Of a DNA stretch of 64,000 nucleotides, positions 1-64,000 are shown piece after piece (the stretch's first letter is position 1; each line of letters begins with the position of its first letter). The translations under genes and the position numbers were made by a program. The stretch is taken from positions 1 through 64,000 of the forward strand of contig NZ_AQPN01000001.1 in assembly GCF_000403135.1 (NCBI RefSeq), read 5' to 3'. The notes below the pieces were generated by a model that had not been told where the DNA came from, made no database searches, and was given only the letters and a program-made list of their open reading frames with translations. Origin of the DNA: Arcticibacter svalbardensis MN12-7. GTDB lineage: Bacteria > Bacteroidota > Bacteroidia > Sphingobacteriales > Sphingobacteriaceae.

Positions 1-371
1 GGTATTTGCAAGAAAAAAATTACTTTTCTTTTTGCTCCTATTTCTATCTCTCTTCATCTTCTGCTCCGCCTCGCGCTTTGCTTTTCCCCCTTCGATTTGG
101 GATTGCAAAAGTGCACATTCTGTAGCAATACTGCAACTATTTCTCAGTCATTTGCTCAGAAATACAGGCCCTAATCTTAATGAACAGACAGGGACGCTTA
201 TCCGACAGCATGTTAACAGGTGAAAATAAAATGAAATAATTGTTGACTTAAGCCAAACAAAATGCGAATCCAGCAGATAATAGATCCCAGGGATGCGAAA
301 TAGTAGGAATCTGTATTCAATCTTAACAGCTAATACAACAGGAATAAAGTATATATAACTTAATAAATGAT
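1..371. other. No supported gene at window edge
   Basis: Short reading frames exist on both strands, but none has a recognisable product, a convincing ribosome binding site or support from its neighbours. The stretch lies downstream of the DUF1624 gene and may hold the edge of a feature outside the window. Confidence 0.4.
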
Positions 372-1538
372 TCAATAGCATGAGGTAGCTATTCTTACAA
401 ATAGCTTAAACCACCATTTCCCTTTGTGGGTCTGTTTATAAGCGTCATATCGTTTGCATAATGGATATAAAGCGATTACTATTCCTATCCAAACCAAGTA
501 AGCGACCGGTAACGAGAATCCATAGCCTTTCAGATCTGAGGTAGACCAAATAGGCTGAGATAAAATCCACATTTCCCAGTCCTGATGAGGCGACAACAAC
601 GATGCAATAATGGCAACCACATGAATCACATATATATGAATGAGATAATAAAACATAGGCACCCTACCAAATACTGAAACTACATTCACAAATGCCCCTT
701 TTAATTTATCAGTACATGAAAGAAAAAGAAAAGCCGTGCTCAGAGCCATTGAAAGATACAATAACGACAAAGGATACTTACTTCCATTAAGAAATGACAG
801 GAAAGTAAAGAAAGCATCTTTTTGCACACTCCATTTTACCGGATCACCATAAACATTAGCATAACGCAACACGACGAAGAAATCAACAGCAACACAGGCC
901 AGAATCAATAAACTCCTTTGCCTTTTGTGAGGATCGTAGTTTACGGAATACAAGGCGCCCAGACAATAACCTAAAGGCATTACAGCCACCAGAGGAACAA
1001 TCGGGTAGCCAACCAAAAAAGAGCGATCCTGCCAGGTAAAGAATTGCGGGTCATGTAACAATGCCCAGCCAAAAGCGGAGAGCGAATTACCAGGTACATG
1101 AATAGGATCTAAAAGGTTATGCCCCACTATAATGATGATACAAATCCACAGGATCAACTTTATACGCAAATGAATTAATCCCGCCAACACGATCATACTT
1201 ACCCCTAATGCCCATATGGTAATAAAGAAAAACATGGGGAAAGTAATATTGAAATTCCAGCCAAAATTAACCAAAACCATTTCAAGAAAGACAAGCCAAA
1301 GTCCCCTTTTTACAAGGAATAGAGATAATTCCTTTTTATCTTTATTTTGTTGCATCAGATATGCTGAGGTTCCGGCAAGCATCATAAATACTGGTGCACA
1401 AAAATGAGTTATCCACCTGGTAAAAAATAATATCCCGCTAGTTTGTGTTGGATCAAGCGGATCGTAAAAAAATGAGCCAGAATATAAATAATCCCTTACA
1501 TGATCAAGCGCCATAATGATCATTATAGTGCCGCGCAA
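372..1538 (-). CDS. DUF1624 (heparan-alpha-glucosaminide N-acetyltransferase-like) membrane protein
   Basis: This is a polytopic inner-membrane protein with about nine or ten hydrophobic segments. The N-terminal pattern LRGTIMIIMALDHVRDY and the following region are typical of DUF1624 proteins, which belong to the YeiB/HGSNAT-like acyltransferase superfamily; the substrate is unknown. The family N-terminus normally reads ..ITAIDxLRG... Those residues are encoded here in frame upstream of the TTG at 1538, but no ATG, GTG or other TTG lies between that TTG and an in-frame TGA about 15 codons upstream. The true start is therefore either the TTG inside the motif, or a rare ATT/ATA codon, or the 5' end is damaged. 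The gene stands alone with no operon partner. Confidence 0.8.
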   Translation of the reverse strand: MRGTIMIIMALDHVRDYLYSGSFFYDPLDPTQTSGILFFTRWITHFCAPVFMMLAGTSAYLMQQNKDKKELSLFLVKRGLWLVFLEMVLVNFGWNFNITFPMFFFITIWALGVSMIVLAGLIHLRIKLILWICIIIIVGHNLLDPIHVPGNSLSAFGWALLHDPQFFTWQDRSFLVGYPIVPLVAVMPLGYCLGALYSVNYDPHKRQRSLLILACVAVDFFVVLRYANVYGDPVKWSVQKDAFFTFLSFLNGSKYPLSLLYLSMALSTAFLFLSCTDKLKGAFVNVVSVFGRVPMFYYLIHIYVIHVVAIIASLLSPHQDWEMWILSQPIWSTSDLKGYGFSLPVAYLVWIGIVIALYPLCKRYDAYKQTHKGKWWFKLFVRIATSCY

Positions 1539-1730
1539 AAAATCGATAGCTGTTATCCTGTTTTTTATAATTGTATCCTTTCAGGTCATTGTTTAAGATA
1601 AAGGCATCAAATGTATCTTACTCAACATCGGCACTGGTCATTTCAACCAAAAAATACTACAGGTTAAATTAAGTTATCAATTCGATAACTAGCTCTAATA
1701 TAGAAAAATACTAAATGAAATACTAGCACT

Positions 1731-2258
1731 TCATCTGACTCTTCTACCAAATAATATTAAGTTTATTCTGAGTTTGTTGTATTGTTGAAGCAGAATTGGA
1801 TAAACATTATACAAGATGTTGCAAAGTAATATCAGCAGAGCCATTCCCGTTTTGCCGATACATAGAGCATCAATTGTGCTTAGGAGAAATAACAGGAAAC
1901 AGGAGTAATGAAATCTTTCCTGCATAGCAATGGTACCCAGATAGTTCAATGCTTCCTTGCGGTTATGAATTAATCCACTATTTAAAAGATACTTTCCTTT
2001 AACCCAGTTGACCAGCTTTCCATTTTGTACAAACCAACGGATGAATGTAACACCAATCCGTTCATAAAATTTCCGATCTTTACTGATAGTTAGAGCTGAC
2101 AACCATCTTGCTGGAAGCATGGAGATCAGTAAACTTATTCCAATAGATGTAAATAACAACCAGGCAGGTCTCTTTTCAGCAAAGTACAGTGCCCAATAGA
2201 AGCCAACCGGTGCAAAACACACCATAGTCCAAAACATATTGATTACCTGGTTTAACAT
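1731..2258 (-). CDS. Putative CrtO-like acyltransferase-family membrane protein
   Basis: This 175-aa protein has four or five predicted membrane segments: two near the N-terminus, then a hydrophilic stretch at about residues 58-105, then two more. The C-terminal pattern NILYNVYPILLQQYNKLRI and the middle E-R-F-H-Y segment resemble the family named after staphylococcal glycosyl-4,4'-diaponeurosporenoate acyltransferase (CrtO). That resemblance is from memory of the family pattern, not from a search. No carotenoid genes lie nearby, so the substrate cannot be inferred. It is transcribed away from dinB; the 176-base gap to dinB must hold both promoters. Confidence 0.45.
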   Translation of the reverse strand: MLNQVINMFWTMVCFAPVGFYWALYFAEKRPAWLLFTSIGISLLISMLPARWLSALTISKDRKFYERIGVTFIRWFVQNGKLVNWVKGKYLLNSGLIHNRKEALNYLGTIAMQERFHYSCFLLFLLSTIDALCIGKTGMALLILLCNILYNVYPILLQQYNKLRINLILFGRRVR

Positions 2259-2434
2259 TCTTCTGCCGGGTTAGCTGCTATATCAAGCACATTACATATT
2301 TAAGTAGTTCAAGATTTTAAAGATAGTCAATTGAGATCAAACCTATTCTTAACGACTTATTGTGAAACACCCAATACAAAAAAGATTTTCTCAAAGCTGA
2401 ATCAAACCTTAATGATCAATATATTTGTATTAAG

Positions 2435-3541
2435 ATGGAAGCAACCTCAGAAATAGCATATCGAAAGATTATTCATATAGATATGGATGCTTTTTATGCT
2501 TCCGTAGAACAAAGGGACAATCCCGAATATAGAGGAAAACCACTGGTAGTAGGTGGCCTTCCGGAAGGTCGTGGAGGTGTAGTAGCTACCGCTAGTTACG
2601 AAGCCAGAGGGTTTGGTATTCACTCCGCCATGCCATCCAAACAAGCCTTAAAACTTTGTCCACATGCCTTATTCGTTCGTCCAAGATTTGAGGCTTATAA
2701 AGAAATTTCCAGAAAGATCCGGGAGATATTTAGTAGGTACACCGATCTGATTGAACCCTTATCGCTGGATGAAGCGTATTTGGATGTTACACAAGATAAG
2801 CTTCACATAGGTTCCGCTTTAGAAATCGCCTGGCAAATTAAAGCCGCCATTAAAGATGAGTTAAAGTTAACCGCCTCAGCAGGTGTTTCCATTAATAAGT
2901 TTGTAGCCAAGATGGCTTCGGATATCAATAAACCAGATGGCTTAAAGTTTATTGGTCCTTCGTCTGTGGAGGCTTTTATGGAAACTTTGCCTGTAGCAAA
3001 GTTCTATGGCGTGGGCAAAGTAACTGCCGAAAAGATGAAAAAGATGGGATTATTTACCGGTGCCGATATAAAGAACTTATCCGAAGCTGAACTCAGCCGA
3101 AGTTTTGGTAAATCAGGCCGATTTTATTATCAGATAGTAAGAGGAATTGACGACCGCGAAGTACAGCCGCATCGGGAAACCAAGTCACTGGCCGCTGAAG
3201 ACACCTTTGCATATGATCTCAGCACCTTGGAGGAGATGGAAGCCGAACTCGATAAGATTGCAAAGCTGGTTTATGATCGCTTGTTAAAAAAGAATTTAAA
3301 AGGGCGCACCATTACCTTGAAAATCAAATACAGCAATTTTAAACAGATCACCAGAAACAAGTCTTTTCCTGTCCCGGTTGCCGACCTGGAAACTATTAAT
3401 GCCACAGCTAAACAACTATTGAGAATCACTTTTATGGAAACTCACCGTATAAGGCTGCTAGGCATCTCGTTATCTAATTTTGGAGAGTTGGATACCCGGC
3501 CAAAGGGAAAAATAGGTGCAGATCAATTGAAGCTCTTTTAA
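2435..3541 (+). CDS. dinB: DNA polymerase IV (Y-family)
   Basis: Error-prone Y-family polymerase that copies past damaged template bases. The palm motif IDMDAFYASVE (residues 15-25) carries metal-binding D16 and the steric-gate position Y21, and SLDEAYLDVT (110-119) carries catalytic D112 and E113. The helix-hairpin-helix thumb is near residues 170-210 and the little-finger domain runs from about 245 to 350. At 368 aa it has the normal DinB length. The C-terminus ends in DQLKLF, which fits the beta-clamp-binding consensus QLxLF found at the end of DinB proteins. It is a single gene on the plus strand between minus-strand genes. No LexA-like operator was recognised. Confidence 0.97.
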   Translation: MEATSEIAYRKIIHIDMDAFYASVEQRDNPEYRGKPLVVGGLPEGRGGVVATASYEARGFGIHSAMPSKQALKLCPHALFVRPRFEAYKEISRKIREIFSRYTDLIEPLSLDEAYLDVTQDKLHIGSALEIAWQIKAAIKDELKLTASAGVSINKFVAKMASDINKPDGLKFIGPSSVEAFMETLPVAKFYGVGKVTAEKMKKMGLFTGADIKNLSEAELSRSFGKSGRFYYQIVRGIDDREVQPHRETKSLAAEDTFAYDLSTLEEMEAELDKIAKLVYDRLLKKNLKGRTITLKIKYSNFKQITRNKSFPVPVADLETINATAKQLLRITFMETHRIRLLGISLSNFGELDTRPKGKIGADQLKLF

Positions 3542-3612
3542 TCAGTTAAATTCATATTCACCTGACATAATCTTGCCACAATTGAGTTCAAAATCGTCAA
3601 ATTGAATTTATT

Positions 3613-3915
3613 TTAAAATCTTGTAGAATCAAGTGCCACCAATGCAGGTTCTTCATCATTATCAATTACCCGCATAAATGCCTTTTTAACAATTCTTGAC
3701 CTCAACAATTTAAAATAATAAAACCTGAAGTTTTCAGAAATAAGTTCCTGATGGCCAATCCTATAAACCAATACACTTTTAATAATTCTGTTCTGATAAT
3801 TAAATTGCAGCATACTAAAAAATGATGCCGCATTTAACCTATTAACCAATTCAGAAACCCGTGCTATTTTATTATCAGAAATAGCCCTGTCATTAATTTG
3901 AGTTTGAAACATCAT
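3613..3915 (-). CDS. Hypothetical protein, YbjN/CesT-like fold suspected
   Basis: A soluble 100-aa protein without signal peptide. Its pattern (KIARVSELVNRLN, then LQFNY, and a C-terminal MRVIDNDEEPALVAL) recalls the C-terminal two thirds of YbjN-type or type III chaperone-fold proteins, which are usually 140-170 aa. It may therefore be shortened at the N-terminus or be a short family member. It is the last of three minus-strand genes with the 92-aa protein and the DUF4349 lipoprotein, 39 bases after the former. Function unknown. Confidence 0.5.
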   Translation of the reverse strand: MMFQTQINDRAISDNKIARVSELVNRLNAASFFSMLQFNYQNRIIKSVLVYRIGHQELISENFRFYYFKLLRSRIVKKAFMRVIDNDEEPALVALDSTRF

Positions 3916-3954
3916 AAGCCTATTACCACCATTATAAAAACTTTCTATCCTTAT

Positions 3955-4233
3955 TCAAAATACACTATAACCATCATTATAGGTAATTATATGTGATTTA
4001 AGATCATTTGAAGTGTGGTAGCCCAGTTCATATTGGACGAGTAAATCTGTAATAAAGATATGGCACCTTAAATAAAACTGATCCTGTGTTTCATTAGCAT
4101 AGATGCTTACTGGTTCACTACTATATTTAGGGGTAGTTTTTTCTACATCTTTTTCTGGAAAATACCTTTTTGCAATAATGTAAAACAGTACTATTGAGAA
4201 TAATAGGAACACTGGATATAGGCTTAACGGCAT
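3955..4233 (-). CDS. Small single-pass membrane protein, unknown
   Basis: A 92-aa protein with one hydrophobic segment at about residues 4-20 followed by a charged soluble tail that is probably cytoplasmic. No family recognised. It starts 21 bases after the DUF4349 gene on the same strand, so the two are probably cotranscribed and the product may act in the envelope with that lipoprotein. The composition looks like a real protein, but its small size and lack of homology keep confidence moderate. Confidence 0.5.
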   Translation of the reverse strand: MPLSLYPVFLLFSIVLFYIIAKRYFPEKDVEKTTPKYSSEPVSIYANETQDQFYLRCHIFITDLLVQYELGYHTSNDLKSHIITYNDGYSVF

Positions 4234-4254
4234 AGAACATGAATTTTATAAGAT

Positions 4255-5109
4255 TTAAACTGCACTTACCTTCCTAAACTTAAAATAACGATAAGTGAAG
4301 ATTATTACAACGCCGGCTAAGATAAACATCCAAAGACTGACAGCCCCTATTATAAAAGTTAAAAAATAATACCATCCATTGAAAAATGAATTCCTTATGC
4401 TGCTTAAAAAAGGTAGCCTGTAGCCCGAAAGATCGTCTCTTGCCATTACTTCAGATCTTACCAATGGATTCTGATAAAAGCTAAGCTGAACAGAGCTATA
4501 ATTAACATCAGCGTCAATTTTTTTATTCTTTACCTGTTGATCAACGAGTTTATTATTTTGCTCAAGAAGGCTTATCGATTCGTTGGTTTTATGATTCTTT
4601 CCTGCCTTATACTGTAAAAGTTGCTCATGATTTTGTTGCTTCATCTTCCCGGCTAAATAATCAAGACTTTTATCTTCAATCTTGAGTTGAATGTCTTGAA
4701 TATGAGCAGCAGAGGCTGATACATCATCAATAAATCCGTCTAGCTTCTCAGTAGGAACGCTTACAAGCATATTTGCCTTAACTACATAAGAATTGATTAA
4801 TTGTACCGAATCATCAGAGATTGCCAGTGACTTACTATTTTCATCAACAGATTCTATATGACGATCAAGAACAAGCCCGTTCATCTTATGGGTTGAGGAT
4901 ACTATATGCTTGGCACTTTCAAATACGTTTTTTACTTTGAAATCAATACTCGCAGTTTTAATCAGCTTCACCGAAATGCCAACTAAACCGCTTGCCGATA
5001 GTGTATCCACAGAAGTGTTTATAATTTCTTTTTCAGAACGGTTAGTGTTGCAGGAACAAATTAATCCGGTGATGATTAGATAATAACCAAAGAGATTTAA
5101 ATTCTTCAT
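4255..5109 (-). CDS. DUF4349 domain-containing lipoprotein
   Basis: A 284-aa envelope protein. The N-terminus has a lipoprotein signal (ITGLICSC, lipid-attachment Cys at about residue 20). The body (about 45-220) has the DUF4349 layout: a beta-rich part with VSVPTEKLDGFID, then a coiled-coil helix pair (about 140-200), then VNYSSVQLSFYQ. A C-terminal transmembrane helix (about 250-275) is followed by basic residues. Family members are envelope proteins of unknown function. It heads a three-gene minus-strand run. A short decayed copy of its central part lies at about 16224-16310, so the gene has been duplicated in this chromosome. Confidence 0.85.
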   Translation of the reverse strand: MKNLNLFGYYLIITGLICSCNTNRSEKEIINTSVDTLSASGLVGISVKLIKTASIDFKVKNVFESAKHIVSSTHKMNGLVLDRHIESVDENSKSLAISDDSVQLINSYVVKANMLVSVPTEKLDGFIDDVSASAAHIQDIQLKIEDKSLDYLAGKMKQQNHEQLLQYKAGKNHKTNESISLLEQNNKLVDQQVKNKKIDADVNYSSVQLSFYQNPLVRSEVMARDDLSGYRLPFLSSIRNSFFNGWYYFLTFIIGAVSLWMFILAGVVIIFTYRYFKFRKVSAV

Positions 5110-5249
5110 ATAAAATAGGTTTATTATTGATACAATAATAAAAGAAATGTCACCCTTTGAGTTCGAGATTGCTATTCATATAGCGGTCAGTTGTATTAGG
5201 AAGTTCTAAAAGTTATTCACTAGACTTATTTTGAGACGTATGTATCATA

Positions 5250-5612
5250 TTAAAACAAACCGCCTAATCCTCCTAAAGACTTAGAGAGACTTTCATGTGT
5301 AATACTCTGATCGTTGGGATCATTTGTTTTGTGAGCAAACTTTTGAAGTATAGCAGGTAAAGCAGCCGCGATTGCTCCTGTAGCTGCTGGAGGTAACCCT
5401 AATTTACTTTCCAAGACTACCTACCAATCCACCGGAGATGGCACTAGTGATTGGGCTACCTGATCTTAAGTTACCAGTAAGCGAAGATAACAAACCACCT
5501 ATCCCTCCTTGTTCTGCCGCATGGGTTTTTAAGCCATCATTAATATGTGCGGCCACTTCATTATGAACGGCATCCACTTTATCATTAGGGATGGCGTTGG
5601 TCACTTCCGGAT
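5250..5612 (-). pseudogene. DUF937 family gene remnant, 5' fused and frameshifted
   Basis: From about 5612 the frame reads AIPNDKVDAVHNEVAAHI, then a Gly/Ser-rich stretch, matching the middle of DUF937 proteins. The first 20 or so residues are replaced by the tail of the alcohol dehydrogenase remnant. At about 5404 the frame meets a TAA after GSLGK. In the +1 frame translation continues as SKLGLPPAATGAIAAALPAI to a Gly-rich end GGLGGLF and a stop at 5250-5252. One base change would restore the frame. The gene therefore has two lesions, a lost 5' end and an internal frameshift. Confidence 0.8.
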
Positions 5613-6140
5613 GTCAGCTCCCAAATTAGATAGTTCGGAAAGTCCTGAAGACGCTCTGCCGATGGCAATAATGCAATCCGCTCCACGGTTTTTGGCCATT
5701 TGTATTGCTATCCTTCCAGTGGCACCTGTAGCACCTTGAATCATAACAGTGCCGCCTTTTTTTAGGCCACCCAGGTAAAGCATTGCAACATCAGAACCTA
5801 GAAGTGCATTCGGTAATGCTGCAGCAAGTGGAATAGGCAAGCTCTGGGGAACTAACGTCCAGCTGTCTGCAACAATAAGAGCTTTTTCAGACATTGTACC
5901 TGTAACACCCGAAACATACACATGAGTACCACCTTTTAATCGGGCAATTCCATCCAGGCCCACTATTGCTGGTAAAATAGGATATTTAGTATAATGTTTA
6001 CCAGCCGCTTTTAGCTTGTCCACCTATTTTATCGATGAGGCGACCATCTCAACAATTGCCTCACCTGCTTTAGGTATTGGATCTATTGAATATGCATATT
6101 TAGGACTTTCTCCGTATTAGGATAAAATTGCTGCTTTCAT
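5601..6140 (-). pseudogene. Zinc-type alcohol dehydrogenase / quinone oxidoreductase, degraded
   Basis: The frame opens with MKAAILS at 6140 and is clearly a medium-chain dehydrogenase: the GroES-like part is followed by the nucleotide-binding motif GATGATGRIAIQMAKNRGA. It has a TAA after codon 7 and a TAG at codon 39, both in frame and both one C-to-T change from a Gln codon. The longest open part starts at GTG 6023. The frame runs into DUF937 sequence at about 5612 and stops at 5601, so roughly the last 40 percent of a normal 310-330-aa enzyme is missing. The Crp/Fnr gene just upstream may once have regulated it. Confidence 0.88.
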
Positions 6141-6209
6141 GTTTTTAATAATTTAAACAAAGGTAAAACCCAGTTTACTGATGAAAGATAACAATTGATA
6201 AGAAATACC

Positions 6210-6731
6210 TTATTTACGGCTCCTAATACGGCTAAGCGAAACAGGTGTAATTCCTAGATAAGAGGCAATATAATGTTGTGGTATTCGCTGAAGAATCTCA
6301 GGATGTTTATGCAGCAGCTCAATATAGCGCTCATAAGGTTTTGTCCGAAGATAGCTAACCAGATGTTTGGAATAATAGAAAAACCGTTCCAGAATGATGC
6401 CATCCAGCCAAATCTTAAATGACTCATCTGTTTCTTTAAAAAACAAAAAGTCCTGCCTTGACATTACGAATAGCGAACAGGCTTCAATGGTTTCGATCGT
6501 ATAATCGCTTGCTTCATCTTTGAGAAGACTCTCTAAACTGGCTATTGCACTGCCCTCAAAAAAAAACTGAGTTGTAATGTCTGTGTCGCGATTATTTAAC
6601 CACATACGCAGACATCCTTTCTTTACAAAATAAATATATTTGGCTTTATTTCCCTCCTGCAGTATTATGGTTTTTGCAGCAAAACTTATTTCCTGCAAAT
6701 TATAAGAAGCGATAAAGTCCAATAAACCCAT
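6210..6731 (-). CDS. Crp/Fnr-type transcriptional regulator
   Basis: A 173-aa single-gene regulator. The cyclic-nucleotide-binding beta-barrel covers about residues 15-120 (EGNKAKYIYFVKKGCLRMW is the characteristic strand-turn). The shortened C-terminal helix-turn-helix is RIPQHYIASYLGITPVSLSRIR. This compact form is common in Bacteroidota. It probably does not bind cAMP, because the usual phosphate-binding-cassette residues are not obvious. It lies 70 bases upstream of the dead alcohol dehydrogenase on the same strand, its likely former target. A -7-like element and repeats lie just upstream. Confidence 0.88.
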   Translation of the reverse strand: MGLLDFIASYNLQEISFAAKTIILQEGNKAKYIYFVKKGCLRMWLNNRDTDITTQFFFEGSAIASLESLLKDEASDYTIETIEACSLFVMSRQDFLFFKETDESFKIWLDGIILERFFYYSKHLVSYLRTKPYERYIELLHKHPEILQRIPQHYIASYLGITPVSLSRIRSRK

Positions 6732-6747
6732 AAGATCCTTTAATATT

Positions 6748-6824
6748 CAAAGCTACGTAAAATAAACACTTGCATAATAAAATGAAAATTTGCATAATAA
6801 ACTTGTTTGATTTATGCACAAAAT
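6748..6824 (-). promoter_or_regulatory. Promoter -7 element and TTGCATAATAAA repeats upstream of Crp/Fnr gene
   Basis: Read on the minus strand, 6755-6748 is TAGCTTTG, a match to the Bacteroidota -7 element TAnnTTTG, 17 bases before the Crp/Fnr start. Directly upstream are two direct copies of TTGCATAATAAA (6770-6781 and 6790-6801). The second forms an imperfect dyad with ATTTATGCACAAAAT (6810-6824). The position suggests operator sites; the binding protein is unknown. A similar dyad recurs at 25326-25360. Confidence 0.5.
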
Positions 6825-6848
6825 GTTCGATTACTGATGTTAAATCAC

Positions 6849-7138
6849 TTATCTTTTTTTCAGTGATGCGATATCGCCTAAATCTTTTTTCCTGCCAGTA
6901 GCCTCATTGTTTTTAATAAACTCACCAACATTAATGAAGTTGACTTTTAAATCATCTACCTCTCCTTCGACTCTATTATGATAGGCTTCATCAAACTCCA
7001 CACCTAAAATAGCGTTTAGAATATCTATTCGAAGCGGAGGATATCCTAAGCAAGTGCATGAGCACTGACTATCATATAATCAACACTATGCACATTAAGT
7101 AACTCAATAAAATCTATAAAGTCTCGTTCGAAAATCAT
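6849..7138 (-). pseudogene. Nucleotidyltransferase-family gene with internal deletion
   Basis: The frame begins at ATG 7138 with MIFERDFIDFIELLNV and VDYMIVSAHALA, the start of a nucleotidyltransferase-fold protein. It then jumps to GYPPLRIDILNA and continues to the C-terminus (GRKKDLGDIASLKKR) in another frame, ending at 6849. Compared with the gene at 21128-21538 (about 90 percent identical over the shared 3' part), some 45 codons holding the catalytic GDLDIW motif are missing. The junction falls in a TTA shared by both sides of the lost segment, suggesting a microhomology deletion. The product is certainly inactive. Confidence 0.85.
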
Positions 7139-7336
7139 AGGGTTCTCTGGTGTACAACTTTCACCATTTTTTCAGGGAATATGCCATCTACCCAGGTTAA
7201 ATAATTCTTACGTTGACGGCTCACTTCAGAAAGTCTCTCTGACTCTCCTACTAAGCCAAAATAAAACATCAAGACTATCTTCGTCTTCCATTTTTATCTG
7301 GTTAACAACCATAGCCATCTTTCTTTCGTGTTTCAT
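7135..7336 (-). pseudogene. Small partner gene of the nucleotidyltransferase, frameshifted
   Basis: ATG at 7336 opens MKHERKMAMVVNQIKMEDED. A one-base frameshift in about codons 20-25 moves the sense frame to one reading MFYFGLVGESERLSEVSRQR and KNYLTWVDGIFPEKMVKVV. That frame ends in a TGA at 7135-7137 which overlaps the ATG of the nucleotidyltransferase (ATGA overlap). The tight coupling shows the two were a translationally linked pair of about 66 aa plus 160 aa, as in many toxin-antitoxin or defence pairs. The family of the small protein was not identified. Confidence 0.55.
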
Positions 7337-7479
7337 TTCTATAATTTTATGATGTCAACGTGAATTATATAACAAAAATAGTTAAAAAAATGGAGCATTT
7401 CTAACTGGCTCATTTACTTAAGTCCCTAATAATGCAGCTATCAAACTAATCTACATTCGAAAAATTTCATGCAATCAAT

Positions 7480-7884
7480 ATGCTTAAAACTCTGGTTGAC
7501 ATATACTTCTTCATTGGTGAAATACTAGTTCACCAGCCTTTTCTCGCCTCAATGATGGCAGGCTATAAGATTGATCTGAAGCCACAAGAACTAGACGAAG
7601 TGCTGAATCTTTACATTGCTATTTGGGAGTTCTTCAAGACCGATCCTCAAACAAAAGTCAAAGCGATTACTGAGTCACAATTTGATCAATTACAAATCTT
7701 CAATATCAATCTAGTTGGAAAAGATACCTTCTCGGGCGGGGAAACGACCAGTGTAATGCTTAGTGCAATAATACAACGTATTGGAACACACCCAACCTTC
7801 CAAAAAATGGGTATTCAAAAAAGAGGTGCACTGATTGTTGGAGTAAAAAGCACCATTGAATGCTTTCAAGAGCTTGCATCATAA
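7480..7884 (+). CDS. Conserved hypothetical protein (paralogue of the pseudogene at 24872)
   Basis: A soluble 134-aa protein with no recognised domain. It has an ordered, mostly helical look (QPFLASMMAGYKIDLKPQELDEVLNLYIAIWEFF) and a conserved C-terminus (GALIVGVKSTIECFQEL). A second, broken copy at 24872-25299 matches closely from QPFLA to the end but differs in the first 20-25 residues. One of the two copies may therefore have a replaced 5' end, and ATG 7480 may not be the ancestral start. Neighbouring genes are toxin-antitoxin remnants. Confidence 0.6.
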   Translation: MLKTLVDIYFFIGEILVHQPFLASMMAGYKIDLKPQELDEVLNLYIAIWEFFKTDPQTKVKAITESQFDQLQIFNINLVGKDTFSGGETTSVMLSAIIQRIGTHPTFQKMGIQKRGALIVGVKSTIECFQELAS

Positions 7885-7954
7885 GATGCTACCAAGATTC
7901 CTTTATGTTATTCATTCAGTTTAATAGATTATTAGTTTTATAATTAGCATAAAC

Positions 7955-8387
7955 CTATACCCTAAACGCTGCAGCCATTAAAACCTACTCAGATCTTGCT
8001 ATTCCTATTTCGTTAGCTACTACCTTCCACTTTGCAACCGCATTTTTAACCTCTAAAATCGCAACCTCCATTTCTTCAGCGTTTAATTTAAAACAAACTT
8101 TTCAGAGCTTCCCTTCTTTTCATTAAAGTCCTGCCCCATGTATCAGGCATTGAATCTAAAAAAACACCAAAATTTTCCTTTTTATACAGAAACTGGGTAC
8201 CAGAGTACCAACCAATATCAGGATCCAAAATCAGCTGCTGATTTGCTGCAATCCAGTCCTTATCGTACTCAAAACCAAAACTCTTCCTTCCTTTTGCTTG
8301 ATTTGCAGTAAGCACACCAACACAAACCGGTTCAGCCATCCCAACCCAATGTGCATAAACCCATATATTTGTTTTATTGATTGCCAT
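7955..8387 (-). pseudogene. hipA: HipA toxin gene with most of the kinase domain deleted
   Basis: ATG 8387 opens 95 or so codons of a HipA N-terminal subdomain (NIWVYAHW, GVLTANQAKGRKSFGFEYD, DSMPDTWGRTLMKRREA), then KSLF and a stop at 8088. After a frame change the HipA C-terminus is readable: AEEMEVAILEVKNAV, ANEIGIARSE, an in-frame TAG, then VLMAAAFRV and a stop at 7955-7957. The whole catalytic kinase core, over 250 codons in a normal 400-440-aa HipA, is gone. The gene starts 3 bases after hipB, the usual hipBA order. Confidence 0.88.
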
Positions 8388-8390
8388 CCC

Positions 8391-8684
8391 CTACTTTCCT
8401 AATAGCTCCAGATCTTGCAGTTTCCTTCCAAATTCATCATCTGATGCTAATTTTAGAAAATCATCCTGCAGATTCAATACACGTAAAACATTAAAGTATG
8501 AGCCCATAGAAACGCTTGGGTTGCCCTTCTCAATCTGATATAAAGTTGTTCGATCTATGCTTGCACGTTCAGCAACTTGTATGGTTGTCAATCTTCGCCT
8601 TTTTCTAGCCAGCTTAATTTGCTCGCCCAACACGTCTAAAACTTTCTGGTGTTTTGGGAAAAGTACAGTTTTTTTAGATTTCAT
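8391..8684 (-). CDS. hipB: HipB-type XRE antitoxin / repressor
   Basis: A 97-aa DNA-binding protein with a Cro/C1 helix-turn-helix at about residues 20-75 (GEQIKLARKRRRLTTIQVAE, then SIDRTTLYQIEKGNPSVS). In the family it represses its own operon and neutralises the HipA kinase. I chose ATG 8684 because the upstream ATG at 8705 would lie inside the promoter and operator. Its toxin partner is deleted, so the protein now has only its DNA-binding role. The operator at 8688-8743 is well preserved. Confidence 0.9.
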   Translation of the reverse strand: MKSKKTVLFPKHQKVLDVLGEQIKLARKRRRLTTIQVAERASIDRTTLYQIEKGNPSVSMGSYFNVLRVLNLQDDFLKLASDDEFGRKLQDLELLGK

Positions 8685-8687
8685 AGT

Positions 8688-8743
8688 GTTGTTTATTATC
8701 AACAAAAATAAGATATATGTTGATAATAAACAACATATATCTT
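8688..8743 (-). promoter_or_regulatory. hipB promoter with two GTTG-N8-CAAC operators
   Basis: Two palindromic sites, 8688-8703 and 8719-8734, each have the form GTTG-N8-CAAC, and they are exact reverse complements of one another (16-bp inverted repeat, 15-base gap). A second perfect 13-bp inverted repeat (8710-8722 with 8731-8743) is centred on the upstream site. Between them, on the minus strand, 8710-8703 reads TATTTTTG (-7 element), and a TTG lies 20 bases upstream (8733-8731), giving a good Bacteroidota promoter. Repressor binding here would block it, as HipB does. Confidence 0.85.
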
Positions 8744-8882
8744 AAATCTAAGGATAGTAGCAATCCGACAAATTATGTCTTTTCTCGGGTGATGTTACAA
8801 GTGAATCTACTTTAAGGTGGACGCATGGAAATCAGTATAGACTCCATATGGCTACCAAAATGAGTACCCTCGTACCCGCAAA

Positions 8883-8920
8883 CAAATGCCCCAAAAAGTA
8901 AGAACCTTTTGGGGCATTTG
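8883..8920 (-). terminator. Hairpin terminator after META-domain gene
   Basis: A perfect 14-bp stem (8883-8896 with 8907-8920, arm CAAATGCCCCAAAA) with a 10-base loop lies 27 bases past the META-domain stop codon. It is followed on the minus strand by TTTGC, a weak T tract. Confidence 0.75.
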
Positions 8921-8947
8921 TAAGGCAAACTAAGAAACAGTAGGTTC

Positions 8948-9400
8948 CTACTTGTCAGCTTTAAAACGGGCCAATGGTGCCATTCTAGCTTTGTTTAGAG
9001 ATAAATCGTCTCCCTTAAGACTAAAATTATCGGCATCTTTCAACGCTTTGGTAAGACCAATTTCAATTTCCATGTTTTCACAAGCCACCTTGGTAGACAT
9101 ACCCTGAGAGAACTTTATTCTTCCGTTATCCTGAAACGTAAAAGTTCCGCCAATTCCATTACAACCACCGGAAGCCGAAAAGCGACCCTCTTTTTGCTGA
9201 AGTAAGATAAATGGCTCTTTACCATTTACCCTATCAGGTACAGGTTTACCCGCAAGTTCAACCAGCTTCCATCTACGCTCGGTAATTACAGTGGATTTTT
9301 GTGCATCGTCTCCGCCCGACTTCTTAAAGATACCACATGCACTCAGAGAAAGCGCGCAAAAAACGACTGCTAAACAATGTGTAAATTTCACTCTATTCAT
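8948..9400 (-). CDS. META domain-containing lipoprotein (HslJ-like)
   Basis: A 150-aa secreted lipoprotein. The signal peptide ends in the lipobox LSAC. The rest is a META/DUF306 domain, recognised from WKLVELAGKPVP, the conserved GGCNGIGGTF turn and STKVACENMEIE. In HslJ-type proteins this domain is linked to stress or antibiotic tolerance; no enzyme activity is known. I placed the start at ATG 9400 (MNRVKF), because this makes the signal peptide N-terminal; a longer frame to 9493 exists. It is a single gene with its own terminator. Confidence 0.9.
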   Translation of the reverse strand: MNRVKFTHCLAVVFCALSLSACGIFKKSGGDDAQKSTVITERRWKLVELAGKPVPDRVNGKEPFILLQQKEGRFSASGGCNGIGGTFTFQDNGRIKFSQGMSTKVACENMEIEIGLTKALKDADNFSLKGDDLSLNKARMAPLARFKADK

Positions 9401-9616
9401 TTCCTGATTGATAAGCAAATTAATCACCAAAGCTAAGAAATTCGCTAGAATGGCAGGCATGCCTTGATAAAGCACCTTCAACCTTTCATGCAAATGTGCA
9501 GTTACTTAGTTAAAGGGTTCCGAAAGCCACCCTTCAAGTTCAAGATTGCTAATTCATCAAGCGATCAGCTATTTATGAAGTTCTTAGATATACCCGACCT
9601 GAGTTCGTATAAATAA

Positions 9617-9651
9617 AGAGGTTGTACCATCTTGTCAATGATACAACCTCT
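9617..9651 (-). terminator. Rho-independent terminator of oleate hydratase
   Basis: The 10-bp perfect stem AGAGGTTGTA (9617-9626) with TACAACCTCT (9642-9651) has a 15-base loop. It is followed on the minus strand by TTTATTTATACG and lies about 24 bases after the oleate hydratase stop. Confidence 0.8.
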
Positions 9652-9674
9652 AAAACTCAACTTTTAAGACAAAT

Positions 9675-11615
9675 TTATTTTCTCAATTCCTTGATCCAAT
9701 CTATGAATCGGTCGACTTGTTCAGAAATAAAAGATTCGTGCTCCTTACTGTCGTCCTCGTTATCTACTAAAATATGTTCAAAATATGTCCCTTTTAAAAA
9801 TTTTCTTAAAATCCACTCCCCTGTAATAGGTTGATAATCATTTAAGGATTGAGCAGCTTTCAACAACTGCCGGATATCGTATTGCAAGGGATTAATATCA
9901 GGAACCTGTTTATTTAAGTTCAACAATTCATATACAGCAATTCTTGCAGTCCTTACCGAACTCTCCATAGTAAAGACGATGTCGTTGTTTGTTTCCACAA
10001 ATTGCCCTACCAGCCCTAAATTTGTACAGCCCTCAGGAACTACCCTCGGGCGGTCGCCTCTCGCTCTAGGCATAAACATTGACGTGATATACGGCATAAA
10101 AGATGTATGCACAATGGTATTTTTCACTACGTTATCCAATTGATCAACAATACCAAGGTGGTAACACAACTCGGCCAGGATTTCGTTTCCAGTACACTGT
10201 GGCATCGTTTTCTTGATATAGTTTCCTTCTTTGTTCATAAATAACGAATACACCCAAAGTACCAAAACATCTTCCGGCTGGTTAAGAAAATGCGGTTGTC
10301 TGTTGCAGGTAAAGCTCATCAGCCAGTTGGAATCGGTTATGGTAATGATGCCACCTGTTGCTGTTCTGCCCGAATAGGGGTCGTTCACGCAAAGCTCCTT
10401 AACTTTGTCTACAAAAGCTGATGGTTTACACGTAAGCGTAGCCGATTCCCAGGAAGACTTTTCAATAGTACTGCAAAATTTTTCAGGCTTACCAAAGACT
10501 TCTGATTTCGCAGCCAGGTTTTTCCAAAGCTGCCATCCTGCACTTTGCCCACTCCTGCTGTTGTCAAAAGCAAATTCAGGCACTTTTTCATTGTTACCAT
10601 AGGACGTGTCTTCCGTCATAGATCCTGTAGTTACGATCACATAGTCATCTTTGCCGACAGCGATTTTGAGTTCTTTGCCCTTCCTTTCCGCAAAAATGCC
10701 TTCCACAACTTTCCCTTCGGTGTCTATATGGATATCCAGATCCCTTACAATGGTATTGAGTTCAATCTTTACCCCTTTGCTTTGGAGAAATTTCCTCAGC
10801 GGCGTAACGTAGGTATCATACTGATTGTATTTAGGAAACACAAGGCAGGAGAAGTCTTTCATACCATCTATTGCATGGAGGAAACGGTGCATGTACAACT
10901 TACATTCAAGCAGGCTATGCCAATTTTCAAAAGCAAACATTGTTCTCCAAAAAATCCAGAAATTACTATTCAGGAACGATTCACTGAAGTAGTCTTTAAT
11001 ACTCAGGTCGTCCAGTTCTTCTTTTTTCTTCAATAACAGCTTTACAATCGCTAACTGGTCCTTTTTTTCTAAGCCGAACTTACTAAAATCGCTAATTTGT
11101 CCCTGCTTATGAATCAGGCGTGCTTTTGAATAATTGGGGTCATTATCATTTACCAGACGATATTCATCCAATACGCTAAAAGGTTTTGGAAGTTCCAGGG
11201 CAGGAATATCCTGAAACATGTCCCAAAGATTTTCATAGGTCATATCCATTTCCCTTCCCCCACGGATAATAAATCCGTCTTCTGCATTGCCTGTACCGTC
11301 GAGCGAGCCGCCATCAACACCTAGTTGATCCAGAAAAGTAATGTTTTCCCCAGGAATACGACCGTCACGGATCAGATAATAAGCCGCTGACATCCCAGCG
11401 ATACCCGTTCCTACGATATAGACTTTACTTTTGTCATATGATTGAGATGGAATACCTTTGTTTCGCTGGTAATTTCCGATCTGATCTGAAAAGGGCATGG
11501 TCTTGTCGTCGGAATTTACCTGAACTTCTTTACTAGAATCCGGTTCATGCTGGGTATGCTTATATTGTTTAGAATTATCGAGTATTTTGCTAAATTTTGA
11601 AGTGTCTATTTTCAT
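9675..11615 (-). CDS. ohyA: Oleate hydratase (myosin-cross-reactive antigen family)
   Basis: FAD-dependent enzyme that adds water to the cis-9 double bond of oleic acid, giving 10-hydroxystearate, and so detoxifies unsaturated fatty acids at the membrane. The dinucleotide-binding motif [18 protein letters not shown] is at residues 68-85. The MCRA-type segment [16 protein letters not shown], the FTCNRQPHF motif and the C-terminal [12 protein letters not shown] region are all present. At 646 aa it has full length. I chose ATG 11615 (MKIDTSK), which sits 19 bases after a -7 element. An AraC-type regulator gene lies just upstream on the same strand. Confidence 0.96.
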
Positions 11616-11633
11616 CTTTTGTATTATTATACA

Positions 11634-11641
11634 CAAAGTTA
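11634..11641 (-). promoter_or_regulatory. Putative -7 element for oleate hydratase
   Basis: The minus strand reads TAACTTTG, an exact match to the Bacteroidota TAnnTTTG element, 18 bases before ATG 11615. No TTG at the expected -33 spacing was found, so an activator may be needed; the neighbouring AraC-type protein is a natural candidate. Confidence 0.45.
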
Positions 11642-11701
11642 AACCCTTCTCATCGCCCCTTACGTTCCGAAAATCGCAATTACTTTACTCAAATTCATAA
11701 T

Positions 11702-12577
11702 TCATATCGTTTGTTGCTTCTTATACTCAGAAGGAGAAAAAGCTGCATATTTTTTGAAGAACCTGCTGAATGCAGATACTGAACTAAAGTTTAGCCGATA
11801 GGCAATTTCAGTAATATCGACATCCGGATTTCCCAGCATAACATAGGCCTCTTTTAGCAGGTTCTCATCCATAATATGGTGGGGTGTTTTACCTGATGTC
11901 TTTTTCACGATTTTGATCAAATGTTTATTGGATACAAATAGTTTATCAGCGTAATACGTGATACTTTGGTGATTGAGTATTTCCTTCTGGACAAGCTGAT
12001 TAAATTTATAAAAGATATGATCAGAACTCTGATTTGGAAAATCTATCGCTGTATGCGCATTGATATGAATTACTTCGGCAATCTCCAATAGTAGATTGAT
12101 AATAATGGTCCGTATAATATCCTCGGTAAACCTTCCCGTTACAGTAGTCTTTTCGTGCAAATATGCCAGGAGTCCTAATAGTCGTAGCGAAACAATAGCA
12201 TCTGTGGGGACAATCCTGTATAATGTGTTACTAAATAGTGCTATCTTCTCTATAAAGAAAGGGTTGGAATTATTTTTGAGCAGGAAGGTTTTCTCGAAGA
12301 ACAGTAATTTCATTTTGAAATCATCGCTCACTGTAATGAACCTGACAACGGTTGAAGGAGCAGAAATGAGCAAGACATTGGGGATGATGTCATACTCCTG
12401 ATTGTCTATAGCTAAATGAATTGTTCCTGAAATACAAATACAGACTGCGTAAAAATCCATTCGAAAAGTAACTTCAGGAAGTTTAAAAATGGAATTACCA
12501 GAAGAGATATAAAAGGGATCGTGACAGTTAATTTTGTAAAAGGACAGTATATCCCGTAAATTCTCGGTATTATTCAT
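11702..12577 (-). CDS. AraC family transcriptional regulator
   Basis: A 291-aa regulator. The N-terminal cupin-like sensing part covers about 1-170. The C-terminal double helix-turn-helix covers about 190-288: first helix pair ITYYADKLFVSNKHLIKIVKK, then DITEIAYRLNFSSVSAFSRF followed by the family signature FFKKYAAFSPSEYKK. It ends 86 bases upstream of the oleate hydratase start on the same strand, so it probably controls that gene in response to fatty acids. This is inferred from position only. Confidence 0.9.
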   Translation of the reverse strand: MNNTENLRDILSFYKINCHDPFYISSGNSIFKLPEVTFRMDFYAVCICISGTIHLAIDNQEYDIIPNVLLISAPSTVVRFITVSDDFKMKLLFFEKTFLLKNNSNPFFIEKIALFSNTLYRIVPTDAIVSLRLLGLLAYLHEKTTVTGRFTEDIIRTIIINLLLEIAEVIHINAHTAIDFPNQSSDHIFYKFNQLVQKEILNHQSITYYADKLFVSNKHLIKIVKKTSGKTPHHIMDENLLKEAYVMLGNPDVDITEIAYRLNFSSVSAFSRFFKKYAAFSPSEYKKQQTI

Positions 12578-12639
12578 CTTTGTTTTTCAATTAACAGATC
12601 GTTCATCAATCAATTTTGTTTTGTTACAAACGATAAAAA

Positions 12640-12760
12640 AGTTCTAATCTTAAGCCAAATCAACGGATCTCGTAGTGAACGCCCTGCTCCTTCTTGTACA
12701 AAAATGCCTATTTCCTGGAGTTCTTGCAAATCTCGGGTACCAACATTCTTAAATATCATC
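12640..12760 (-). pseudogene. Remnant of a winged-helix C-terminus (Fic-like)
   Basis: One frame reads VGTRDLQELQEIGIFVQEGA followed by GRS. This resembles the C-terminal winged helix of DUF4172-type Fic proteins (compare DIQDLIEKGILEKETGGGRN in the intact gene at 15065). There is no start codon and no Fic catalytic motif nearby. Probably a leftover of a deleted gene. Confidence 0.35.
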
Positions 12761-12836
12761 TATGGTCTGGAAGTAATCCAACAATTGTTTAATATTTTCT
12801 TTATTTTTCATTGATCCATATTTTTTGAACGTCGAT

Positions 12837-13747
12837 TTAACTTTTAATTACCAACGATACACTGGCTATGATAAACAGACCTACAAATAGAAACATCATT
12901 CCATCCTCTGATATTTTGATTAGCAAAGCGGATACGATAACAATAAGACTAAAAGGAATAACCGAAAGATAAAATCTACTTTTGGCTTTTAGTCCGTGCC
13001 AAATTCCCGCTGCAAAGACGATCGAAGATATTAATATCAATACAAGAAAAACAACCTCGTATTTGTTAAAAATTCCAAAAACAATTCCCATAGTTGCATA
13101 GCTTATAGCAGCTAAGGCCACTGTATTTAAAAACCAATTAGGAACGATTGCCATCTTTTGGTATTTGGAGAGTAATAAAAAAGCAAGAAGTGCTGTTGCA
13201 TTAAAAAGGAAAAGCAGCGTAAAAACAAGACCCTCCGACCAATCATTAGCCACTTGCTGTGAGTACAAAACAAAGGTGGTGTTAATCAAAATGAGATAAA
13301 GTAACCACAAGGGTGCAAAGTTTGAAACGATAACCCATAAGCTTGCAAAAACAGTCCAAGCCAGAAAGAAGTCATGTGCATTAGCTCCAGTCTGATAGAT
13401 TTGTCCGAACACAGCGAACAGAACGCCAACTACAATTACTGAACTTGTCAGAATAATATTCCTGGCAGTAATAGGAAGCAACACAAGGATTGTAGTTACG
13501 ATGATTAATCCCTCTATGAGTCCAATTTTTTTAAACTTTTGCAGGTCAGCCCAATTGTAGGCAAAAAAGAAAACTATTCCCGCCACCGTAAAACCAATGC
13601 CAAGAGTGATAAAGAACATTCGGAGAAATTTCTGCCACATCTCCTTGTCATTATAGACATTTTCTTTCAAAGCTCTTTAACCCCTTGTTCAGTCAGGTTG
13701 CTGTGCCTAGAAATGATGTAGATGTCTTCACGTTGGATACTTTTCAT
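12837..13747 (-). pseudogene. DUF2157 membrane protein, N-terminal frameshift
   Basis: The main frame (13670-12837, 277 aa) encodes about eight hydrophobic helices with the DUF2157 hallmark GIVFFFAYNWADL. The expected N-terminus, MKSIQREDIYIISRHSNLTE and QGVKEL, is encoded from ATG 13747 but ends in TGA at the word CTTTGAAAGAA. One extra T there (CTT TTG AAA) would join the two parts exactly. The lesion is thus a one-base loss in a short T run: a real frameshift, a sequencing error, or less likely a slippage site. A TTG start at 13670 could still give a shortened protein. Confidence 0.85.
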
Positions 13748-13777
13748 CAGTATGCAGTTAATTTTGATTTAAAATAA

Positions 13778-13957
13778 TTACAAAATCTTTTTTTTAGCTT
13801 TCGATATAACAATACCACATGCTTTATCTCCTAAAGGACTTCCATTAAAATAACTCACATTAGTAAAACCCCGTTTTTGTAATCTATCTTGACCTGGAAA
13901 CAACAAATACCACTTAACAGCATCAAAATAATGATGATAGGGAACATTTGCCGAAGG
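13778..13957 (-). pseudogene. C-terminal fragment of an unknown gene
   Basis: An open stretch without a start codon reads PSANVPYHHYFDAVKWYLLF and, later, NVSYFNGSPLGDKACGIVIS, ending in basic residues and TAA. It looks like real protein sequence rather than noise, but no family was recognised. It begins just after an in-frame stop, so it is the tail of a truncated or frameshifted gene. Confidence 0.3.
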
Positions 13958-14029
13958 TCATCCAACCCTACTTTTTAGCAGTACGCGCCTGGTAAGCCAC
14001 TAAAATGCAATTTTCTTAAAACTTAAGAC

Positions 14030-14525
14030 CTATCTTGAGTTTGCATTGTCAGCAAATTTGTAATCAATCATATCTTTAGTATTAACCGTTGGCAGAGAAT
14101 TTAAAAGACCTTTCCCATACGCATATGTAGGATAAATCTCATCCCCTTTTTTGCCTGGAGTGTAAAACTCAGTGTAAGTATCATACTTTATTATTGCTTC
14201 ATTTCCAATTCCGACCCAGTAAACCCAGTATAATGTATTAGACGGAAGTGAAACAGGCATTGATACCCTACCGGAAGATGTTGTATAAGTATTCGCCGCA
14301 ATCTGCTTAAAAGTTGTATCCGATTTAATTTTTACGTTAGTACTAAAATTAGTTTTAATTGATGAACCAGAAATTCGAACTATTTTAAAATTAGCATTTT
14401 TGTCACCAATATGATTATTGGTTAATTGAAAAATAGTAAACCCCTTTTTGAGGTATTATCAAACTATCGCTCAACTCGGTAATGACTTTCTTAAAGTATA
14501 CTGCTTGGTTAAAACTCAAAAACGG
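14030..14525 (-). pseudogene. Decayed gene for an unknown protein
   Basis: The 76-aa frame from ATG 14260 (VSLPSNTLYWVYWVGIGNEA, then YPTYAYGKGLLNSLPTV) is only the last half of a longer reading frame. That frame continues upstream without a start to about 14446 (FTIFQLTNNHIGDKNANF), and after a one-base shift in an AAAAAGGGG run continues to about 14520 (FNQAVYFKKVITELSDS). Together this is some 165 codons of coherent sequence. The product looks like a beta-rich protein of unknown function. It abuts the end of the small lipoprotein gene at 14528. Confidence 0.45.
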
Positions 14526-14527
14526 TG

Positions 14528-14794
14528 TTACCTCCTTGATGAAGCACCACCCCCTAATCCACCTAATCCTATTACAAAGCCGATCCAATACAGTACCCCT
14601 GAATTATTTTCCGCGTACAACCCGTATTGTGATGAGAATAGCTTTGAAATTAGAGCAAATGGGAAAACTAAACCATGAATTATTCCACTGAAGAATCCAG
14701 ATTCATTTGAAGTGTAATGGCTTGATGTGCAAGAGGACAAAGTACAAATAACGACAACAATGAATAGGATACTAAAATATTTATTATATTTCAT
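14528..14794 (-). CDS. Small lipoprotein of unknown function
   Basis: An 88-aa lipoprotein with a clear signal peptide ending in LSSC (Cys about residue 22). The body has two hydrophobic stretches (FFSGIIHGLVFPFALISKLF and YWIGFVIGLGGLGGG) separated by YGLYAENNSG. Small proteins with this GxxxGxxxPF then W/Y-x-GFxxG pattern are widespread in bacteria but uncharacterised. It was probably transcribed together with the decayed gene just downstream. Confidence 0.65.
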   Translation of the reverse strand: MKYNKYFSILFIVVVICTLSSCTSSHYTSNESGFFSGIIHGLVFPFALISKLFSSQYGLYAENNSGVLYWIGFVIGLGGLGGGASSRR

Positions 14795-15064
14795 TTTTGA
14801 TTAGGTTAAATCAATTTAGATTTTAATATTGATAAGATATTCAATCTTTTCTTCCTGGGGTAAGAATTAGCACAATTATAAATAAAAATAAGCAACTATT
14901 GCGTGGTTTTGTTGGCTATACTGAATCCCAAGCCAATATATATGCTGCTAATAAAAAAGGTATTCTCTTCAAGATTCGCAAGCTAATTACTTACGATCTA
15001 AGTAATTAGTTGTTCGTAGATTCCTTCTTATAATGGCATAGCATCTATATAAATATCAAAAACA

Positions 15065-16171
15065 TCAACCTTGAGTTCGTATCAAACTATAGGATGTATT
15101 TCGTCCTCCACCTGTTTCTTTTTCCAATATGCCTTTTTCTATAAGATCCTGTATATCTCTTAGCGCAGTATCAGGAGAACTCTTTGTCATCTTCGCCCAT
15201 TTCGTACTGGTTAGCTTTCCGTAGAATTCATCGAGTAACACACTGACCATATATTGCTGACGGCTATTGAATAAAACTTCGCGGTTCTTTTCCCAAAATT
15301 GAGTTCTTTTTACAACGGCAGAAAAAGTTTCTTCTGTGTGATCCATGGCATGAAACAAACAATCTAAAAACCAGCTTAACCAACGGGTAATATCAAGATC
15401 ACCTTTTTGTGTTTGTTCGAGCATATTATAGTAAGTCGCTTTTTCCTGTAATATTTGCGCAGACATACTGTAAAAACGCTGGGACGTTCCGTCGGCACGA
15501 GCAAGTTGCATATCAGTAATTGCACGGGCTATACGACCGTTGCCGTCATCAAATGGATGTATAGTTACAAACCATAAATGCGCTATTGCTGCTTTCAATA
15601 CCAAATCGATAGTTGGTGCGGCATTAAACCAATTCAGAAACGAGTCCATTTCTGCCGATACTAGTTCAGCTTTGGGAGCCTCAAAGTGAATCTTCTCTTT
15701 ACCCATTGCCCCTGATACCACTTGCATTGGTCCTGCTTCAGGAGTGCGCCAAGCAGCAACCGTGATTTTATGCATCCCACTCCTTCCCGTTGGGAATAAA
15801 GCAGCATGCCAGTCATATATTCGATTTGCAGTTAAATTAGTAGAATACCTTTGGGTTGCGTCTAACATCATTTCAACCACCCCATCTACATTACGGTCGA
15901 TAGGCACTGCCCCTGCTAATTCTATGCCCAACCTGCGTGCTATAGAAGATCTTACCTGATCAGTGTTAAGCTTTACTCCCTCTATCTCGCTTGATTTAGA
16001 AACATCCAATGTTAAGGTATCTAATACCGCATTCTCCTGTAACTTAAAACCAGCCGAACTCATCAATCCTAATATACGTCCCTGGCGGTGTCGTACTTCA
16101 CCTAAACGAACGTGTATTGCTTCGGTGTCCCAACTGAACGAAGGCCAGCCTTTTAACTGATGTATATACAT
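15065..16171 (-). CDS. Fic family protein (DUF4172 type, putative AMPylase)
   Basis: A 368-aa Fic enzyme that would transfer AMP (or another nucleotide-derived group) to target proteins. The complete catalytic motif HPFDDGNGRIAR is at residues 205-216. An N-terminal inhibitory helix motif SSEIEG (60-65) fits [ST]xxxE[GN], so it is a self-inhibited Fic (class II). DUF4172 forms the first 80 or so residues and a winged helix (about 310-365) the end, which may let the protein bind its own promoter. It is a single gene; palindromic sites lie directly upstream. Confidence 0.94.
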   Translation of the reverse strand: MYIHQLKGWPSFSWDTEAIHVRLGEVRHRQGRILGLMSSAGFKLQENAVLDTLTLDVSKSSEIEGVKLNTDQVRSSIARRLGIELAGAVPIDRNVDGVVEMMLDATQRYSTNLTANRIYDWHAALFPTGRSGMHKITVAAWRTPEAGPMQVVSGAMGKEKIHFEAPKAELVSAEMDSFLNWFNAAPTIDLVLKAAIAHLWFVTIHPFDDGNGRIARAITDMQLARADGTSQRFYSMSAQILQEKATYYNMLEQTQKGDLDITRWLSWFLDCLFHAMDHTEETFSAVVKRTQFWEKNREVLFNSRQQYMVSVLLDEFYGKLTSTKWAKMTKSSPDTALRDIQDLIEKGILEKETGGGRNTSYSLIRTQG

Positions 16172-16226
16172 ATCTTTTGCATAATGCGGTAAATATATTC
16201 ATTTTTCTCCGCACATTTGCGGACTA
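16172..16226 (-). promoter_or_regulatory. Palindromic sites upstream of fic
   Basis: Immediately before the fic start lie CCGCACATTTGCGG (5-bp arms CCGCA/TGCGG) and, closer to the gene, a GCATAATGC palindrome extended on both sides. Such dyads fit autoregulation by the winged helix at the Fic C-terminus. Evidence is sequence symmetry only. Confidence 0.4.
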
Positions 16227-16310
16227 CTTCATCAACAGAGACTAGATGACGATTAAGGACCATCCCATCCATCTTCCGGGTTGAGGTTGCTACAAGCTTA
16301 GCAATGGCTT
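16224..16310 (-). pseudogene. Internal fragment of a second DUF4349 gene
   Basis: One frame reads AKLVATSTRKMDGMVLNRHL followed by VSVDE. It aligns with SAKHIVSSTHKMNGLVLDRH and ESVDE of the intact lipoprotein at 4255-5109, with clear nucleotide similarity. Neither end of the gene is present, so it is an isolated scrap of a paralogue, bounded by the fic operator on one side. Confidence 0.6.
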
Positions 16311-16514
16311 TTTTTGCATAGAATGAAAGTCATGAACTGATATGGATTCTAAATATGCTGAAGAAGGTGCATTGAAGTTCTGCTCATCACCATCTATATA
16401 AAATTCACTTATATTCACTTGAAAAGTGTCAGAAACCCGTCTCAAAAATATGTCAGGCTCCAGATGGTACAATTCTGAAGTACCCATACCTTTGATTGAT
16501 TTTCCTAATCCCAT
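16290..16514 (-). pseudogene. Unknown gene fragment
   Basis: A 74-codon frame reads LYHLEPDIFLRRVSDTFQVN. It vaguely recalls the end of an XRE-type regulator domain, but the match is too weak to name. It overlaps the DUF4349 scrap and is flanked by other fragments, so it is probably not an independent gene. Confidence 0.25.
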
Positions 16515-16526
16515 ACTAGCATAGTA

Positions 16527-16830
16527 CTATTTAATATCTTCAATGCTATATGAGTCATCTAACCTTACAACTTTCTTCTTCCCCTCGAGGATATCGTAAA
16601 AGTCATCTCTTGAAATAATTCAGTAATCGAAGTAAATTCTTTACTATAAACTCTGGGATTGGGTCAATATGGCTTTGGAAGATTATAGGCCGATTTAAAT
16701 CTGATCGAAATATTTAATAATAGACTACAAATGAGTCAAAGTAACCAATACTAATCCCATATAGTACAAAATAATATTGGGAGTACTCTACCTTTCCCTC
16801 ATTTAACTGCTTAATAATTAATTCTTCCAT
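16527..16830 (-). pseudogene. Decayed gene of about 100 codons, unknown
   Basis: ATG 16830 opens MEELIIKQLNEGKVEYSQYY and continues to a stop at 16714. Coherent sequence goes on in shifted frames (PIIFQSHIDPIPEFIVKNLL, then DDFYDILEGKKKVVRLDDSY and SIEDIK) to a stop at 16527-16529. The pieces line up in order as one small soluble protein broken by at least two frameshifts. The family is not known. Confidence 0.4.
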
Positions 16831-16935
16831 GATATTTTAAAAATAGATAGTGCTGCTTGCAATGCCCAGGCTTGTTGTATCACCGATGATATAAATAGTT
16901 TTGATATTAATGAATTCCCATTATTTTAAAATACC

Positions 16936-17220
16936 CTACCAACTATCAACCTTCACTTCTTCCTCAACCACTGATGAAAGACCAAAGTACATTTTAAATA
17001 TATCCAAACCAGGTTTCAATTCATCATAATCCGGTAAGTCAGCAAGCTCTTCATCAATAATATCGAAAACCTTATAGTTAGCAATTACAATAAATTTTTT
17101 TATCCCTCTTGTAATCGCAACATTTAACCGATTAGGGCTATAAAAAAAGTCAAGTCTCCTTTTCGATTCCAAAGGATTTGAATTAGACATACTGTAGATA
17201 ATGTAATCGATCACATTCAC
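16936..17220 (-). pseudogene. C-terminal scrap of an Upf1/Dna2-like superfamily 1 helicase
   Basis: The segment DYIIYSMSNSNP, then YSPNRLNVAITRGIKKFIVI, carries motif VI of Upf1/Dna2-like DNA/RNA helicases (NVAxTRxxxK). Only the last 90 or so codons of what should be a protein of many hundreds remain. The first residues (MNVIDY) look like a chance start. Such helicases are frequent in defence islands, which fits the surrounding toxin-antitoxin wrecks. The C-terminus seems natural. Confidence 0.7.
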
Positions 17221-17351
17221 TTAGGTCTCCAGGTTCCATTAACGACCATCCCGTTTCTTAGAATGTCCAGTTAGATTTGGCAGAGTTGCGATTTAAGTTA
17301 TGTTACTCAAGGTACACATTAGGTACAAAACCCAATCATACTTATCAAGTA

Positions 17352-18150
17352 TTACATACGATGCAAATAACTTTTAATACGTCCAATGATCTCCTCAAAT
17401 GTAGGCTGACCATTATAATATAGAGCTTTTGTCTGTAGAAAACGTTCCTTGAAGATTTGCAGTAAGCCATTATCAGAAAAATCAAATGCAGCGTTTTCCG
17501 ATAGGGGTGTTTCTAACTCTTTAGTATTGAAACGTCTTACTTTATGTGCTTCATACTTTTCTGTACCGATAAAATTAATAACAGCCTGATTTCCATGAAG
17601 CTCATATACATCATAATATTGACGGAGGAAGTTCTGGTTGATCACTTTCGATTCTTGCTCCTGAGCAAACTTCCTGATAATGGCCTGCAATTTCTCAACG
17701 AAGGTATATTCAGGATTGTAACATTTTATACCAATAGCCCTATTATCGGCAATCTCTACACCTGCATCCAACGCTCTAACGTATGTCCAAGAACTAATTT
17801 ATCCCTTCTATATTAATATTTTCCGTAAGCCATTGATAATAATCAAGCCTGGATTGAACGTGGATCTCTTTTGTATGATTTCTGCCAATCCATAACTTTA
17901 TAGGAAGGGTTGCCGGCGGATTGATCACAATATCGATATCTTCGGAAAATCTGCTGATTATATCATAACCCTTCGAAAGGGAAGTTCCTCCTTTTAATTC
18001 GAAATCGAAGCCCTGTTTCCGTAATCCATAAAGCACATGCATAATCCAGTAATCCTTCTCTACTAAAAAAGGTTCTATGCTTCTTTCGTCGGCAATCACG
18101 TTAATAAGGTCTAAAAAATCTTTACGCTGATGTAAATAATTTGCTTCCAT
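17352..18150 (-). pseudogene. abiEii: AbiEii-type nucleotidyltransferase toxin, internal deletion and frameshift
   Basis: ATG 18150 starts 118 codons of an AbiEii/AbiGii toxin N-terminus: KDYWIMHVL, then the catalytic GGTSLSKGY and FSEDIDIV motifs. After NINIEGI the frame ends at 17794. The C-terminal half resumes in another frame as ISSWTYVRALDAGVEI and runs to 17352. By comparison with usual toxins of about 300 aa, some 40-60 codons are missing at the joint. The nucleotide-binding motifs are intact but the protein is cut in two. The antitoxin gene ends 10 bases upstream. Confidence 0.88.
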
Positions 18151-18160
18151 TATGTATCAA

Positions 18161-18730
18161 TTATAAAATTGACATCAAGAACGACTTGGTTCTTGGATTT
18201 CCATAAGCCTGAACAGACTTCTTCAACTTTTCCTTGTCCATATCAGACACTCTTTCCTTTACCCTACTTAATACCTTAGAAGAGTCTTCAGCTATATTGG
18301 AAAGATTATTTAAAAGGTCAACAAGTAAAAACTCGATTGTTGCCTTTCTAGGGAATGCGGCTTTGTCAACGAAATTGAATGTACGGTTCCCCAGTTTTAT
18401 TTCACCCTTGCGCTTATGATTATAAACAATTGATTTATTGTATAACTGAGTGGTGCCTACACCTAAGCTATTATACAGATTTGGTGAAGTCAGCAAAAAA
18501 TTATCATCCTTTAAAAATTTGCTAACTAATTTCTTCTCATCAGGGGGCAACTTCCCGAATACAGACAATCTGGGGTAATGATACAGTCCATTGCGAAGCT
18601 TGACCATTACTTTATCTTGAACCAGCTGTGCTAATTCACGATCTATAGCTCCAGAATAAGGTGCAAGATCTTCCCTGCGGTAAACTTCACCACGACGTAT
18701 ATACTTTTCCAGCCGACTTGAATTTTCCAT
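18161..18730 (-). CDS. AbiEi-type antitoxin (DUF6088)
   Basis: A 189-aa protein with an N-terminal winged helix (IRRGEVYRREDLAPYSGAID, then LVQDKVMVKLRNGLYHYP) followed by the C-terminal antitoxin domain. In type IV AbiE systems this protein represses the operon and counters the toxin without contacting it. A -7 element TATTTTTG lies 20 bases upstream (18757-18750). It is about 88 percent identical to the second copy at 24083-24652. Its toxin partner here is broken, so it remains as an orphan. Confidence 0.85.
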   Translation of the reverse strand: MENSSRLEKYIRRGEVYRREDLAPYSGAIDRELAQLVQDKVMVKLRNGLYHYPRLSVFGKLPPDEKKLVSKFLKDDNFLLTSPNLYNSLGVGTTQLYNKSIVYNHKRKGEIKLGNRTFNFVDKAAFPRKATIEFLLVDLLNNLSNIAEDSSKVLSRVKERVSDMDKEKLKKSVQAYGNPRTKSFLMSIL

Positions 18731-18775
18731 ACAATCACACTACTTATTTCAAAAATACGAAAATTAGGCCAACGT

Positions 18776-18967
18776 TTAAATATTTCGGAAAATTTCATGC
18801 AAAGCACTTTGGGATAGCACAAGCTTTTGGCACCTCTTGACGTTTTCCTTATGACTCGAAATAGCATACCGCTCTATACCAATATTGCCATTTATTGTAT
18901 CTATAAATGCAATGTCGCAATAGCGTTTTTCTTCATAAACCTTTTTCAACTCATCAGTGCGATTCAA
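18776..18967 (-). pseudogene. Hypothetical fragment
   Basis: A 63-codon frame reads LKKVYEEKRYCDIAFIDTIN, then IGIERYAISSHKENVKRCQK and LVLSQSALHEIF. It reads like genuine protein, but no family was recognised and there are no clear neighbours in an operon. It could be a short real gene or the tail of a lost one. It lies directly upstream of the antitoxin promoter. Confidence 0.35.
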
Positions 18968-19045
18968 GGGTAAAAGCTAAAAATCCAAGGTCTTTTTGAG
19001 GCATGATGAATTGGTAGCTTAAATCAGTTGGAGTTATATCCCTGA

Positions 19046-20164
19046 TTAAATAATAAGGCTTTTATTTTCCTCTAATTTTTCAAACTTTGCTTTTTTTACT
19101 AAATTTTCAGCACCATCCATTAGCTGCAATTCAATGAAGCTGTTAATGTGGTTCATTTCCTCTTTTAATTGCGGTACGTCATTTAAGTTAAAAACATTTG
19201 TGTCTAATAGTTGATTGCCAATAGCTTTTATCTTTTTACTCTTGATTCTTTCATTGGCTTTAATTCCCTTAAATAACCTGAACGTCTGGGTGATTCGCTT
19301 TAAGAGTGGTAAATTCGCTTCTTGCTCTTCCAAAATTAGTTTCATAGGAAATATATGATCAATAGCTATGAATCTTAAGGCTAAAGTATTCATGGGCAAT
19401 TGCTCATTTCCCATGCCCATCTTTGTGTAAAGTATGCTGCGGCTATTATCATTAAGAATCAGTGTTACGCTTACTTTTTGGGAAGAATCAGTTTCAATTG
19501 TTAACTCTTTAATATCATTAAGAATAATGGTACCCTTGTTTGTATGTAGCTGTATGTTATTGATCTGATTTTCAATATAATCATCAAAAAACTTTCTCGA
19601 GATTTGATCTTTATAAAAGAGCTTTTTCAGAAAGCTGATAAGAAAATATACCTTCCCATAGCATCTGTCTTGAGTAACCATCCGGAAAATGAATATTTTC
19701 TTTAACGAATCTTTATTATAAGTAAGTTGATTTGGAAATTGAAGATCCTTTAGAAAAACTGTCGAACTTTCTTTTATAGCCTTAGTAAACTGTTTCAAAG
19801 GTTCAACATCATCAATTATTTCCTCGCCACTTAGGGTTTCTATCAAAAAATTACGGTATTGAATTAGCCCGTTCTTATATTTATTGACAACGGCTACCGG
19901 AGCTTCTTTTGTGACTATACCTATTAGGCGGTCAATTAATTCTTCTACACCAAATTTATCGGATTGATTAACCACTTCTTTAATCACCTTAAAAAATGAA
20001 TCGTCCTTGAAAAAGTTAATCAGGATAGTTTTATTAGCTGAAGCAACATAGCTTGCATATGAATTTGCAGATCCAGCCGTGTAGTTTTGATCTTCCCTAA
20101 GCCAGGTGATAAATTCGTTTCTTAAGTAAAAGCCATTCGGTTTATTGGGTATAATATTTGACAT
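19046..20164 (-). CDS. Unknown protein, possible defence-associated gene A
   Basis: A 372-aa soluble protein without recognised domain. The first 110 or so residues (FYLRNEFITWLREDQNYTAG, SANSYASYVASANKTIL) look like the small helical N-terminal domain that precedes the catalytic part of phage-type integrases or some restriction proteins. No integrase R-H-R-Y set or nuclease motif was found in the rest. The 85-base gap to the 240-aa gene upstream on the same strand and the surrounding toxin-antitoxin remnants suggest a two-gene accessory cassette. Full length and intact. Confidence 0.6.
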   Translation of the reverse strand: MSNIIPNKPNGFYLRNEFITWLREDQNYTAGSANSYASYVASANKTILINFFKDDSFFKVIKEVVNQSDKFGVEELIDRLIGIVTKEAPVAVVNKYKNGLIQYRNFLIETLSGEEIIDDVEPLKQFTKAIKESSTVFLKDLQFPNQLTYNKDSLKKIFIFRMVTQDRCYGKVYFLISFLKKLFYKDQISRKFFDDYIENQINNIQLHTNKGTIILNDIKELTIETDSSQKVSVTLILNDNSRSILYTKMGMGNEQLPMNTLALRFIAIDHIFPMKLILEEQEANLPLLKRITQTFRLFKGIKANERIKSKKIKAIGNQLLDTNVFNLNDVPQLKEEMNHINSFIELQLMDGAENLVKKAKFEKLEENKSLII

Positions 20165-20249
20165 CTATTGTAAGTTATTTAGAAGTTGGTAAGGTAAATA
20201 AAACTATCTTATGCGTTCGAGGAAAATATAATGCTCATACATACGATTT

Positions 20250-20972
20250 TTAATCGTTCAACCCCAACCCTCTCAAAATATTCACCCCTATCTTCGACGG
20301 TTCTAAAATCATTGGGAAATCCTTCAATATTTCTTCCTTTTCTAATTGAAAGCTATTTAAGATATTTTGATAAGTAACGTTCTCTGGAGATACAGGTTCC
20401 TTACTATGCAGATCAGTTTTCCTATCGTAAAGAGAATACTCAACTTTACCATTGTAACCAGAAAAAAACAATTGCTTAGCAGATTGCTGATTGACATGAT
20501 CTTTATTATATAATGCGAACCAAGCGTGCTCACCTCCCGTATTTCTAGGGCCAGCGAAAGTACAAACTTTTGATATCTTCGTTTCGTTTACTATCTGCAA
20601 ATCTATTTGTAAACCTTTAGCTAACTGGGAGAGGAAGGCTTTAATCGTTCCATTATCATCATCTATGATGAAGGTATAAATGAGAGAATACACATCTTTA
20701 TAGGACCCAAAAGCACCTTTGTTAGCCTTGTAATAAGTCTCAAGTTTTTCAAGAGTTAAGGTTTTAGATCTGATGTCTTTTGCCACTTCATAACGAACTG
20801 CATTGACGGCTCCAATGCTGTCCTTGTATTTATTAATCAACCCTTCTAAAATCTCCTGCGGTAGATTCTTTAAATACTCTAATAATAACTCATTATTATT
20901 TCTGAGTTGATACACTAATTGAGATTTTTCAGTAATTAATTTTAATCCTGATTGGAAAGAGAGTTCTTGCAT
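20250..20972 (-). CDS. Unknown protein, possible McrB/MrcB-like N-terminal region
   Basis: A 240-aa soluble protein. The segment CTFAGPRNTGGEHAWFALYN, followed by KQLFFSGYNGKVEYSLYDRK, resembles the sensing domain found before the GTPase in some McrB-like restriction proteins, but no Walker A motif follows, so it would be a stand-alone domain or a truncated gene. The resemblance is from memory and weak. It is the first gene of a likely pair with the 372-aa protein. Possible role: recognising modified DNA in a defence system. Confidence 0.55.
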   Translation of the reverse strand: MQELSFQSGLKLITEKSQLVYQLRNNNELLLEYLKNLPQEILEGLINKYKDSIGAVNAVRYEVAKDIRSKTLTLEKLETYYKANKGAFGSYKDVYSLIYTFIIDDDNGTIKAFLSQLAKGLQIDLQIVNETKISKVCTFAGPRNTGGEHAWFALYNKDHVNQQSAKQLFFSGYNGKVEYSLYDRKTDLHSKEPVSPENVTYQNILNSFQLEKEEILKDFPMILEPSKIGVNILRGLGLND

Positions 20973-21127
20973 AATTCTTTTCTTGGAGATAATTGCACTT
21001 AGTATCCTATATCTAAAATACTCTAATCAAGCACTCTCCCGATACAATAGATAATATACGTTTGTCACAGATAGTTATTAGCACGAGATATAAACCAGAT
21101 ATTAAACGTTCGATTACCAAAGTTATA

Positions 21128-21538
21128 TCACTTACCTTTTTTTTTCAATGAAGCTATATCGCCTAAATCTTTTTTTCTACCTGTAGCCTCTTTTTTTTTA
21201 ATAAATTCACTAACGTTAATGAAGTTGACTTTTAAATCATCTACCTCACCATCGACTTTATTCTGATAGGCTTCATCAAACTCCACACCTGAAATAGCGT
21301 TTAGAATATCTATTCGAAGAGGAGGATAACCTAACTGCGTTACATAATTATCCTTTAAAAAATCCTTTTCCGAAAGACCAAGAGACCCAAAACCAAAATC
21401 ATTTAAAACCGTAATCATTTTTGTAGCATTTTCAGCACTAGGTTTGATCCAGATATCAAGATCACCGGTATGCCTTGGGCGACCATGATAAGCAAGTGCA
21501 TGAGCACCGACAATCATGTAATCAACATGATGGATCAT
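21128..21538 (-). CDS. Nucleotidyltransferase-family protein, probably shortened at the N-terminus
   Basis: A 136-aa protein with the core nucleotidyltransferase motif VGAHALAYHGRPRHTGDLDI (residues 10-29; acidic pair in DLD). Such proteins act in toxin-antitoxin systems or modify nucleic acids or proteins. The decayed relative at 6849-7138 keeps about 15 extra N-terminal residues (MIFERDFIDFIELLNV) and an overlapping small partner gene; both are absent here, and an in-frame TAA immediately precedes ATG 21538. The catalytic core is intact, but the N-terminus and partner are lost, so activity is uncertain. Confidence 0.7.
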   Translation of the reverse strand: MIHHVDYMIVGAHALAYHGRPRHTGDLDIWIKPSAENATKMITVLNDFGFGSLGLSEKDFLKDNYVTQLGYPPLRIDILNAISGVEFDEAYQNKVDGEVDDLKVNFINVSEFIKKKEATGRKKDLGDIASLKKKGK

Positions 21539-21841
21539 TTACGGAATGCTTGAAAGCAAGTTGACAGTTCAGTTTACACGCCCAAAAAGCGTTGGAAAAA
21601 AACAGGAAAACACTATTCTGAAACCGCTTAATTGCCTCATTAACAAAATAAATGGCTGTTTTTTGCTTTCAAATCATGCCTGTGCTGTATGTTAGCTTAC
21701 CTTTTACCCATAGTAATTCTACTTTGTAGTGTCGTAACTTAAAAGATATTTAACTGGTTGGCGCAAGTACCATCCAGTTAAATTACTCGACAACAGTGAT
21801 TTAAAGCTGTCTCTTCGGTAATTGCAACTTTATAAATTAAA
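21539..21841. other. Intergenic stretch, no gene seen
   Basis: About 300 AT-rich bases between the nucleotidyltransferase and the presumed immunity gene. Apart from a terminator hairpin at its right edge, I see no reading frame, RNA gene or repeat worth naming. The missing 5' part of the nucleotidyltransferase locus should have been here. Confidence 0.4.
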
Positions 21842-21860
21842 AGCCCAGACTTAAAGGGCT
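21842..21860 (-). terminator. Short terminator after the presumed immunity gene
   Basis: The stem AGCCC/GGGCT (21842-21846 with 21856-21860) is followed on the minus strand by TTTAATTTAT, and the hairpin begins 3 bases past the stop codon of the 294-aa gene. Confidence 0.6.
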
Positions 21861-21863
21861 CTT

Positions 21864-22748
21864 TTATTGTATATGTGCTATTTCAAATTCAAATCCGCTG
21901 AGCTTCTCTTCTTCAACCATTTTTCTAAAATTAGGTGAACACAAATATAAAGGCCCTGGCCGTAGCAAGCCTCTCTTAACACCTATCATCTGATTACTGG
22001 CAAAAAAGTCCATCTCGGTTATTGATGGATCATTTAATACAAATGCTTCTGATAAAAGATTTAATCCGATGGTATGACCTTTTGGGCATTTGTAAACTTC
22101 TTTTTCAAGTCTAATATGATAACCACCTGGTATTGTAAGTTCTAAAGATTCACTTCCTTCAGAGAGATCAAAAAGATTAACTCCTGCAGTGGTGTTATCC
22201 GACAATTCTAAACTGGAAGATGCAAATAACTGAAAATAGCCCAAAGTTTCTGTACCTGAAACAACAGGTTTAAATATTGCTCCTTTTAACTTTCTTTGCT
22301 TAAACGCTGTCGCAAATTTTTCTGATATTACCACTTCTCCTGCTATCGTTGTGACTATATCTTTTTTCGGAATCGAACCTTTTTTTAACATCAGTGTGCT
22401 AATTTGTTTCCTGTTCGCTCCGCATATTTTGCATGCTGCTGTTTGATCGTACAGTGTTCCACATTCTTCACCAGCCGGCTCAAACGTGACTTTTATTTTC
22501 ATTTGCAATAGCGTAGCTGCATCTAATTCTTTCTTTGTATAATATCTTTTTATGTTTGAATAGAGAAAAAAGAAGTCATTATTTTTTTCTTTTATCTGGC
22601 TATTTAAAATTCTTATTTTCTCAAATTTGGGGTCGTCTTTAGTAATATATATAGTTGTGTTTGATCCCGTTTTTTTTCCTTCGCCTGATTTTAATAGCAA
22701 ATGAGCATACTCATTAACTATTCTGAATTCAACTATTTCTTTCATCAA
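21864..22748 (-). CDS. Presumed immunity protein of the Rhs toxin (cysteine-rich, unknown family)
   Basis: A 294-aa soluble protein starting 8 bases after the Rhs-tip toxin gene, the standard place for its immunity gene. It has two cysteine motifs: CGTLYDQTAACKICG (about 96-110) and KCPKGH (about 221-226), which could bind zinc. This recalls the double-CxxC immunity proteins of polymorphic toxin systems, but I cannot assign it to a named family. The intact reading frame beside an intact toxin tip supports the role, since losing it would be harmful. A terminator follows directly. Confidence 0.6.
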   Translation of the reverse strand: MMKEIVEFRIVNEYAHLLLKSGEGKKTGSNTTIYITKDDPKFEKIRILNSQIKEKNNDFFFLYSNIKRYYTKKELDAATLLQMKIKVTFEPAGEECGTLYDQTAACKICGANRKQISTLMLKKGSIPKKDIVTTIAGEVVISEKFATAFKQRKLKGAIFKPVVSGTETLGYFQLFASSSLELSDNTTAGVNLFDLSEGSESLELTIPGGYHIRLEKEVYKCPKGHTIGLNLLSEAFVLNDPSITEMDFFASNQMIGVKRGLLRPGPLYLCSPNFRKMVEEEKLSGFEFEIAHIQ

Positions 22749-22756
22749 TTTTTCTA

Positions 22757-23716
22757 TTAAGGTAATGGAAATCGATTGTAAACCTTACTTAATATGTTTT
22801 TAAGTTCTGCAGCACTCGGTTTTCCTAGTCCGTATCCCCATTCTGCCCGAAATGCATTTGTTATTTTCTGATGGTATGCTGCATCTAATGGAACAAGCAC
22901 TTGATTTTTTGCACCTCCTAAGTATTTAGGAATGGGATGATGTTCCTGGATTTTACCTGCCAGCTTGGGATATTCTTTTTGCGCAGCACTTACTAAATCC
23001 TCAGAGTATTGTACTCCCTTACTTGTTTCTGAACTTATCTGCACCGGACCAGCCTCATTAATCATGCTTTGTGTCATAGGCATCATAGGGTCAGGAACAT
23101 CAGGCAATTTGCCTGACCAAAAATTCGTTCCTTTTGCAAATATTTTATTAGCAACACCGCCTGCCAGTCCACCAGTTACACCGCCTAGAAGTGAATTAAC
23201 AGCTATGCTATGACCGTCTATTGCATCACCAAACCAAATCGCATTGCCTAAGCTCTGAACGGTACTACTGGCGAATGCACCTGTGAAACCTGCCAAGGCC
23301 CCTCCACCAACACTTGCAGCTCCCAATCCGGTCCCAACTAAAGAAGCCCCTCCTGTAGCTGCTCCAAGAGCTCCGGCACCACCTCCTATAATAGCTGCGG
23401 CTACAATATCTCTAACAGAAGTCCTGCCTTGAACAACATGAACAGCAACATTTATGGCAGCTCCTATTACTGCACCAACGAAAATATGAATAAACCTTCC
23501 ATCGGGGTCTACGTATATTAACGGATTATTTCCCAGAGTAGCATATGGAGACTCGAAGATAAACTGTCTAGCCGGGTCAGGCGCATTCCATCGGCCTGTA
23601 GCAGGGTCGTACATCCTGGCACCAAAATCGTACATACCTGTAGGAAACTGATCTTCCTTTCCGATACAGAAATTCCAATTACCTAGTTTTGAACGCATTA
23701 AGTCTAAAAGATACAA
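22757..23716 (-). CDS. Displaced Rhs repeat-core tip with C-terminal HNH-like nuclease toxin
   Basis: This 319-aa frame begins inside the Rhs-associated core: QFPTGMYDFGARMYDPATGR, then NNPLIYVDPDGR (about 24-73). A Gly/Ala-rich linker region (about 75-185) follows. The C-terminal module has EHHPIPKYLGGAKNQVLVPL and a later H (about 258-285), the pattern of His-rich HNH/EHHH-type nuclease toxins. The hundreds of Rhs repeats and any secretion signal upstream are absent, so this is an orphan toxin tip as seen next to active rhs genes. Delivery needs a full-length partner elsewhere. Confidence 0.8.
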   Translation of the reverse strand: MYLLDLMRSKLGNWNFCIGKEDQFPTGMYDFGARMYDPATGRWNAPDPARQFIFESPYATLGNNPLIYVDPDGRFIHIFVGAVIGAAINVAVHVVQGRTSVRDIVAAAIIGGGAGALGAATGGASLVGTGLGAASVGGGALAGFTGAFASSTVQSLGNAIWFGDAIDGHSIAVNSLLGGVTGGLAGGVANKIFAKGTNFWSGKLPDVPDPMMPMTQSMINEAGPVQISSETSKGVQYSEDLVSAAQKEYPKLAGKIQEHHPIPKYLGGAKNQVLVPLDAAYHQKITNAFRAEWGYGLGKPSAAELKNILSKVYNRFPLP

Positions 23717-24044
23717 AAACGGTACAATAAAAATTCAGACTTATAACTAGTTGAAAATCAACACATTACAAAATACATGTTTTTTCTCTTACTACCTCAA
23801 AAAGCAACAAAATTAATGAATTTAAATTGGTTTAAATATGAAGTATTGTCATATGATGTGCAGTTTGATGACGGCACGAAATCTAAATTCTATAAATCTA
23901 TCTTTCAAATTCTCACATCAAAATATCGGAATTTTACGCTATAAAAAGATCATATTTCTTGAACAATTCAGTACTTATTCCTTATACGGTTTATCTCTAA
24001 TTTGTGATTTTTAAAGTTATAATAGTATATGAAAAAAGTAATCT
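23717..24044. other. AT-rich intergenic stretch, no gene seen
   Basis: About 330 very AT-rich bases between the truncated Rhs tip and the AbiE toxin stub. No reading frame resembling Rhs or AbiEii continues into it, so both neighbours end abruptly at its edges. It probably marks rearrangement breakpoints. Confidence 0.4.
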
Positions 24045-24074
24045 TTAATGCTCATTTAAATAATTTTCGGCCAT
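24045..24074 (-). pseudogene. abiEii: Stub of a second AbiEii toxin gene
   Basis: ATG 24074, 8 bases after the antitoxin stop, opens MAENYLNEH and then TAA. The intact-start copy reads MEANYLHQR at the same relative place. Everything after this is unrelated sequence, so the toxin was cut off after about eight codons. Confidence 0.6.
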
Positions 24075-24082
24075 TATACCAA

Positions 24083-24652
24083 TTATAAAATTGCCATCAT
24101 AAACGACTTTGTTCTTGGATTCCCATAAGCCTGAACAGATTTTTTCAACTTTACCTTGTCCATGCTAGATACTCTTTCTTTTACCCTGTTTAATACCAGA
24201 GAAGAGTCTTCAGCAATATTGGAAATATTATTTAAAAGGTCAACAAGTAAAAATTCAATTGTTAACTTTTTGGGAAATGCAGATTTGTCAACAAAATGAA
24301 ATATACGGTTCCCTAATCTTATCGCACCTCTGCGCTTGTGATTATAAACAATTGATTTATTATATAACTGTGTAGTCCCCACCCCTAAACTATTGTACAG
24401 ATTTGGGGAAGTAAGCAAAAAATTATCATCCTTTAAAAATTTGCTAACCAATTTTTTTTCATCAGGGGGCACCTTCCCAAATACTGACAACCTTGGATAG
24501 TGATATAGTCCATTACGAAGCTTGACCATTACCTGATCTTGAACCAGCCGTGCCAGCTCACGATCTACTGCTCCAGAAAAATGAGATAGATCTTCCCTAC
24601 GGTAAACCTCACCACGACGTATGTATTTTTCTAGCCGACTTAAATCTTTCAT
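24083..24652 (-). CDS. AbiEi-type antitoxin, second copy
   Basis: A 189-aa paralogue of the antitoxin at 18161-18730, with the same winged helix (IRRGEVYRREDLSHFSGAVD) and full-length C-terminal domain. I chose ATG 24652 (MKDLSR) because it matches the other copy; an upstream start at 24751 would add 33 unrelated residues. The bases corresponding to the TATTTTTG element of the first copy are altered here, so expression may be weaker. The toxin gene has been reduced to a stub, leaving another orphan antitoxin. It may still cross-protect or cross-repress. Confidence 0.85.
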   Translation of the reverse strand: MKDLSRLEKYIRRGEVYRREDLSHFSGAVDRELARLVQDQVMVKLRNGLYHYPRLSVFGKVPPDEKKLVSKFLKDDNFLLTSPNLYNSLGVGTTQLYNKSIVYNHKRRGAIRLGNRIFHFVDKSAFPKKLTIEFLLVDLLNNISNIAEDSSLVLNRVKERVSSMDKVKLKKSVQAYGNPRTKSFMMAIL

Positions 24653-24871
24653 AACAATCACACCACCTATTTGAAAATACAAAAATGGGAACAAATCTTG
24701 AATGATTGGAAATTTTCTTACAAAGAATGTACAAAAAACTCTACTTGACAAAGACTAATCTAACACAATTACATGAAATTATATATTTTGGTACTACTAA
24801 CTTTTTAATTAATAATAGTTGCAAATAATAAAAGCAGCCAGGATCTACAACTCTGTGATTTAAAACGCATC

Positions 24872-25299
24872 ATGGCGATATTTGCAAATCTGAATAGGCT
24901 TGAACTCGACTTTTTATGGGCTAACCTGATCACAGAGGAACTAATAATTCAACAGCCTTTCCTCGCCTTAATGATGGCAGGTTATAATTTGATCTGGAGC
25001 CACAAGAAATAAATGAAGTGCTGATACTTTACGTTGCTATTTGGGAGTTCTTCAAGACCGATCCTGACAAAAGTCAGAGCGATTACGGAATCACGATTTG
25101 ATCAAATACATAACTTCAATATCCATCCAGTGGTAAAAAAAGCCTCGTTGGACAGTGTAACCACCAGTTTGCTATTGAGTGCAATAATACCGCGTTTAGG
25201 AACACACCCAGCCTTCTAAAAAACGGATGCCCAAAAATTAGGCGCTCTGATTGTTGGAGTAAAAGTACCATTGAATGCTTTCAAGAGCTTGCTTTGTAG
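24872..25299 (+). pseudogene. Broken paralogue of the 134-aa hypothetical protein
   Basis: From ATG 24872 the sequence reads MAIFANLNRLELDFLW, then a segment very like the gene at 7480-7884 (QQPFLALMMAGY, VAIWEFFKTDP, AITESRFDQI, LSAIIPRLGTHPAF) and the shared end ECFQEL. At least two one-base deletions (near 24986 and 25067), an early TAA after HPAF and a further shift interrupt it. The different N-terminus suggests this copy may keep the ancestral 5' end that the intact copy lacks. Confidence 0.85.
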
Positions 25300-25325
25300 C
25301 ACACTTAGTTTACAAATGAACTAAA

Positions 25326-25360
25326 ATTGCATAATAAACTTGTCTGGTTTATTGTGCAAT
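25326..25360. repeat. Inverted repeat related to the Crp/Fnr upstream element
   Basis: ATTGCATAATAAAC (25326-25339) and GTTTATTGTGCAAT (25347-25360) form a dyad with one mismatch and a 7-base spacer TTGTCTG. The left arm and spacer closely match the element at 6788-6809. No intact gene starts beside it, so it may be an orphan operator. Confidence 0.55.
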
Positions 25361-25527
25361 TTTCCGTTTATTATGATAATTATTGGTTCATTTCTATATG
25401 GTTATATACGGATTTCCGTTTCTTCTTCGGATATTTTTAAGGATAACAAAACATTGAAGTCCTTTACTCCAACTGCATTAAGAAACCAGTGTCACAAGAA
25501 AACATAAGATCCACCATTATCAAATAA

Positions 25528-25692
25528 TCAATCAGAAGTATTTTTCTTCAATTTAAGACTCTTGTCTTTTATGTTTTTAACCTGCATTCTCATTACCCCT
25601 AAGGACACAATGGTCTTTTTGAGTTGGCTAGTGTGTCCATCCTGTCCATTTCCAATAATGATATTTTGTAATTCATCTTTTTTATGCTTCAT
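25528..25692 (-). pseudogene. N-terminal fragment, possibly of a polyvalent protein kinase gene
   Basis: ATG 25692 opens 54 codons: MKHKKDELQNIIIGNGQDGH, then TSQLKKTIVSLG and a basic tail. The beginning recalls the N-terminus of putative polyvalent protein kinases found in mobile islands of Bacteroidota, which are over 150 aa long; nothing of the kinase core follows. The family call is from memory and tentative. Either a stump or a very small real gene. Confidence 0.35.
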
Positions 25693-25881
25693 TATGGATG
25701 ATTAAACAAATATATTATTTAACCATTAGGATTTATTTTTTGTCAGTAGCGGACTACCTGGTTACTATTCTATTGTAATCTTCCTTTAATTTTCATTTAG
25801 AGTTCTATTGCTAAATCCCTAAATTTGAACTTATCCGTTTCGACTATTTGCTGCACATGTGAACATACAATTTGAAGATAA

Positions 25882-26433
25882 ATGTTTGATCAGTCATTAG
25901 AATATAAATTAGTACAGATCAGGAAAAACCGGTTTATTGAAAATGAAAGCTACCTGCAGGAATATATTTACAGCTTTTACAGGCATAACTCAAAATGTTG
26001 CATCAAGTATATCGTATCGGTCAAAACCTATGAACATGGATTGATGACGCTGGATTATTATCCTAAGCTAAATTTAACACCGAGGTTCAATTCCTTATAC
26101 GATATACAAGACTTGCGATATCGGATGCTGACCAAACAGAATTCATTTGGTGTTATTGGTGGAACAATACTAGATATTATGCTTGAAATAAATAGTAAAA
26201 CGGGCAATAATGTATGGGGATTTCTTGCTGCAAACTTACCGGGCGAAACTACAAATGCAAATAACAAACGTTACCAGGTTTATACTGAAGTTTTACGGCG
26301 TACCTTTATACATCACTTTGATGTTTTTGGTAATAAAGAAAATAGCGCTATCTTTATGATACCCAAAGCGAAAGCATCGAATTTAGTTAATATAATAGAA
26401 CAATATGAGCAGATCTTCTCAGAAACCAACTAA
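25882..26433 (+). CDS. Conserved hypothetical protein
   Basis: A 183-aa soluble protein of mixed helix/strand character with no recognised motif. The region SYLQEYIYSFYRHNSKCCIK, followed by YIVSVKTYEHGLMTLDYYPK, looks like a compact globular domain. It overlaps the following 62-codon frame by 29 bases in another frame, so the two are probably translationally coupled. It could be part of a small two-gene accessory module, as it sits at the edge of the island of remnants just before the polysaccharide locus. Confidence 0.6.
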   Translation: MFDQSLEYKLVQIRKNRFIENESYLQEYIYSFYRHNSKCCIKYIVSVKTYEHGLMTLDYYPKLNLTPRFNSLYDIQDLRYRMLTKQNSFGVIGGTILDIMLEINSKTGNNVWGFLAANLPGETTNANNKRYQVYTEVLRRTFIHHFDVFGNKENSAIFMIPKAKASNLVNIIEQYEQIFSETN

Positions 26434-26593
26434 TGAAAAACAGGCTATTTCAAAGGCTGTTAGGGTCGCGCTTATGCCTAAGACCGAAGCCCAGGTAGTT
26501 CGTTCTGCCCAAACTGGCCGTTTTATAGGAATGTCACACAGTATTGCAAGAGTGGATGCCGTAATTATCCCAGGCTACAGAATTAGAGGTTAA
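26405..26593 (+). CDS. Small basic protein overlapping the upstream gene
   Basis: A 62-aa basic protein (AISKAVRVALMPKTEAQVVR, then SAQTGRFIGMSH). It starts at ATG 26405, inside the last 29 bases of the 183-aa gene. The segment VVRSAQTGRFI resembles short C-terminal or stand-alone motifs seen in several small bacterial proteins of unknown role. The overlap and the coherent composition favour a real gene coupled to its neighbour. Confidence 0.45.
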   Translation: MSRSSQKPTNEKQAISKAVRVALMPKTEAQVVRSAQTGRFIGMSHSIARVDAVIIPGYRIRG

Positions 26594-26851
26594 TCTTTTC
26601 ACACATAAATAACCGGCACATATTACTATATGCCTTACATCCTCCTGTTTTACTGCCCTGTTTTGCATCCTAATATTAGCAATATTTGATGTATAAATAC
26701 TTATGAAGAACAAACGCATATAGCTCTTCTCATTCGTTTCTTGGCACCCAGGCACTATATTATTAATCAAGATTAAAAAAGGACATAAGAGCACAATTTT
26801 TTTTGATTCAGGCTGTTTTATTTTAGCTATATGTCTACTTAATATTATCGT

Positions 26852-27205
26852 ATGTATCCTAATCCCCTTATTCTGGCTCATTCGGGCATCTATATCAAAG
26901 AGGATCCGTTCTACTCCTCTCAGGTTGAAGTATTTGAACTCAGACCTGACCTGTATGTATCATGGGCTGCAATCACAATCAAAGACGATATATGCTTTGA
27001 AGATTTACACCTACGGGGTAATTGGGCCATTAACGGAGACTCGATGTTGATGTTTCTTACCGATGAAGAAAGCCAGGGTATGACTCGGGCAAGTTATGTT
27101 TGGTTGAATGATCACTGGGTGGCAGAAAATGATCCATCTGTTTACTTGCGAAAAAGAAGCAGATTGGATGATATCCAAGGACCATTTTATTTTGATCATC
27201 GATAG
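26852..27205 (+). CDS. Hypothetical protein
   Basis: A 117-aa soluble, acidic and aromatic-rich protein without recognised domain (VFELRPDLYVSWAAITIKDD, then GNWAINGDSMLMF). It is the last plus-strand gene before the long minus-strand polysaccharide locus; the two run towards each other. No clear promoter or partner. Its composition is protein-like, but it could be lineage-specific. Confidence 0.5.
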   Translation: MYPNPLILAHSGIYIKEDPFYSSQVEVFELRPDLYVSWAAITIKDDICFEDLHLRGNWAINGDSMLMFLTDEESQGMTRASYVWLNDHWVAENDPSVYLRKRSRLDDIQGPFYFDHR

Positions 27206-27387
27206 AATATATAGCTATTCTAAAAAAGAACGTGAACACCTTATAAGCAAATATGTTTATTGAAACAGGTTAATTAAGTTTGCACGAACCTGATGACATC
27301 AATTATTCACAATACCAATCTGGATCACATGAATTCTTCTGCTCAATCTTTTTGATGATAAACAAAGAATAGCTTATAGGGTATAAG

Positions 27388-29562
27388 TTAGAATTTCGCG
27401 ACTTCCTGCCGAGCAACCTTTAAGGGGTGATCAAAGGGTCTTTTAGTTTGTTTAAAGTCCTCGTTGATCCATTTTTCTTCCCATTCAGGAATTGTCAATT
27501 TTTTCTTATTTGGCTGTTTTTGATATTGGTATTTCATCCTTTCAACGTAATAATCACTAATTAGTCCGGCCCACATTCGGGCAGAATAATCATCAATGGT
27601 ACCTCCCCAAGTAGTGATCAGTCGTTTGGCATCACTGGCATAATATTTCCGCTCTTGCGGTGTATCTCCCCAAGCTTTTGCAAGATTTATCCAAACTTCT
27701 AATTTATGATTTGGATGAGATAACAATAGCCGATCTGCTATAATCAATAAATTAAATGCTTTATTGAGTTCAGTATCTTGAATATTTTTTTTGTCTGAAA
27801 CGGCTGTTTTTATTAGGCTATCTGCTTTTAAGCTTAAGAATTGTGAAGTTAGTTCTATAGCATCGTTTTTATACAATTCAGACCCTGACATTTGGTTTGC
27901 GCATGATAAAAATTGTTTAACACCAGTAAAAAAGGCATCACTTACGTTGACACTACCATCCTGCTGCCCAGTTGCACTAATCTGATAACGAAACCTGGGA
28001 TGTGGATCAAAAGTACCATAGCAAGAGGCTAAAAAACAATTATAAGCATCCTGCATCGCCTTAGGATAAGCTCCATAACGCTGCTTACAATAGTTACTTA
28101 TCCATACGTTTATGTCTATTTTCTGCTCCCGCCAACCAACATCGGTGAGTAGTTCATATAAAATCTCATTATTTTCAATACCTTCAGGCGCAAATCCGAA
28201 TCCTATTAAATTACCTTTGTTCTTATATTGCAAAGCTTCAGCAGGAGCCTCGGCATATGTTTTCAGAATACCGTTCCATGGCGTTTTCCCGCCCATATTA
28301 GGTATAAATGAATAAATCCATGCTTTATTAAAAAAGCCATGGTAGGTCTTCCATGAAGGAGCAATCTTCCACGAATCTCTGTTATATTCATTTGCCAGAT
28401 CCAGAAATAAAATTTTATCATCGGGTACTTTTTCAACTAACATTCCAAGTCTTTTTTCAGTCCAGAATAATTTACCATCAGCTCCTTTATGAAAAGGAAA
28501 GGTCCAGCCCTGCATTACCCAAACTGCATCAGCATTAGCTGCCATGATAGACTTATATACCACACTTCCATAGTCTGATAATTGCTCAAGCTGTTGTTTT
28601 TCATTAGAGGCTTCAGGAACGTCCATTTCATTAAAGCTATCCGCCAAATAGTACTTTCCTTTCCCAAATTCTTTTTCCCATTCTTGAATATACATCTTAC
28701 CAATCCTGGTAAATAGTTCATTATTGGGTAAAAGAATATGACCTAGGTTGGGTTTTAAATCTTTAAATCCTCCCCATATTATTTCTTTTATTTTTGCCTG
28801 TGGGAATACTTCAGTTATCTCTTTAGGCACGAAACCGGCAAATGCAGGAATGATCGGATGCATTTCCAGCTCATTCATCCGAGCCATAACTAAATGCGTT
28901 AATTTTACTTGCTTTTCATAATAAGAAGATGGTACATGGTTATCCCAACCTGTAATATTTCCCATTCTGTTCCAAGGATGATATGCCGGACCCGTAAAAA
29001 AACCATCAATGGCAGCCTCACTTAGCCCTAGCTTTTTGAATACTCGAATAAGGATCGCCTCATAAGCGCCATTTATTAGGGGCATGTCCATGCCATGTAA
29101 TGCCATCCAATCCAATTCCTGTTGCCATCGCGAAAAATCCCAGTATGGTGTAGTATATCCATGTATAACTACATTAAAATAGTAATGGTATTGATATGGA
29201 GAAACTACTTTCTTTTTTTTTGCAGCTATCCATGGAGATTGGATATGTGCATTTTTACCACTCCAGGTAACCATGCCCTGATTGGTTTCTTTAAGGTAAT
29301 CATAAAAGCCTTTGGTGATGCTTATAGCAGTATTTCCCCGGATAAAAAGTCGATCATTTATAGTTTCATATACAGGATTGGATCTTGTGGTGTTTGTTAA
29401 TATTTCCAGATGTATTGCTGCGGCGATCCTGGATCCGAAATTTCTTTCAATTACTGCGCGGGAAGCCTCAATTATCGAACTGTTTTGTTTACGGTCTTGT
29501 GCGTTCACTTTACCGATAAACGACACAAAAAAAACGATCAGATAACATTTAAAGGGTTGCAT
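27388..29562 (-). CDS. Alpha-N-acetylglucosaminidase, GH89 (NAGLU family)
   Basis: A 724-aa secreted glycoside hydrolase that removes terminal alpha-linked N-acetylglucosamine, as in heparan sulfate or alpha-1,4-GlcNAc-capped mucin glycans. The signal peptide ends at about residue 21 (NAQ). The GH89 layout is complete: small N-terminal domain (about 30-115), TIM barrel from YHYYFNVV with both catalytic glutamates, E312 in LADSFNEMD and E460 in APEGIENN, and a C-terminal helical domain. It is the last gene of PUL1. The promoter-like element upstream and the 125-base gap suggest it can also be transcribed alone. Confidence 0.95.
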   Translation of the reverse strand: MQPFKCYLIVFFVSFIGKVNAQDRKQNSSIIEASRAVIERNFGSRIAAAIHLEILTNTTRSNPVYETINDRLFIRGNTAISITKGFYDYLKETNQGMVTWSGKNAHIQSPWIAAKKKKVVSPYQYHYYFNVVIHGYTTPYWDFSRWQQELDWMALHGMDMPLINGAYEAILIRVFKKLGLSEAAIDGFFTGPAYHPWNRMGNITGWDNHVPSSYYEKQVKLTHLVMARMNELEMHPIIPAFAGFVPKEITEVFPQAKIKEIIWGGFKDLKPNLGHILLPNNELFTRIGKMYIQEWEKEFGKGKYYLADSFNEMDVPEASNEKQQLEQLSDYGSVVYKSIMAANADAVWVMQGWTFPFHKGADGKLFWTEKRLGMLVEKVPDDKILFLDLANEYNRDSWKIAPSWKTYHGFFNKAWIYSFIPNMGGKTPWNGILKTYAEAPAEALQYKNKGNLIGFGFAPEGIENNEILYELLTDVGWREQKIDINVWISNYCKQRYGAYPKAMQDAYNCFLASCYGTFDPHPRFRYQISATGQQDGSVNVSDAFFTGVKQFLSCANQMSGSELYKNDAIELTSQFLSLKADSLIKTAVSDKKNIQDTELNKAFNLLIIADRLLLSHPNHKLEVWINLAKAWGDTPQERKYYASDAKRLITTWGGTIDDYSARMWAGLISDYYVERMKYQYQKQPNKKKLTIPEWEEKWINEDFKQTKRPFDHPLKVARQEVAKF

Positions 29563-29581
29563 AATTAGTTGATTATATTGC

Positions 29582-29589
29582 CAAAATTA
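29582..29589 (-). promoter_or_regulatory. Putative -7 element for the GH89 gene
   Basis: The minus strand reads TAATTTTG (fits TAnnTTTG), 19 bases before the GH89 start. No -33 TTG at the usual distance was seen. Confidence 0.35.
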
Positions 29590-29687
29590 TATGAATGATC
29601 CGGTACTGATACATTTATCACTAAATTACGTTGAACAACAATTAACGTTTCATAAAACTAGATGTGTAGCTAATCTGCATTAAAAAT

Positions 29688-30917
29688 TTATTGAAGATTA
29701 CCTGACCCTTGCTTATTGATTGAATATGAACCAACAATTTCCCCGGTATCCCGGGTCATTACTATATTCATCATTTTTTGATCTGCGCTGAGCCGCATAA
29801 GAGTACGTTCAGATGGATTGGGCCCTCCCCCAATAATGATAGGAAAATTGTGGCCGGCCTGTGGTTCATGAACACCGTATCGGTGGGTATGACCGGAAAT
29901 CAGCAGATCAATTTTATATTTATTGAATAAAGGGCCGAATAGTTTTCTGCAGTGCAAGGTTCCATGCCACTCCCCTGAGTGATAATGAGGAATATGCATG
30001 AATACCACCTTAAACTTCGCCTTTTTATAAGCAGTACTTTTGAGTTGTGACTCAAGCCATATGGCCTGCTCTTCACGATACTGGTCAAATTCGGCGAGTC
30101 CGGAATACTCATGATTATCGTCCTCCTTATCCTCTCCAGAATCAAGTGCAATAAAATGTACGGGGCCTTGTGTAAAGGAAAAATAGTTCCCTTTATTTAT
30201 ATTCTCAAAATAATCAGATAGATTCCTTGAAAACACGCCTCTTGTTTCATGGTTTCCCCTAATAAAAAGAAATGGTTTACTAGTCGAAAATATTTCGGCA
30301 CAAGGATCAAGCAGGTGTTCGACTAACTGATCTTCATCTTTTTGATAATCGAACATATCACCATTTAAGAACACAAAATCAAAAGGTTGATCACCATTTA
30401 ATTTAATTAAAAGGGGAAATGATTCAGGGTGGTCATGAATGTCATTTAAAATCAGCAAAGACACCTTATCTGCCTTGGCTGACATTGTAGTAAATTCATA
30501 CGAATCACTTTCAATTGTCTTTCCGTAAATCAGTTTATATGGTTCATATAATACGATTTCTTTGGAAAACACCTTATAGGTATACTTTGTTGAAGGCTTT
30601 AAATTTTTAATTCTTACTTTATGGATACGATTATTTGCTTCCACTAACCCCCTGGTGACAGGATGAATCTTTACAGGTTTCTCATTTAACGCACTGACCT
30701 CAATCCAGCTGTAACAGGGCTGATCCGTTAACCAGAATACACTGATTGCAGTTGGCTCCGGGTTTTGCAGATATGGTTTTGATAAGAACGACAAGTTCCT
30801 GGTCATCACTCTTTCCCGCTTTGAGGCCACTGACAATAATGGTGAGCCCGTAGCAGCCAGAAGAGATGCTGCAGATATGAGCTGGAGAAAATCTCGCCTC
30901 TTTACTGTATTTTTCAT
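29688..30917 (-). CDS. Secreted metallophosphoesterase (purple acid phosphatase-like)
   Basis: A 409-aa enzyme. The N-terminus KRRDFLQLISAASLLAATGS is a Tat-type signal. A fibronectin III-like domain (about 50-150, including LKPSTKYTYKVFS) precedes the calcineurin-type phosphoesterase core with all metal motifs in order: LNDIHDHP, NGDMFDY, RGNHETRG, MHIPHYH and SGHTHRYG. It would release phosphate from an ester at the cell surface or periplasm. I chose ATG 30917 (or 30923) so that the signal is N-terminal. Within PUL1 it may remove phosphate groups from the glycan; the substrate is not evident. Confidence 0.88.
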   Translation of the reverse strand: MKNTVKRRDFLQLISAASLLAATGSPLLSVASKRERVMTRNLSFLSKPYLQNPEPTAISVFWLTDQPCYSWIEVSALNEKPVKIHPVTRGLVEANNRIHKVRIKNLKPSTKYTYKVFSKEIVLYEPYKLIYGKTIESDSYEFTTMSAKADKVSLLILNDIHDHPESFPLLIKLNGDQPFDFVFLNGDMFDYQKDEDQLVEHLLDPCAEIFSTSKPFLFIRGNHETRGVFSRNLSDYFENINKGNYFSFTQGPVHFIALDSGEDKEDDNHEYSGLAEFDQYREEQAIWLESQLKSTAYKKAKFKVVFMHIPHYHSGEWHGTLHCRKLFGPLFNKYKIDLLISGHTHRYGVHEPQAGHNFPIIIGGGPNPSERTLMRLSADQKMMNIVMTRDTGEIVGSYSINKQGSGNLQ

Positions 30918-31086
30918 TTTCATATAAGCTATTGTTAAATAACACCTATTCATTGGAGAGTTAAAACCGATTCCGTCACAAATTTCCAAAATCAGGTTTC
31001 CAGTGGTGTTCAGTGCAGAATTAATCTTATGTACATGATAATATTTTCAAAAAAGCATCATCATACAACGCACTATAAGCACCCAT

Positions 31087-32202
31087 TTAAATGCTTATTT
31101 TCCTGCCTCTTGAAGTTATACCCCATTTTTCTTTAAGCGCTCCGTTTATATTGATAAGGGCATGATCATATAAGGCAACAGTTGGACAAATATGTATGGG
31201 TAAAGCATAAAGTAAATCCCCAACCTTATAATTGTGGACGTCTTCTGATTGAATAACCATATGTTCTTCACTTTGACTATAAGGCCTCAGTTCAGGTGCG
31301 TTTATAAAGAAAACCCGATTTTGCAAGTCGTTCTCACATGATATAGATTTATATCCAAGATCGATACACAGCTTGTTATGTCCTGGCAACGAAACCACTC
31401 TGGTTAAAACCAGGGCAGCAAACAAAAAATGTTGCTCCGGGATATTATCATGATACCCTTTATCCCAAAAAACAAACGTGCCCGGACTACATTCTGTATT
31501 CTTATTTATGGCATGAATAGCAAATGTTGGTGATCCTCCAGCAACCAGCAAGGGATAGGGAAAGCCCAAAGTTTCGATTGCTCTCCGAAGTACTTCTACT
31601 GGCTTAAAATCGTTCTCACAGTGAATAATACGATCAAGCAGGTTTTTATCTTTGATATGTCCATCATAAGCATGAAGGCCCATAAATTTAATCCCTGCCA
31701 TTTTCTGCAACTGACAAAACAATCCAAGAGCATCGCCAGGAGATACACCAGTTCTGTTCATGCCCACATTCAGGTCAATAAATATTGGGATGATGATTGC
31801 ATTTTCATCGGCAACGCTTGATATCATACGGCAGGTTTCCATATTATCAATCAGACAAGAAAATAAAGTAGCCGGATATGTTTTAATGAGTGCGATCAAT
31901 CGTTCCAATTTAACTTTTGTGGGTTGATAGGCCATTAAAACATCTTTCGCCTTACACATTCCTAGCATTTCCGCTTCAGCAATTGTTGCACACTTGAATT
32001 TATTTATACCATGCTCAATCATTAACCTAGTCACGTCAATGGATTTATGTGTTTTTACATGAGGGCGCAAGAGATCAGTGGCAGGAACAAGTCCCTTTAA
32101 AACATCAATATTGTGAATCAATCGCTCATGATAAATGATCAACGCAGGAGTATCAATCTCTTCTACATTTTTTATATGATACCAGTTATCGTCTCTTTTC
32201 AT
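31087..32202 (-). CDS. D-threonine aldolase / D-serine dehydratase-like PLP enzyme
   Basis: A 371-aa fold-type III (alanine racemase-like) enzyme. The PLP lysine lies in LRPHVKTHKS (about 47-56). The barrel carries DLNVGMNRTG and GLHAYDGHI, and the C-terminal domain has the PIHICPTVALYD segment where family members bind a divalent metal. Relatives cleave D-threonine and similar beta-hydroxy-D-amino acids or dehydrate D-serine. ATG 32202 (MKRDDN) was chosen for the AGAGGT ribosome-binding sequence just upstream. With the M19 dipeptidase in the same locus it hints at use of D-amino-acid-containing peptides. Confidence 0.88.
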   Translation of the reverse strand: MKRDDNWYHIKNVEEIDTPALIIYHERLIHNIDVLKGLVPATDLLRPHVKTHKSIDVTRLMIEHGINKFKCATIAEAEMLGMCKAKDVLMAYQPTKVKLERLIALIKTYPATLFSCLIDNMETCRMISSVADENAIIIPIFIDLNVGMNRTGVSPGDALGLFCQLQKMAGIKFMGLHAYDGHIKDKNLLDRIIHCENDFKPVEVLRRAIETLGFPYPLLVAGGSPTFAIHAINKNTECSPGTFVFWDKGYHDNIPEQHFLFAALVLTRVVSLPGHNKLCIDLGYKSISCENDLQNRVFFINAPELRPYSQSEEHMVIQSEDVHNYKVGDLLYALPIHICPTVALYDHALININGALKEKWGITSRGRKISI

Positions 32203-32458
32203 CTTACCTCTTAACATAAACCCCTACCTATTTTCATTTATATGATTACTCCACTTACAAATTGACCCTGAGCTATACTCTTCTAATTAAAATATATGGG
32301 AGTAAATGTTACGCTTATCTGAATTGTCCAGATTGTCTTCGTCTTTTTAGAATTGAATCAGCGTATTTAGTCTTTTACGCTACCAGTATAACTGGAGTAA
32401 AAAACCTTCTGTTTCAGATTTGATTTCGGGATACTTGCAAAACCCGAGTGCCAGCTCC

Positions 32459-34024
32459 TTAAGGTTTACTAATTTTTACCATCACCACTCCTTGAGCCGG
32501 AACTGGAACGGTAAACTTTTCCTTAAACATACCAAGTCTTTTTTGCCGCCATATATCCCGGACCGCATATTTCCCTGAAATTTTCAATTCTGACCAATCA
32601 ACACTTACTTCAGCGGCTTGCCCACCCTGATTAAATAAGCCAACAGCCGTTGAACCATCGACCAGTTTTTTTACCATCAAAAAACAGCTGTCCGATTTTT
32701 TGATAACGGATCCGCATTTTCCCAAAGGATCCAGATTGACGTCTATCACTTCTGGATTACAAAGCACATTGAGCGTAAATTCATCAAGCTTTGTCATATC
32801 CCCACTAAAGAAAAGCGGTGCGGCCATTAGTGTCCACAATGACATATAAGAATATTGCTGATTCCCGCTCAACAAACTGGGTTTAGGCAGCGTAAATGTA
32901 GTTCCGATCTGAGACCCAAACGATCCAATCTGTAGGTAATCTGGATCATTCCATGCACCAGGCTTAGACCACTCTCCATGTTCAGCATTTTTGAGTGCCA
33001 CAGAAAAAAAACTATTCAATTCAAAGCCAAGATCTGATCCTGTCCGCCAACTATTTCCACTCACTTCGGTCCCCCACTCCCACACGTTTCCCATACCATA
33101 TTGGCAAAGATTATATACTATATCCCGGGACTGATGGCTTAGTGCATTACCCATTAGCTCAAAAGGTTTTTTCATCTGTTCCAGTGAAGGCTTTTGACCG
33201 ACAACCTTATTATAAGAGCACCAGTCATATTTAAGAAAATCAAATCCCCAAGCTGCATATTGAGCAGCATCCTGTTCTTCATGATTCCACGACCCAGTCA
33301 TTACGGTACAGGTTGTGGGTCCGGGCGTGCTGTAGATTCCAGCTTTAAGACCTAACGAATGGATATACTGAGTCATGGCCAGCATATCCGGAAAGTGAAT
33401 ATTGGGAATAATGTCCCCGTTGTTTTTTCGTATCGGACCGACCCGCGTTGAATCCTGCATATACGGGTTGGTTTCTGTAGCATTCATCCAGCAATCGTCA
33501 ACATTTATATATTGATATCCAACATCTGCCATTCCGCTGCTAATCATGTTATCAGCAGCTTCCCGTATCAGTTTATCGGTGATCCGGTTAAAATGGACAT
33601 ACCAGGGGCTCCAGCCCATAGGAGGAGTGAGCGCTAATTTATCGCCAGCAATTATCTTCAATTTTCTAGTACTTTTACCCTTGGAATTAGCCGCAAAAAT
33701 CAAGAGATCATAGTCCCCTTTTAAAGGAGTGACACCGGTTATGATCCCAGTAGAGGGATCCAGTTTTAATCCCGCTGGAAGATTTTTTACCAAAAACTGA
33801 ATCGGACGTTCACCCTGACATGGTATACGGTACAAAAAGGGGTGTCCCGGACGGCTACCATAAACTAAGGGTCCATTGATACGGGGCTGAGGTTTGGGTT
33901 TTGGTGTTAAAATTTCCTTTTCATTATTTACCTGCTTCCCCGTCTGTGGAAAGGCATTTACAGCACTAATTAAAATTGTGAGTAAAAGAAAGTAAAATTT
34001 TTGATGTAGCCGAATCATAATCAT
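32459..34024 (-). CDS. Alpha-galactosidase, GH27
   Basis: A 521-aa secreted enzyme that removes terminal alpha-galactose (or alpha-GalNAc). After the signal peptide (to about residue 27) comes a putative immunoglobulin-type domain (about 65-125, LPAGLKLDPSTGIITGVTP), then the GH27 barrel: TPPMGWSPWYVHF, NVDDCWM, GIYSTPGPTTC, and catalytic nucleophile D267 in LKYDWCSYN; the acid/base Asp is in WRTGSDLGF. A C-terminal beta-sandwich closes it. GH27 proteins usually have NSWN where this has SPWYVHF, a substitution seen in some bacterial members. ATG 34024 fits the signal peptide best. Confidence 0.93.
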   Translation of the reverse strand: MIMIRLHQKFYFLLLTILISAVNAFPQTGKQVNNEKEILTPKPKPQPRINGPLVYGSRPGHPFLYRIPCQGERPIQFLVKNLPAGLKLDPSTGIITGVTPLKGDYDLLIFAANSKGKSTRKLKIIAGDKLALTPPMGWSPWYVHFNRITDKLIREAADNMISSGMADVGYQYINVDDCWMNATETNPYMQDSTRVGPIRKNNGDIIPNIHFPDMLAMTQYIHSLGLKAGIYSTPGPTTCTVMTGSWNHEEQDAAQYAAWGFDFLKYDWCSYNKVVGQKPSLEQMKKPFELMGNALSHQSRDIVYNLCQYGMGNVWEWGTEVSGNSWRTGSDLGFELNSFFSVALKNAEHGEWSKPGAWNDPDYLQIGSFGSQIGTTFTLPKPSLLSGNQQYSYMSLWTLMAAPLFFSGDMTKLDEFTLNVLCNPEVIDVNLDPLGKCGSVIKKSDSCFLMVKKLVDGSTAVGLFNQGGQAAEVSVDWSELKISGKYAVRDIWRQKRLGMFKEKFTVPVPAQGVVMVKISKP

Positions 34025-34199
34025 TTTCAGTATAGTAAAGCGTGTAGAAATAATGGACAAAATGTTGAATATATTATATGCACTTATTCCTTTGTATTTG
34101 AAGGCAAATTTTAAAATTTCTCATTTCACCGACATACGAGTAAAAAAGAAAGGATTCGATGATATAATATAGCATATTCATTGCTGTATTAATAACAGA

Positions 34200-36569
34200 T
34201 CAATAAAACAACATTGCAGGGTTAATTTCACTTTTAGGTTTACCAGTAGCACTGATAAACACTTTCAGATTACCAGAGCTCGTGGCGTCGAAATATTTTA
34301 TTGTGATCTTGTGATAGCCCTTTTTTAAAGGTACCGCTCCGCCCTGATCAAATAAGCCATGTTTACCATCATTATCAACCACTGGCTGGTTGTCAATCAG
34401 CAAGACAGATCCATTTGCGGAGCTTGTTGAAAAACCATAAACATCATCTGCATCAATGTGAATAAAGCCGTTAAATAGTAACCCGAAGCCTTTCATATTA
34501 TTTTTGAATGCCGAAGTGTTGAAGCTAAGGGAAACGCCACTGTCAATTACGGCTTCGTCTTTCAGCTGGTTTGTACTGGTAAATCCACCTGTATATAACC
34601 GATATTTCAGGCCTTTGGAAGTCCCATTGTAATTTATAGCTTCAAAAGGTAACTGATTGTACATGACAGTATGGGTGACCTGGCTTCTTTTTCCCGAAGG
34701 CGTGATTACAATTGTTTTTAGTTCACGATACTGGCCTGCTGGCACATTGTAATGCATTGGAACAGTATACTCCATGTCAGTCTCTCTGGGAGGATAACCA
34801 TCTATGGTAAAATAGATTTTTGCCCCGTTAACCGGGCTCGTTAAGTTTACATTTAACTGGGAACCAAACACAATAGTATCCTGTGAACCAATAGCTGCTG
34901 GTACTCTGTAATTGAAATTGTTTTTATCCAACCATGCAAGATGTGAAGGGAGGCGAGTATTAGTAAAGTCGGCAAAGTTCTTGTTCGACAAAGAGGTCCA
35001 TCCTACCTCAGAAAGGGCAAGCATTCTAGGCAATATCATATACTCTGCTTTTTTTTCGGTGGCGATATATTCTGCCCACAGGTTGGCCTGAACGCCTTGT
35101 ATGTATTTTTGCTGATCGGACGTTAATTCTGCAGGGATGGGGTTATACCTGTATATTTTATCAAGCGGGGCATTGCCGCCATTATTTAAAGGCTCAATAT
35201 TTTGTTTACCTTGTAGCTGATCGATATATAACCCAGCGCTTCCGGGAGTCATAATAACATGATGATTCTGTCTGGCTGCAGCTATACCACCGGCTTCTCC
35301 GCGCCAGCTCATTACTGTTGCATTCGGCGAGAGACCACCTTCCAGTATTTCATCCCATCCAATAATGTTGCGGCCTTTTGAATTCACAAATTTTTCAATC
35401 CGTTGGATAAAATAGCTTTGTAATTCTTCTTCATCTTTCAGCCCCAATTTTTTTATTAGTTTCTGACAAAATTCAGATTTTTTCCATGCATCTTTTGGTG
35501 CTTCATCGCCACCAATATGGATATACTTACCTGGAAAAAGATCCATGACCTCCGTTAAAACATTTTGCAAAAAGTCAAATGTTTGTTCAGATGGGCAATA
35601 TATATTATGAAAAATCCCCCAGGTTTCGGCGACTTTATAAGTAGTCAGAGAAGGGTTGCAGCTTAACTCGGGATAAGCCGCAAAAACAGCTTCAGAATGG
35701 CCTGGCATTTCAATTTCAGGAATAATATTAACATAACGTGCGGAGGCATATTTTACTACCTCACGGATCTGATCCTGCGTATAAAATCCACCGTATGGCG
35801 TATTATCATATTGCTGTGGTGTACGGTCATGAAAATCACCGATGACGGTTTGTGCCCGCAAACTGCTCACCTGAGTTAATTTGGGATACTTTTTTATTTC
35901 GATACGCCATCCCTGATCATCCGTCAAATGCCAGTGAAAATTATTGACCTTATAAGCAGCCATCAGATCGATATAACGTTTTACGAATTCAACTGAAAAG
36001 AAATGACGGCAAACGTCTAGCATTAAACCCCGGTATTTAAAACGTGGATAGTCTTCAATTTCGACGCATGGAAGTGAAGCAGCTCCCGCTTTGCCCCCAG
36101 GCATGAGCTGTATTAAAGATTGTATCCCGTAAAAAAGACCCGCACCCCTACCCGTAATTGTTATTTTTTGTGGGGTTATCAATAGTATATACCCATCAGG
36201 TGGCAGCTTATCAGCGCCCTGTGAGGTAAGCACTATGCTGTTTGCAGGAATCAGACCTGAATTTGGTTTAAGTTTGATCTTAAGCATTCCTTTATTCAGT
36301 AAATAATCCTGAAAAAAAACCACTGCTTTATTCATAACCGAATCGGCAAGCAGGGTAGTTTGTTGACTCAGCATAAATGTACCTATTGATTTTTTAAGCA
36401 AAACTGGTGCTGGAATAATTCCTAAACTTGGATTATTATCCTGTGCATTTGCCAATCCGGCAAAACCAACCATAAAAATACTGGATGCTATAAGAATTCG
36501 CTTAATTTCAGAAACAACCTGAATAATATCCAGTGTAACCGGATTTCTGTATTTATTTAAATTTTTCAT
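34200..36569 (-). CDS. Beta-N-acetylhexosaminidase, GH20, with PA14-like domain
   Basis: A 789-aa secreted exo-hexosaminidase removing beta-linked GlcNAc or GalNAc. The signal segment ends at about residue 43. The GH20b domain covers about 50-175 and the catalytic barrel 178-540, with the acid/base pair D355-E356 in HIGGDEAPKDAW and HWHLTDDQGWRIEIKKYP. A chitobiase-type C-terminal sheet domain (about 585-660) and a PA14/discoidin-like module (about 665-785, GGAVPLKKGYHKITIKYFDA) follow. ATG 36569 (MKNLNKYRN) lies 10 bases after the dipeptidase stop, indicating cotranscription; longer starts would overlap that gene. Confidence 0.95.
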   Translation of the reverse strand: MKNLNKYRNPVTLDIIQVVSEIKRILIASSIFMVGFAGLANAQDNNPSLGIIPAPVLLKKSIGTFMLSQQTTLLADSVMNKAVVFFQDYLLNKGMLKIKLKPNSGLIPANSIVLTSQGADKLPPDGYILLITPQKITITGRGAGLFYGIQSLIQLMPGGKAGAASLPCVEIEDYPRFKYRGLMLDVCRHFFSVEFVKRYIDLMAAYKVNNFHWHLTDDQGWRIEIKKYPKLTQVSSLRAQTVIGDFHDRTPQQYDNTPYGGFYTQDQIREVVKYASARYVNIIPEIEMPGHSEAVFAAYPELSCNPSLTTYKVAETWGIFHNIYCPSEQTFDFLQNVLTEVMDLFPGKYIHIGGDEAPKDAWKKSEFCQKLIKKLGLKDEEELQSYFIQRIEKFVNSKGRNIIGWDEILEGGLSPNATVMSWRGEAGGIAAARQNHHVIMTPGSAGLYIDQLQGKQNIEPLNNGGNAPLDKIYRYNPIPAELTSDQQKYIQGVQANLWAEYIATEKKAEYMILPRMLALSEVGWTSLSNKNFADFTNTRLPSHLAWLDKNNFNYRVPAAIGSQDTIVFGSQLNVNLTSPVNGAKIYFTIDGYPPRETDMEYTVPMHYNVPAGQYRELKTIVITPSGKRSQVTHTVMYNQLPFEAINYNGTSKGLKYRLYTGGFTSTNQLKDEAVIDSGVSLSFNTSAFKNNMKGFGLLFNGFIHIDADDVYGFSTSSANGSVLLIDNQPVVDNDGKHGLFDQGGAVPLKKGYHKITIKYFDATSSGNLKVFISATGKPKSEINPAMLFY

Positions 36570-36579
36570 AGAAATACTT

Positions 36580-37668
36580 TTAATTTTTATGCCAGTTATT
36601 GCTAATAATACGGAGCCAGTTTCCATGTAGGATTTTTTGAATATCATCGGATTGATATCCCCGGATTGCAAGCAGCTTATTTAGACTTTGAACATCAGCA
36701 ATGGTTTCTAAATCGTAGGGAGCTTGTTCTTTTCCATACATTCCATCCAGATCACTTCCTATTGCAACATGGTCACTGTTACCGGCAATCTGGCAGATAT
36801 GATCAAAATGATCAATTATACTTTCCAAAGGGACACCATTTTTAATAGGGTCAGATACCCCTCTTTTCCAGTTATTGGTGAGCATCCAAACATCTAAGGA
36901 GCCTCCAATTACGGCTCCCCGCTCGATTAATGCTTTGATTTGGTCATCATTTAACTGCCGCTGATGATCAACCAGCGAACGGCAATTGTGGTGGCTTGCC
37001 CATATCGTTCCTTTAAAGACACTTAGGGCCTGCCAGAAAGCTTCGTCAGTTAGATGTGTAACATCCAGTATCATATTTAAATGATCCATCTCTTTTAGCA
37101 ATTGAATCCCCAGACTCTTTAAAGGACCGGTCATACCGGTACCATTTGCATATCTTCCAGGGCCATAATGAGCTGGCCCAAGTGCCCTCAAGCCATTCAC
37201 ATAAGCCTTCTCCAGATAGGAAAGGTCTATTAAGGAATCAGCCCCTTCTAAACTTAAAATATAGCCCACGGGTTTATCTTCGGCAGCTATGTTTGCATTT
37301 TCCCAGAGTGCTATATGATTTTTCAGAGATAACATGTCAGTAATCAGTATCATTTCATTTTGGTCTTCCATCGCTTTGTACCATGCAAGTTGCCCCTGAC
37401 TTTGAGCCCATGCCTGTTCCGGTGAGTTCCAGCCGGGTAATGAACTATGCTGATCAACAACACGTGCAATTTGAGTAGCCACGACAAGTCCGATATTGCC
37501 TTTTCTCAATTCAGGTAACGACACAAGCCCTTTGGCACGATCCAGTTTATCTGTTAATCCATTTTCACGTTCGCGAATTTTCGAAACAGGTTGCTTTAAA
37601 TCACGATTCCACTCCAGTGCATTCATGGCCAAGTCAAGATGGGCATCCATTATAAGGTTATTGTTCAT
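36580..37668 (-). CDS. Membrane dipeptidase family, M19
   Basis: A 362-aa zinc peptidase of the renal dipeptidase family, which splits dipeptides, including those with a C-terminal D-residue. Metal-site motifs are present: DAHLDLAMNALEW (HxD), SLEGADSL, DVTHLTDEAFW, ASHHNCRSL, and IGSDLDGMYG near the end. There is no signal peptide, so it works in the cytoplasm, unlike secreted relatives. It lies in PUL1, 11 bases after the dehydrogenase gene and 10 before GH20. It suggests that peptides, perhaps from glycopeptides, are processed with the sugars. Confidence 0.92.
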   Translation of the reverse strand: MNNNLIMDAHLDLAMNALEWNRDLKQPVSKIRERENGLTDKLDRAKGLVSLPELRKGNIGLVVATQIARVVDQHSSLPGWNSPEQAWAQSQGQLAWYKAMEDQNEMILITDMLSLKNHIALWENANIAAEDKPVGYILSLEGADSLIDLSYLEKAYVNGLRALGPAHYGPGRYANGTGMTGPLKSLGIQLLKEMDHLNMILDVTHLTDEAFWQALSVFKGTIWASHHNCRSLVDHQRQLNDDQIKALIERGAVIGGSLDVWMLTNNWKRGVSDPIKNGVPLESIIDHFDHICQIAGNSDHVAIGSDLDGMYGKEQAPYDLETIADVQSLNKLLAIRGYQSDDIQKILHGNWLRIISNNWHKN

Positions 37669-37679
37669 CGTTCAATTAG

Positions 37680-38687
37680 CTATTTATGATTCGATTTAAG
37701 CTGCTGCAGTTTTTTCTTTTCAATGATATCCGCAGGATATTTCAACGCTAGTTTCCGGATTTCATAGGTGAAATCTGTAAAAGTTTCTTCCCATAGCTTT
37801 GCTTCTTCTTCTGTATATTCATAGAATCCTTTTTGATTAGCAATTCCTTTTCCCCCATTTTTCACTATATCATCTATAAGTTTAGGCACTTCAGTCGAGT
37901 TATTTAAATCAGGAAAAAGATCCTTCATCACGTTATGATAAGCGGCTACTCCGGTAAGATCCATCCAGCGAAATATTCCTACCATTGTCATGAAGTATCC
38001 TGCATTGTTACGACAGGACCGGTCTACATCTTCAATAGTGGCATAGCCATTTTCAACTAAATAAAAAGCTTCGCGGTACATCGCATACATTAGCCGGTTG
38101 GTAATAAATCCGCGAATATCTTTACGCACAAGAATGGGTTCTTTGCCCCAGATATGGGACAGTTTATATAGGTATTCGGCAAATTCAATCGCACTGAGGT
38201 CCCCACATATGATTTCAAGAAATCGTGTTGTATGTGAGGGTTCCGCCCAGTGCAGCCCTAAAAAGCGCTCCGGATACAGGGTTAACTTTTGAAGTAAACT
38301 TATTGGAATAGCTGATGTATTACTTACCAGTATACAATCTGGAGTGATAAATGATTCTATTTTTCCATATACAGCTTTCTTAATTTCAAGATTTTCAATC
38401 GTACTCTCAATGACCAGACCGCAATCCTTAAGATCCTCAAATCGTTCAGTGATAGTCAGCAACTTCAATAGAGTTCCGGTATCAATTAGGGTAATTCCAT
38501 CTTCGAAAGAACGCATAAGATGCTTTTCAATGCGTTGCCTGGCATGATTTAAATCACTGCTTATGGGCGCAACTGCTATTACATTATGTCCGGCCATGAT
38601 CAAACATGCTGTTATGCTGCATCCCATTAATCCCAGTCCTACTACCCCAACCTGTATTTCTGATGTATTCATATTTATCTTTTTCAT
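37680..38687 (-). CDS. 3-hydroxyacyl-CoA dehydrogenase family protein
   Basis: A 335-aa NAD-dependent enzyme. The Rossmann motif VGVVGLGLMGCSITACLIMAG is near residues 12-32. The substrate part has IESTIENLEIKKAVY, SNTSAIPIS and LGLHWAEPSHTTRFLEII, where the catalytic His sits, followed by the helical C-terminal dimerisation domain. It is most like 3-hydroxybutyryl-CoA dehydrogenases, but in a carbohydrate locus it may act on a non-CoA hydroxy acid. An alternative start at 38672 (MNTSE) is possible. It precedes the dipeptidase in PUL1. Confidence 0.85.
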   Translation of the reverse strand: MKKINMNTSEIQVGVVGLGLMGCSITACLIMAGHNVIAVAPISSDLNHARQRIEKHLMRSFEDGITLIDTGTLLKLLTITERFEDLKDCGLVIESTIENLEIKKAVYGKIESFITPDCILVSNTSAIPISLLQKLTLYPERFLGLHWAEPSHTTRFLEIICGDLSAIEFAEYLYKLSHIWGKEPILVRKDIRGFITNRLMYAMYREAFYLVENGYATIEDVDRSCRNNAGYFMTMVGIFRWMDLTGVAAYHNVMKDLFPDLNNSTEVPKLIDDIVKNGGKGIANQKGFYEYTEEEAKLWEETFTDFTYEIRKLALKYPADIIEKKKLQQLKSNHK

Positions 38688-38782
38688 TTCTTTTTTTTAA
38701 TTGATCTGAGTTTTAGAATTACTGGCTCTTCTATCCTGATCAGAGAGAAAAACGTTAAAATTCAAATTGAAATAACAGTGTA

Positions 38783-39742
38783 TCATTCCAACTTAACTTT
38801 CCTCAAGAACTTTCGTTGAATCCCAGACTTAGGCAGAATTGGTTTTAAAGCAGCAGCTACTTCAATTGGCAGATCTGATTCCAGAATATCAGCACCCATT
38901 GCAAACGTTTCACGATAATGCAGGGCCCGCTCGGCAGGATTATTTAATTTATCATACGAAGGTGCAGCTGAAATCATGCACATGACCTTTTTTTGATGAA
39001 GCAGATCCATCAGTTCCTTATTACCAGGTTTATTAGTGGCACCTATGTAAGCAATCAAGTTTTGCCATGGAACTCCTGCTTTTTCATACGAATAAAAAGC
39101 ATCTTTTGACAACACAAATGCGGATAGCATATGCCTGGGGTTGTTATGATAGTAAAAACTGGCCTCTGTCGGATTATGTACTGTAAGCATGATGAAGTTA
39201 TTGTTACACTCTTTTATAATCTTAACTATCATTTCAGGTGGAACATCTTTGTGATCAAGATTTAATATCGTCTTTCCTTTGCTCCATCGTATTACCTGAT
39301 CAAGCGTTGGAATTTTATATGCTGTAACATTTCCCTGGGGATCCTTCAAGCTGAATTTTTGCAATTCAGCAAGAGTATAATCTGAAACCTTTCCTTTACC
39401 GGTAGTTGTTCGGTCCAGGGTTTCATCATGCATTAAAACGGCAATGCTGTCCTTGGTTAGTCTTGGATCAATTTCAAAAAAGGCAGGAGTATATTTAAGC
39501 GTGTTTTCAAACGTAGCGATACAGTTTTCAGGGTAGCCAGTAGTAGTTCCGCCGCGGTGGCCACTGATCACAGGTATATTTTCTCCGGTATGTTTAAAAA
39601 ACAACTGAAACTCTTTAGCGCTTTTAAATTTAAGTGCCATTATTTCCGTCTGTGCTTCCGTTTTTTTTGCAGTTGCTGTTAACAATAAGAAAGATAAAAT
39701 CAGGCTGCTAGATAATTGCCTGTTCGTAATTGATGTTTCCAT
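38783..39742 (-). CDS. Glycerophosphodiester phosphodiesterase family protein (secreted)
   Basis: A 319-aa protein with an N-terminal signal peptide and the GDPD barrel. The catalytic signature is ISGHRGGTTTGYPENC (HR...E) and MHDETLDRTTTGKG (E, D, H), with LNLDHKDVP later. Typical activity is hydrolysis of glycerophosphodiesters; members inside polysaccharide loci may act on phosphodiester-linked glycans. It sits between the DUF1735 lipoprotein and the dehydrogenase. With the metallophosphoesterase downstream it makes a phosphorylated substrate plausible, as inference. Confidence 0.9.
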   Translation of the reverse strand: METSITNRQLSSSLILSFLLLTATAKKTEAQTEIMALKFKSAKEFQLFFKHTGENIPVISGHRGGTTTGYPENCIATFENTLKYTPAFFEIDPRLTKDSIAVLMHDETLDRTTTGKGKVSDYTLAELQKFSLKDPQGNVTAYKIPTLDQVIRWSKGKTILNLDHKDVPPEMIVKIIKECNNNFIMLTVHNPTEASFYYHNNPRHMLSAFVLSKDAFYSYEKAGVPWQNLIAYIGATNKPGNKELMDLLHQKKVMCMISAAPSYDKLNNPAERALHYRETFAMGADILESDLPIEVAAALKPILPKSGIQRKFLRKVKLE

Positions 39743-39844
39743 TTAACATGTATTAAAATCGTATTTCTACCTAAAATTTGACTTAAAATTAGAACTGATG
39801 GCAGCAGGCTACATTGGATAAAACCCTTTCCTACCAGCAGGATG

Positions 39845-40825
39845 TTAAAAGGCACTTAATTCCGCTATGTGTGTTAGATAAGTATCTCCCTGACTTGCAT
39901 TAACTGTAATTCTGAAAAACCTTGCGTTTTGTGCGTAGTTAAGATAAATAGTATTCTCCAGCACATTGGCTAAAGCATAAGATTGGCTGTAGGTCCAGGT
40001 TATGCCGTCCTGACTTGTTTGAATGATGATATCCCTTGGGTTTCCTGTGGCTTTTACAAGGCCGGTTGTTTCCTTACGTCCGGTAATGATGAATCCCCTC
40101 AGCTTCTTTTCTTCCTGCATATCCACTGTAATAATATGAGGGGGCCCTGGTTTTGCTGCCTTCCATTCAGTACTCCAAAAAGTAGCTCCATTTTTATCAA
40201 ATGCATAGATCGCACGACCGTTTGCCACGCCTTCTCCTGTTTTTTCTTCGGATGAAAGGGATACGATTTTCCAATTCGCATTTTCAAACGGGACATACGG
40301 ATTTGTGGCATAGGTGGCACTTATGAGATAGTAGGTCGTTTTTAAGGATTCACTTACGGTTATAGGGCCCTCAGTTTTAACCGTAACCGGGAGCAAGTAT
40401 CCTCCAACACCATCCAACTTGTCGGTAAAAATACTTATCCGCAATGGATCTGTACTTTTTTTATCTTTCGAGATCACTGCGTTATTTTGTTCGAAGGCAA
40501 AACTTCCCTCAGGCATGACCTTATAATTAGTAAAGTTCGTTTCATTAAATTTCGACACCAGAGTTGCATCTTCTTCAAAACTCACTTGTACATCTGTTGA
40601 AAGGACTCCAGGGCCTCCAAAGTTTGCGCCATAAAAAATAGAGTCTGTTGTATTAGAGAAACGGAATTGGTGTACTGCAGGGCTATTTACTGCTTGTGGC
40701 ATATAAACAGAAGAATATTTGTCCTGGCTTCCTTGTAACAGGTCAATATTGGCTTTTCCACATCCCAAAGCAAAGCTGATGCAGATCAAGAAGCCTATTA
40801 TTTTATAATTAACTACGTCTTTCAT
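39845..40825 (-). CDS. DUF1735 and discoidin-domain surface lipoprotein
   Basis: A 326-aa lipoprotein (lipobox ALGC, Cys about residue 22). The N-terminal part (about 30-165) has the DUF1735 look (DKYSSVYMPQA, LRISIFTDKLDGVGGYLLPV). The C-terminal part (about 180-326) is an F5/8 type C discoidin-like sandwich (ATFWSTEWKAAKPGPPHIIT, then RFFRITVNASQGD). Such proteins sit downstream of susD and bind the glycan at the cell surface. The order susC-susD-this gene is typical. Confidence 0.85.
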   Translation of the reverse strand: MKDVVNYKIIGFLICISFALGCGKANIDLLQGSQDKYSSVYMPQAVNSPAVHQFRFSNTTDSIFYGANFGGPGVLSTDVQVSFEEDATLVSKFNETNFTNYKVMPEGSFAFEQNNAVISKDKKSTDPLRISIFTDKLDGVGGYLLPVTVKTEGPITVSESLKTTYYLISATYATNPYVPFENANWKIVSLSSEEKTGEGVANGRAIYAFDKNGATFWSTEWKAAKPGPPHIITVDMQEEKKLRGFIITGRKETTGLVKATGNPRDIIIQTSQDGITWTYSQSYALANVLENTIYLNYAQNARFFRITVNASQGDTYLTHIAELSAF

Positions 40826-40886
40826 TATACTAATTTGTTATTTAAATGGAATGAAGGCATCATGAGCAATTAGTTGTTTGTGTGAT

Positions 40887-42707
40887 TTACCAACCCGGAT
40901 TCTGAACCAAATTCCTATCTCTGTCCAGCTCTTCCTGAGGGATGGGAAACAGGTAATAATGTTTCAGGAATACCCTCCGCTCGTACATCGTACGCTGGTA
41001 AAAAACTTCATCGGCTAGTTTAGTACCTGTGTTCACATTCATTCCATAAAACGGCCCCCCATCTGTTTGTTCAGCAATCTTCCAACGCCTTGTATCTGTA
41101 TATCGCAGCCCTTCCAGGCAGAGTTCTACGCGGCGTTCATGACGAATTTTTTCTCTCATTTCGCTTTGACCCAATCCTGCCTGTACATTAGGTACACCAG
41201 CACGATTTCGAATCTGATTGAGATAGTTTAAGATATCGGGATTGCCTGGATCATATTCATTCAAGGCTTCAATATAATTGAGCAGGATTTCCGCATAGCG
41301 GATCATGACAAAAGGCCTGGCCACATATACAGAGGTCCGGGTATTGCTGTTTGGGTCAACATTTTTACGGGCAATGTAACCCGTCCTGGGATAATCATCA
41401 GAGCCCTTCTTGCCGGTATTACCACTAAAGAACGTTTCCACAATTTTTATTCCTTCACTTGTATTTAACCATTGACTACCGTTATAACTTACGTTTACAT
41501 AAAAACGGGGTTCACGGTTCACATACATGTTATAGGTTCCTACGGTGGTATATTTGGTTGCCAAGGTAGAAAATCCTGTTTCCACATAATCGGTCCCCGT
41601 TTCATTAATACGCTTTCCTGTCCCTGTCTCAAATTCATCCACCAGCTGCTGGGTGACAGCAACGGCTCCGTAACCGCTCACCACCCGTGGGGCCACTGAG
41701 CGCTCCCATGAACTTAAGTTATTGGATACTCTAGCAAAAACAACCTCTGAGTTCCAGGGAACTAAAAACACATCACGGGTTGATAAATAGGGGTCAAAGA
41801 CACCGGAGGCATTATTTTTACGAAACAGGGCAAAATTAAAATCAGTGATGATCCGCTTTGCGGCATCTGCTGCCAGTTTCCATTTATTTGCATCATACTG
41901 AGTACTGATCAGGGCTTTTCCATCACCATTTTTAAAATTGCTATAGTCCATATTCCCATTAAACTGGGGACTTGCAGCAAGTAATAAAGCTTTGCTCTGG
42001 TAAGCATAACAAACAGCCTGGGTCATCCTGCCATAGTCAGTCGTAATTTGATCTGTATAATTTTTCTTCAGGTCAAGGGCTGCAATGTCTAGCTCAGAAA
42101 CGATATAGCTAATGCATTCATCAAATGAACTTCGTGGTTTATTGGCTTCTTCTGCGGATGGCTCAATATCTCCCGAAATCACTTCGTCACCTACCAGAAT
42201 TACCGGACCATACTGCCTGACTAAATTGTAGTACAGGATGGCTCTTAAAGCTCTGGCCTCTGCTATATACTGGTTGATGCGCTCCTGTCCGTTAGACAGG
42301 GCAAGTAATTCCGCATTCGCTCCAATGTGCTGAATGAAATAAGTTGCAGATCGGATTCCGCGATAATTGGCTGTCCATTTATTATAAAAGTTTGATGCCG
42401 CATTCCAGTTGCCCAGGTTGATCGGGTAGCTGTCATAACCACTCCCCGGTCTGTCGTAGGTAACGTCTGCATCATCTGATGCACCATCCCAAATTGTCGT
42501 ATTACGATAGGCCTCATTGGGGATGTAGTTATAGATGTTGGCCAGGTATTCCTCTGAGTACTTTTGTCGCTGAAAGACCTGATCGATGGTAATGCGGTCA
42601 TCTGGTACCTGGTCTAAAAAGTCTTTTTTACAGGCATTCAATATGGTAATGGTGCTGATGCCCAATAAAATGACCAGTAGTTTATGTAATTTGATTAAAT
42701 TCTTCAT
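40887..42707 (-). CDS. SusD/RagB family glycan-binding lipoprotein (PUL1)
   Basis: A 606-aa outer-membrane lipoprotein that caps the SusC channel and binds the incoming oligosaccharide. Lipobox ILNACKKDF puts the modified Cys at about residue 26. The SusD tetratricopeptide-like helices are recognisable (RGIRSATYFIQHIG, EARALRAILYYNLVRQYGPV), and the C-terminus has RHERRVELCLEGLRYTDTRRWK and ends FPIPQEELDRDRNLVQNPGW, all family hallmarks. It follows its susC by 14 bases. Confidence 0.96.
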   Translation of the reverse strand: MKNLIKLHKLLVILLGISTITILNACKKDFLDQVPDDRITIDQVFQRQKYSEEYLANIYNYIPNEAYRNTTIWDGASDDADVTYDRPGSGYDSYPINLGNWNAASNFYNKWTANYRGIRSATYFIQHIGANAELLALSNGQERINQYIAEARALRAILYYNLVRQYGPVILVGDEVISGDIEPSAEEANKPRSSFDECISYIVSELDIAALDLKKNYTDQITTDYGRMTQAVCYAYQSKALLLAASPQFNGNMDYSNFKNGDGKALISTQYDANKWKLAADAAKRIITDFNFALFRKNNASGVFDPYLSTRDVFLVPWNSEVVFARVSNNLSSWERSVAPRVVSGYGAVAVTQQLVDEFETGTGKRINETGTDYVETGFSTLATKYTTVGTYNMYVNREPRFYVNVSYNGSQWLNTSEGIKIVETFFSGNTGKKGSDDYPRTGYIARKNVDPNSNTRTSVYVARPFVMIRYAEILLNYIEALNEYDPGNPDILNYLNQIRNRAGVPNVQAGLGQSEMREKIRHERRVELCLEGLRYTDTRRWKIAEQTDGGPFYGMNVNTGTKLADEVFYQRTMYERRVFLKHYYLFPIPQEELDRDRNLVQNPGW

Positions 42708-42721
42708 GTCTAAATTCCGGT

Positions 42722-45700
42722 TTAAAAATTAATAGCAAGACCAGCCGTGTAGGATGCCGTATTTGGATACTTATCACCCCGACCATTATCGAGCTCCACA
42801 TCCCATAGCTTGAATGAACTGAACGTGACCAGATTCACACCTTGTAAAAATATATTTGCTGACTTGATTCCGACACTTCCGGTCCAGCTTTTGGGAAGGC
42901 TATAGCTTAGCTGCAGGGTTTTTAACCGCAGGTAATCTGCCTTCTTTACCCACCAGCTACTGGCAGCGAAGTTATCATTGATTGAACCTGAGCCAAGACG
43001 GGGATAAAAGGCATTGGGATTCGGATTTTCAATCGTCCATCGGTCTGCAATATTATCCATCAGGTTTCCTCGGCTTAAGCCTTGTTGAAAAGGTAAAGCG
43101 GCTTCGCCTGATATCAGGTAATCCACTTGAGCTGCACCCTGGAAAAGAGTCGATAAGGATAAGTTTTTATACCCTACAGTAAAACCAAACCCGTAGGTCA
43201 TCCTCGGAACGTTACCGTAGCCCAATGGAACCTGATCATAGGAATCTATTTTACCGTCGGCATTGACATCCCTGTACTTGATATCTCCTGCACGGGTATC
43301 TCCGGTTTGCCTTGGTGAGTTAGCTACCTCGTCATCACTTGCAAACAAGCCAACGGCTTCATAGCCGAAACGCTGACTAACCGGACGGCCTTTTCGTTCT
43401 AACCAGGGGTATTTCCATGCGGGATCATCGTTTTCAATTACCTTATTCTTGTTGTAGGTAAAGGTTCCAAGTAGCTGAAGGCTGAACTTGCCAAACTGGT
43501 TATTATAGTTGACAGAAGCATCCAGTCCACGATTGTCGATCACCCCAATGTTAGCGAAAGGCGCATTGATCATGCCCGCATAAATAGGCAATGACTTGCG
43601 CCTTAAAAAGATGCCGCTTCTATACTCCTTATAGAAATCTGCCTGTATACTTAGTTTATCTTTTAATGTGTGGACATCCAAGCCTAAATTGGTCTTTTTT
43701 GAGGTCTCCCATTGCACATCTACTGCGTATTCACCAAATTCCTTTCCAGCATATGTATTTTTCATATCAATACCGTAACTGTATCCACCTGGTGCAGAAA
43801 TAGTGGAGATATAAGCGAAGCGCCTACCATCAATAAGGCTGTTACCCACTTTACCGTAAGAAAAGCGGAATTTAAGAAGCTGTACTGCAGCTTTTAAGGG
43901 CTCAAAAAATCCTTCTTCAGATAAAACCCATGCTACACCTCCAGAAGGAAAAAAACCATATCGCTTATCAGGAAGAAAGTTTTCAGACCCATTTAATCCG
44001 AAATTGGCATCTACAAAATATTTATTGGCATAACCATAGGTAGCTCGTCCGGCTATTCCACGAAAACGGTAAGGCAATGAATTTTCAAGAGATGTGGCAT
44101 AGGTGTCGATCTTATCACTTTGATTGTAGAGCAATAATCCGCTTACGCTGTGTTTCCCAAAATCACGATTATAATTCAAAGAAGCCTCGCTATAAACGGT
44201 ACGACTCCCTACGTTTGATTTTGTGTAAGCCAGGAATTCAGTACCAATAGCTGTCTGATCATAGAGGAGATTACCATCGACGTCACGACCCAGAGCCAGA
44301 TAAGTATCTGGTAACTTGCCATACCTGTTGCTGGTATAGTTATAAGCGTCAAAGGAAAACATCGCGCTAGCAGATAGGCCCTTTGTGATAAAGGGCAACT
44401 GCTGCGTAAGACGCAGATTTGACATCACCTGGCTACGCCATTGATTGGCATATCCAGCCTGGGTTAGACTTGCCCAGGGATTACTTATGCTGCCACTTCT
44501 GATATCCGCTATTTTCCCATCCGGATATTGTAAAGGCATCGTCACGGGTGTCATAAAGTAGGCATCTGCAAAAATATTGTTGATGGATTCAAAGGGAAGG
44601 TTTACATTGTTTAAATACCCCTGTATACCCAGTTTGATCTCGGTACTTTTTCCTGGCTTTATAGTTAAATTAGATGAAACGTTATATCTTTTCAACGAGG
44701 TAGAGGGGTCGTAATTCTTGATGGCGTCCGTCTTGTATAAACCGACCTCATCATAGTAGCCTAAGCCAACGTAAAAGGTAGCATTTTCTGTACCTCCACT
44801 GATATTGGAATTCACATTCCGCACTTTCCCTGATTTATTGAATAGCTCATCCATCCAGTTTACATTCGGATACAGGTAAGGATCCTCCCTGCTCCGTGTT
44901 TTTTCGATCACTTCATCCGAGTAGACTGGGACGCCGCCACGGGTTGTAATGGCTTCATTGGCCATTTGCATATAGGTGATTCCATCAGCAAGTTTGGGAA
45001 GGGTGGTAAAGCGCGTAATTCCTTCATTATACCGGATATTATAGACCGCTTTTCCCGGTTTACCACCCTTAGTAGTAATCAGAATAACACCATTTGCTCC
45101 TCTTACCCCGTACACAGCGGTTGCAGAGGCATCTTTCAGTACCGAAAAGCTCTCAATATCTTCGGGATCAATGTTTGAAATCTCGCGGGGTACGCCATCA
45201 ACCAGCGTCAAAGGAGCACTTAAGCTACTGGTAAAGGTCGATATGCCCCGGATATAAATCTGCGCGTCATTAAAACCTAGTTCACCACTTCGTTGAACAG
45301 AAACAAGACCTGCAACCCTTCCACCAAGGGAATTTGTTAGGTTAGATACGGGGAGTTTAAGATCTTTGACGTTTACGCTCGATTGTGCTCCAACCAAGCT
45401 GATTTTCTTTTGCGTTCCATAACCCACCACAGTAACTTCTTCCAAAAAAGAATTGGCTTCATGAAGAATCACTGTTAAGTTATTTTGTGCTTTTGATGTT
45501 TTAACTTCCCGGGAACGAAAGCCCATATAAGTAAACACCAGAGTAGCCTCATCGGGAACTTCTAATATAAAACGGCCGTTTACGTCGGTTGTAGTACCAA
45601 TACTGCGATTACTTTTTAGAATTACAGATACTCCTGGCAAAGTAATGCCACTGGTATCTACTACGATACCACTCACTGTATTATTCTTTTTAATCGATTT

Positions 45701-46084
45701 GGGCGAAGCTCCAATTTGTCTTTGAACTATGACCACGTTATTTCTTATGGAATAAATCATTTTCTGATCAGTCAGAACCTGATCTAAAACAGCAGATAAT
45801 TTTTCATTTTTGAACGTATAATTTAAATGGAGGTTCTTATCGATGATCTCATCGGGACAAAAAAATCTTACAGCAGCCTGCTCCGAGATTCTTTCCAGAG
45901 CCTGGGCTATAGATATGTTATCCAGTTTTATTGTTACCGTCTTGTTTAATAGTTTAAAGCTATCAGAGGAATTTGCAGAAGTCAGTGAGCAAAAGGCAAA
46001 AATTAAATTAAGCAACACAAAACTTGACCTCAAAAACTTATAACAGTAGCACTTCACTCTATTACTAAATAGAGATTTTTTCAT
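42722..46084 (-). CDS. SusC/RagA TonB-linked outer membrane receptor with STN domain (PUL1)
   Basis: A TonB-dependent importer of about 1120 aa. The order is signal peptide, STN signalling domain (about 45-125, KTVTIKLDNISIAQALERIS), carboxypeptidase-D-regulatory-like domain (about 135-215, GIVVDTSGITLPGVSVIL), TonB box region, plug (VVGYGTQKKISLVGAQSSVN) and a beta barrel ending in LAINF. ATG 46084 (MKKSLF) was chosen; a longer frame to 46156 lacks support. An STN domain normally signals through a FecR-type anti-sigma factor, but no fecR adjoins this gene; the nearest is at 59238. Confidence 0.95.
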   Translation of the reverse strand: MKKSLFSNRVKCYCYKFLRSSFVLLNLIFAFCSLTSANSSDSFKLLNKTVTIKLDNISIAQALERISEQAAVRFFCPDEIIDKNLHLNYTFKNEKLSAVLDQVLTDQKMIYSIRNNVVIVQRQIGASPKSIKKNNTVSGIVVDTSGITLPGVSVILKSNRSIGTTTDVNGRFILEVPDEATLVFTYMGFRSREVKTSKAQNNLTVILHEANSFLEEVTVVGYGTQKKISLVGAQSSVNVKDLKLPVSNLTNSLGGRVAGLVSVQRSGELGFNDAQIYIRGISTFTSSLSAPLTLVDGVPREISNIDPEDIESFSVLKDASATAVYGVRGANGVILITTKGGKPGKAVYNIRYNEGITRFTTLPKLADGITYMQMANEAITTRGGVPVYSDEVIEKTRSREDPYLYPNVNWMDELFNKSGKVRNVNSNISGGTENATFYVGLGYYDEVGLYKTDAIKNYDPSTSLKRYNVSSNLTIKPGKSTEIKLGIQGYLNNVNLPFESINNIFADAYFMTPVTMPLQYPDGKIADIRSGSISNPWASLTQAGYANQWRSQVMSNLRLTQQLPFITKGLSASAMFSFDAYNYTSNRYGKLPDTYLALGRDVDGNLLYDQTAIGTEFLAYTKSNVGSRTVYSEASLNYNRDFGKHSVSGLLLYNQSDKIDTYATSLENSLPYRFRGIAGRATYGYANKYFVDANFGLNGSENFLPDKRYGFFPSGGVAWVLSEEGFFEPLKAAVQLLKFRFSYGKVGNSLIDGRRFAYISTISAPGGYSYGIDMKNTYAGKEFGEYAVDVQWETSKKTNLGLDVHTLKDKLSIQADFYKEYRSGIFLRRKSLPIYAGMINAPFANIGVIDNRGLDASVNYNNQFGKFSLQLLGTFTYNKNKVIENDDPAWKYPWLERKGRPVSQRFGYEAVGLFASDDEVANSPRQTGDTRAGDIKYRDVNADGKIDSYDQVPLGYGNVPRMTYGFGFTVGYKNLSLSTLFQGAAQVDYLISGEAALPFQQGLSRGNLMDNIADRWTIENPNPNAFYPRLGSGSINDNFAASSWWVKKADYLRLKTLQLSYSLPKSWTGSVGIKSANIFLQGVNLVTFSSFKLWDVELDNGRGDKYPNTASYTAGLAINF

Positions 46085-46715
46085 ATTTTTATATATTAAA
46101 TGTGATTGGCAGGACAACAACTCTATGATTATCAGGTCAGGCAGAGTGGTGTCCAATATTCTATTGCATTTGGTATCCCGGGCAGAACTTTTCTGTGCGG
46201 GTTTCTTATTAAATAGCCTTTACCTCATATATGTATTCGATTTCAGTTGGACTCTATACTAACTTCTTTCAAGAAAAGGGATTAGCTACATTTTCTTTAT
46301 ATTCCCATTTAAGAGCAATATGTTGGCGGAGATTCCTAAATATTTACGTATTTGAAGCATTGCCAATATATGGGTAAGACCCCTAGATAAGGTCCAAGGC
46401 GTAGATCAATCTGAAAAATGAATAACTTCGATTAATTCATTCAGTAAATAGGTCTTTTCTTTGTTTGGTAAAAATGAGTTTAAGCTTCCGGCAAGATTTG
46501 AAACTAATCGATCAGCGCAAACCGCATACAAAAACCAATACATTTGGTAATTAGTTATGCATAGACTTACCTTGTTCTTAAGAATTTTTTACAGTTAATC
46601 CCAGAGCGTTTCCTGCTTTAAGTTATGTTGCCATTTTTTGCTAGTCAAAAGCAAAACGGATTTTGTCCATTAAATATAAAATCATTTTTTTTAAGGACAA
46701 TCTATTCCTAATCGG
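46085..46715. other. Long leader / intergenic region between PUL1 and the fucose-type genes
   Basis: About 630 bases with no coding frame. It must hold the PUL1 promoter. The 21-bp motif at 46398-46418, shared with 60817-60837, is the only element I can support. I found no TAnnTTTG element on the minus strand here, which fits control by an ECF sigma factor or other activator. Confidence 0.5.
46398..46418 (-). promoter_or_regulatory. Shared 21-bp element, copy 1
   Basis: GGCGTAGATCAATCTG followed by five A on the plus strand. It matches the reverse complement of 60817-60837 in 20 of 21 positions. Read towards PUL1 susC (start 46084) it is 314 bases upstream, the same orientation and distance as copy 2 relative to the SDR gene. 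Confidence 0.6.
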
Positions 46716-47561
46716 CTAAACTTTGCGCGTATCAACCAACTGATAAAATTCGGCACAATTATCTCCCCATAAATTGCTTTTTTCTTCAATGTTTAAAAAC
46801 GAAGTATTTTTTTCCAGAACTTCACAGACTTGTCCGTATGATGCAGCTAAAAGACATACCGGCCAATCACTTCCGAACATCACCCTGTCAATACCGAATA
46901 CATCTAAAACTATCGATATATAAGATTTAAAATCTTGGTGTTGCCATAAATTCCAATCTGCTTCCGTTACTAATCCAGCGATCTTGCAACTCACATTACG
47001 AAAATTTTTAAATAAAGTAATATCCTGAAGCCACCCCTCCATTAACTGATCTTTAATGAAAGGCTTAGCTATATGATTGATTACAAATTTCTGATCGGGA
47101 AATCGTTTAACAAATTCTACTGCATACCTTAAATGTCTTGGATGTATCAATATATCATAGGTATAACCAAACTTGATTAAGAGGGAAATTCCATTGCAAA
47201 AATCCTTACCTAGTAAAAAGTCGTCTTCCAATTCTGACTGTATAATATGCCTGAAGCCTTTTAAGGATTTAAACTGCGAAAAATAGGTTAAACGTTCTTC
47301 AATATTTTCAGCTCGAAAATCCACCCAGCCAACAACACCTTTAATAAAGTTGTGTTGGCTAGCCAATTGTAGTAAAAAATGGGTTTCACTTTCACTTTGG
47401 TCTGCCTGCACAGCCACGCAACCATCAATTCCATTTTGTGCTAACAGGGGCTGAACATCGGTGGGCAAAAAATCATTCTTTATACGGGACATGTCATCAT
47501 CAATCCAACTGTCCTTAATTGGGTCATATTTCCAGAAATGCTGATGGCTATCTATTTTCAT
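46716..47561 (-). CDS. Amidohydrolase / sugar-acid lactonase (COG3618-like)
   Basis: A 281-aa cytoplasmic TIM-barrel hydrolase. Metal-site pattern: MKIDSHQHFWKYDP (HxH), LIHPRH and FVINHIAKP in the middle, and MFGSDWPVCLL with the catalytic Asp. Relatives hydrolyse L-fucono-, L-rhamnono- or galactonolactones. ATG 47561 was chosen because family proteins start with this M-x-I-D-x-H-x-H-x-W. As last gene of PUL2, 37 bases after the UxaA large subunit, it would open the lactone made by the sugar dehydrogenase. Confidence 0.9.
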   Translation of the reverse strand: MKIDSHQHFWKYDPIKDSWIDDDMSRIKNDFLPTDVQPLLAQNGIDGCVAVQADQSESETHFLLQLASQHNFIKGVVGWVDFRAENIEERLTYFSQFKSLKGFRHIIQSELEDDFLLGKDFCNGISLLIKFGYTYDILIHPRHLRYAVEFVKRFPDQKFVINHIAKPFIKDQLMEGWLQDITLFKNFRNVSCKIAGLVTEADWNLWQHQDFKSYISIVLDVFGIDRVMFGSDWPVCLLAASYGQVCEVLEKNTSFLNIEEKSNLWGDNCAEFYQLVDTRKV

Positions 47562-47598
47562 CGCTGTATAATTAATTATTTTATGAGCTACTTCAATA

Positions 47599-48807
47599 CT
47601 AGGGTAAACAAGAAGGCCCAATTGGTTCAAAGGTTTTGTATCCCAGTACAAATTCCTGATGACCGAGCATTTCGGAGCAAGTTTGCTGCCCGGAAGCAAG
47701 ACTTAGAATTTTTTGGACAATCTCCTGGCCAACTTCTTTTATCGTAGCTTGGTTGTAAAGAATTTTGCCCGCGTTAATATCCATATCTTCTTCCATTCTT
47801 TTGAACGTTTCCGGGTTTGCGCACACTTTAATTACCGGAGCAATTGCCGAACCAACCACAGACCCCCTTCCTGTTGTAAATAAAACACAATGCGCGCCAG
47901 AAGCAATCAATTCAGCTATTTCAGAGCTGTCATTCGGATTGGGAAATCCAAACCTTGGATTCCCATCTGGAACAATATCCATTAAATATAATCCTGTTTT
48001 TTGGGGGATATCACCCGGTTTAATCATGCCAGAAACGGGAGAATTGCCGGTTTTACAGTAAGCACCCATTGATTTTTCTTCAAGCGTTGTCAATCCGCCT
48101 TCTGCATTACCAGGAGCAAAACTGCCATGACCCATGATTGAATAATATTTTGCTGCTTTTTCGACCGCCTTTTTTAATTCATCGGCTAACAAAGGAGTAG
48201 TAGCACGATTGCTCATGATCTTTTCCAGCCCGATCATTTCACCAGTATTTTCGAATATAGCCGTTCCTCCATTTTCTATTATTAAATCGAAAGCATTTCC
48301 AACAGCTGGGTTAGAGGTAATTCCACTTGTTGCATCGCTACCACCACAGACTACCCCTACACTCAATTCAGAGAGAGAAATATTTACAACTGGTACTGAT
48401 TTGATTTCTTCTAACGCAGATGAGATAAAATCAATTCCTTCATCAATGGCTTTTCTGGTACCACCAACAGATTGAATACCAACCAATTTTACCGGACGTC
48501 CACTTTCTTCAATAGTTTGTTGCAATCTTAACCGGTTAAAACTTTCACAACCTAAAGACACTAATAAAACAGCACCCACATTCTGGTGCGTACATAGTGC
48601 ATTCATCATTTTATCAGCATAGCTATTGGGATAACAGCCACCAAAGCCAATAAGGTGTACCTGTTGATTACGAAATTGTGTGGAAATTTCTCTTGCAACA
48701 TGGTGTGCACACTCGACAAGATAGGCTACAACTACTAAATTACGGATACCTTTTCGACCGTCCTGACGCAGGTAACCTTTTAAGTTATTTTGGACTAATG
48801 AACTCAT
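47599..48807 (-). CDS. UxaA-family dehydratase, large (C-terminal) subunit
   Basis: A 402-aa sugar-acid dehydratase subunit (altronate/galactarate dehydratase family). Typical segments are GYLRQDGRKGIRNLVVVAYL at the start, GFGGCYPN, VGVVCGGSDATSGITSNPAV in the middle and FTTGRGSVVGSAIAPVIKVC near the end. The active site holds iron ligated by conserved Cys/His. It pairs with the SAF-domain subunit whose gene overlaps it by 23 bases. In the Campylobacter jejuni fucose locus the same split pair is present, so the substrate here may be L-fuconate, as inference. Confidence 0.9.
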   Translation of the reverse strand: MSSLVQNNLKGYLRQDGRKGIRNLVVVAYLVECAHHVAREISTQFRNQQVHLIGFGGCYPNSYADKMMNALCTHQNVGAVLLVSLGCESFNRLRLQQTIEESGRPVKLVGIQSVGGTRKAIDEGIDFISSALEEIKSVPVVNISLSELSVGVVCGGSDATSGITSNPAVGNAFDLIIENGGTAIFENTGEMIGLEKIMSNRATTPLLADELKKAVEKAAKYYSIMGHGSFAPGNAEGGLTTLEEKSMGAYCKTGNSPVSGMIKPGDIPQKTGLYLMDIVPDGNPRFGFPNPNDSSEIAELIASGAHCVLFTTGRGSVVGSAIAPVIKVCANPETFKRMEEDMDINAGKILYNQATIKEVGQEIVQKILSLASGQQTCSEMLGHQEFVLGYKTFEPIGPSCLP

Positions 48808-49084
48808 GATCTAATGTGTATGTAGAAATATAATCACTTTTCAAGTTATGCAGATGCACATGGGCACCCCTTGGAATATCTTCAATTGCTGAGCCTATGG
48901 GCACCCCAAATTTGATCACCTGTTCACCCTTCAAAATAGGTCTGGCTGCAATTTTATGGCCAAGGCCCAGCGGTTTATCAAATACGACCAGCACTCCATC
49001 AATCTCTTGCTCATCACCTGGTAAAATGCCATTGCAGATCGCAAACACGTTATCAAGAGGGTTAATTTTTATTAGTTTATTCAT
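48785..49084 (-). CDS. UxaA-family dehydratase, small (SAF domain) subunit
   Basis: A 99-aa protein consisting of the SAF domain that forms the N-terminus of full-length UxaA: KINPLDNVFAICNGILPGDE, then GLGHKIAARPILKGEQVIKF and GVPIGSAIEDIPRGAHVHLHN. It overlaps the large-subunit gene by 23 bases, ensuring coupled translation. Split small and large subunits are known in several bacteria. Confidence 0.92.
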   Translation of the reverse strand: MNKLIKINPLDNVFAICNGILPGDEQEIDGVLVVFDKPLGLGHKIAARPILKGEQVIKFGVPIGSAIEDIPRGAHVHLHNLKSDYISTYTLDHEFISPK

Positions 49085-49091
49085 TTTCTAA

Positions 49092-49478
49092 TTACATATC
49101 TAACTTCACAATGCAATCAATTTCAATCTTGATTCCTTTCATTAAACCGGACTGTACAGTTGTTCTCGCCGGTTTAATGCCGGTAAAATATTGAGAATAG
49201 ATCTGATTAAAGCGGTCAAAATCCGATATATCACTTAGATGTACTGCACATTTTACAATATTTTGCATGGAACTACCCGCTTCCAGGATTATAGCCTCAA
49301 TGTTTTGCAAGGTCCGATGTGTTTCTTCTTCAATTGTTCCTAAGATAAAGGCGGAGGTTTTAAAATCCACAGCTGCCTGCCCACTGATAAAAAGGAAACC
49401 GTCAACCAAAACACCATCAGAATAAGCGCCTGTTGTGAATTCGTTACTACGATCCGGGTGAGAAATTTTTACTTTCAT
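49092..49478 (-). CDS. RidA/YjgF family enamine/imine deaminase
   Basis: A 128-aa Rid protein. The family core LFISGQAAVD, the helix region and KPARTTVQSG, whose Arg is the substrate-binding residue of active RidA deaminases, are present. RidA hydrolyses reactive enamines formed by PLP-dependent dehydratases. It lies 8 bases from the SAF subunit and 16 from the permease gene, inside PUL2. Its presence suggests a nitrogen-containing intermediate, or a PLP enzyme such as the one at 31087. Confidence 0.9.
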   Translation of the reverse strand: MKVKISHPDRSNEFTTGAYSDGVLVDGFLFISGQAAVDFKTSAFILGTIEEETHRTLQNIEAIILEAGSSMQNIVKCAVHLSDISDFDRFNQIYSQYFTGIKPARTTVQSGLMKGIKIEIDCIVKLDM

Positions 49479-49494
49479 ATAATTATTTTTAGAG

Positions 49495-50745
49495 TTAAAC
49501 CGCTTTAAATATATTGTTATCAGGTAAGGTCGTGCCCTTCCTGGTCCTTATTTTGCTTCCAACTGAAGCAAAATATAACATGAAGAGATAGGCAGGCAGA
49601 CAGACTAAATAAGCCATTTGATGCGAACTGATCTCGGCGAAATAACCATAGAGTAAGGGCCAAACGGCACCTCCAACGATTCCCATTACCAACAGGGAGG
49701 AGCCGGCTTTAGTAAATTTACCCAGGTCTGCTAAGGCAAGGGGAAATATGGCTGGCCATAGAAGTGAATTTGTTATACCCAACAATGCAACCAGGTATAT
49801 GGATACAGAAGCAGGGGCGACAACAATTAAAAGTGTCGTTATTATTCCTGATATAGTACATAAGATTAATGCATTTCTCTGACTGATTCGTCTGGGAATA
49901 AAGATTATACCCAATAAATAGCCTAATACCATTCCACCCGAAGTATACCATACATACGATTCCGGATACGGCAATTTCAAAATCGCTGCATAGTCATTTA
50001 TAGATCCCAATGCAATTATTTCTACGCCAACATCAAAAAATATCGCCACTACTCCTAACAAAACATGGGGAAATTGAAAGATATTTTTTTTTGAATTAAT
50101 ATGACTAGTTGTTAAGTTATCATTTAATGTTTCATCTTCACCGATAGCTTTAATTTCCGGAAGAGGTGAAAAATAAGATAATACGCCAACCAGGATTAAT
50201 ATTCCTGAGATAATATAGAATGGAAAAGTAACATCCTTAACCTCAACATTTGCAAGATTAAGGAAAGTAGCCAGGATCAGGGAAGCGCCTGCAAAGGATA
50301 ACTTATCACAGATACCCATGATACAGATTCTCCTTGCTGCGCTGTCGATTGACCCAAGTATGGTAACATACGAATTTATGGCACTGGTAAGTAGGGTCTG
50401 ACCAATTCCAACTATAAACAATGCAAGCAAAAACAGAGAAAAACTAACAACCTGGGAAGCAAATCCGATTAAAAAGAATCCTGCAGCAATAATTAAAAAT
50501 GCCGTAGTAATTCCTCCTTTATACCCGACCTTTCTAATTACAGTTCCTGATGGGACACCAAAAACCACGTAGGCTAAGAATGTTGCAGTCATAATTAAAT
50601 AGGACATACCAGTGGAAATATGAAATGCGTCTTGTACAAACGGTATAAAAAAGGCATTTATGCCTACAGAAAAACCCAGCACAGCATACATGGAACCTAT
50701 GATTACCAGCGGGACAATTAAAGCCGTTTTACTATTCATCATCAT
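49495..50745 (-). CDS. MFS sugar permease (FucP-like)
   Basis: A 416-aa inner-membrane transporter with about twelve transmembrane helices in two halves separated by a hydrophilic loop (about residues 200-222). The first half has the MFS signature VVFGVPSGTVIRKVGYKGGI between helices 2 and 3. The overall pattern matches the fucose/glucose permease branch of the MFS (proton symport). Position between the RidA gene and the unknown secreted enzyme supports uptake of the sugar released outside. Confidence 0.85.
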   Translation of the reverse strand: MMMNSKTALIVPLVIIGSMYAVLGFSVGINAFFIPFVQDAFHISTGMSYLIMTATFLAYVVFGVPSGTVIRKVGYKGGITTAFLIIAAGFFLIGFASQVVSFSLFLLALFIVGIGQTLLTSAINSYVTILGSIDSAARRICIMGICDKLSFAGASLILATFLNLANVEVKDVTFPFYIISGILILVGVLSYFSPLPEIKAIGEDETLNDNLTTSHINSKKNIFQFPHVLLGVVAIFFDVGVEIIALGSINDYAAILKLPYPESYVWYTSGGMVLGYLLGIIFIPRRISQRNALILCTISGIITTLLIVVAPASVSIYLVALLGITNSLLWPAIFPLALADLGKFTKAGSSLLVMGIVGGAVWPLLYGYFAEISSHQMAYLVCLPAYLFMLYFASVGSKIRTRKGTTLPDNNIFKAV

Positions 50746-50810
50746 TTTTTAATTTGTTAAATATTCGTGTTTTTAACTTTATTGTTTACAACCATCTTAG
50801 TAAAAAGTCT

Positions 50811-53099
50811 TTATTTTTCGGATAGCTCCACCCGTACATATTCACAATCAATTACCTTTTCTATCAGGTCCTGAGCAACATAATAATATTGATTCGATGC
50901 TTCAAAGCCAATAAGCGGATTATTCCTTGTGATTTCAAAAAGTGTCCTTGCTAATGAGATTTCATCCATTAGTAGGACATTTATTTCCTTTCTTAACGCA
51001 CTTCTTTCGGATTCTGGAATATTTCCTGCAAGCAATTTATCCCGGCAAATTATAAAATGTGCCTGATTGGAAACAGATGCAAAGTGAATATAAGCAGCTT
51101 GAGCAATTTCAGCATCGCCCTCAGCTTTTCTTTTATTGCCAGTTGAGGCGTACTTTACTGCCTGGTTAAACATACCAAGACCTTCCTTCCAGCCCTTAAC
51201 GAGTTTATCAAATTGCTCAACAAAGACTGCTTTCGGATACGGCGCAAGCCAGCCATTCAGATCATCATAAGGAAACCCTACCATAGTAGCCGTATAATTG
51301 GTAGATTTTGCAAACAATAAATTAGCCGGCCCGTATTGCAATGGTGATCGGTAAATCACATTTGCACTAAAAGGGAATTGCCGGAATGCTTTACTGAAGG
51401 AAGTCCATGCTCTCCTTACGTATGGAACTGCTTTATCACCGTAGCGTTTTAAGGCTAGATTATTTAATATCGTTTCCGTATTTGCATTTGGTTGTTGTGC
51501 AAATGCATAAGCAATTTCCAGGTTCGGAGAAGGATATCCTCCCAGAGACCAGCTTAACATCATTCCATCTATATTTTCCTTTGCTAAATTGGAGGTGTGC
51601 TCAGCAACAAGATCAGGAACAGGAAGCCAAGGAACAGCTGATAACTCCCAAGTATTATTAATCTGCACCTTGGCAACCGTCTTTAAGCCGGCCTTTTTTG
51701 CAAATTCCCAGTGGCTTTTGGCATGATTTCCAGGACCTATAACCGAAATAGAATATTCACCAACAGTTGTTTTTACCCCTCCGCGTTCGAAGGGCTTTTT
51801 CCATTCGCTTACCGACATGAACCACACCGACTTTGGTAATTTGGAAATTATATCAAATGCATCACTATCATGCCAGCCCCAATCCCATACAATTACTTTT
51901 GCATCTGGATTCCCTTTGTGCACTCCAACTTCGATCGCTTTATTCACATCAGCTATAACAGCTGAATAGCTTAATTTACTACAGCGGGGACAGCTCTGCT
52001 GATTGCCATGCGAAGCACAATTAGTCAGGTTCTCAGATGCCGTGATGGTAAACACGCCACCCAAATCCGGCACTTGCTTAAACACATAACATAGCGAATT
52101 CGTCATCCAGTCTGTCACTGTTTTATTGCTGGTGCACAGTGCGGTAAGATCCCCTTCCCTGGCTCCTGCCATAGCACTCCTATTTTCAAAAAATGATGCT
52201 GGCATCGATCTGGGCTCATTCAGGTATAAATACACCTGAATACCATATTTCTTCGCTCGTTCAACTGTTTTTCTCAGATTCGCAATACGTTGATTGTGAC
52301 CTGCCCCGAATTCAGGAAAGTCAGTACCACCGGGGGCGAGTTGATTCAGGACAACGTGCATCCAGACCCCATTAATTCCCTGCGCCGCCAGTCTGGCCAA
52401 CAATCCGTCCGGATAAGGATTTATTGCTGTATCAATAAGTGGATCCCCAAATACACCGAAATAGGAATAGATAAAACGTAGCCCCTTTTTATTTGAATCA
52501 ATCAGAGACTGGATTTTAGGTTTATTGGGTATCGTACTTAGCTCTTCTATAAAGCCTAAACGAGGTTTTTCAGGTTTCTTTAAGGCCTTTTTAAAATATA
52601 TACCGACTAACTGCTTGATTTCTTTTGCGCGCTGTTTGTCTTTTTCAGTAGGCGTAGTAAATGAAAGACGCGGACATTTTGGTTTTAAACCACCCAACTT
52701 TATGAAGAGGAAATCATCATCACGCAGCGAAACGGCAAGTTCATTTTTTGACATTCCCGTCAGCTCCAATAGTTGGTCATAGGGTAATAAATGCCAGTTT
52801 CTCCGAATCACGGTAATAAACATCTGTTTTTTGTAGTTTTCGGGGATCAGCACACCGTTTGGTAAGCCCATTGAAGCCGCAATTTCATTAATGTCTTTAA
52901 CCTGACATCCAATTGTTTTTGCCATAATTGACGGTTCAACTAGATTCCAGTTGCGCCAAACGAAGGCATACATGGTGTTAGGAAAGTACTTAAATTCAAT
53001 GGCTGGTGGATAAGAACCAACAGGCAATTCTTCCTGAGCAAAGAGAGGATGATTTAATAAGATTAAAAGCAAAAAAGCTATTTTCAAGAATTTTAGCAT
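50811..53099 (-). CDS. Large secreted protein of no recognised family; candidate glycoside hydrolase
   Basis: A 762-aa protein with a clean signal peptide (cleavage about residue 21, FAQ). Two tandem 40-residue repeats follow: MYAFVWRNWNLVEPSIMAKT (from 43) and MFITVIRRNWHLLPYDQLLE (from 93). The large middle (about 205-520) alternates strand and helix like a TIM barrel, with VYLYLNEPRS (E295) and TITASENLTNCASHGNQQ (E356), then CPRC (C370, C373). The C-terminus (about 560-760) is helical. I cannot place it in a named GH family. Its gene overlaps creatininase by 7 bases and lies next to the permease in PUL2. Confidence 0.75.
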   Translation of the reverse strand: MLKFLKIAFLLLILLNHPLFAQEELPVGSYPPAIEFKYFPNTMYAFVWRNWNLVEPSIMAKTIGCQVKDINEIAASMGLPNGVLIPENYKKQMFITVIRRNWHLLPYDQLLELTGMSKNELAVSLRDDDFLFIKLGGLKPKCPRLSFTTPTEKDKQRAKEIKQLVGIYFKKALKKPEKPRLGFIEELSTIPNKPKIQSLIDSNKKGLRFIYSYFGVFGDPLIDTAINPYPDGLLARLAAQGINGVWMHVVLNQLAPGGTDFPEFGAGHNQRIANLRKTVERAKKYGIQVYLYLNEPRSMPASFFENRSAMAGAREGDLTALCTSNKTVTDWMTNSLCYVFKQVPDLGGVFTITASENLTNCASHGNQQSCPRCSKLSYSAVIADVNKAIEVGVHKGNPDAKVIVWDWGWHDSDAFDIISKLPKSVWFMSVSEWKKPFERGGVKTTVGEYSISVIGPGNHAKSHWEFAKKAGLKTVAKVQINNTWELSAVPWLPVPDLVAEHTSNLAKENIDGMMLSWSLGGYPSPNLEIAYAFAQQPNANTETILNNLALKRYGDKAVPYVRRAWTSFSKAFRQFPFSANVIYRSPLQYGPANLLFAKSTNYTATMVGFPYDDLNGWLAPYPKAVFVEQFDKLVKGWKEGLGMFNQAVKYASTGNKRKAEGDAEIAQAAYIHFASVSNQAHFIICRDKLLAGNIPESERSALRKEINVLLMDEISLARTLFEITRNNPLIGFEASNQYYYVAQDLIEKVIDCEYVRVELSEK

Positions 53100-53839
53100 C
53101 CCTTACTGAGTTTATCTTTAATATGATTAAGTATTACGGTTTTGGCACGATTGCCATAATCCAACGAAGCATTTAATGCACTTTTAGAATACCATTTCTC
53201 ATCAGAATAGCGGCCCATATCCACTGCTTCCGGGCAAAAAGCCATCATTAAAGAAGTTTCTTGTTCTCCAGCATGATCAATGGGGAATTCAGCCTGGACT
53301 TCCGTACTCATAAATGGATGAACGTTGATCCAGTTAAAGGGACTATCTCCTGCTGCATGGTCCTTATAATATTCAGCAAAAGAAATATTGCCCCACCATC
53401 CTTCTCCATTTTCTTTTTCTATGAAAGCAAATGTTTCCTGTCTTGCGGCAAGCTTAAACGACAGATCTGTTGGCATTCCCTCTGAAAAATTTTCACACTG
53501 ATGATGAATAAATACATGAATATTGCGGAAGCCTATACGCAATAAATTATAAAATAATTGCCTTGCAAAGGGTTGCAGAATCTGACTATCTATATGTACC
53601 GTCCCGTTACGTTCGGGAGGCTCTACAGCGAAACTACTTGCACCATAATAAAAGGGTGGAAAAATCACAATGGGCATCTCTTTTTCTATCATTTCCAGAG
53701 CGCGAACGACCAGAAGAGTATCTACCCCTGGTGATAAATGTTCACCATGATACTCCAAAACTCCTAGGGCTAATGCCACTGGTACATTTTTATCAATAGC
53801 TTCTCGGATTTGATCCGGAAACATGAGCTCATATCGCAT
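53093..53839 (-). CDS. Creatininase family amidohydrolase
   Basis: A 248-aa cytoplasmic metalloenzyme. Metal-binding residues appear in LGVLEYHGEHLSPGVDT (E, H, D; about 27-43), VFIHHQCENF and DHAGEQETSLMM (H, E). Family members hydrolyse creatinine or cyclic amides and include enzymes of cofactor and nucleobase pathways. It is the first gene after the hairpin that follows susD2 and overlaps the candidate glycoside hydrolase by 7 bases. Creatininase is not expected for fucose catabolism, so it may deamidate or open an amide of the target compound. Confidence 0.88.
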   Translation of the reverse strand: MRYELMFPDQIREAIDKNVPVALALGVLEYHGEHLSPGVDTLLVVRALEMIEKEMPIVIFPPFYYGASSFAVEPPERNGTVHIDSQILQPFARQLFYNLLRIGFRNIHVFIHHQCENFSEGMPTDLSFKLAARQETFAFIEKENGEGWWGNISFAEYYKDHAAGDSPFNWINVHPFMSTEVQAEFPIDHAGEQETSLMMAFCPEAVDMGRYSDEKWYSKSALNASLDYGNRAKTVILNHIKDKLSKGC

Positions 53840-53878
53840 AAATTTCCTATTGAATATTCTATTTAAAATTTAATCTGA

Positions 53879-53907
53879 AATAGACTGTATAAAGCAAACA
53901 GTCTATT
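53879..53907 (-). terminator. Intercistronic hairpin between susD2 and creatininase
   Basis: A perfect 10-bp stem (53879-53888 with 53898-53907, AATAGACTGT arm) with a 9-base loop. There is no strong T tract on the minus strand, so it may be a partial terminator or an mRNA-stabilising hairpin that raises susCD expression relative to the enzyme genes. Confidence 0.55.
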
Positions 53908-53969
53908 CCTTGTTCATTAATCAACCTGCCAAAACCCAGACTACAATCTATTCCTTAAGTAGAAAAGAA

Positions 53970-55613
53970 TTATTTTGTTGGCCAACCTGGATTCTGCTCT
54001 AAATTTTTGTCCTTTATTATTTCCGTACGTGGAATGGGAAACAAATACATTTTTTCATCAAATACTAAAGGCTGAGCATCCACAACGAAGGAAGCGTAGC
54101 TGAAAGTACCATTCGCATTTTTTGTAATATCCATTCCATGAAATTTATTTCCATTCAAGCGAGTTGAGGATTGTTTCCATCTGCGCAGATCAAAATATCT
54201 TTGCTGCTCAAAACATAATTCGATATACCGTTCATTATGAATTAAGGCCCTCATTTGATCCTGGCTCATTCCTCCGCTTAAAGTAGTCGTGATTCCGGCC
54301 CTCTTCCTCAACAGGTTAATGGCATCATAAACACTTGCGTCAGGACCAGCTACTTCGTTTTCTGCTTCAGCATAGTTGAGCAACACTTCGGCATAACGCA
54401 TTTCAATCCAGGGTTGAGTACTTCCATAATTATAGGTATAAATAAGGTTATTCTGATCAATGGCCTTTAATCGGTAATAACCTGTAATCGTATTATAAAT
54501 TTGATTTGCAGGTTCTTCATTGAAATCCCTGCCCCCTTCGTAAATCTGCAGCGTGATTGTTGTCAGCACTCCGCTGATAGTACCTTTAATCTGTGAGCCG
54601 TTATAGGCAATATCAGCATAGAAACGGTTATCTCTTCCAACATACGGATTATTAGGGTCATACCCTGATGTGGGATCCGAAATTGGCTTACCATTGGCCA
54701 TAGGAAAAGCGTCCACTAATTCCTGTAAGGGTGAGCATTCACCCGCATCATTATGTGCTAAAATAAGCGGTTTTACTCCGGCATCTAGGCCATGATATTT
54801 TTCAGGCATATGATATTGCACCTCATATACCGATTCTGTGTTAGCGGGATCCTGCCATAACTTTGTCAAATCCGAATACAATGAATATTTGCCGAGCGAC
54901 ATTACGGCTTTGTTGGCCGCCGCGGCAAGCGCCCAGCGACTTTGATCATTTCCAGTGTTGAATAATGGACTGGAATAGTAAAGCATTGACCTTCCTTTTA
55001 AAGCCAGAGCAGCACCTTTTGTGGCGCGCCCCTTATCTGCACTAGCAGGCAGGAGAAGTGCTGCAGCATCCAGCTCTTTTGCGATGAAATCAAAACATTC
55101 ATCGCTCGTATTTCTAGCTACAAGCAAGTCGTCAGTTATTGCTGCTGGTTTATCCAAAATTGGGACACCTCCATAACGTTGAACGAGCCTGAAATAGAAA
55201 AATGCCCTTAAAAACCTCACTTCACCAATGCTCTTATCCTTCACAGCCGAATCGATAGGAGCTGTATTAATGGTTGCTAAAAAGTTGTTACATTTTGCAA
55301 TAGAAGCATATGTGGCGGTCCATATATCCATGGGGTTACTGGTGTCATTCCAGTTACCGACCAAAATAGTATTGGGAACGCTCCCTGGATAATCGTGCCT
55401 GGCTTCATCGGATATATTAATATAGGTGTTAAAATCCCAACCGGGTATATCGTTATATATATTATTGACATACAATTGTACCAGTGCCGGATCTGAAAAT
55501 ATATCATTTGCAGATATTGATGTGGGATTGTCTGTATCCAGAAAGTTTTTTTCACAGGAAGGTAACAATAAGGCTCCTATAAATATGACTAAAATTGACT
55601 TTATCAGTTTCAT
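53970..55613 (-). CDS. SusD/RagB family glycan-binding lipoprotein (PUL2)
   Basis: A 547-aa outer-membrane lipoprotein; lipobox LLLPSCEKNF gives Cys at about residue 20. Helical repeats include EVRFLRAFFYFRLVQRYGGV, and the end has HNERYIELCFEQQRYFDLRRWKQ and FPIPRTEIIKDKNLEQNPGW, as expected. It follows susC2 by 22 bases. Sequence clearly differs from the PUL1 SusD, so the two loci should bind different glycans. Confidence 0.96.
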   Translation of the reverse strand: MKLIKSILVIFIGALLLPSCEKNFLDTDNPTSISANDIFSDPALVQLYVNNIYNDIPGWDFNTYINISDEARHDYPGSVPNTILVGNWNDTSNPMDIWTATYASIAKCNNFLATINTAPIDSAVKDKSIGEVRFLRAFFYFRLVQRYGGVPILDKPAAITDDLLVARNTSDECFDFIAKELDAAALLLPASADKGRATKGAALALKGRSMLYYSSPLFNTGNDQSRWALAAAANKAVMSLGKYSLYSDLTKLWQDPANTESVYEVQYHMPEKYHGLDAGVKPLILAHNDAGECSPLQELVDAFPMANGKPISDPTSGYDPNNPYVGRDNRFYADIAYNGSQIKGTISGVLTTITLQIYEGGRDFNEEPANQIYNTITGYYRLKAIDQNNLIYTYNYGSTQPWIEMRYAEVLLNYAEAENEVAGPDASVYDAINLLRKRAGITTTLSGGMSQDQMRALIHNERYIELCFEQQRYFDLRRWKQSSTRLNGNKFHGMDITKNANGTFSYASFVVDAQPLVFDEKMYLFPIPRTEIIKDKNLEQNPGWPTK

Positions 55614-55635
55614 AATTTAATATGTTAAGGGTACA

Positions 55636-58600
55636 TTAAAGCGTTAGATTTAGTCCAACATTAAAGATTCTTTGTTGTGGGTAATATTGACCTGCTGAGT
55701 CCGAAATTTCCGGATCGAAAATTTTCAATTGGGATATCGTCAAAAGATTGAAACCTGAAAGATATATTTTCATTCTGTTGATGCCCTTTGTATGAAGCCA
55801 GGTATCATTGAAAGTATATCCCAATTCTGCAGATTTCAAACGAGCATAAGCCCTACCCCTAAGCCACCAATTCGAGTTCTGATCATTGATTGGATTAGAA
55901 CCAATCCATGCTTCAGGATATTCAGCGTCCTTGTTATCCGGCGTCCAGGCATCAAGTAGGTAGGAGAAAGTATTATTATTACTTTGACGATACATATACC
56001 TTCCCTGACCTGAAATCATAAAAGTACTTTTTGCAGTTCCCTGTAGTAATACATTCAAATTAAAATTATGCCAGTTTGCACCCAGATTTAAACCAAAAAT
56101 CATTTTGGGTGTGCCATTATTATAGGAGAGCACATGCTGATCCTTCGAATCGATTATACCATCGCTGTTTAAATCAGTGTACTTAATATCTCCTGCATGG
56201 GCATTTAATCCAAATTCTTTTCCACCCATCCAGCTTTGTGCTTCCTCGGTGGATTGAAAGAGGCCTATAGCATCATAGCCTACCATGTAGCCATATGGCT
56301 TACCCGTCTGTACCAAATAGTCTGGAGTGCCTTCGGCATCATCTATCTGAATGATCTTATTGACAGAATAGCTTGCCATAGCCCTTATATTGTAACGAAA
56401 TTTGCCTTTTTGATTTTGATGGGTGAGCGCAATTTCGAAACCTTTGTTATCCATAATGGCATAATTCACATCAGGCAGAGCCCTTCCAAAAGTTGCCGGG
56501 ACGGATAAGTCCTGCTGCCAGAGAATATCGCTTGTACGTTTATAGAAATAGTCCAGTTCAAAACCAAACTTTCCTTTCCAGAAAGATCCGTCCAGTCCGA
56601 TGTCGGTAATATTCGCTCTTTCCCAGGTAATATTTTCATTGGGATAGACCCCATAGTAAACACTTGATGCAGGTGCTCCTCCAAAAACCGGCCCTGAGGA
56701 AGTTCTGATGGTATATTGATCCACGTACTGGAAGGCTCCAACATTATCATTTCCAAGCAGACCATTTGATACCCTTAACTTCAGGTAGTCAATAAAAGAA
56801 AGGAAGGTATTATCTTTTATAAATGATTCCTGAGCAATATTCCAACCGGCGGATACAGAAGGGAAAAATCCCCATTGATGACCAGGTGCAAAAATATAAG
56901 AACCATCGTAGCGACCGGAGGCTTCGATTAAATATTTACCATTAAAATCATAATTTAACCTTCCAACTACACTTCTGCGGGTATCTAAAAGCACGGCTGA
57001 ACCGGTTAAAGATTGATTTGTAGGTCCGCTGGCAAAAAAATCGTCTTTGATGTTTGTAAGAAAATTGGCTTTGGTTCCACTTATATTAAAACCCGTTCCT
57101 TGGGACTGTTCATATAACAGTAATGCCTTTAGGTTATGCGGTCCAAAGGAATGATCATAGTTGAATGATAAATTCGATGTGATACTTTGATTATGTGTAT
57201 CGGTTTGATTCAAACTCGTCGCTGATCCTACTGTTTTTGTTCCCGTTATATTGCCGGATGCATCCTCATTGTACATGGTATAGGGGTAGGAAAAAGTTTT
57301 TGTATCAATAAAGGACTTAGAAATTCCAATATTTCCCTTTAAAGCCAAACCTGGGGTTATAAAAGGGAGATTTTGGGTGAATGACAGCGTGCCATTGAAA
57401 ACATTGTTCGTTCCGTCATTATACCCGGCACTATGAATCATTTCGTAAGGATGCGAACCTTGTGTATTATAGGGTTTACCATCCGGATGAAAAGCAGGTA
57501 TTGCAGGAGATTGTGCCTGTACGATGGCGAAAATATTTGTTGCTGTAAAAGGTGGCGCATTGTTCTCTTCCTGCCTGCCGTCCAGTAATAAACTAACAGT
57601 CAAATTCTTGTTTATTTCTGCATCCACATTAGATCGGAAATTATATCTTTTGAAATTAATATTGTCATACATTCCATCCTGATCGAGGAAACCTAACGAC
57701 GCAAAATACCGGACAGTTTTTGATCCCCCGCTTACTGTGAGATTGTGGTGGCTGACTGCTGAATTTTTCTTAAACGTAACATCATACCAGTCTGTGCCAA
57801 TTTTACCGGTGTTAAAATCTGCAAGTTGCTGATCTGAATAAAACAATCCGGCCTGGGCCGGATTGGCGGGATCATATCCTTGATTAATCAGCGCTGTGTT
57901 ACGTGTGCTGGCATACTGATATGCATTCATCAGTTTAGGATAAAGAGTAGGTGTTTGAAATCCGAAATCACCAGAATATGTGATTACTGGTTTACCAATC
58001 TGTCCGTGCTTGGTTGTAATCAGAAAAACGCCGTTTGCTGCCCTTGCCCCATATACAGCCGCTGCAGAGGCATCCTTCAAAACAGTAATACTAGCAATCT
58101 CGTTGGGATCAAGCTGAGAAAAATCACGACCGACAATTCCATCTATTACGATCAGTGGCGTATTGCTGTTCAGCGTAGATGTACCTCTTATTGTATAGGA
58201 AGACCCATATCCTGGTGCTCCGCTGGCATTAACTGCGATCAGACCGGGTAATCTTCCAACTAAATCATTTGAAATATTAGGTGAGGCTGATTGTAACAAT
58301 TCATTACCCGAAATCGAAGAAACAGCTCCTGTTACATTTGCTTTTCTCTGTGTTCCATATCCAACAACCACAACCTGATTTAAACTGGTGCTGTTCATCT
58401 TCAGGACCACATTCAAAATCTCTTTGCCAGCAACCACTACTTCCTGTGTTACAAATCCGATTGAACTAAAAACAAGCACAGCAGCATTATCATTGACACG
58501 GATACTGAATCTGCCATCTTTATCCGTCACAGCTACATTCTTAGTGTTTTTTTCCCTTATTATCACTCCAGGCAAACCTTCTCTGGTAGAGTCAGTTACT

Positions 58601-59037
58601 GCACCGGTAATTTGAACAAAAGATTCTGTAGTAGAAATTTTGGATTCTATTTTTGGATCAATTAGGATCGCTTTATCCTGAAGTTCGAAAGTAAACAACT
58701 CATTGTTCAGATTTTTCTGAAACACTTCTTCTAGTTTAGCATTCCTGACCTCAATCGAAATTGGTTTTGCCTGTTTTAATAAATCAGAATTATATAAAAA
58801 ATTGTAGCCGGTCTGTTTTTTAATGGCATCCATTATTTTTTCCAGTGGTGCATTTTTCTCTGAGAGGGTCACTCTTTGCAAGTTTTCCATGGTATTTGCC
58901 TTTAAAGAATCAGCAAAAATGACCAGGACAACAAGCTTCAATATTAATAATACCTTGGCATATGGTTTATGCCTTTTTTCAATTTGCTCAAGGCAAAGAC
59001 ACCTTCCTGCCCTCTTTGGAAAAGTTTTAAAATCCAT
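55636..59037 (-). CDS. SusC/RagA TonB-linked outer membrane receptor with STN domain (PUL2)
   Basis: A 1133-aa TonB-dependent importer. The N-terminal signal-anchor region (to about residue 48) is followed by STN (about 52-120, VTLSEKNAPLEKIMDAIKKQ), the carboxypeptidase-D-regulatory-like domain (ITGAVTDSTREGLPGVIIRE), a plug beginning VVVVGYGTQRKANVTGAVSS, and the barrel ending in NVGLNLTL. The STN domain and the FecR gene immediately upstream make a classical trans-envelope sensing pair: substrate binding would relieve FecR inhibition of an ECF sigma factor. Confidence 0.96.
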   Translation of the reverse strand: MDFKTFPKRAGRCLCLEQIEKRHKPYAKVLLILKLVVLVIFADSLKANTMENLQRVTLSEKNAPLEKIMDAIKKQTGYNFLYNSDLLKQAKPISIEVRNAKLEEVFQKNLNNELFTFELQDKAILIDPKIESKISTTESFVQITGAVTDSTREGLPGVIIREKNTKNVAVTDKDGRFSIRVNDNAAVLVFSSIGFVTQEVVVAGKEILNVVLKMNSTSLNQVVVVGYGTQRKANVTGAVSSISGNELLQSASPNISNDLVGRLPGLIAVNASGAPGYGSSYTIRGTSTLNSNTPLIVIDGIVGRDFSQLDPNEIASITVLKDASAAAVYGARAANGVFLITTKHGQIGKPVITYSGDFGFQTPTLYPKLMNAYQYASTRNTALINQGYDPANPAQAGLFYSDQQLADFNTGKIGTDWYDVTFKKNSAVSHHNLTVSGGSKTVRYFASLGFLDQDGMYDNINFKRYNFRSNVDAEINKNLTVSLLLDGRQEENNAPPFTATNIFAIVQAQSPAIPAFHPDGKPYNTQGSHPYEMIHSAGYNDGTNNVFNGTLSFTQNLPFITPGLALKGNIGISKSFIDTKTFSYPYTMYNEDASGNITGTKTVGSATSLNQTDTHNQSITSNLSFNYDHSFGPHNLKALLLYEQSQGTGFNISGTKANFLTNIKDDFFASGPTNQSLTGSAVLLDTRRSVVGRLNYDFNGKYLIEASGRYDGSYIFAPGHQWGFFPSVSAGWNIAQESFIKDNTFLSFIDYLKLRVSNGLLGNDNVGAFQYVDQYTIRTSSGPVFGGAPASSVYYGVYPNENITWERANITDIGLDGSFWKGKFGFELDYFYKRTSDILWQQDLSVPATFGRALPDVNYAIMDNKGFEIALTHQNQKGKFRYNIRAMASYSVNKIIQIDDAEGTPDYLVQTGKPYGYMVGYDAIGLFQSTEEAQSWMGGKEFGLNAHAGDIKYTDLNSDGIIDSKDQHVLSYNNGTPKMIFGLNLGANWHNFNLNVLLQGTAKSTFMISGQGRYMYRQSNNNTFSYLLDAWTPDNKDAEYPEAWIGSNPINDQNSNWWLRGRAYARLKSAELGYTFNDTWLHTKGINRMKIYLSGFNLLTISQLKIFDPEISDSAGQYYPQQRIFNVGLNLTL

Positions 59038-59114
59038 ACATTTGTAGAGTTAAGTGTTTAGTCAAATGTTAATTACATTGTTGGGGTAATTTTTGATTTG
59101 TAGCATTTAATCAG

Positions 59115-59138
59115 CCGGAAGTGTTCCATCACTTCCGG
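59115..59138. terminator. Hairpin between fecR and susC2
   Basis: A perfect 9-bp GC-rich stem (CCGGAAGTG at 59115-59123 with CACTTCCGG at 59130-59138) with a 6-base loop lies in the 200-base gap. Its T-rich side (ATTTTA) is on the plus strand, so on the minus strand it is more likely a pause, processing or insulating structure than a strong terminator. Confidence 0.6.
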
Positions 59139-59237
59139 ATTTTATGCTAACCAAATTTTTTAGTAATAAATAAAACGGACTGTTTTAACTTTTTTCCATA
59201 TCTCTGTGTTTAAATTAAACCATATCTACCTATCTCT

Positions 59238-60377
59238 TTATTTATCCGTTACAGATACATTTTTGCCATTAATAGTAAACTTGACATCACCGGTTTTTTC
59301 AAGCAAACCAAGTACATGACTTAAAGTGTATTTGCGGGAGATTTGCCCCTTAAAATGTATATCCGGAACATTTACATAGTCAACCTTAATATCATACCAC
59401 CGTTCAAGCTGTCTAAGGATATGGCTGAGCTCCTCATCATCAAACTGGAACTCTCCGTTCTTCCAAGCAAGGTTACTACTTCCCGAATTCGCCGAACTGG
59501 ATACATTTATAGGTTGACCTGAATCCATTATCTCAGCTTGTTGTCCTTGTATAACTATTCTGCTGTTTTTTGATGTCCTGATTTTGACTGACCCTTTTAT
59601 TAATGTAACCTTCATCGCTGCTTCATTTTCATAATCCATTACATTAAATTCAGTACCCAAATCTTCTATTTCTCCCCGAGCAGTCTGAATCACATATTTC
59701 TGATCCCTGATGTGTGTTATGATGAAATATGCTTCCCCTTGGAGTTTAACTTTTCTTAGCTTTCCCTGAAACTCCACCGGATAAGTTAAAGAAGAACCTG
59801 CATTTAGAGACACTTTACTGCCATCTGACAAAATAAGCCGATATATTCCTCCTCCTTTGGGAACGGTCAGCATATTATAGATAACTTTAGCATTTTCACT
59901 GTTTTTTGCCCTTTCATAAAATAACTCACCGGCATTATTTTTGTAGATTTTCGTCCCAGCCTGATTGGCTAAGAATCCAGTATGCGTGCTATCCAGTATA
60001 AGCTCAGATCCGTTTGAAAGGGTAAGAATGGCCTGTCTGTTAATTGGTTGCACATCATTTTTAAACCTTTCTTCCCGGAGCTGCAAAGCTAATGGCAGTT
60101 TTTTAGGAGAATTAATAAAAACGAACAAAGTACCGATTCCGATCAGGATGAAAATTGCAGCAGAAATATATGGCCAAATTCTTCTTTTTTCCACTGTATG
60201 CTTAGGTAATGAACAAAATACTTCATTTAGATCTATGCCGATTTCTTCTTCTGTTAATTCACCACTATAGTCTTGATCGTCCTGTATATACCAGGTTTCT
60301 AACCAAGCTTTTTCAGCCTCATTACATTTACCCTCCGCATATTTTTTCAGCAATGCTTGAATGTCCTCTTTTTCCAT
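59238..60377 (-). CDS. FecR-family anti-sigma factor
   Basis: A 379-aa inner-membrane regulator. The N-terminal cytoplasmic part (about 1-85, LLKKYAEGKCNEAEKAWLET, as in FecR DUF4880-type starts) would hold a sigma factor. One membrane helix (about 88-108, WPYISAAIFILIGIGTLFVF) follows, then the periplasmic FecR domain (about 160-290, TVPKGGGIYRLILSDGSKVS) and a C-terminal STN-like DUF4974 domain that meets the SusC STN domain. ATG 60377 (MEKEDIQ) fits the family; the longer frame to 60482 does not. No sigma factor gene adjoins it; the closest is the ECF gene at 63669. Confidence 0.94.
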   Translation of the reverse strand: MEKEDIQALLKKYAEGKCNEAEKAWLETWYIQDDQDYSGELTEEEIGIDLNEVFCSLPKHTVEKRRIWPYISAAIFILIGIGTLFVFINSPKKLPLALQLREERFKNDVQPINRQAILTLSNGSELILDSTHTGFLANQAGTKIYKNNAGELFYERAKNSENAKVIYNMLTVPKGGGIYRLILSDGSKVSLNAGSSLTYPVEFQGKLRKVKLQGEAYFIITHIRDQKYVIQTARGEIEDLGTEFNVMDYENEAAMKVTLIKGSVKIRTSKNSRIVIQGQQAEIMDSGQPINVSSSANSGSSNLAWKNGEFQFDDEELSHILRQLERWYDIKVDYVNVPDIHFKGQISRKYTLSHVLGLLEKTGDVKFTINGKNVSVTDK

Positions 60378-60816
60378 TGTTAAAAGAACTATTATATTCT
60401 TAGATACTGTTAAGACCCTTAATGAATGATTATGGCGTAGGTAAAAGTCAAATAATAAAATATAAATCTGGTTTCTTACCAACCCAGTTTCAATCGGCGG
60501 AGAACAGCATCCTTTGGGAAGAATCTTGTCTATGAAATCTAGAATCCAATCGTGAAGGGATTACGAACTACATCTTTAATTGAATTCAAATTATAGTAGC
60601 AGACTAAACCCACTGGTAGATGAACTGGCTATGTATTAGGAATTTGTTACAGCAGAGATTTACTTCATAGTAGCGAAGAAGTATTAACCAGAAAAGATAA
60701 TGCAACCGGTATTATCTTTTCCATTTTAAAAGATTAACAGATGGGTATGAAGCCTCCTCTCTTCTTTTACCTTAATACATTTATATTATTCGGACCGCAA
60801 AGTATATTTTTCAGAA

Positions 60817-60837
60817 TTTTCCAGATTGATCTACGCC
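60817..60837 (+). promoter_or_regulatory. Shared 21-bp element, copy 2
   Basis: TTTTCCAGATTGATCTACG followed by CC. It differs from the reverse complement of 46398-46418 at one position. It lies 317 bases upstream of the SDR start at 61154 in the same orientation and nearly the same distance as copy 1 from susC of PUL1. Confidence 0.6.
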
Positions 60838-61042
60838 CAGAGAATTATTTGGCGGTCATCACTATAAAACAAACGTCTTGCATGTTTGATACAGAAACAT
60901 AAAAACTTTTCACTTGGATAATTTCAAAACCCGGGAAGCAGGAACTGGAGAGGTATAGTCAGGTTTAAGTTATTTGGTGGTAATATTGATGCTGGAAAAC
61001 AAGTGATATATGTATAAATTGTTTGTGGACATAGCAGATACC

Positions 61043-61064
61043 AACCTTAAATATAGTTAAGGTT
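61043..61064. repeat. Small inverted repeat upstream of the SDR gene
   Basis: AACCTTAA (61043-61050) and TTAAGGTT (61057-61064) form an 8-bp perfect dyad with a 6-base spacer, about 90 bases before the SDR start. Possible operator. Confidence 0.35.
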
Positions 61065-61153
61065 TATTTTAATCTGAGTGCGCTACTGATTGTCAAAATA
61101 TAAGGTTTTTGAATTCTCATAATTACTTATTTCATTTTTTTTACTATTATTCT

Positions 61154-61939
61154 ATGAATTTAGACCTTCAAGATAAAATCATAATTGTAACGGGTGGAGC
61201 CAAAGGTATCGGAGAAGGTATCAGTCGAGTACTAGCGTCAGAGGGTGCTATCCCCGTAATTATTGGCAGGACCAAAGAAGATAATAAAAAGACCGTACAG
61301 GAAATCTTAAACAAGGGGGGAAAAGCATACCAGTTTGTAGCTGAATTAACCAGTCCCAGTGCTTGTAAAAACGTAATCGAACAGATTAGTATTGAATTTG
61401 GACGAATTGACGGGTTAGTAAATAATGCAGGCGAAAACGACAACATCGGGCTTGAACAGGGTAGTTATGAAGGATTTCTACAATCCCTTCATAAGAATCT
61501 GATCCATTACTACCTAATGGCACACTATTGCTTACCTAAATTGATAAAGTCCAACGGGCCAATAGTCAATATGGGCTCAAAAATCGCGGAGACTGGCCAG
61601 GGTGGTACTTCGGCATATGCCGCGGCAAACGGAGGGCGAAATGCTATGACACGCGAGTGGTCGGTCGAATTATTGAAGTATAATATCCGCGTAAACGCGA
61701 TAATTGTCGCAGAATGCTGGACTCCATTGTATGAAAGCTGGCTGAATTTACAGGAAAATCCTAAGGAAAAGTTATATGGAATTACTCAAAAAATCCCTCT
61801 TCAGCAACGAATGACAACAACGGAAGAGATTGCCAACATGGCCGCTTTCCTTTTATCTTCGAAATCCAGTCATATTACCGGACAGCTTATACATGTCGAT
61901 GGTGGCTATGTCCATTTAGACAGGGCAATAACCAAATAA
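61154..61939 (+). CDS. SDR dehydrogenase, L-fucose dehydrogenase-like
   Basis: A 261-aa short-chain dehydrogenase that probably oxidises L-fucose (or a similar sugar) to its lactone with NAD(P). Rossmann motif TGGAKGIGEG (13-22), NNAG (90-93) and catalytic S142 and Y155 are present. The Lys of YxxxK is Asn here (Y155-AAA-N159), apparently with the local context GGRNAMTREW. The C-terminus GQLIHVDGGYVHLDRA fits the fucose-dehydrogenase branch. ATG 61154 (MNLDLQD) gives the standard start. It is transcribed away from PUL2. Confidence 0.9.
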   Translation: MNLDLQDKIIIVTGGAKGIGEGISRVLASEGAIPVIIGRTKEDNKKTVQEILNKGGKAYQFVAELTSPSACKNVIEQISIEFGRIDGLVNNAGENDNIGLEQGSYEGFLQSLHKNLIHYYLMAHYCLPKLIKSNGPIVNMGSKIAETGQGGTSAYAAANGGRNAMTREWSVELLKYNIRVNAIIVAECWTPLYESWLNLQENPKEKLYGITQKIPLQQRMTTTEEIANMAAFLLSSKSSHITGQLIHVDGGYVHLDRAITK

Positions 61940-62133
61940 AAAAACCGAAATTGTACTTTAAAGTCTTTTTTTTATACTTTTTTTTGATAACCTGGTATCC
62001 CAAAGAAGTCTTTTTTACGCCCTCAGAGTGCCGCCAAAAGATTCTGCAAAACCAGATCGGACAAGTAGTAATTATAAACTAGCCCATCCAATGTTCGATT
62101 CAATAATTGCTTGGTAGTGCTTTTTGCCGTTAA

Positions 62134-63036
62134 TCAGCCTATATTTTTACTTCTTTGTCTGTATCCGTTTGGGGAAATACCGATATAATTTTTAAACAGC
62201 CGAGAAAAATAATAAGGATTATCATATCCCACTTGCATCGCAATAGCTTTTATCCTAGTCCGGTCAAGATAGAGCAGCTGACATGCTTTTTGCATTTTTA
62301 AGTGTATGAAATAATCAATTGGAGACATTCCTGTGGTTTTTCTAAAAAGATTTGAAAAATGGGAAACAGATAACCGGTGCTGAGTGGCCATTTCTTCCAC
62401 GGTAAGTTTTATATTTAACTTATTGCGCATATTCTGGATGGTTTTTGTGATTATATCACTGCTATTGTCTGCATTATTATGTACATGACGTTCAGGAAAT
62501 AAGAAGGTCGCTAATAAATAAAAAAGACTAAAAGAAGCACTGATTAGGTTTTCATGACTATACCCCATTTCAAGAGTCTGGTAAATATTTTGCCAGGTTG
62601 AAATGGCATTTTCATTTAATGGAATTTGCACAGGAGGTTTTGTTATTTGAATATTTAATGAATTATTAACATGATCAATTTGATCACTGGCAAAATGCAA
62701 CCAGTAGATGGTCCAGGGATCCTCATCATCCGCCCAGTAACTGATGTATTTATTTGTAGCTGGCAGTAATACAAACTGGTTGGCATTTACTTCATGACGC
62801 TTATTATCTAATATGCAGTGTCCTTTACCCTGTATGCAATAAATCAAAATATTCTCTGTGCAGCCTTTTTCCCGCGCCCTGTAATGAAAGGCAGCTTTTG
62901 GAAAATAACCAATTTGGGTAAGATAGATATGAAAAAGCTCAGGGCTTTTTTCTTTGGCATCTTTCAGCACCTTTTCAGGAATATAGATCACTTTTTCACC
63001 TTCGAATCCATCCCGGATTTTCATTTTCTTTGCCAT
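62134..63036 (-). CDS. AraC family regulator with cupin sensor
   Basis: A 300-aa regulator. The N-terminal cupin sugar-sensing part (about 35-125) includes ENILIYCIQGKGHCILDNKR and WTIYWLHFAS, typical of carbohydrate-responsive AraC proteins. The C-terminal helix-turn-helix pair (about 200-298) reads LTVEEMATQHRLSVSHFSNL, then IKAIAMQVGYDNPYYFSRLF with the signature KNYIGISPNGYRQRS. It is next to the SDR gene (convergent) and PUL2, so it is the best candidate activator of these genes and perhaps of PUL1 through the shared motif. A 26-bp perfect inverted repeat lies 49 bases upstream. Confidence 0.93.
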   Translation of the reverse strand: MAKKMKIRDGFEGEKVIYIPEKVLKDAKEKSPELFHIYLTQIGYFPKAAFHYRAREKGCTENILIYCIQGKGHCILDNKRHEVNANQFVLLPATNKYISYWADDEDPWTIYWLHFASDQIDHVNNSLNIQITKPPVQIPLNENAISTWQNIYQTLEMGYSHENLISASFSLFYLLATFLFPERHVHNNADNSSDIITKTIQNMRNKLNIKLTVEEMATQHRLSVSHFSNLFRKTTGMSPIDYFIHLKMQKACQLLYLDRTRIKAIAMQVGYDNPYYFSRLFKNYIGISPNGYRQRSKNIG

Positions 63037-63668
63037 ACTTAATCTAAGGTTAAAATGGAGGATACATTAAATTCATATCATTAATATAAACATTAGAAAT
63101 TAATTGAATAGTATATTCAATTAATTTCTAATGTTTATAAAGATACTAGCAATTGGCCTAATACTTCATATCTACAATTGTTTTTAATAATCAAACAAAA
63201 TAATCAGTTATAAGAAATTAGACACCACAATCAGGATCAACAAAATTTTGATGAAGCTATTTGTTATTACAAATAAGTATACAACAATGGAATAGAAGTA
63301 ACAATATTAAATTTCATTAGCAACATGACAATTATCAAAGAACGAAGCAAAATAACAATGGAAGCCGTCGACTTCGTTTAAGGAAATTAATCAGGCCCAA
63401 ATCATTCAAGCTGTTTGATTAAATATGAAAAGACGGGATATGATAGTAATTTTTTCAAAATAGTTGGATAATGCATCTTTTTAGAAGATTAGTGTATTTT
63501 AATACAATCATGGCTTGCTTAATTTTACTATATGTCAACGAGGTAAACTGAACTAGATTTACATAAAACAGATGATCAAAAACAATTACTTGTTAATAAA
63601 TATATCATGGCGAATTGTGCACTCTGACCCTAAAAGATACTTAACCTTTTGTCTTAAAGATTACTATT
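63037..63668. other. Divergent intergenic region AraC regulator / ECF sigma factor
   Basis: About 630 AT-rich bases with no coding frame. Apart from the large inverted repeat at 63085-63139, I see nothing I can name. It must contain the promoters of the AraC-type gene and of the sigma factor gene. Confidence 0.45.
63085..63139. repeat. Perfect 26-bp inverted repeat with 3-base centre
   Basis: The arms 63085-63110 and 63114-63139 are exact reverse complements (26 of 26; arm begins TATAAACATTAGAAATTAAT), separated by GTA. It lies 49 bases before the AraC-type gene. It is far longer than a usual operator and would form a stable hairpin in DNA or RNA. Confidence 0.9.
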
Positions 63669-64000
63669 ATGACGGCTTATCAATCATTGACAGATCTGGA
63701 ATTAACGAACATGCTAAAGATCGGAGATCATTCTGCATATACTGAAATATATAGTCGTTATAACAGATTATTATATATTCATGCATATAACAAACTTCGT
63801 GACAGGGAAGCAGCAAAGGATATCCTTCAAGAGCTTTTTACTGCGCTTTGGAATAATAAAGAACGATTTATTATTCAGACAAATCTTTCCGGTTATTTGT
63901 ACACTGCTATCCGGAACCGCATATTAAAACTTATTGCACATAAAAGCATAGAAGGAACATACGTTATTTCCATCCAGAATACCAATCAACATGAAAACGG
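63669..64000 (+). CDS. ECF RNA polymerase sigma factor, 3' end beyond the window
   Basis: The frame from ATG 63669 stays open to the window end (about 110 codons). It begins MTAYQSLTDLELTNMLKIGD and carries sigma region 2: AYTEIYSRYNRLLYIHAYNK, then AAKDILQELFTALWNNKERF and GYLYTAIRNRILKLIAHK, typical of Bacteroidota ECF factors that partner FecR proteins. Region 4 would lie outside. It is the nearest sigma gene to the fecR at 59238, but on the opposite strand and 3.3 kb away, so pairing is possible but not shown. Confidence 0.88.
   Translation, partial: MTAYQSLTDLELTNMLKIGDHSAYTEIYSRYNRLLYIHAYNKLRDREAAKDILQELFTALWNNKERFIIQTNLSGYLYTAIRNRILKLIAHKSIEGTYVISIQNTNQHEN

Follow-up and report, generated by a model that had tools for sequence, protein, structure and literature searches.

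P0001, a protein of 762 residues encoded in the first 64,000 nucleotides of contig NZ_AQPN01000001.1 of Arcticibacter svalbardensis MN12-7 (hereafter, the window), belongs to a real and conserved family of glycoside hydrolase (GH)-like proteins that, as sequence comparison tells us, is not named in Pfam or NCBIfam. Judged against the sequence libraries that define its unassigned status (Pfam, NCBIfam and PDB), it is a candidate for a new GH family. On balance, we favor the view that P0001 is an exported, exo-acting GH that cleaves a terminal sugar with inversion and works within the pathway proposed below.

The open reading frame of P0001 starts with ATG and contains no internal stop codon, and its N-terminus (MLKFLKIAFLLLILLNHPLFAQEELP) reads by eye as a Sec-type signal peptide (residues ~1-22), in agreement with an earlier sequence-only reading that had described a secreted protein of this length. 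The genome contains a single copy of the gene. The same reading could not place the protein in any family, and the domain models bear this out: the Pfam match was to GH67M (PF07488), with an E-value of 0.014 and 14.9 bits, below the cut-off of 23.5, whereas NCBIfam and PDB sequence searches with P0001 returned zero matches. No match of P0001 to GH29 (PF01120) or GH95 (PF14498) was reported by Pfam. Among 14 family members, PF07488 matched three at E-values up to 1 (best, 0.007), P0001 staying below the curated cut-off, and DUF4838 (PF16126) matched two, the better one at an E-value of 0.014, below the gathering cut-off. Profile searches of the PDB with 14 and with 53 family sequences gave chance-level matches only, and GH138 chains were absent at E-values up to 10 from a family-profile search of all PDB sequences. 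A match to an alpha-L-fucosidase (8z63) in a PDB profile search, with an E-value of 0.32, was at chance level and was discounted.

Homologs of P0001 are found across Bacteroidota, Verrucomicrobiota, Planctomycetota, Latescibacterota and Clostridia; those that are 34-52% identical come from Planctomycetota, Verrucomicrobia/Limisphaerales, Latescibacterota, Prolixibacteraceae, Clostridia and an unclassified bacterial MAG. Within the host's own family, six of the 151 genomes (the host included) have a homolog, and nine of the 395 genomes of the host phylum match, six of these only weakly and partially. Of 289 genomes from the phylum that includes the Verrucomicrobia locus L013, 79 have matches, many at three or more places and some weak; for the phylum of the Planctomycetota locus L008, the figure is 18 of 294, several only weak. 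A tblastn search of a plasmid collection with P0001 gave zero matches. There is also a second layer of P0001-like proteins, in which the match is confined to the barrel and the C-terminal part, and the family profile recovered a DUF4838 protein (L084) with an E-value of 3e-10. A Tat-like RRxF motif is present in 13 of 51 family members, and many members from Verrucomicrobiota start without an apparent signal peptide; thus, periplasmic glycan release cannot be family-wide. In L055-L075 and other Verrucomicrobiota matches, P0001-like proteins occur in several copies per genome and many of them lack an apparent signal peptide, a cytoplasmic expansion. A distant relative (L007 / L040 9101-11488, minus strand; ~23% identical), flanked by neutral ceramidase-like genes, has no Cys cluster and no acid at the position of E356.

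Two AlphaFold2 models were obtained, one for the whole protein (mean pLDDT 81.6) and one for residues 195-762 (mean pLDDT 80.5). In both, eight barrel strands precede a helical domain, so that the barrel-like middle suspected in the sequence-only reading is indeed predicted as an (alpha/beta)8 barrel; confidence is low in the loop at residues 584-610. Structure searches with the whole model matched GH20, GH67, GH115 and GH84. When the N-terminal module was removed, the best match of the barrel and C-terminal domain was GH138 (6hze, Foldseek E-value 5.8e-14), with a Z score of 20.1 over 483 residues of 6hzg at an rmsd of 5.1 Å and 10% identity; the same model scored 18.4 with GH84, 17.1 with GH67 and 16.3 with GH115, the rmsd in such matches being large (4-5 Å). 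The comparison with Pfam models and, by Foldseek, with known GH folds that the earlier reading had suggested thus gave no Pfam family above its cut-off and structural neighbors of GH type, led by GH138. Within the N-terminal module a short helical unit occurs twice (hhalign E-value 6e-7); the divergent relatives appear to lack it. The repeat unit reads RNWxLLPxxxLxxLLGxT in residues 38-140 (window ~52680-52988, minus strand).

The best reading of the predicted fold is membership in a barrel-plus-helical-domain superfamily together with GH138, GH67, GH115, GH84 and DUF4838, although a GH-like barrel by itself is no proof of hydrolysis. The GH138 exo-alpha-galacturonidase BP0997 (6hze/6hzf/6hzg), which acts on rhamnogalacturonan-II, is closest in overall predicted fold, sharing the barrel and the helical C-terminal domain, but P0001 has no sequence match to GH138 chains. 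With GH67 alpha-glucuronidase (1gqi, 1h41 and 1k9d), P0001 shares PDxGGxxxxxxSE around the acid and the strand order of the acids, yet it falls below the Pfam cut-off for this family, has Ile in place of Lys288, and contains a cluster of four Cys that is absent from the GH67 sequences compared here. The DUF4838 protein L084 has Cys at the positions of C322, C361, C370 and C373; P0001, however, has no PF16126 match, and it is only other family members that match this model, below the cut-off.

Six residues, E356, E485, C322, C361, C370 and C373, are invariant in 53 aligned homologs, and E356, E/D432 and E485 are retained by four divergent relatives as well as by the core family. The sequence-only reading had singled out E295, E356 and a CxxC motif (C370-C373), all of which are located where it put them. 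Of its pair of conserved-looking Glu residues, E356 stood up to the comparison, but E295 did not: two of the four divergent relatives have Val or His at its position. The motif after strand 4 is S-E-N, in which E356 is flanked by the nearly invariant S355 and N357 and there is no adjacent acid. In an hhalign comparison of the family with GH67, starting from residue 191 (E-value 1e-4, probability 57%), 'PDLGGVFTITASEN' fell on 'PDFGGFLVKANSEG', which places E356 on the GH67 catalytic acid in the SE motif after strand 4; the register of this alignment is reliable only through strand 4, and the full-length comparison gave nothing. The GH67 acid is E292, as its motif Glu is Ala in PDB entry 1h41, titled E292A. 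By strand order, E432 (after strand 6) and E485 (after strand 7) would correspond to D365 and E393, which have catalytic roles in GH67. In the hhalign alignment, the position of GH67 Lys288, which binds the substrate carboxylate, is taken by I352, a residue conserved in 98% of 51 sequences, and GH67 Arg325 lies opposite D406 in an alignment made by eye. The four Cys are kept also in members without an apparent signal peptide and in those with Tat-like RRxF signals. Since a cytoplasmic protein would hardly be expected to contain disulfides, the more plausible guess is a metal site, and from their conservation the Cys around E356 probably form a structural metal site, such as one for zinc.

Table 1. 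Features of the window relevant to P0001 and its operon (window coordinates; residue numbers for the domain layout)
Feature	Position	Strand	Basis or remark
P0001, putative exported GH-like (alpha/beta)8-barrel protein	50811..53099	-	Translation, predicted model, alignment
P0001 layout			Signal peptide ~1-22; duplicated helical N-terminal module ~38-140; barrel ~205-535; helical C-terminal domain ~540-762
Creatininase-like hydrolase (PF02633)	53093..53839	-	Gene end overlaps P0001 start
SusD-like lipoprotein, same operon	53970..55613	-	
SusC-like TonB-dependent transporter, same operon	55636..59037	-	Read from translation
MFS sugar permease, GluP/NagP/FucP group	49495..50745	-	Barely above gluP cut-off, far below fucP cut-off
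RidA-family enamine/imine deaminase	49092..49478	-	
SAF-like small subunit of UxaA-type dehydratase, 99 aa	48785..49084	-	By eye; no Pfam match
UxaA-type sugar-acid dehydratase, large subunit	47599..48807	-	PF04295 + PF20629
Amidohydrolase-family sugar lactonase, L-fuconolactonase-like	46716..47699	-	Below curated cut-off; true start probably internal, near 47560
L-fucose dehydrogenase	61109..61939	+	NF052481, above cut-off; outside P0001 operon
AraC-family regulator	62134..63036	-	69% identical AraC adjoins P0001 homolog in L033

The operon runs in the order SusC, SusD, creatininase-like hydrolase, P0001, MFS permease, RidA, small UxaA, large UxaA and lactonase (Table 1). Besides SusC and SusD, P0001 is its sole product with an evident signal peptide (judged by eye), which upholds the earlier description of it as the only secreted enzyme-like protein of the operon. 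The sugar genes listed in the sequence-only reading are a different matter: the permease, lactonase and dehydratase are present, but the dehydrogenase is encoded on the opposite strand and is not part of the operon. The small SAF-like UxaA subunit had been overlooked. The set of SusC, SusD, creatininase, MFS, UxaA, lactonase, RidA and P0001 recurs in similar order in L035 and L037, where a SusC that is ~50% identical heads the same operon, and in part in L033. A homolog of the creatininase-like protein was found in four of the 151 family genomes, all four of which also have P0001; the hypergeometric chance of this is ~7e-7 when kinship is ignored, and two of the four genomes are close relatives. 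The split-type UxaA is present in six genomes, four of them with P0001. In L119, a RhaT-type symporter and a deacetylase-like protein are encoded close to the split-type UxaA and a lactonase, and the P0001 homolog in L039 has relatives of this symporter and this deacetylase-like protein (62% and 73% identical) nearby. The loci from Verrucomicrobia, Planctomycetota and Clostridia have almost no gene in common with the window, one GH20 in L013 being seen, and thus offer no substrate clue. Paper searches on DUF4838, GH138 and the combination of fucose, UxaA and creatininase yielded nothing usable.

Elsewhere in the window, a neighboring locus (27388-36671, minus strand) carries genes for a NAGLU-type alpha-N-acetylglucosaminidase of GH89 (27388-29562), a melibiase of GH27 (32459-34060) and a GH20 protein (34200-36671). 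Enzymes of these types would be fitting for mucin-like glycans or for others of the HexNAc/galactose type. Genes of the D-serine dehydratase/alanine racemase-like, M19 dipeptidase and 3-hydroxyacyl-CoA-dehydrogenase types occur near P0001 homologs both in the window (31087-38687) and in L036 (1207-9499); L036 additionally has RidA, a class III aminotransferase and a ceramidase-like protein.

The sequence-only reading took the operon for one that serves L-fucose or a similar 6-deoxy sugar and, seeing no known fucosidase in the window, proposed that P0001 filled this role. If so, P0001 would represent a new alpha-L-fucosidase family that feeds the adjacent L-fucose oxidative route. On the one hand, just beyond the operon the host genome encodes an L-fucose dehydrogenase, a FucP-group permease, an SDR similar to 2-keto-3-deoxyfuconate dehydrogenase and an FAH-family hydrolase. 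On the other hand, L-fucose dehydrogenase is present in 104 of the 151 genomes of the host family, so that its nearness to P0001 says little and we dropped this link as evidence; none of the eight genomes covered by the genome-contig scan passed the cut-off for this enzyme. Furthermore, in five of the seven other P0001-bearing Bacteroidota genomes (G083, G064, G098, G057 and G307), the genes for L-fucose dehydrogenase, lactonase, fused UxaA, a second SDR and an FAH-family hydrolase form an L-fucose cluster of their own, which in four of these five also includes an MFS permease. The P0001 operon resembles this canonical Bacteroidota oxidative cluster in its permease, lactonase and UxaA classes; it differs in having a split UxaA, in the added creatininase and RidA, and in lacking a dehydrogenase, and the two coexist in the same genomes. 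The canonical and window lactonases compare at 48.9% (tblastn). In the three of these five genomes that have both UxaA types, the split enzyme is only ~30% identical to the fused one, and its substrate is therefore probably different. The picture from the host genome itself is mixed. It has, on another contig, a second L-fucose-type cluster (L125, G000:C43:103001-121000) with fused UxaA, SDR and FAH hydrolase, in which no lactonase was found and the L-fucose dehydrogenase match stops early (residues 1-206 of 257). The lack of a local fucosidase is accurate as far as it goes, because the window's own contig has no GH29 or GH95 match, but other contigs of the host genome have at least seven intact-looking GH29 matches and at least three GH95 matches; hence, the absence is no paradox that calls for a new family. 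The case for a fucose-type operon is weak, as its lactonase, split UxaA and permease look like paralogs that serve a different and probably related sugar, and we regard a new alpha-L-fucosidase as improbable.

A uronidase (alpha-galacturonidase or alpha-glucuronidase) would fit the structural neighbors, as GH138, GH67 and GH115, the closest structures, are all uronidases. UxaA-type dehydratases act classically on altronate and galactarate; in this reading, the enzyme encoded in the operon would handle an acid derived from the released uronate. In L120, a GH28 follows a related UxaA. However, the carboxylate-binding Lys and the Arg of GH67 are replaced in P0001, as described above, the permease resembles the GluP/FucP group, and the lactonase is more in keeping with oxidation of an aldose than with a route through uronate isomerase, an enzyme that was not noticed among the operon genes; we thus hold this option to be unlikely, if worth keeping in mind. 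The high rank of GH20 and GH84 in the structure searches, together with the GH20 and GH89 genes in the neighboring locus, would suggest a hexosaminidase like those of GH20 and GH84, with a retaining, substrate-assisted mechanism. GH20 and GH84 are defined by an adjacent acidic pair after strand 4 that serves substrate-assisted catalysis. This pair is missing from the S-E-N motif of P0001, and no PF00728 match was reported for P0001 or its close homologs, which makes such an activity very improbable. We give equally little credence to a catalytically dead or non-hydrolase relative, such as a glycan-binding or sensing protein: named GH families match below threshold only and the duplicated helical module has no assigned function, but the three acids that follow strands 4, 6 and 7 are conserved across phyla, and the one evidently exported operon product other than SusC/SusD is encoded upstream of catabolic genes.

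Hydrolase activity of P0001 is likely on the strength of its modeled fold and conserved acids. The analysis itself establishes the family, with its predicted fold and its conserved residues, and the linkage of the operon genes; from these results we infer hydrolysis, a mechanism, a metal and a pathway order as follows. In the exported, inverting exo-hydrolase that we favor, E356 would act as the general acid, and E432 and/or E485 would activate water, in an arrangement like that of E292, D365 and E393 in GH67; inverting cleavage would release the terminal sugar, and the four invariant Cys around E356 probably bind a structural metal, such as zinc. SusC and SusD would carry the glycan across the outer membrane, P0001 would act in the periplasm to release a terminal monosaccharide, which would be taken up through the MFS permease, and the lactonase, split UxaA and accessory enzymes would degrade the aldonic acid of this sugar. 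Our preferred guess for the released sugar is a 6-deoxyhexose or a related neutral aldose, because a FucP/GluP-like permease is nearby, RhaT is found in L039, and the carboxylate-binding Lys of GH67 is lost. More tentatively, P0001 might found a new GH family in which a GH67/GH138-type active site sits beside an invariant four-Cys metal site, and a second oxidative pathway, parallel to that for L-fucose and made up of the creatininase-like hydrolase, RidA, lactonase and split UxaA, might be dedicated to the breakdown of its sugar.

With a GH-like family that spans several phyla and is often multicopy in Verrucomicrobiota, a gap in the annotation of CAZymes would be filled. If the Cys cluster does bind a metal, its location beside the candidate catalytic acid would be unusual. 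Finally, the conserved operon with its paralogous sugar-acid pathway offers a direct route to the substrate of P0001, by way of the dehydratase and the lactonase.
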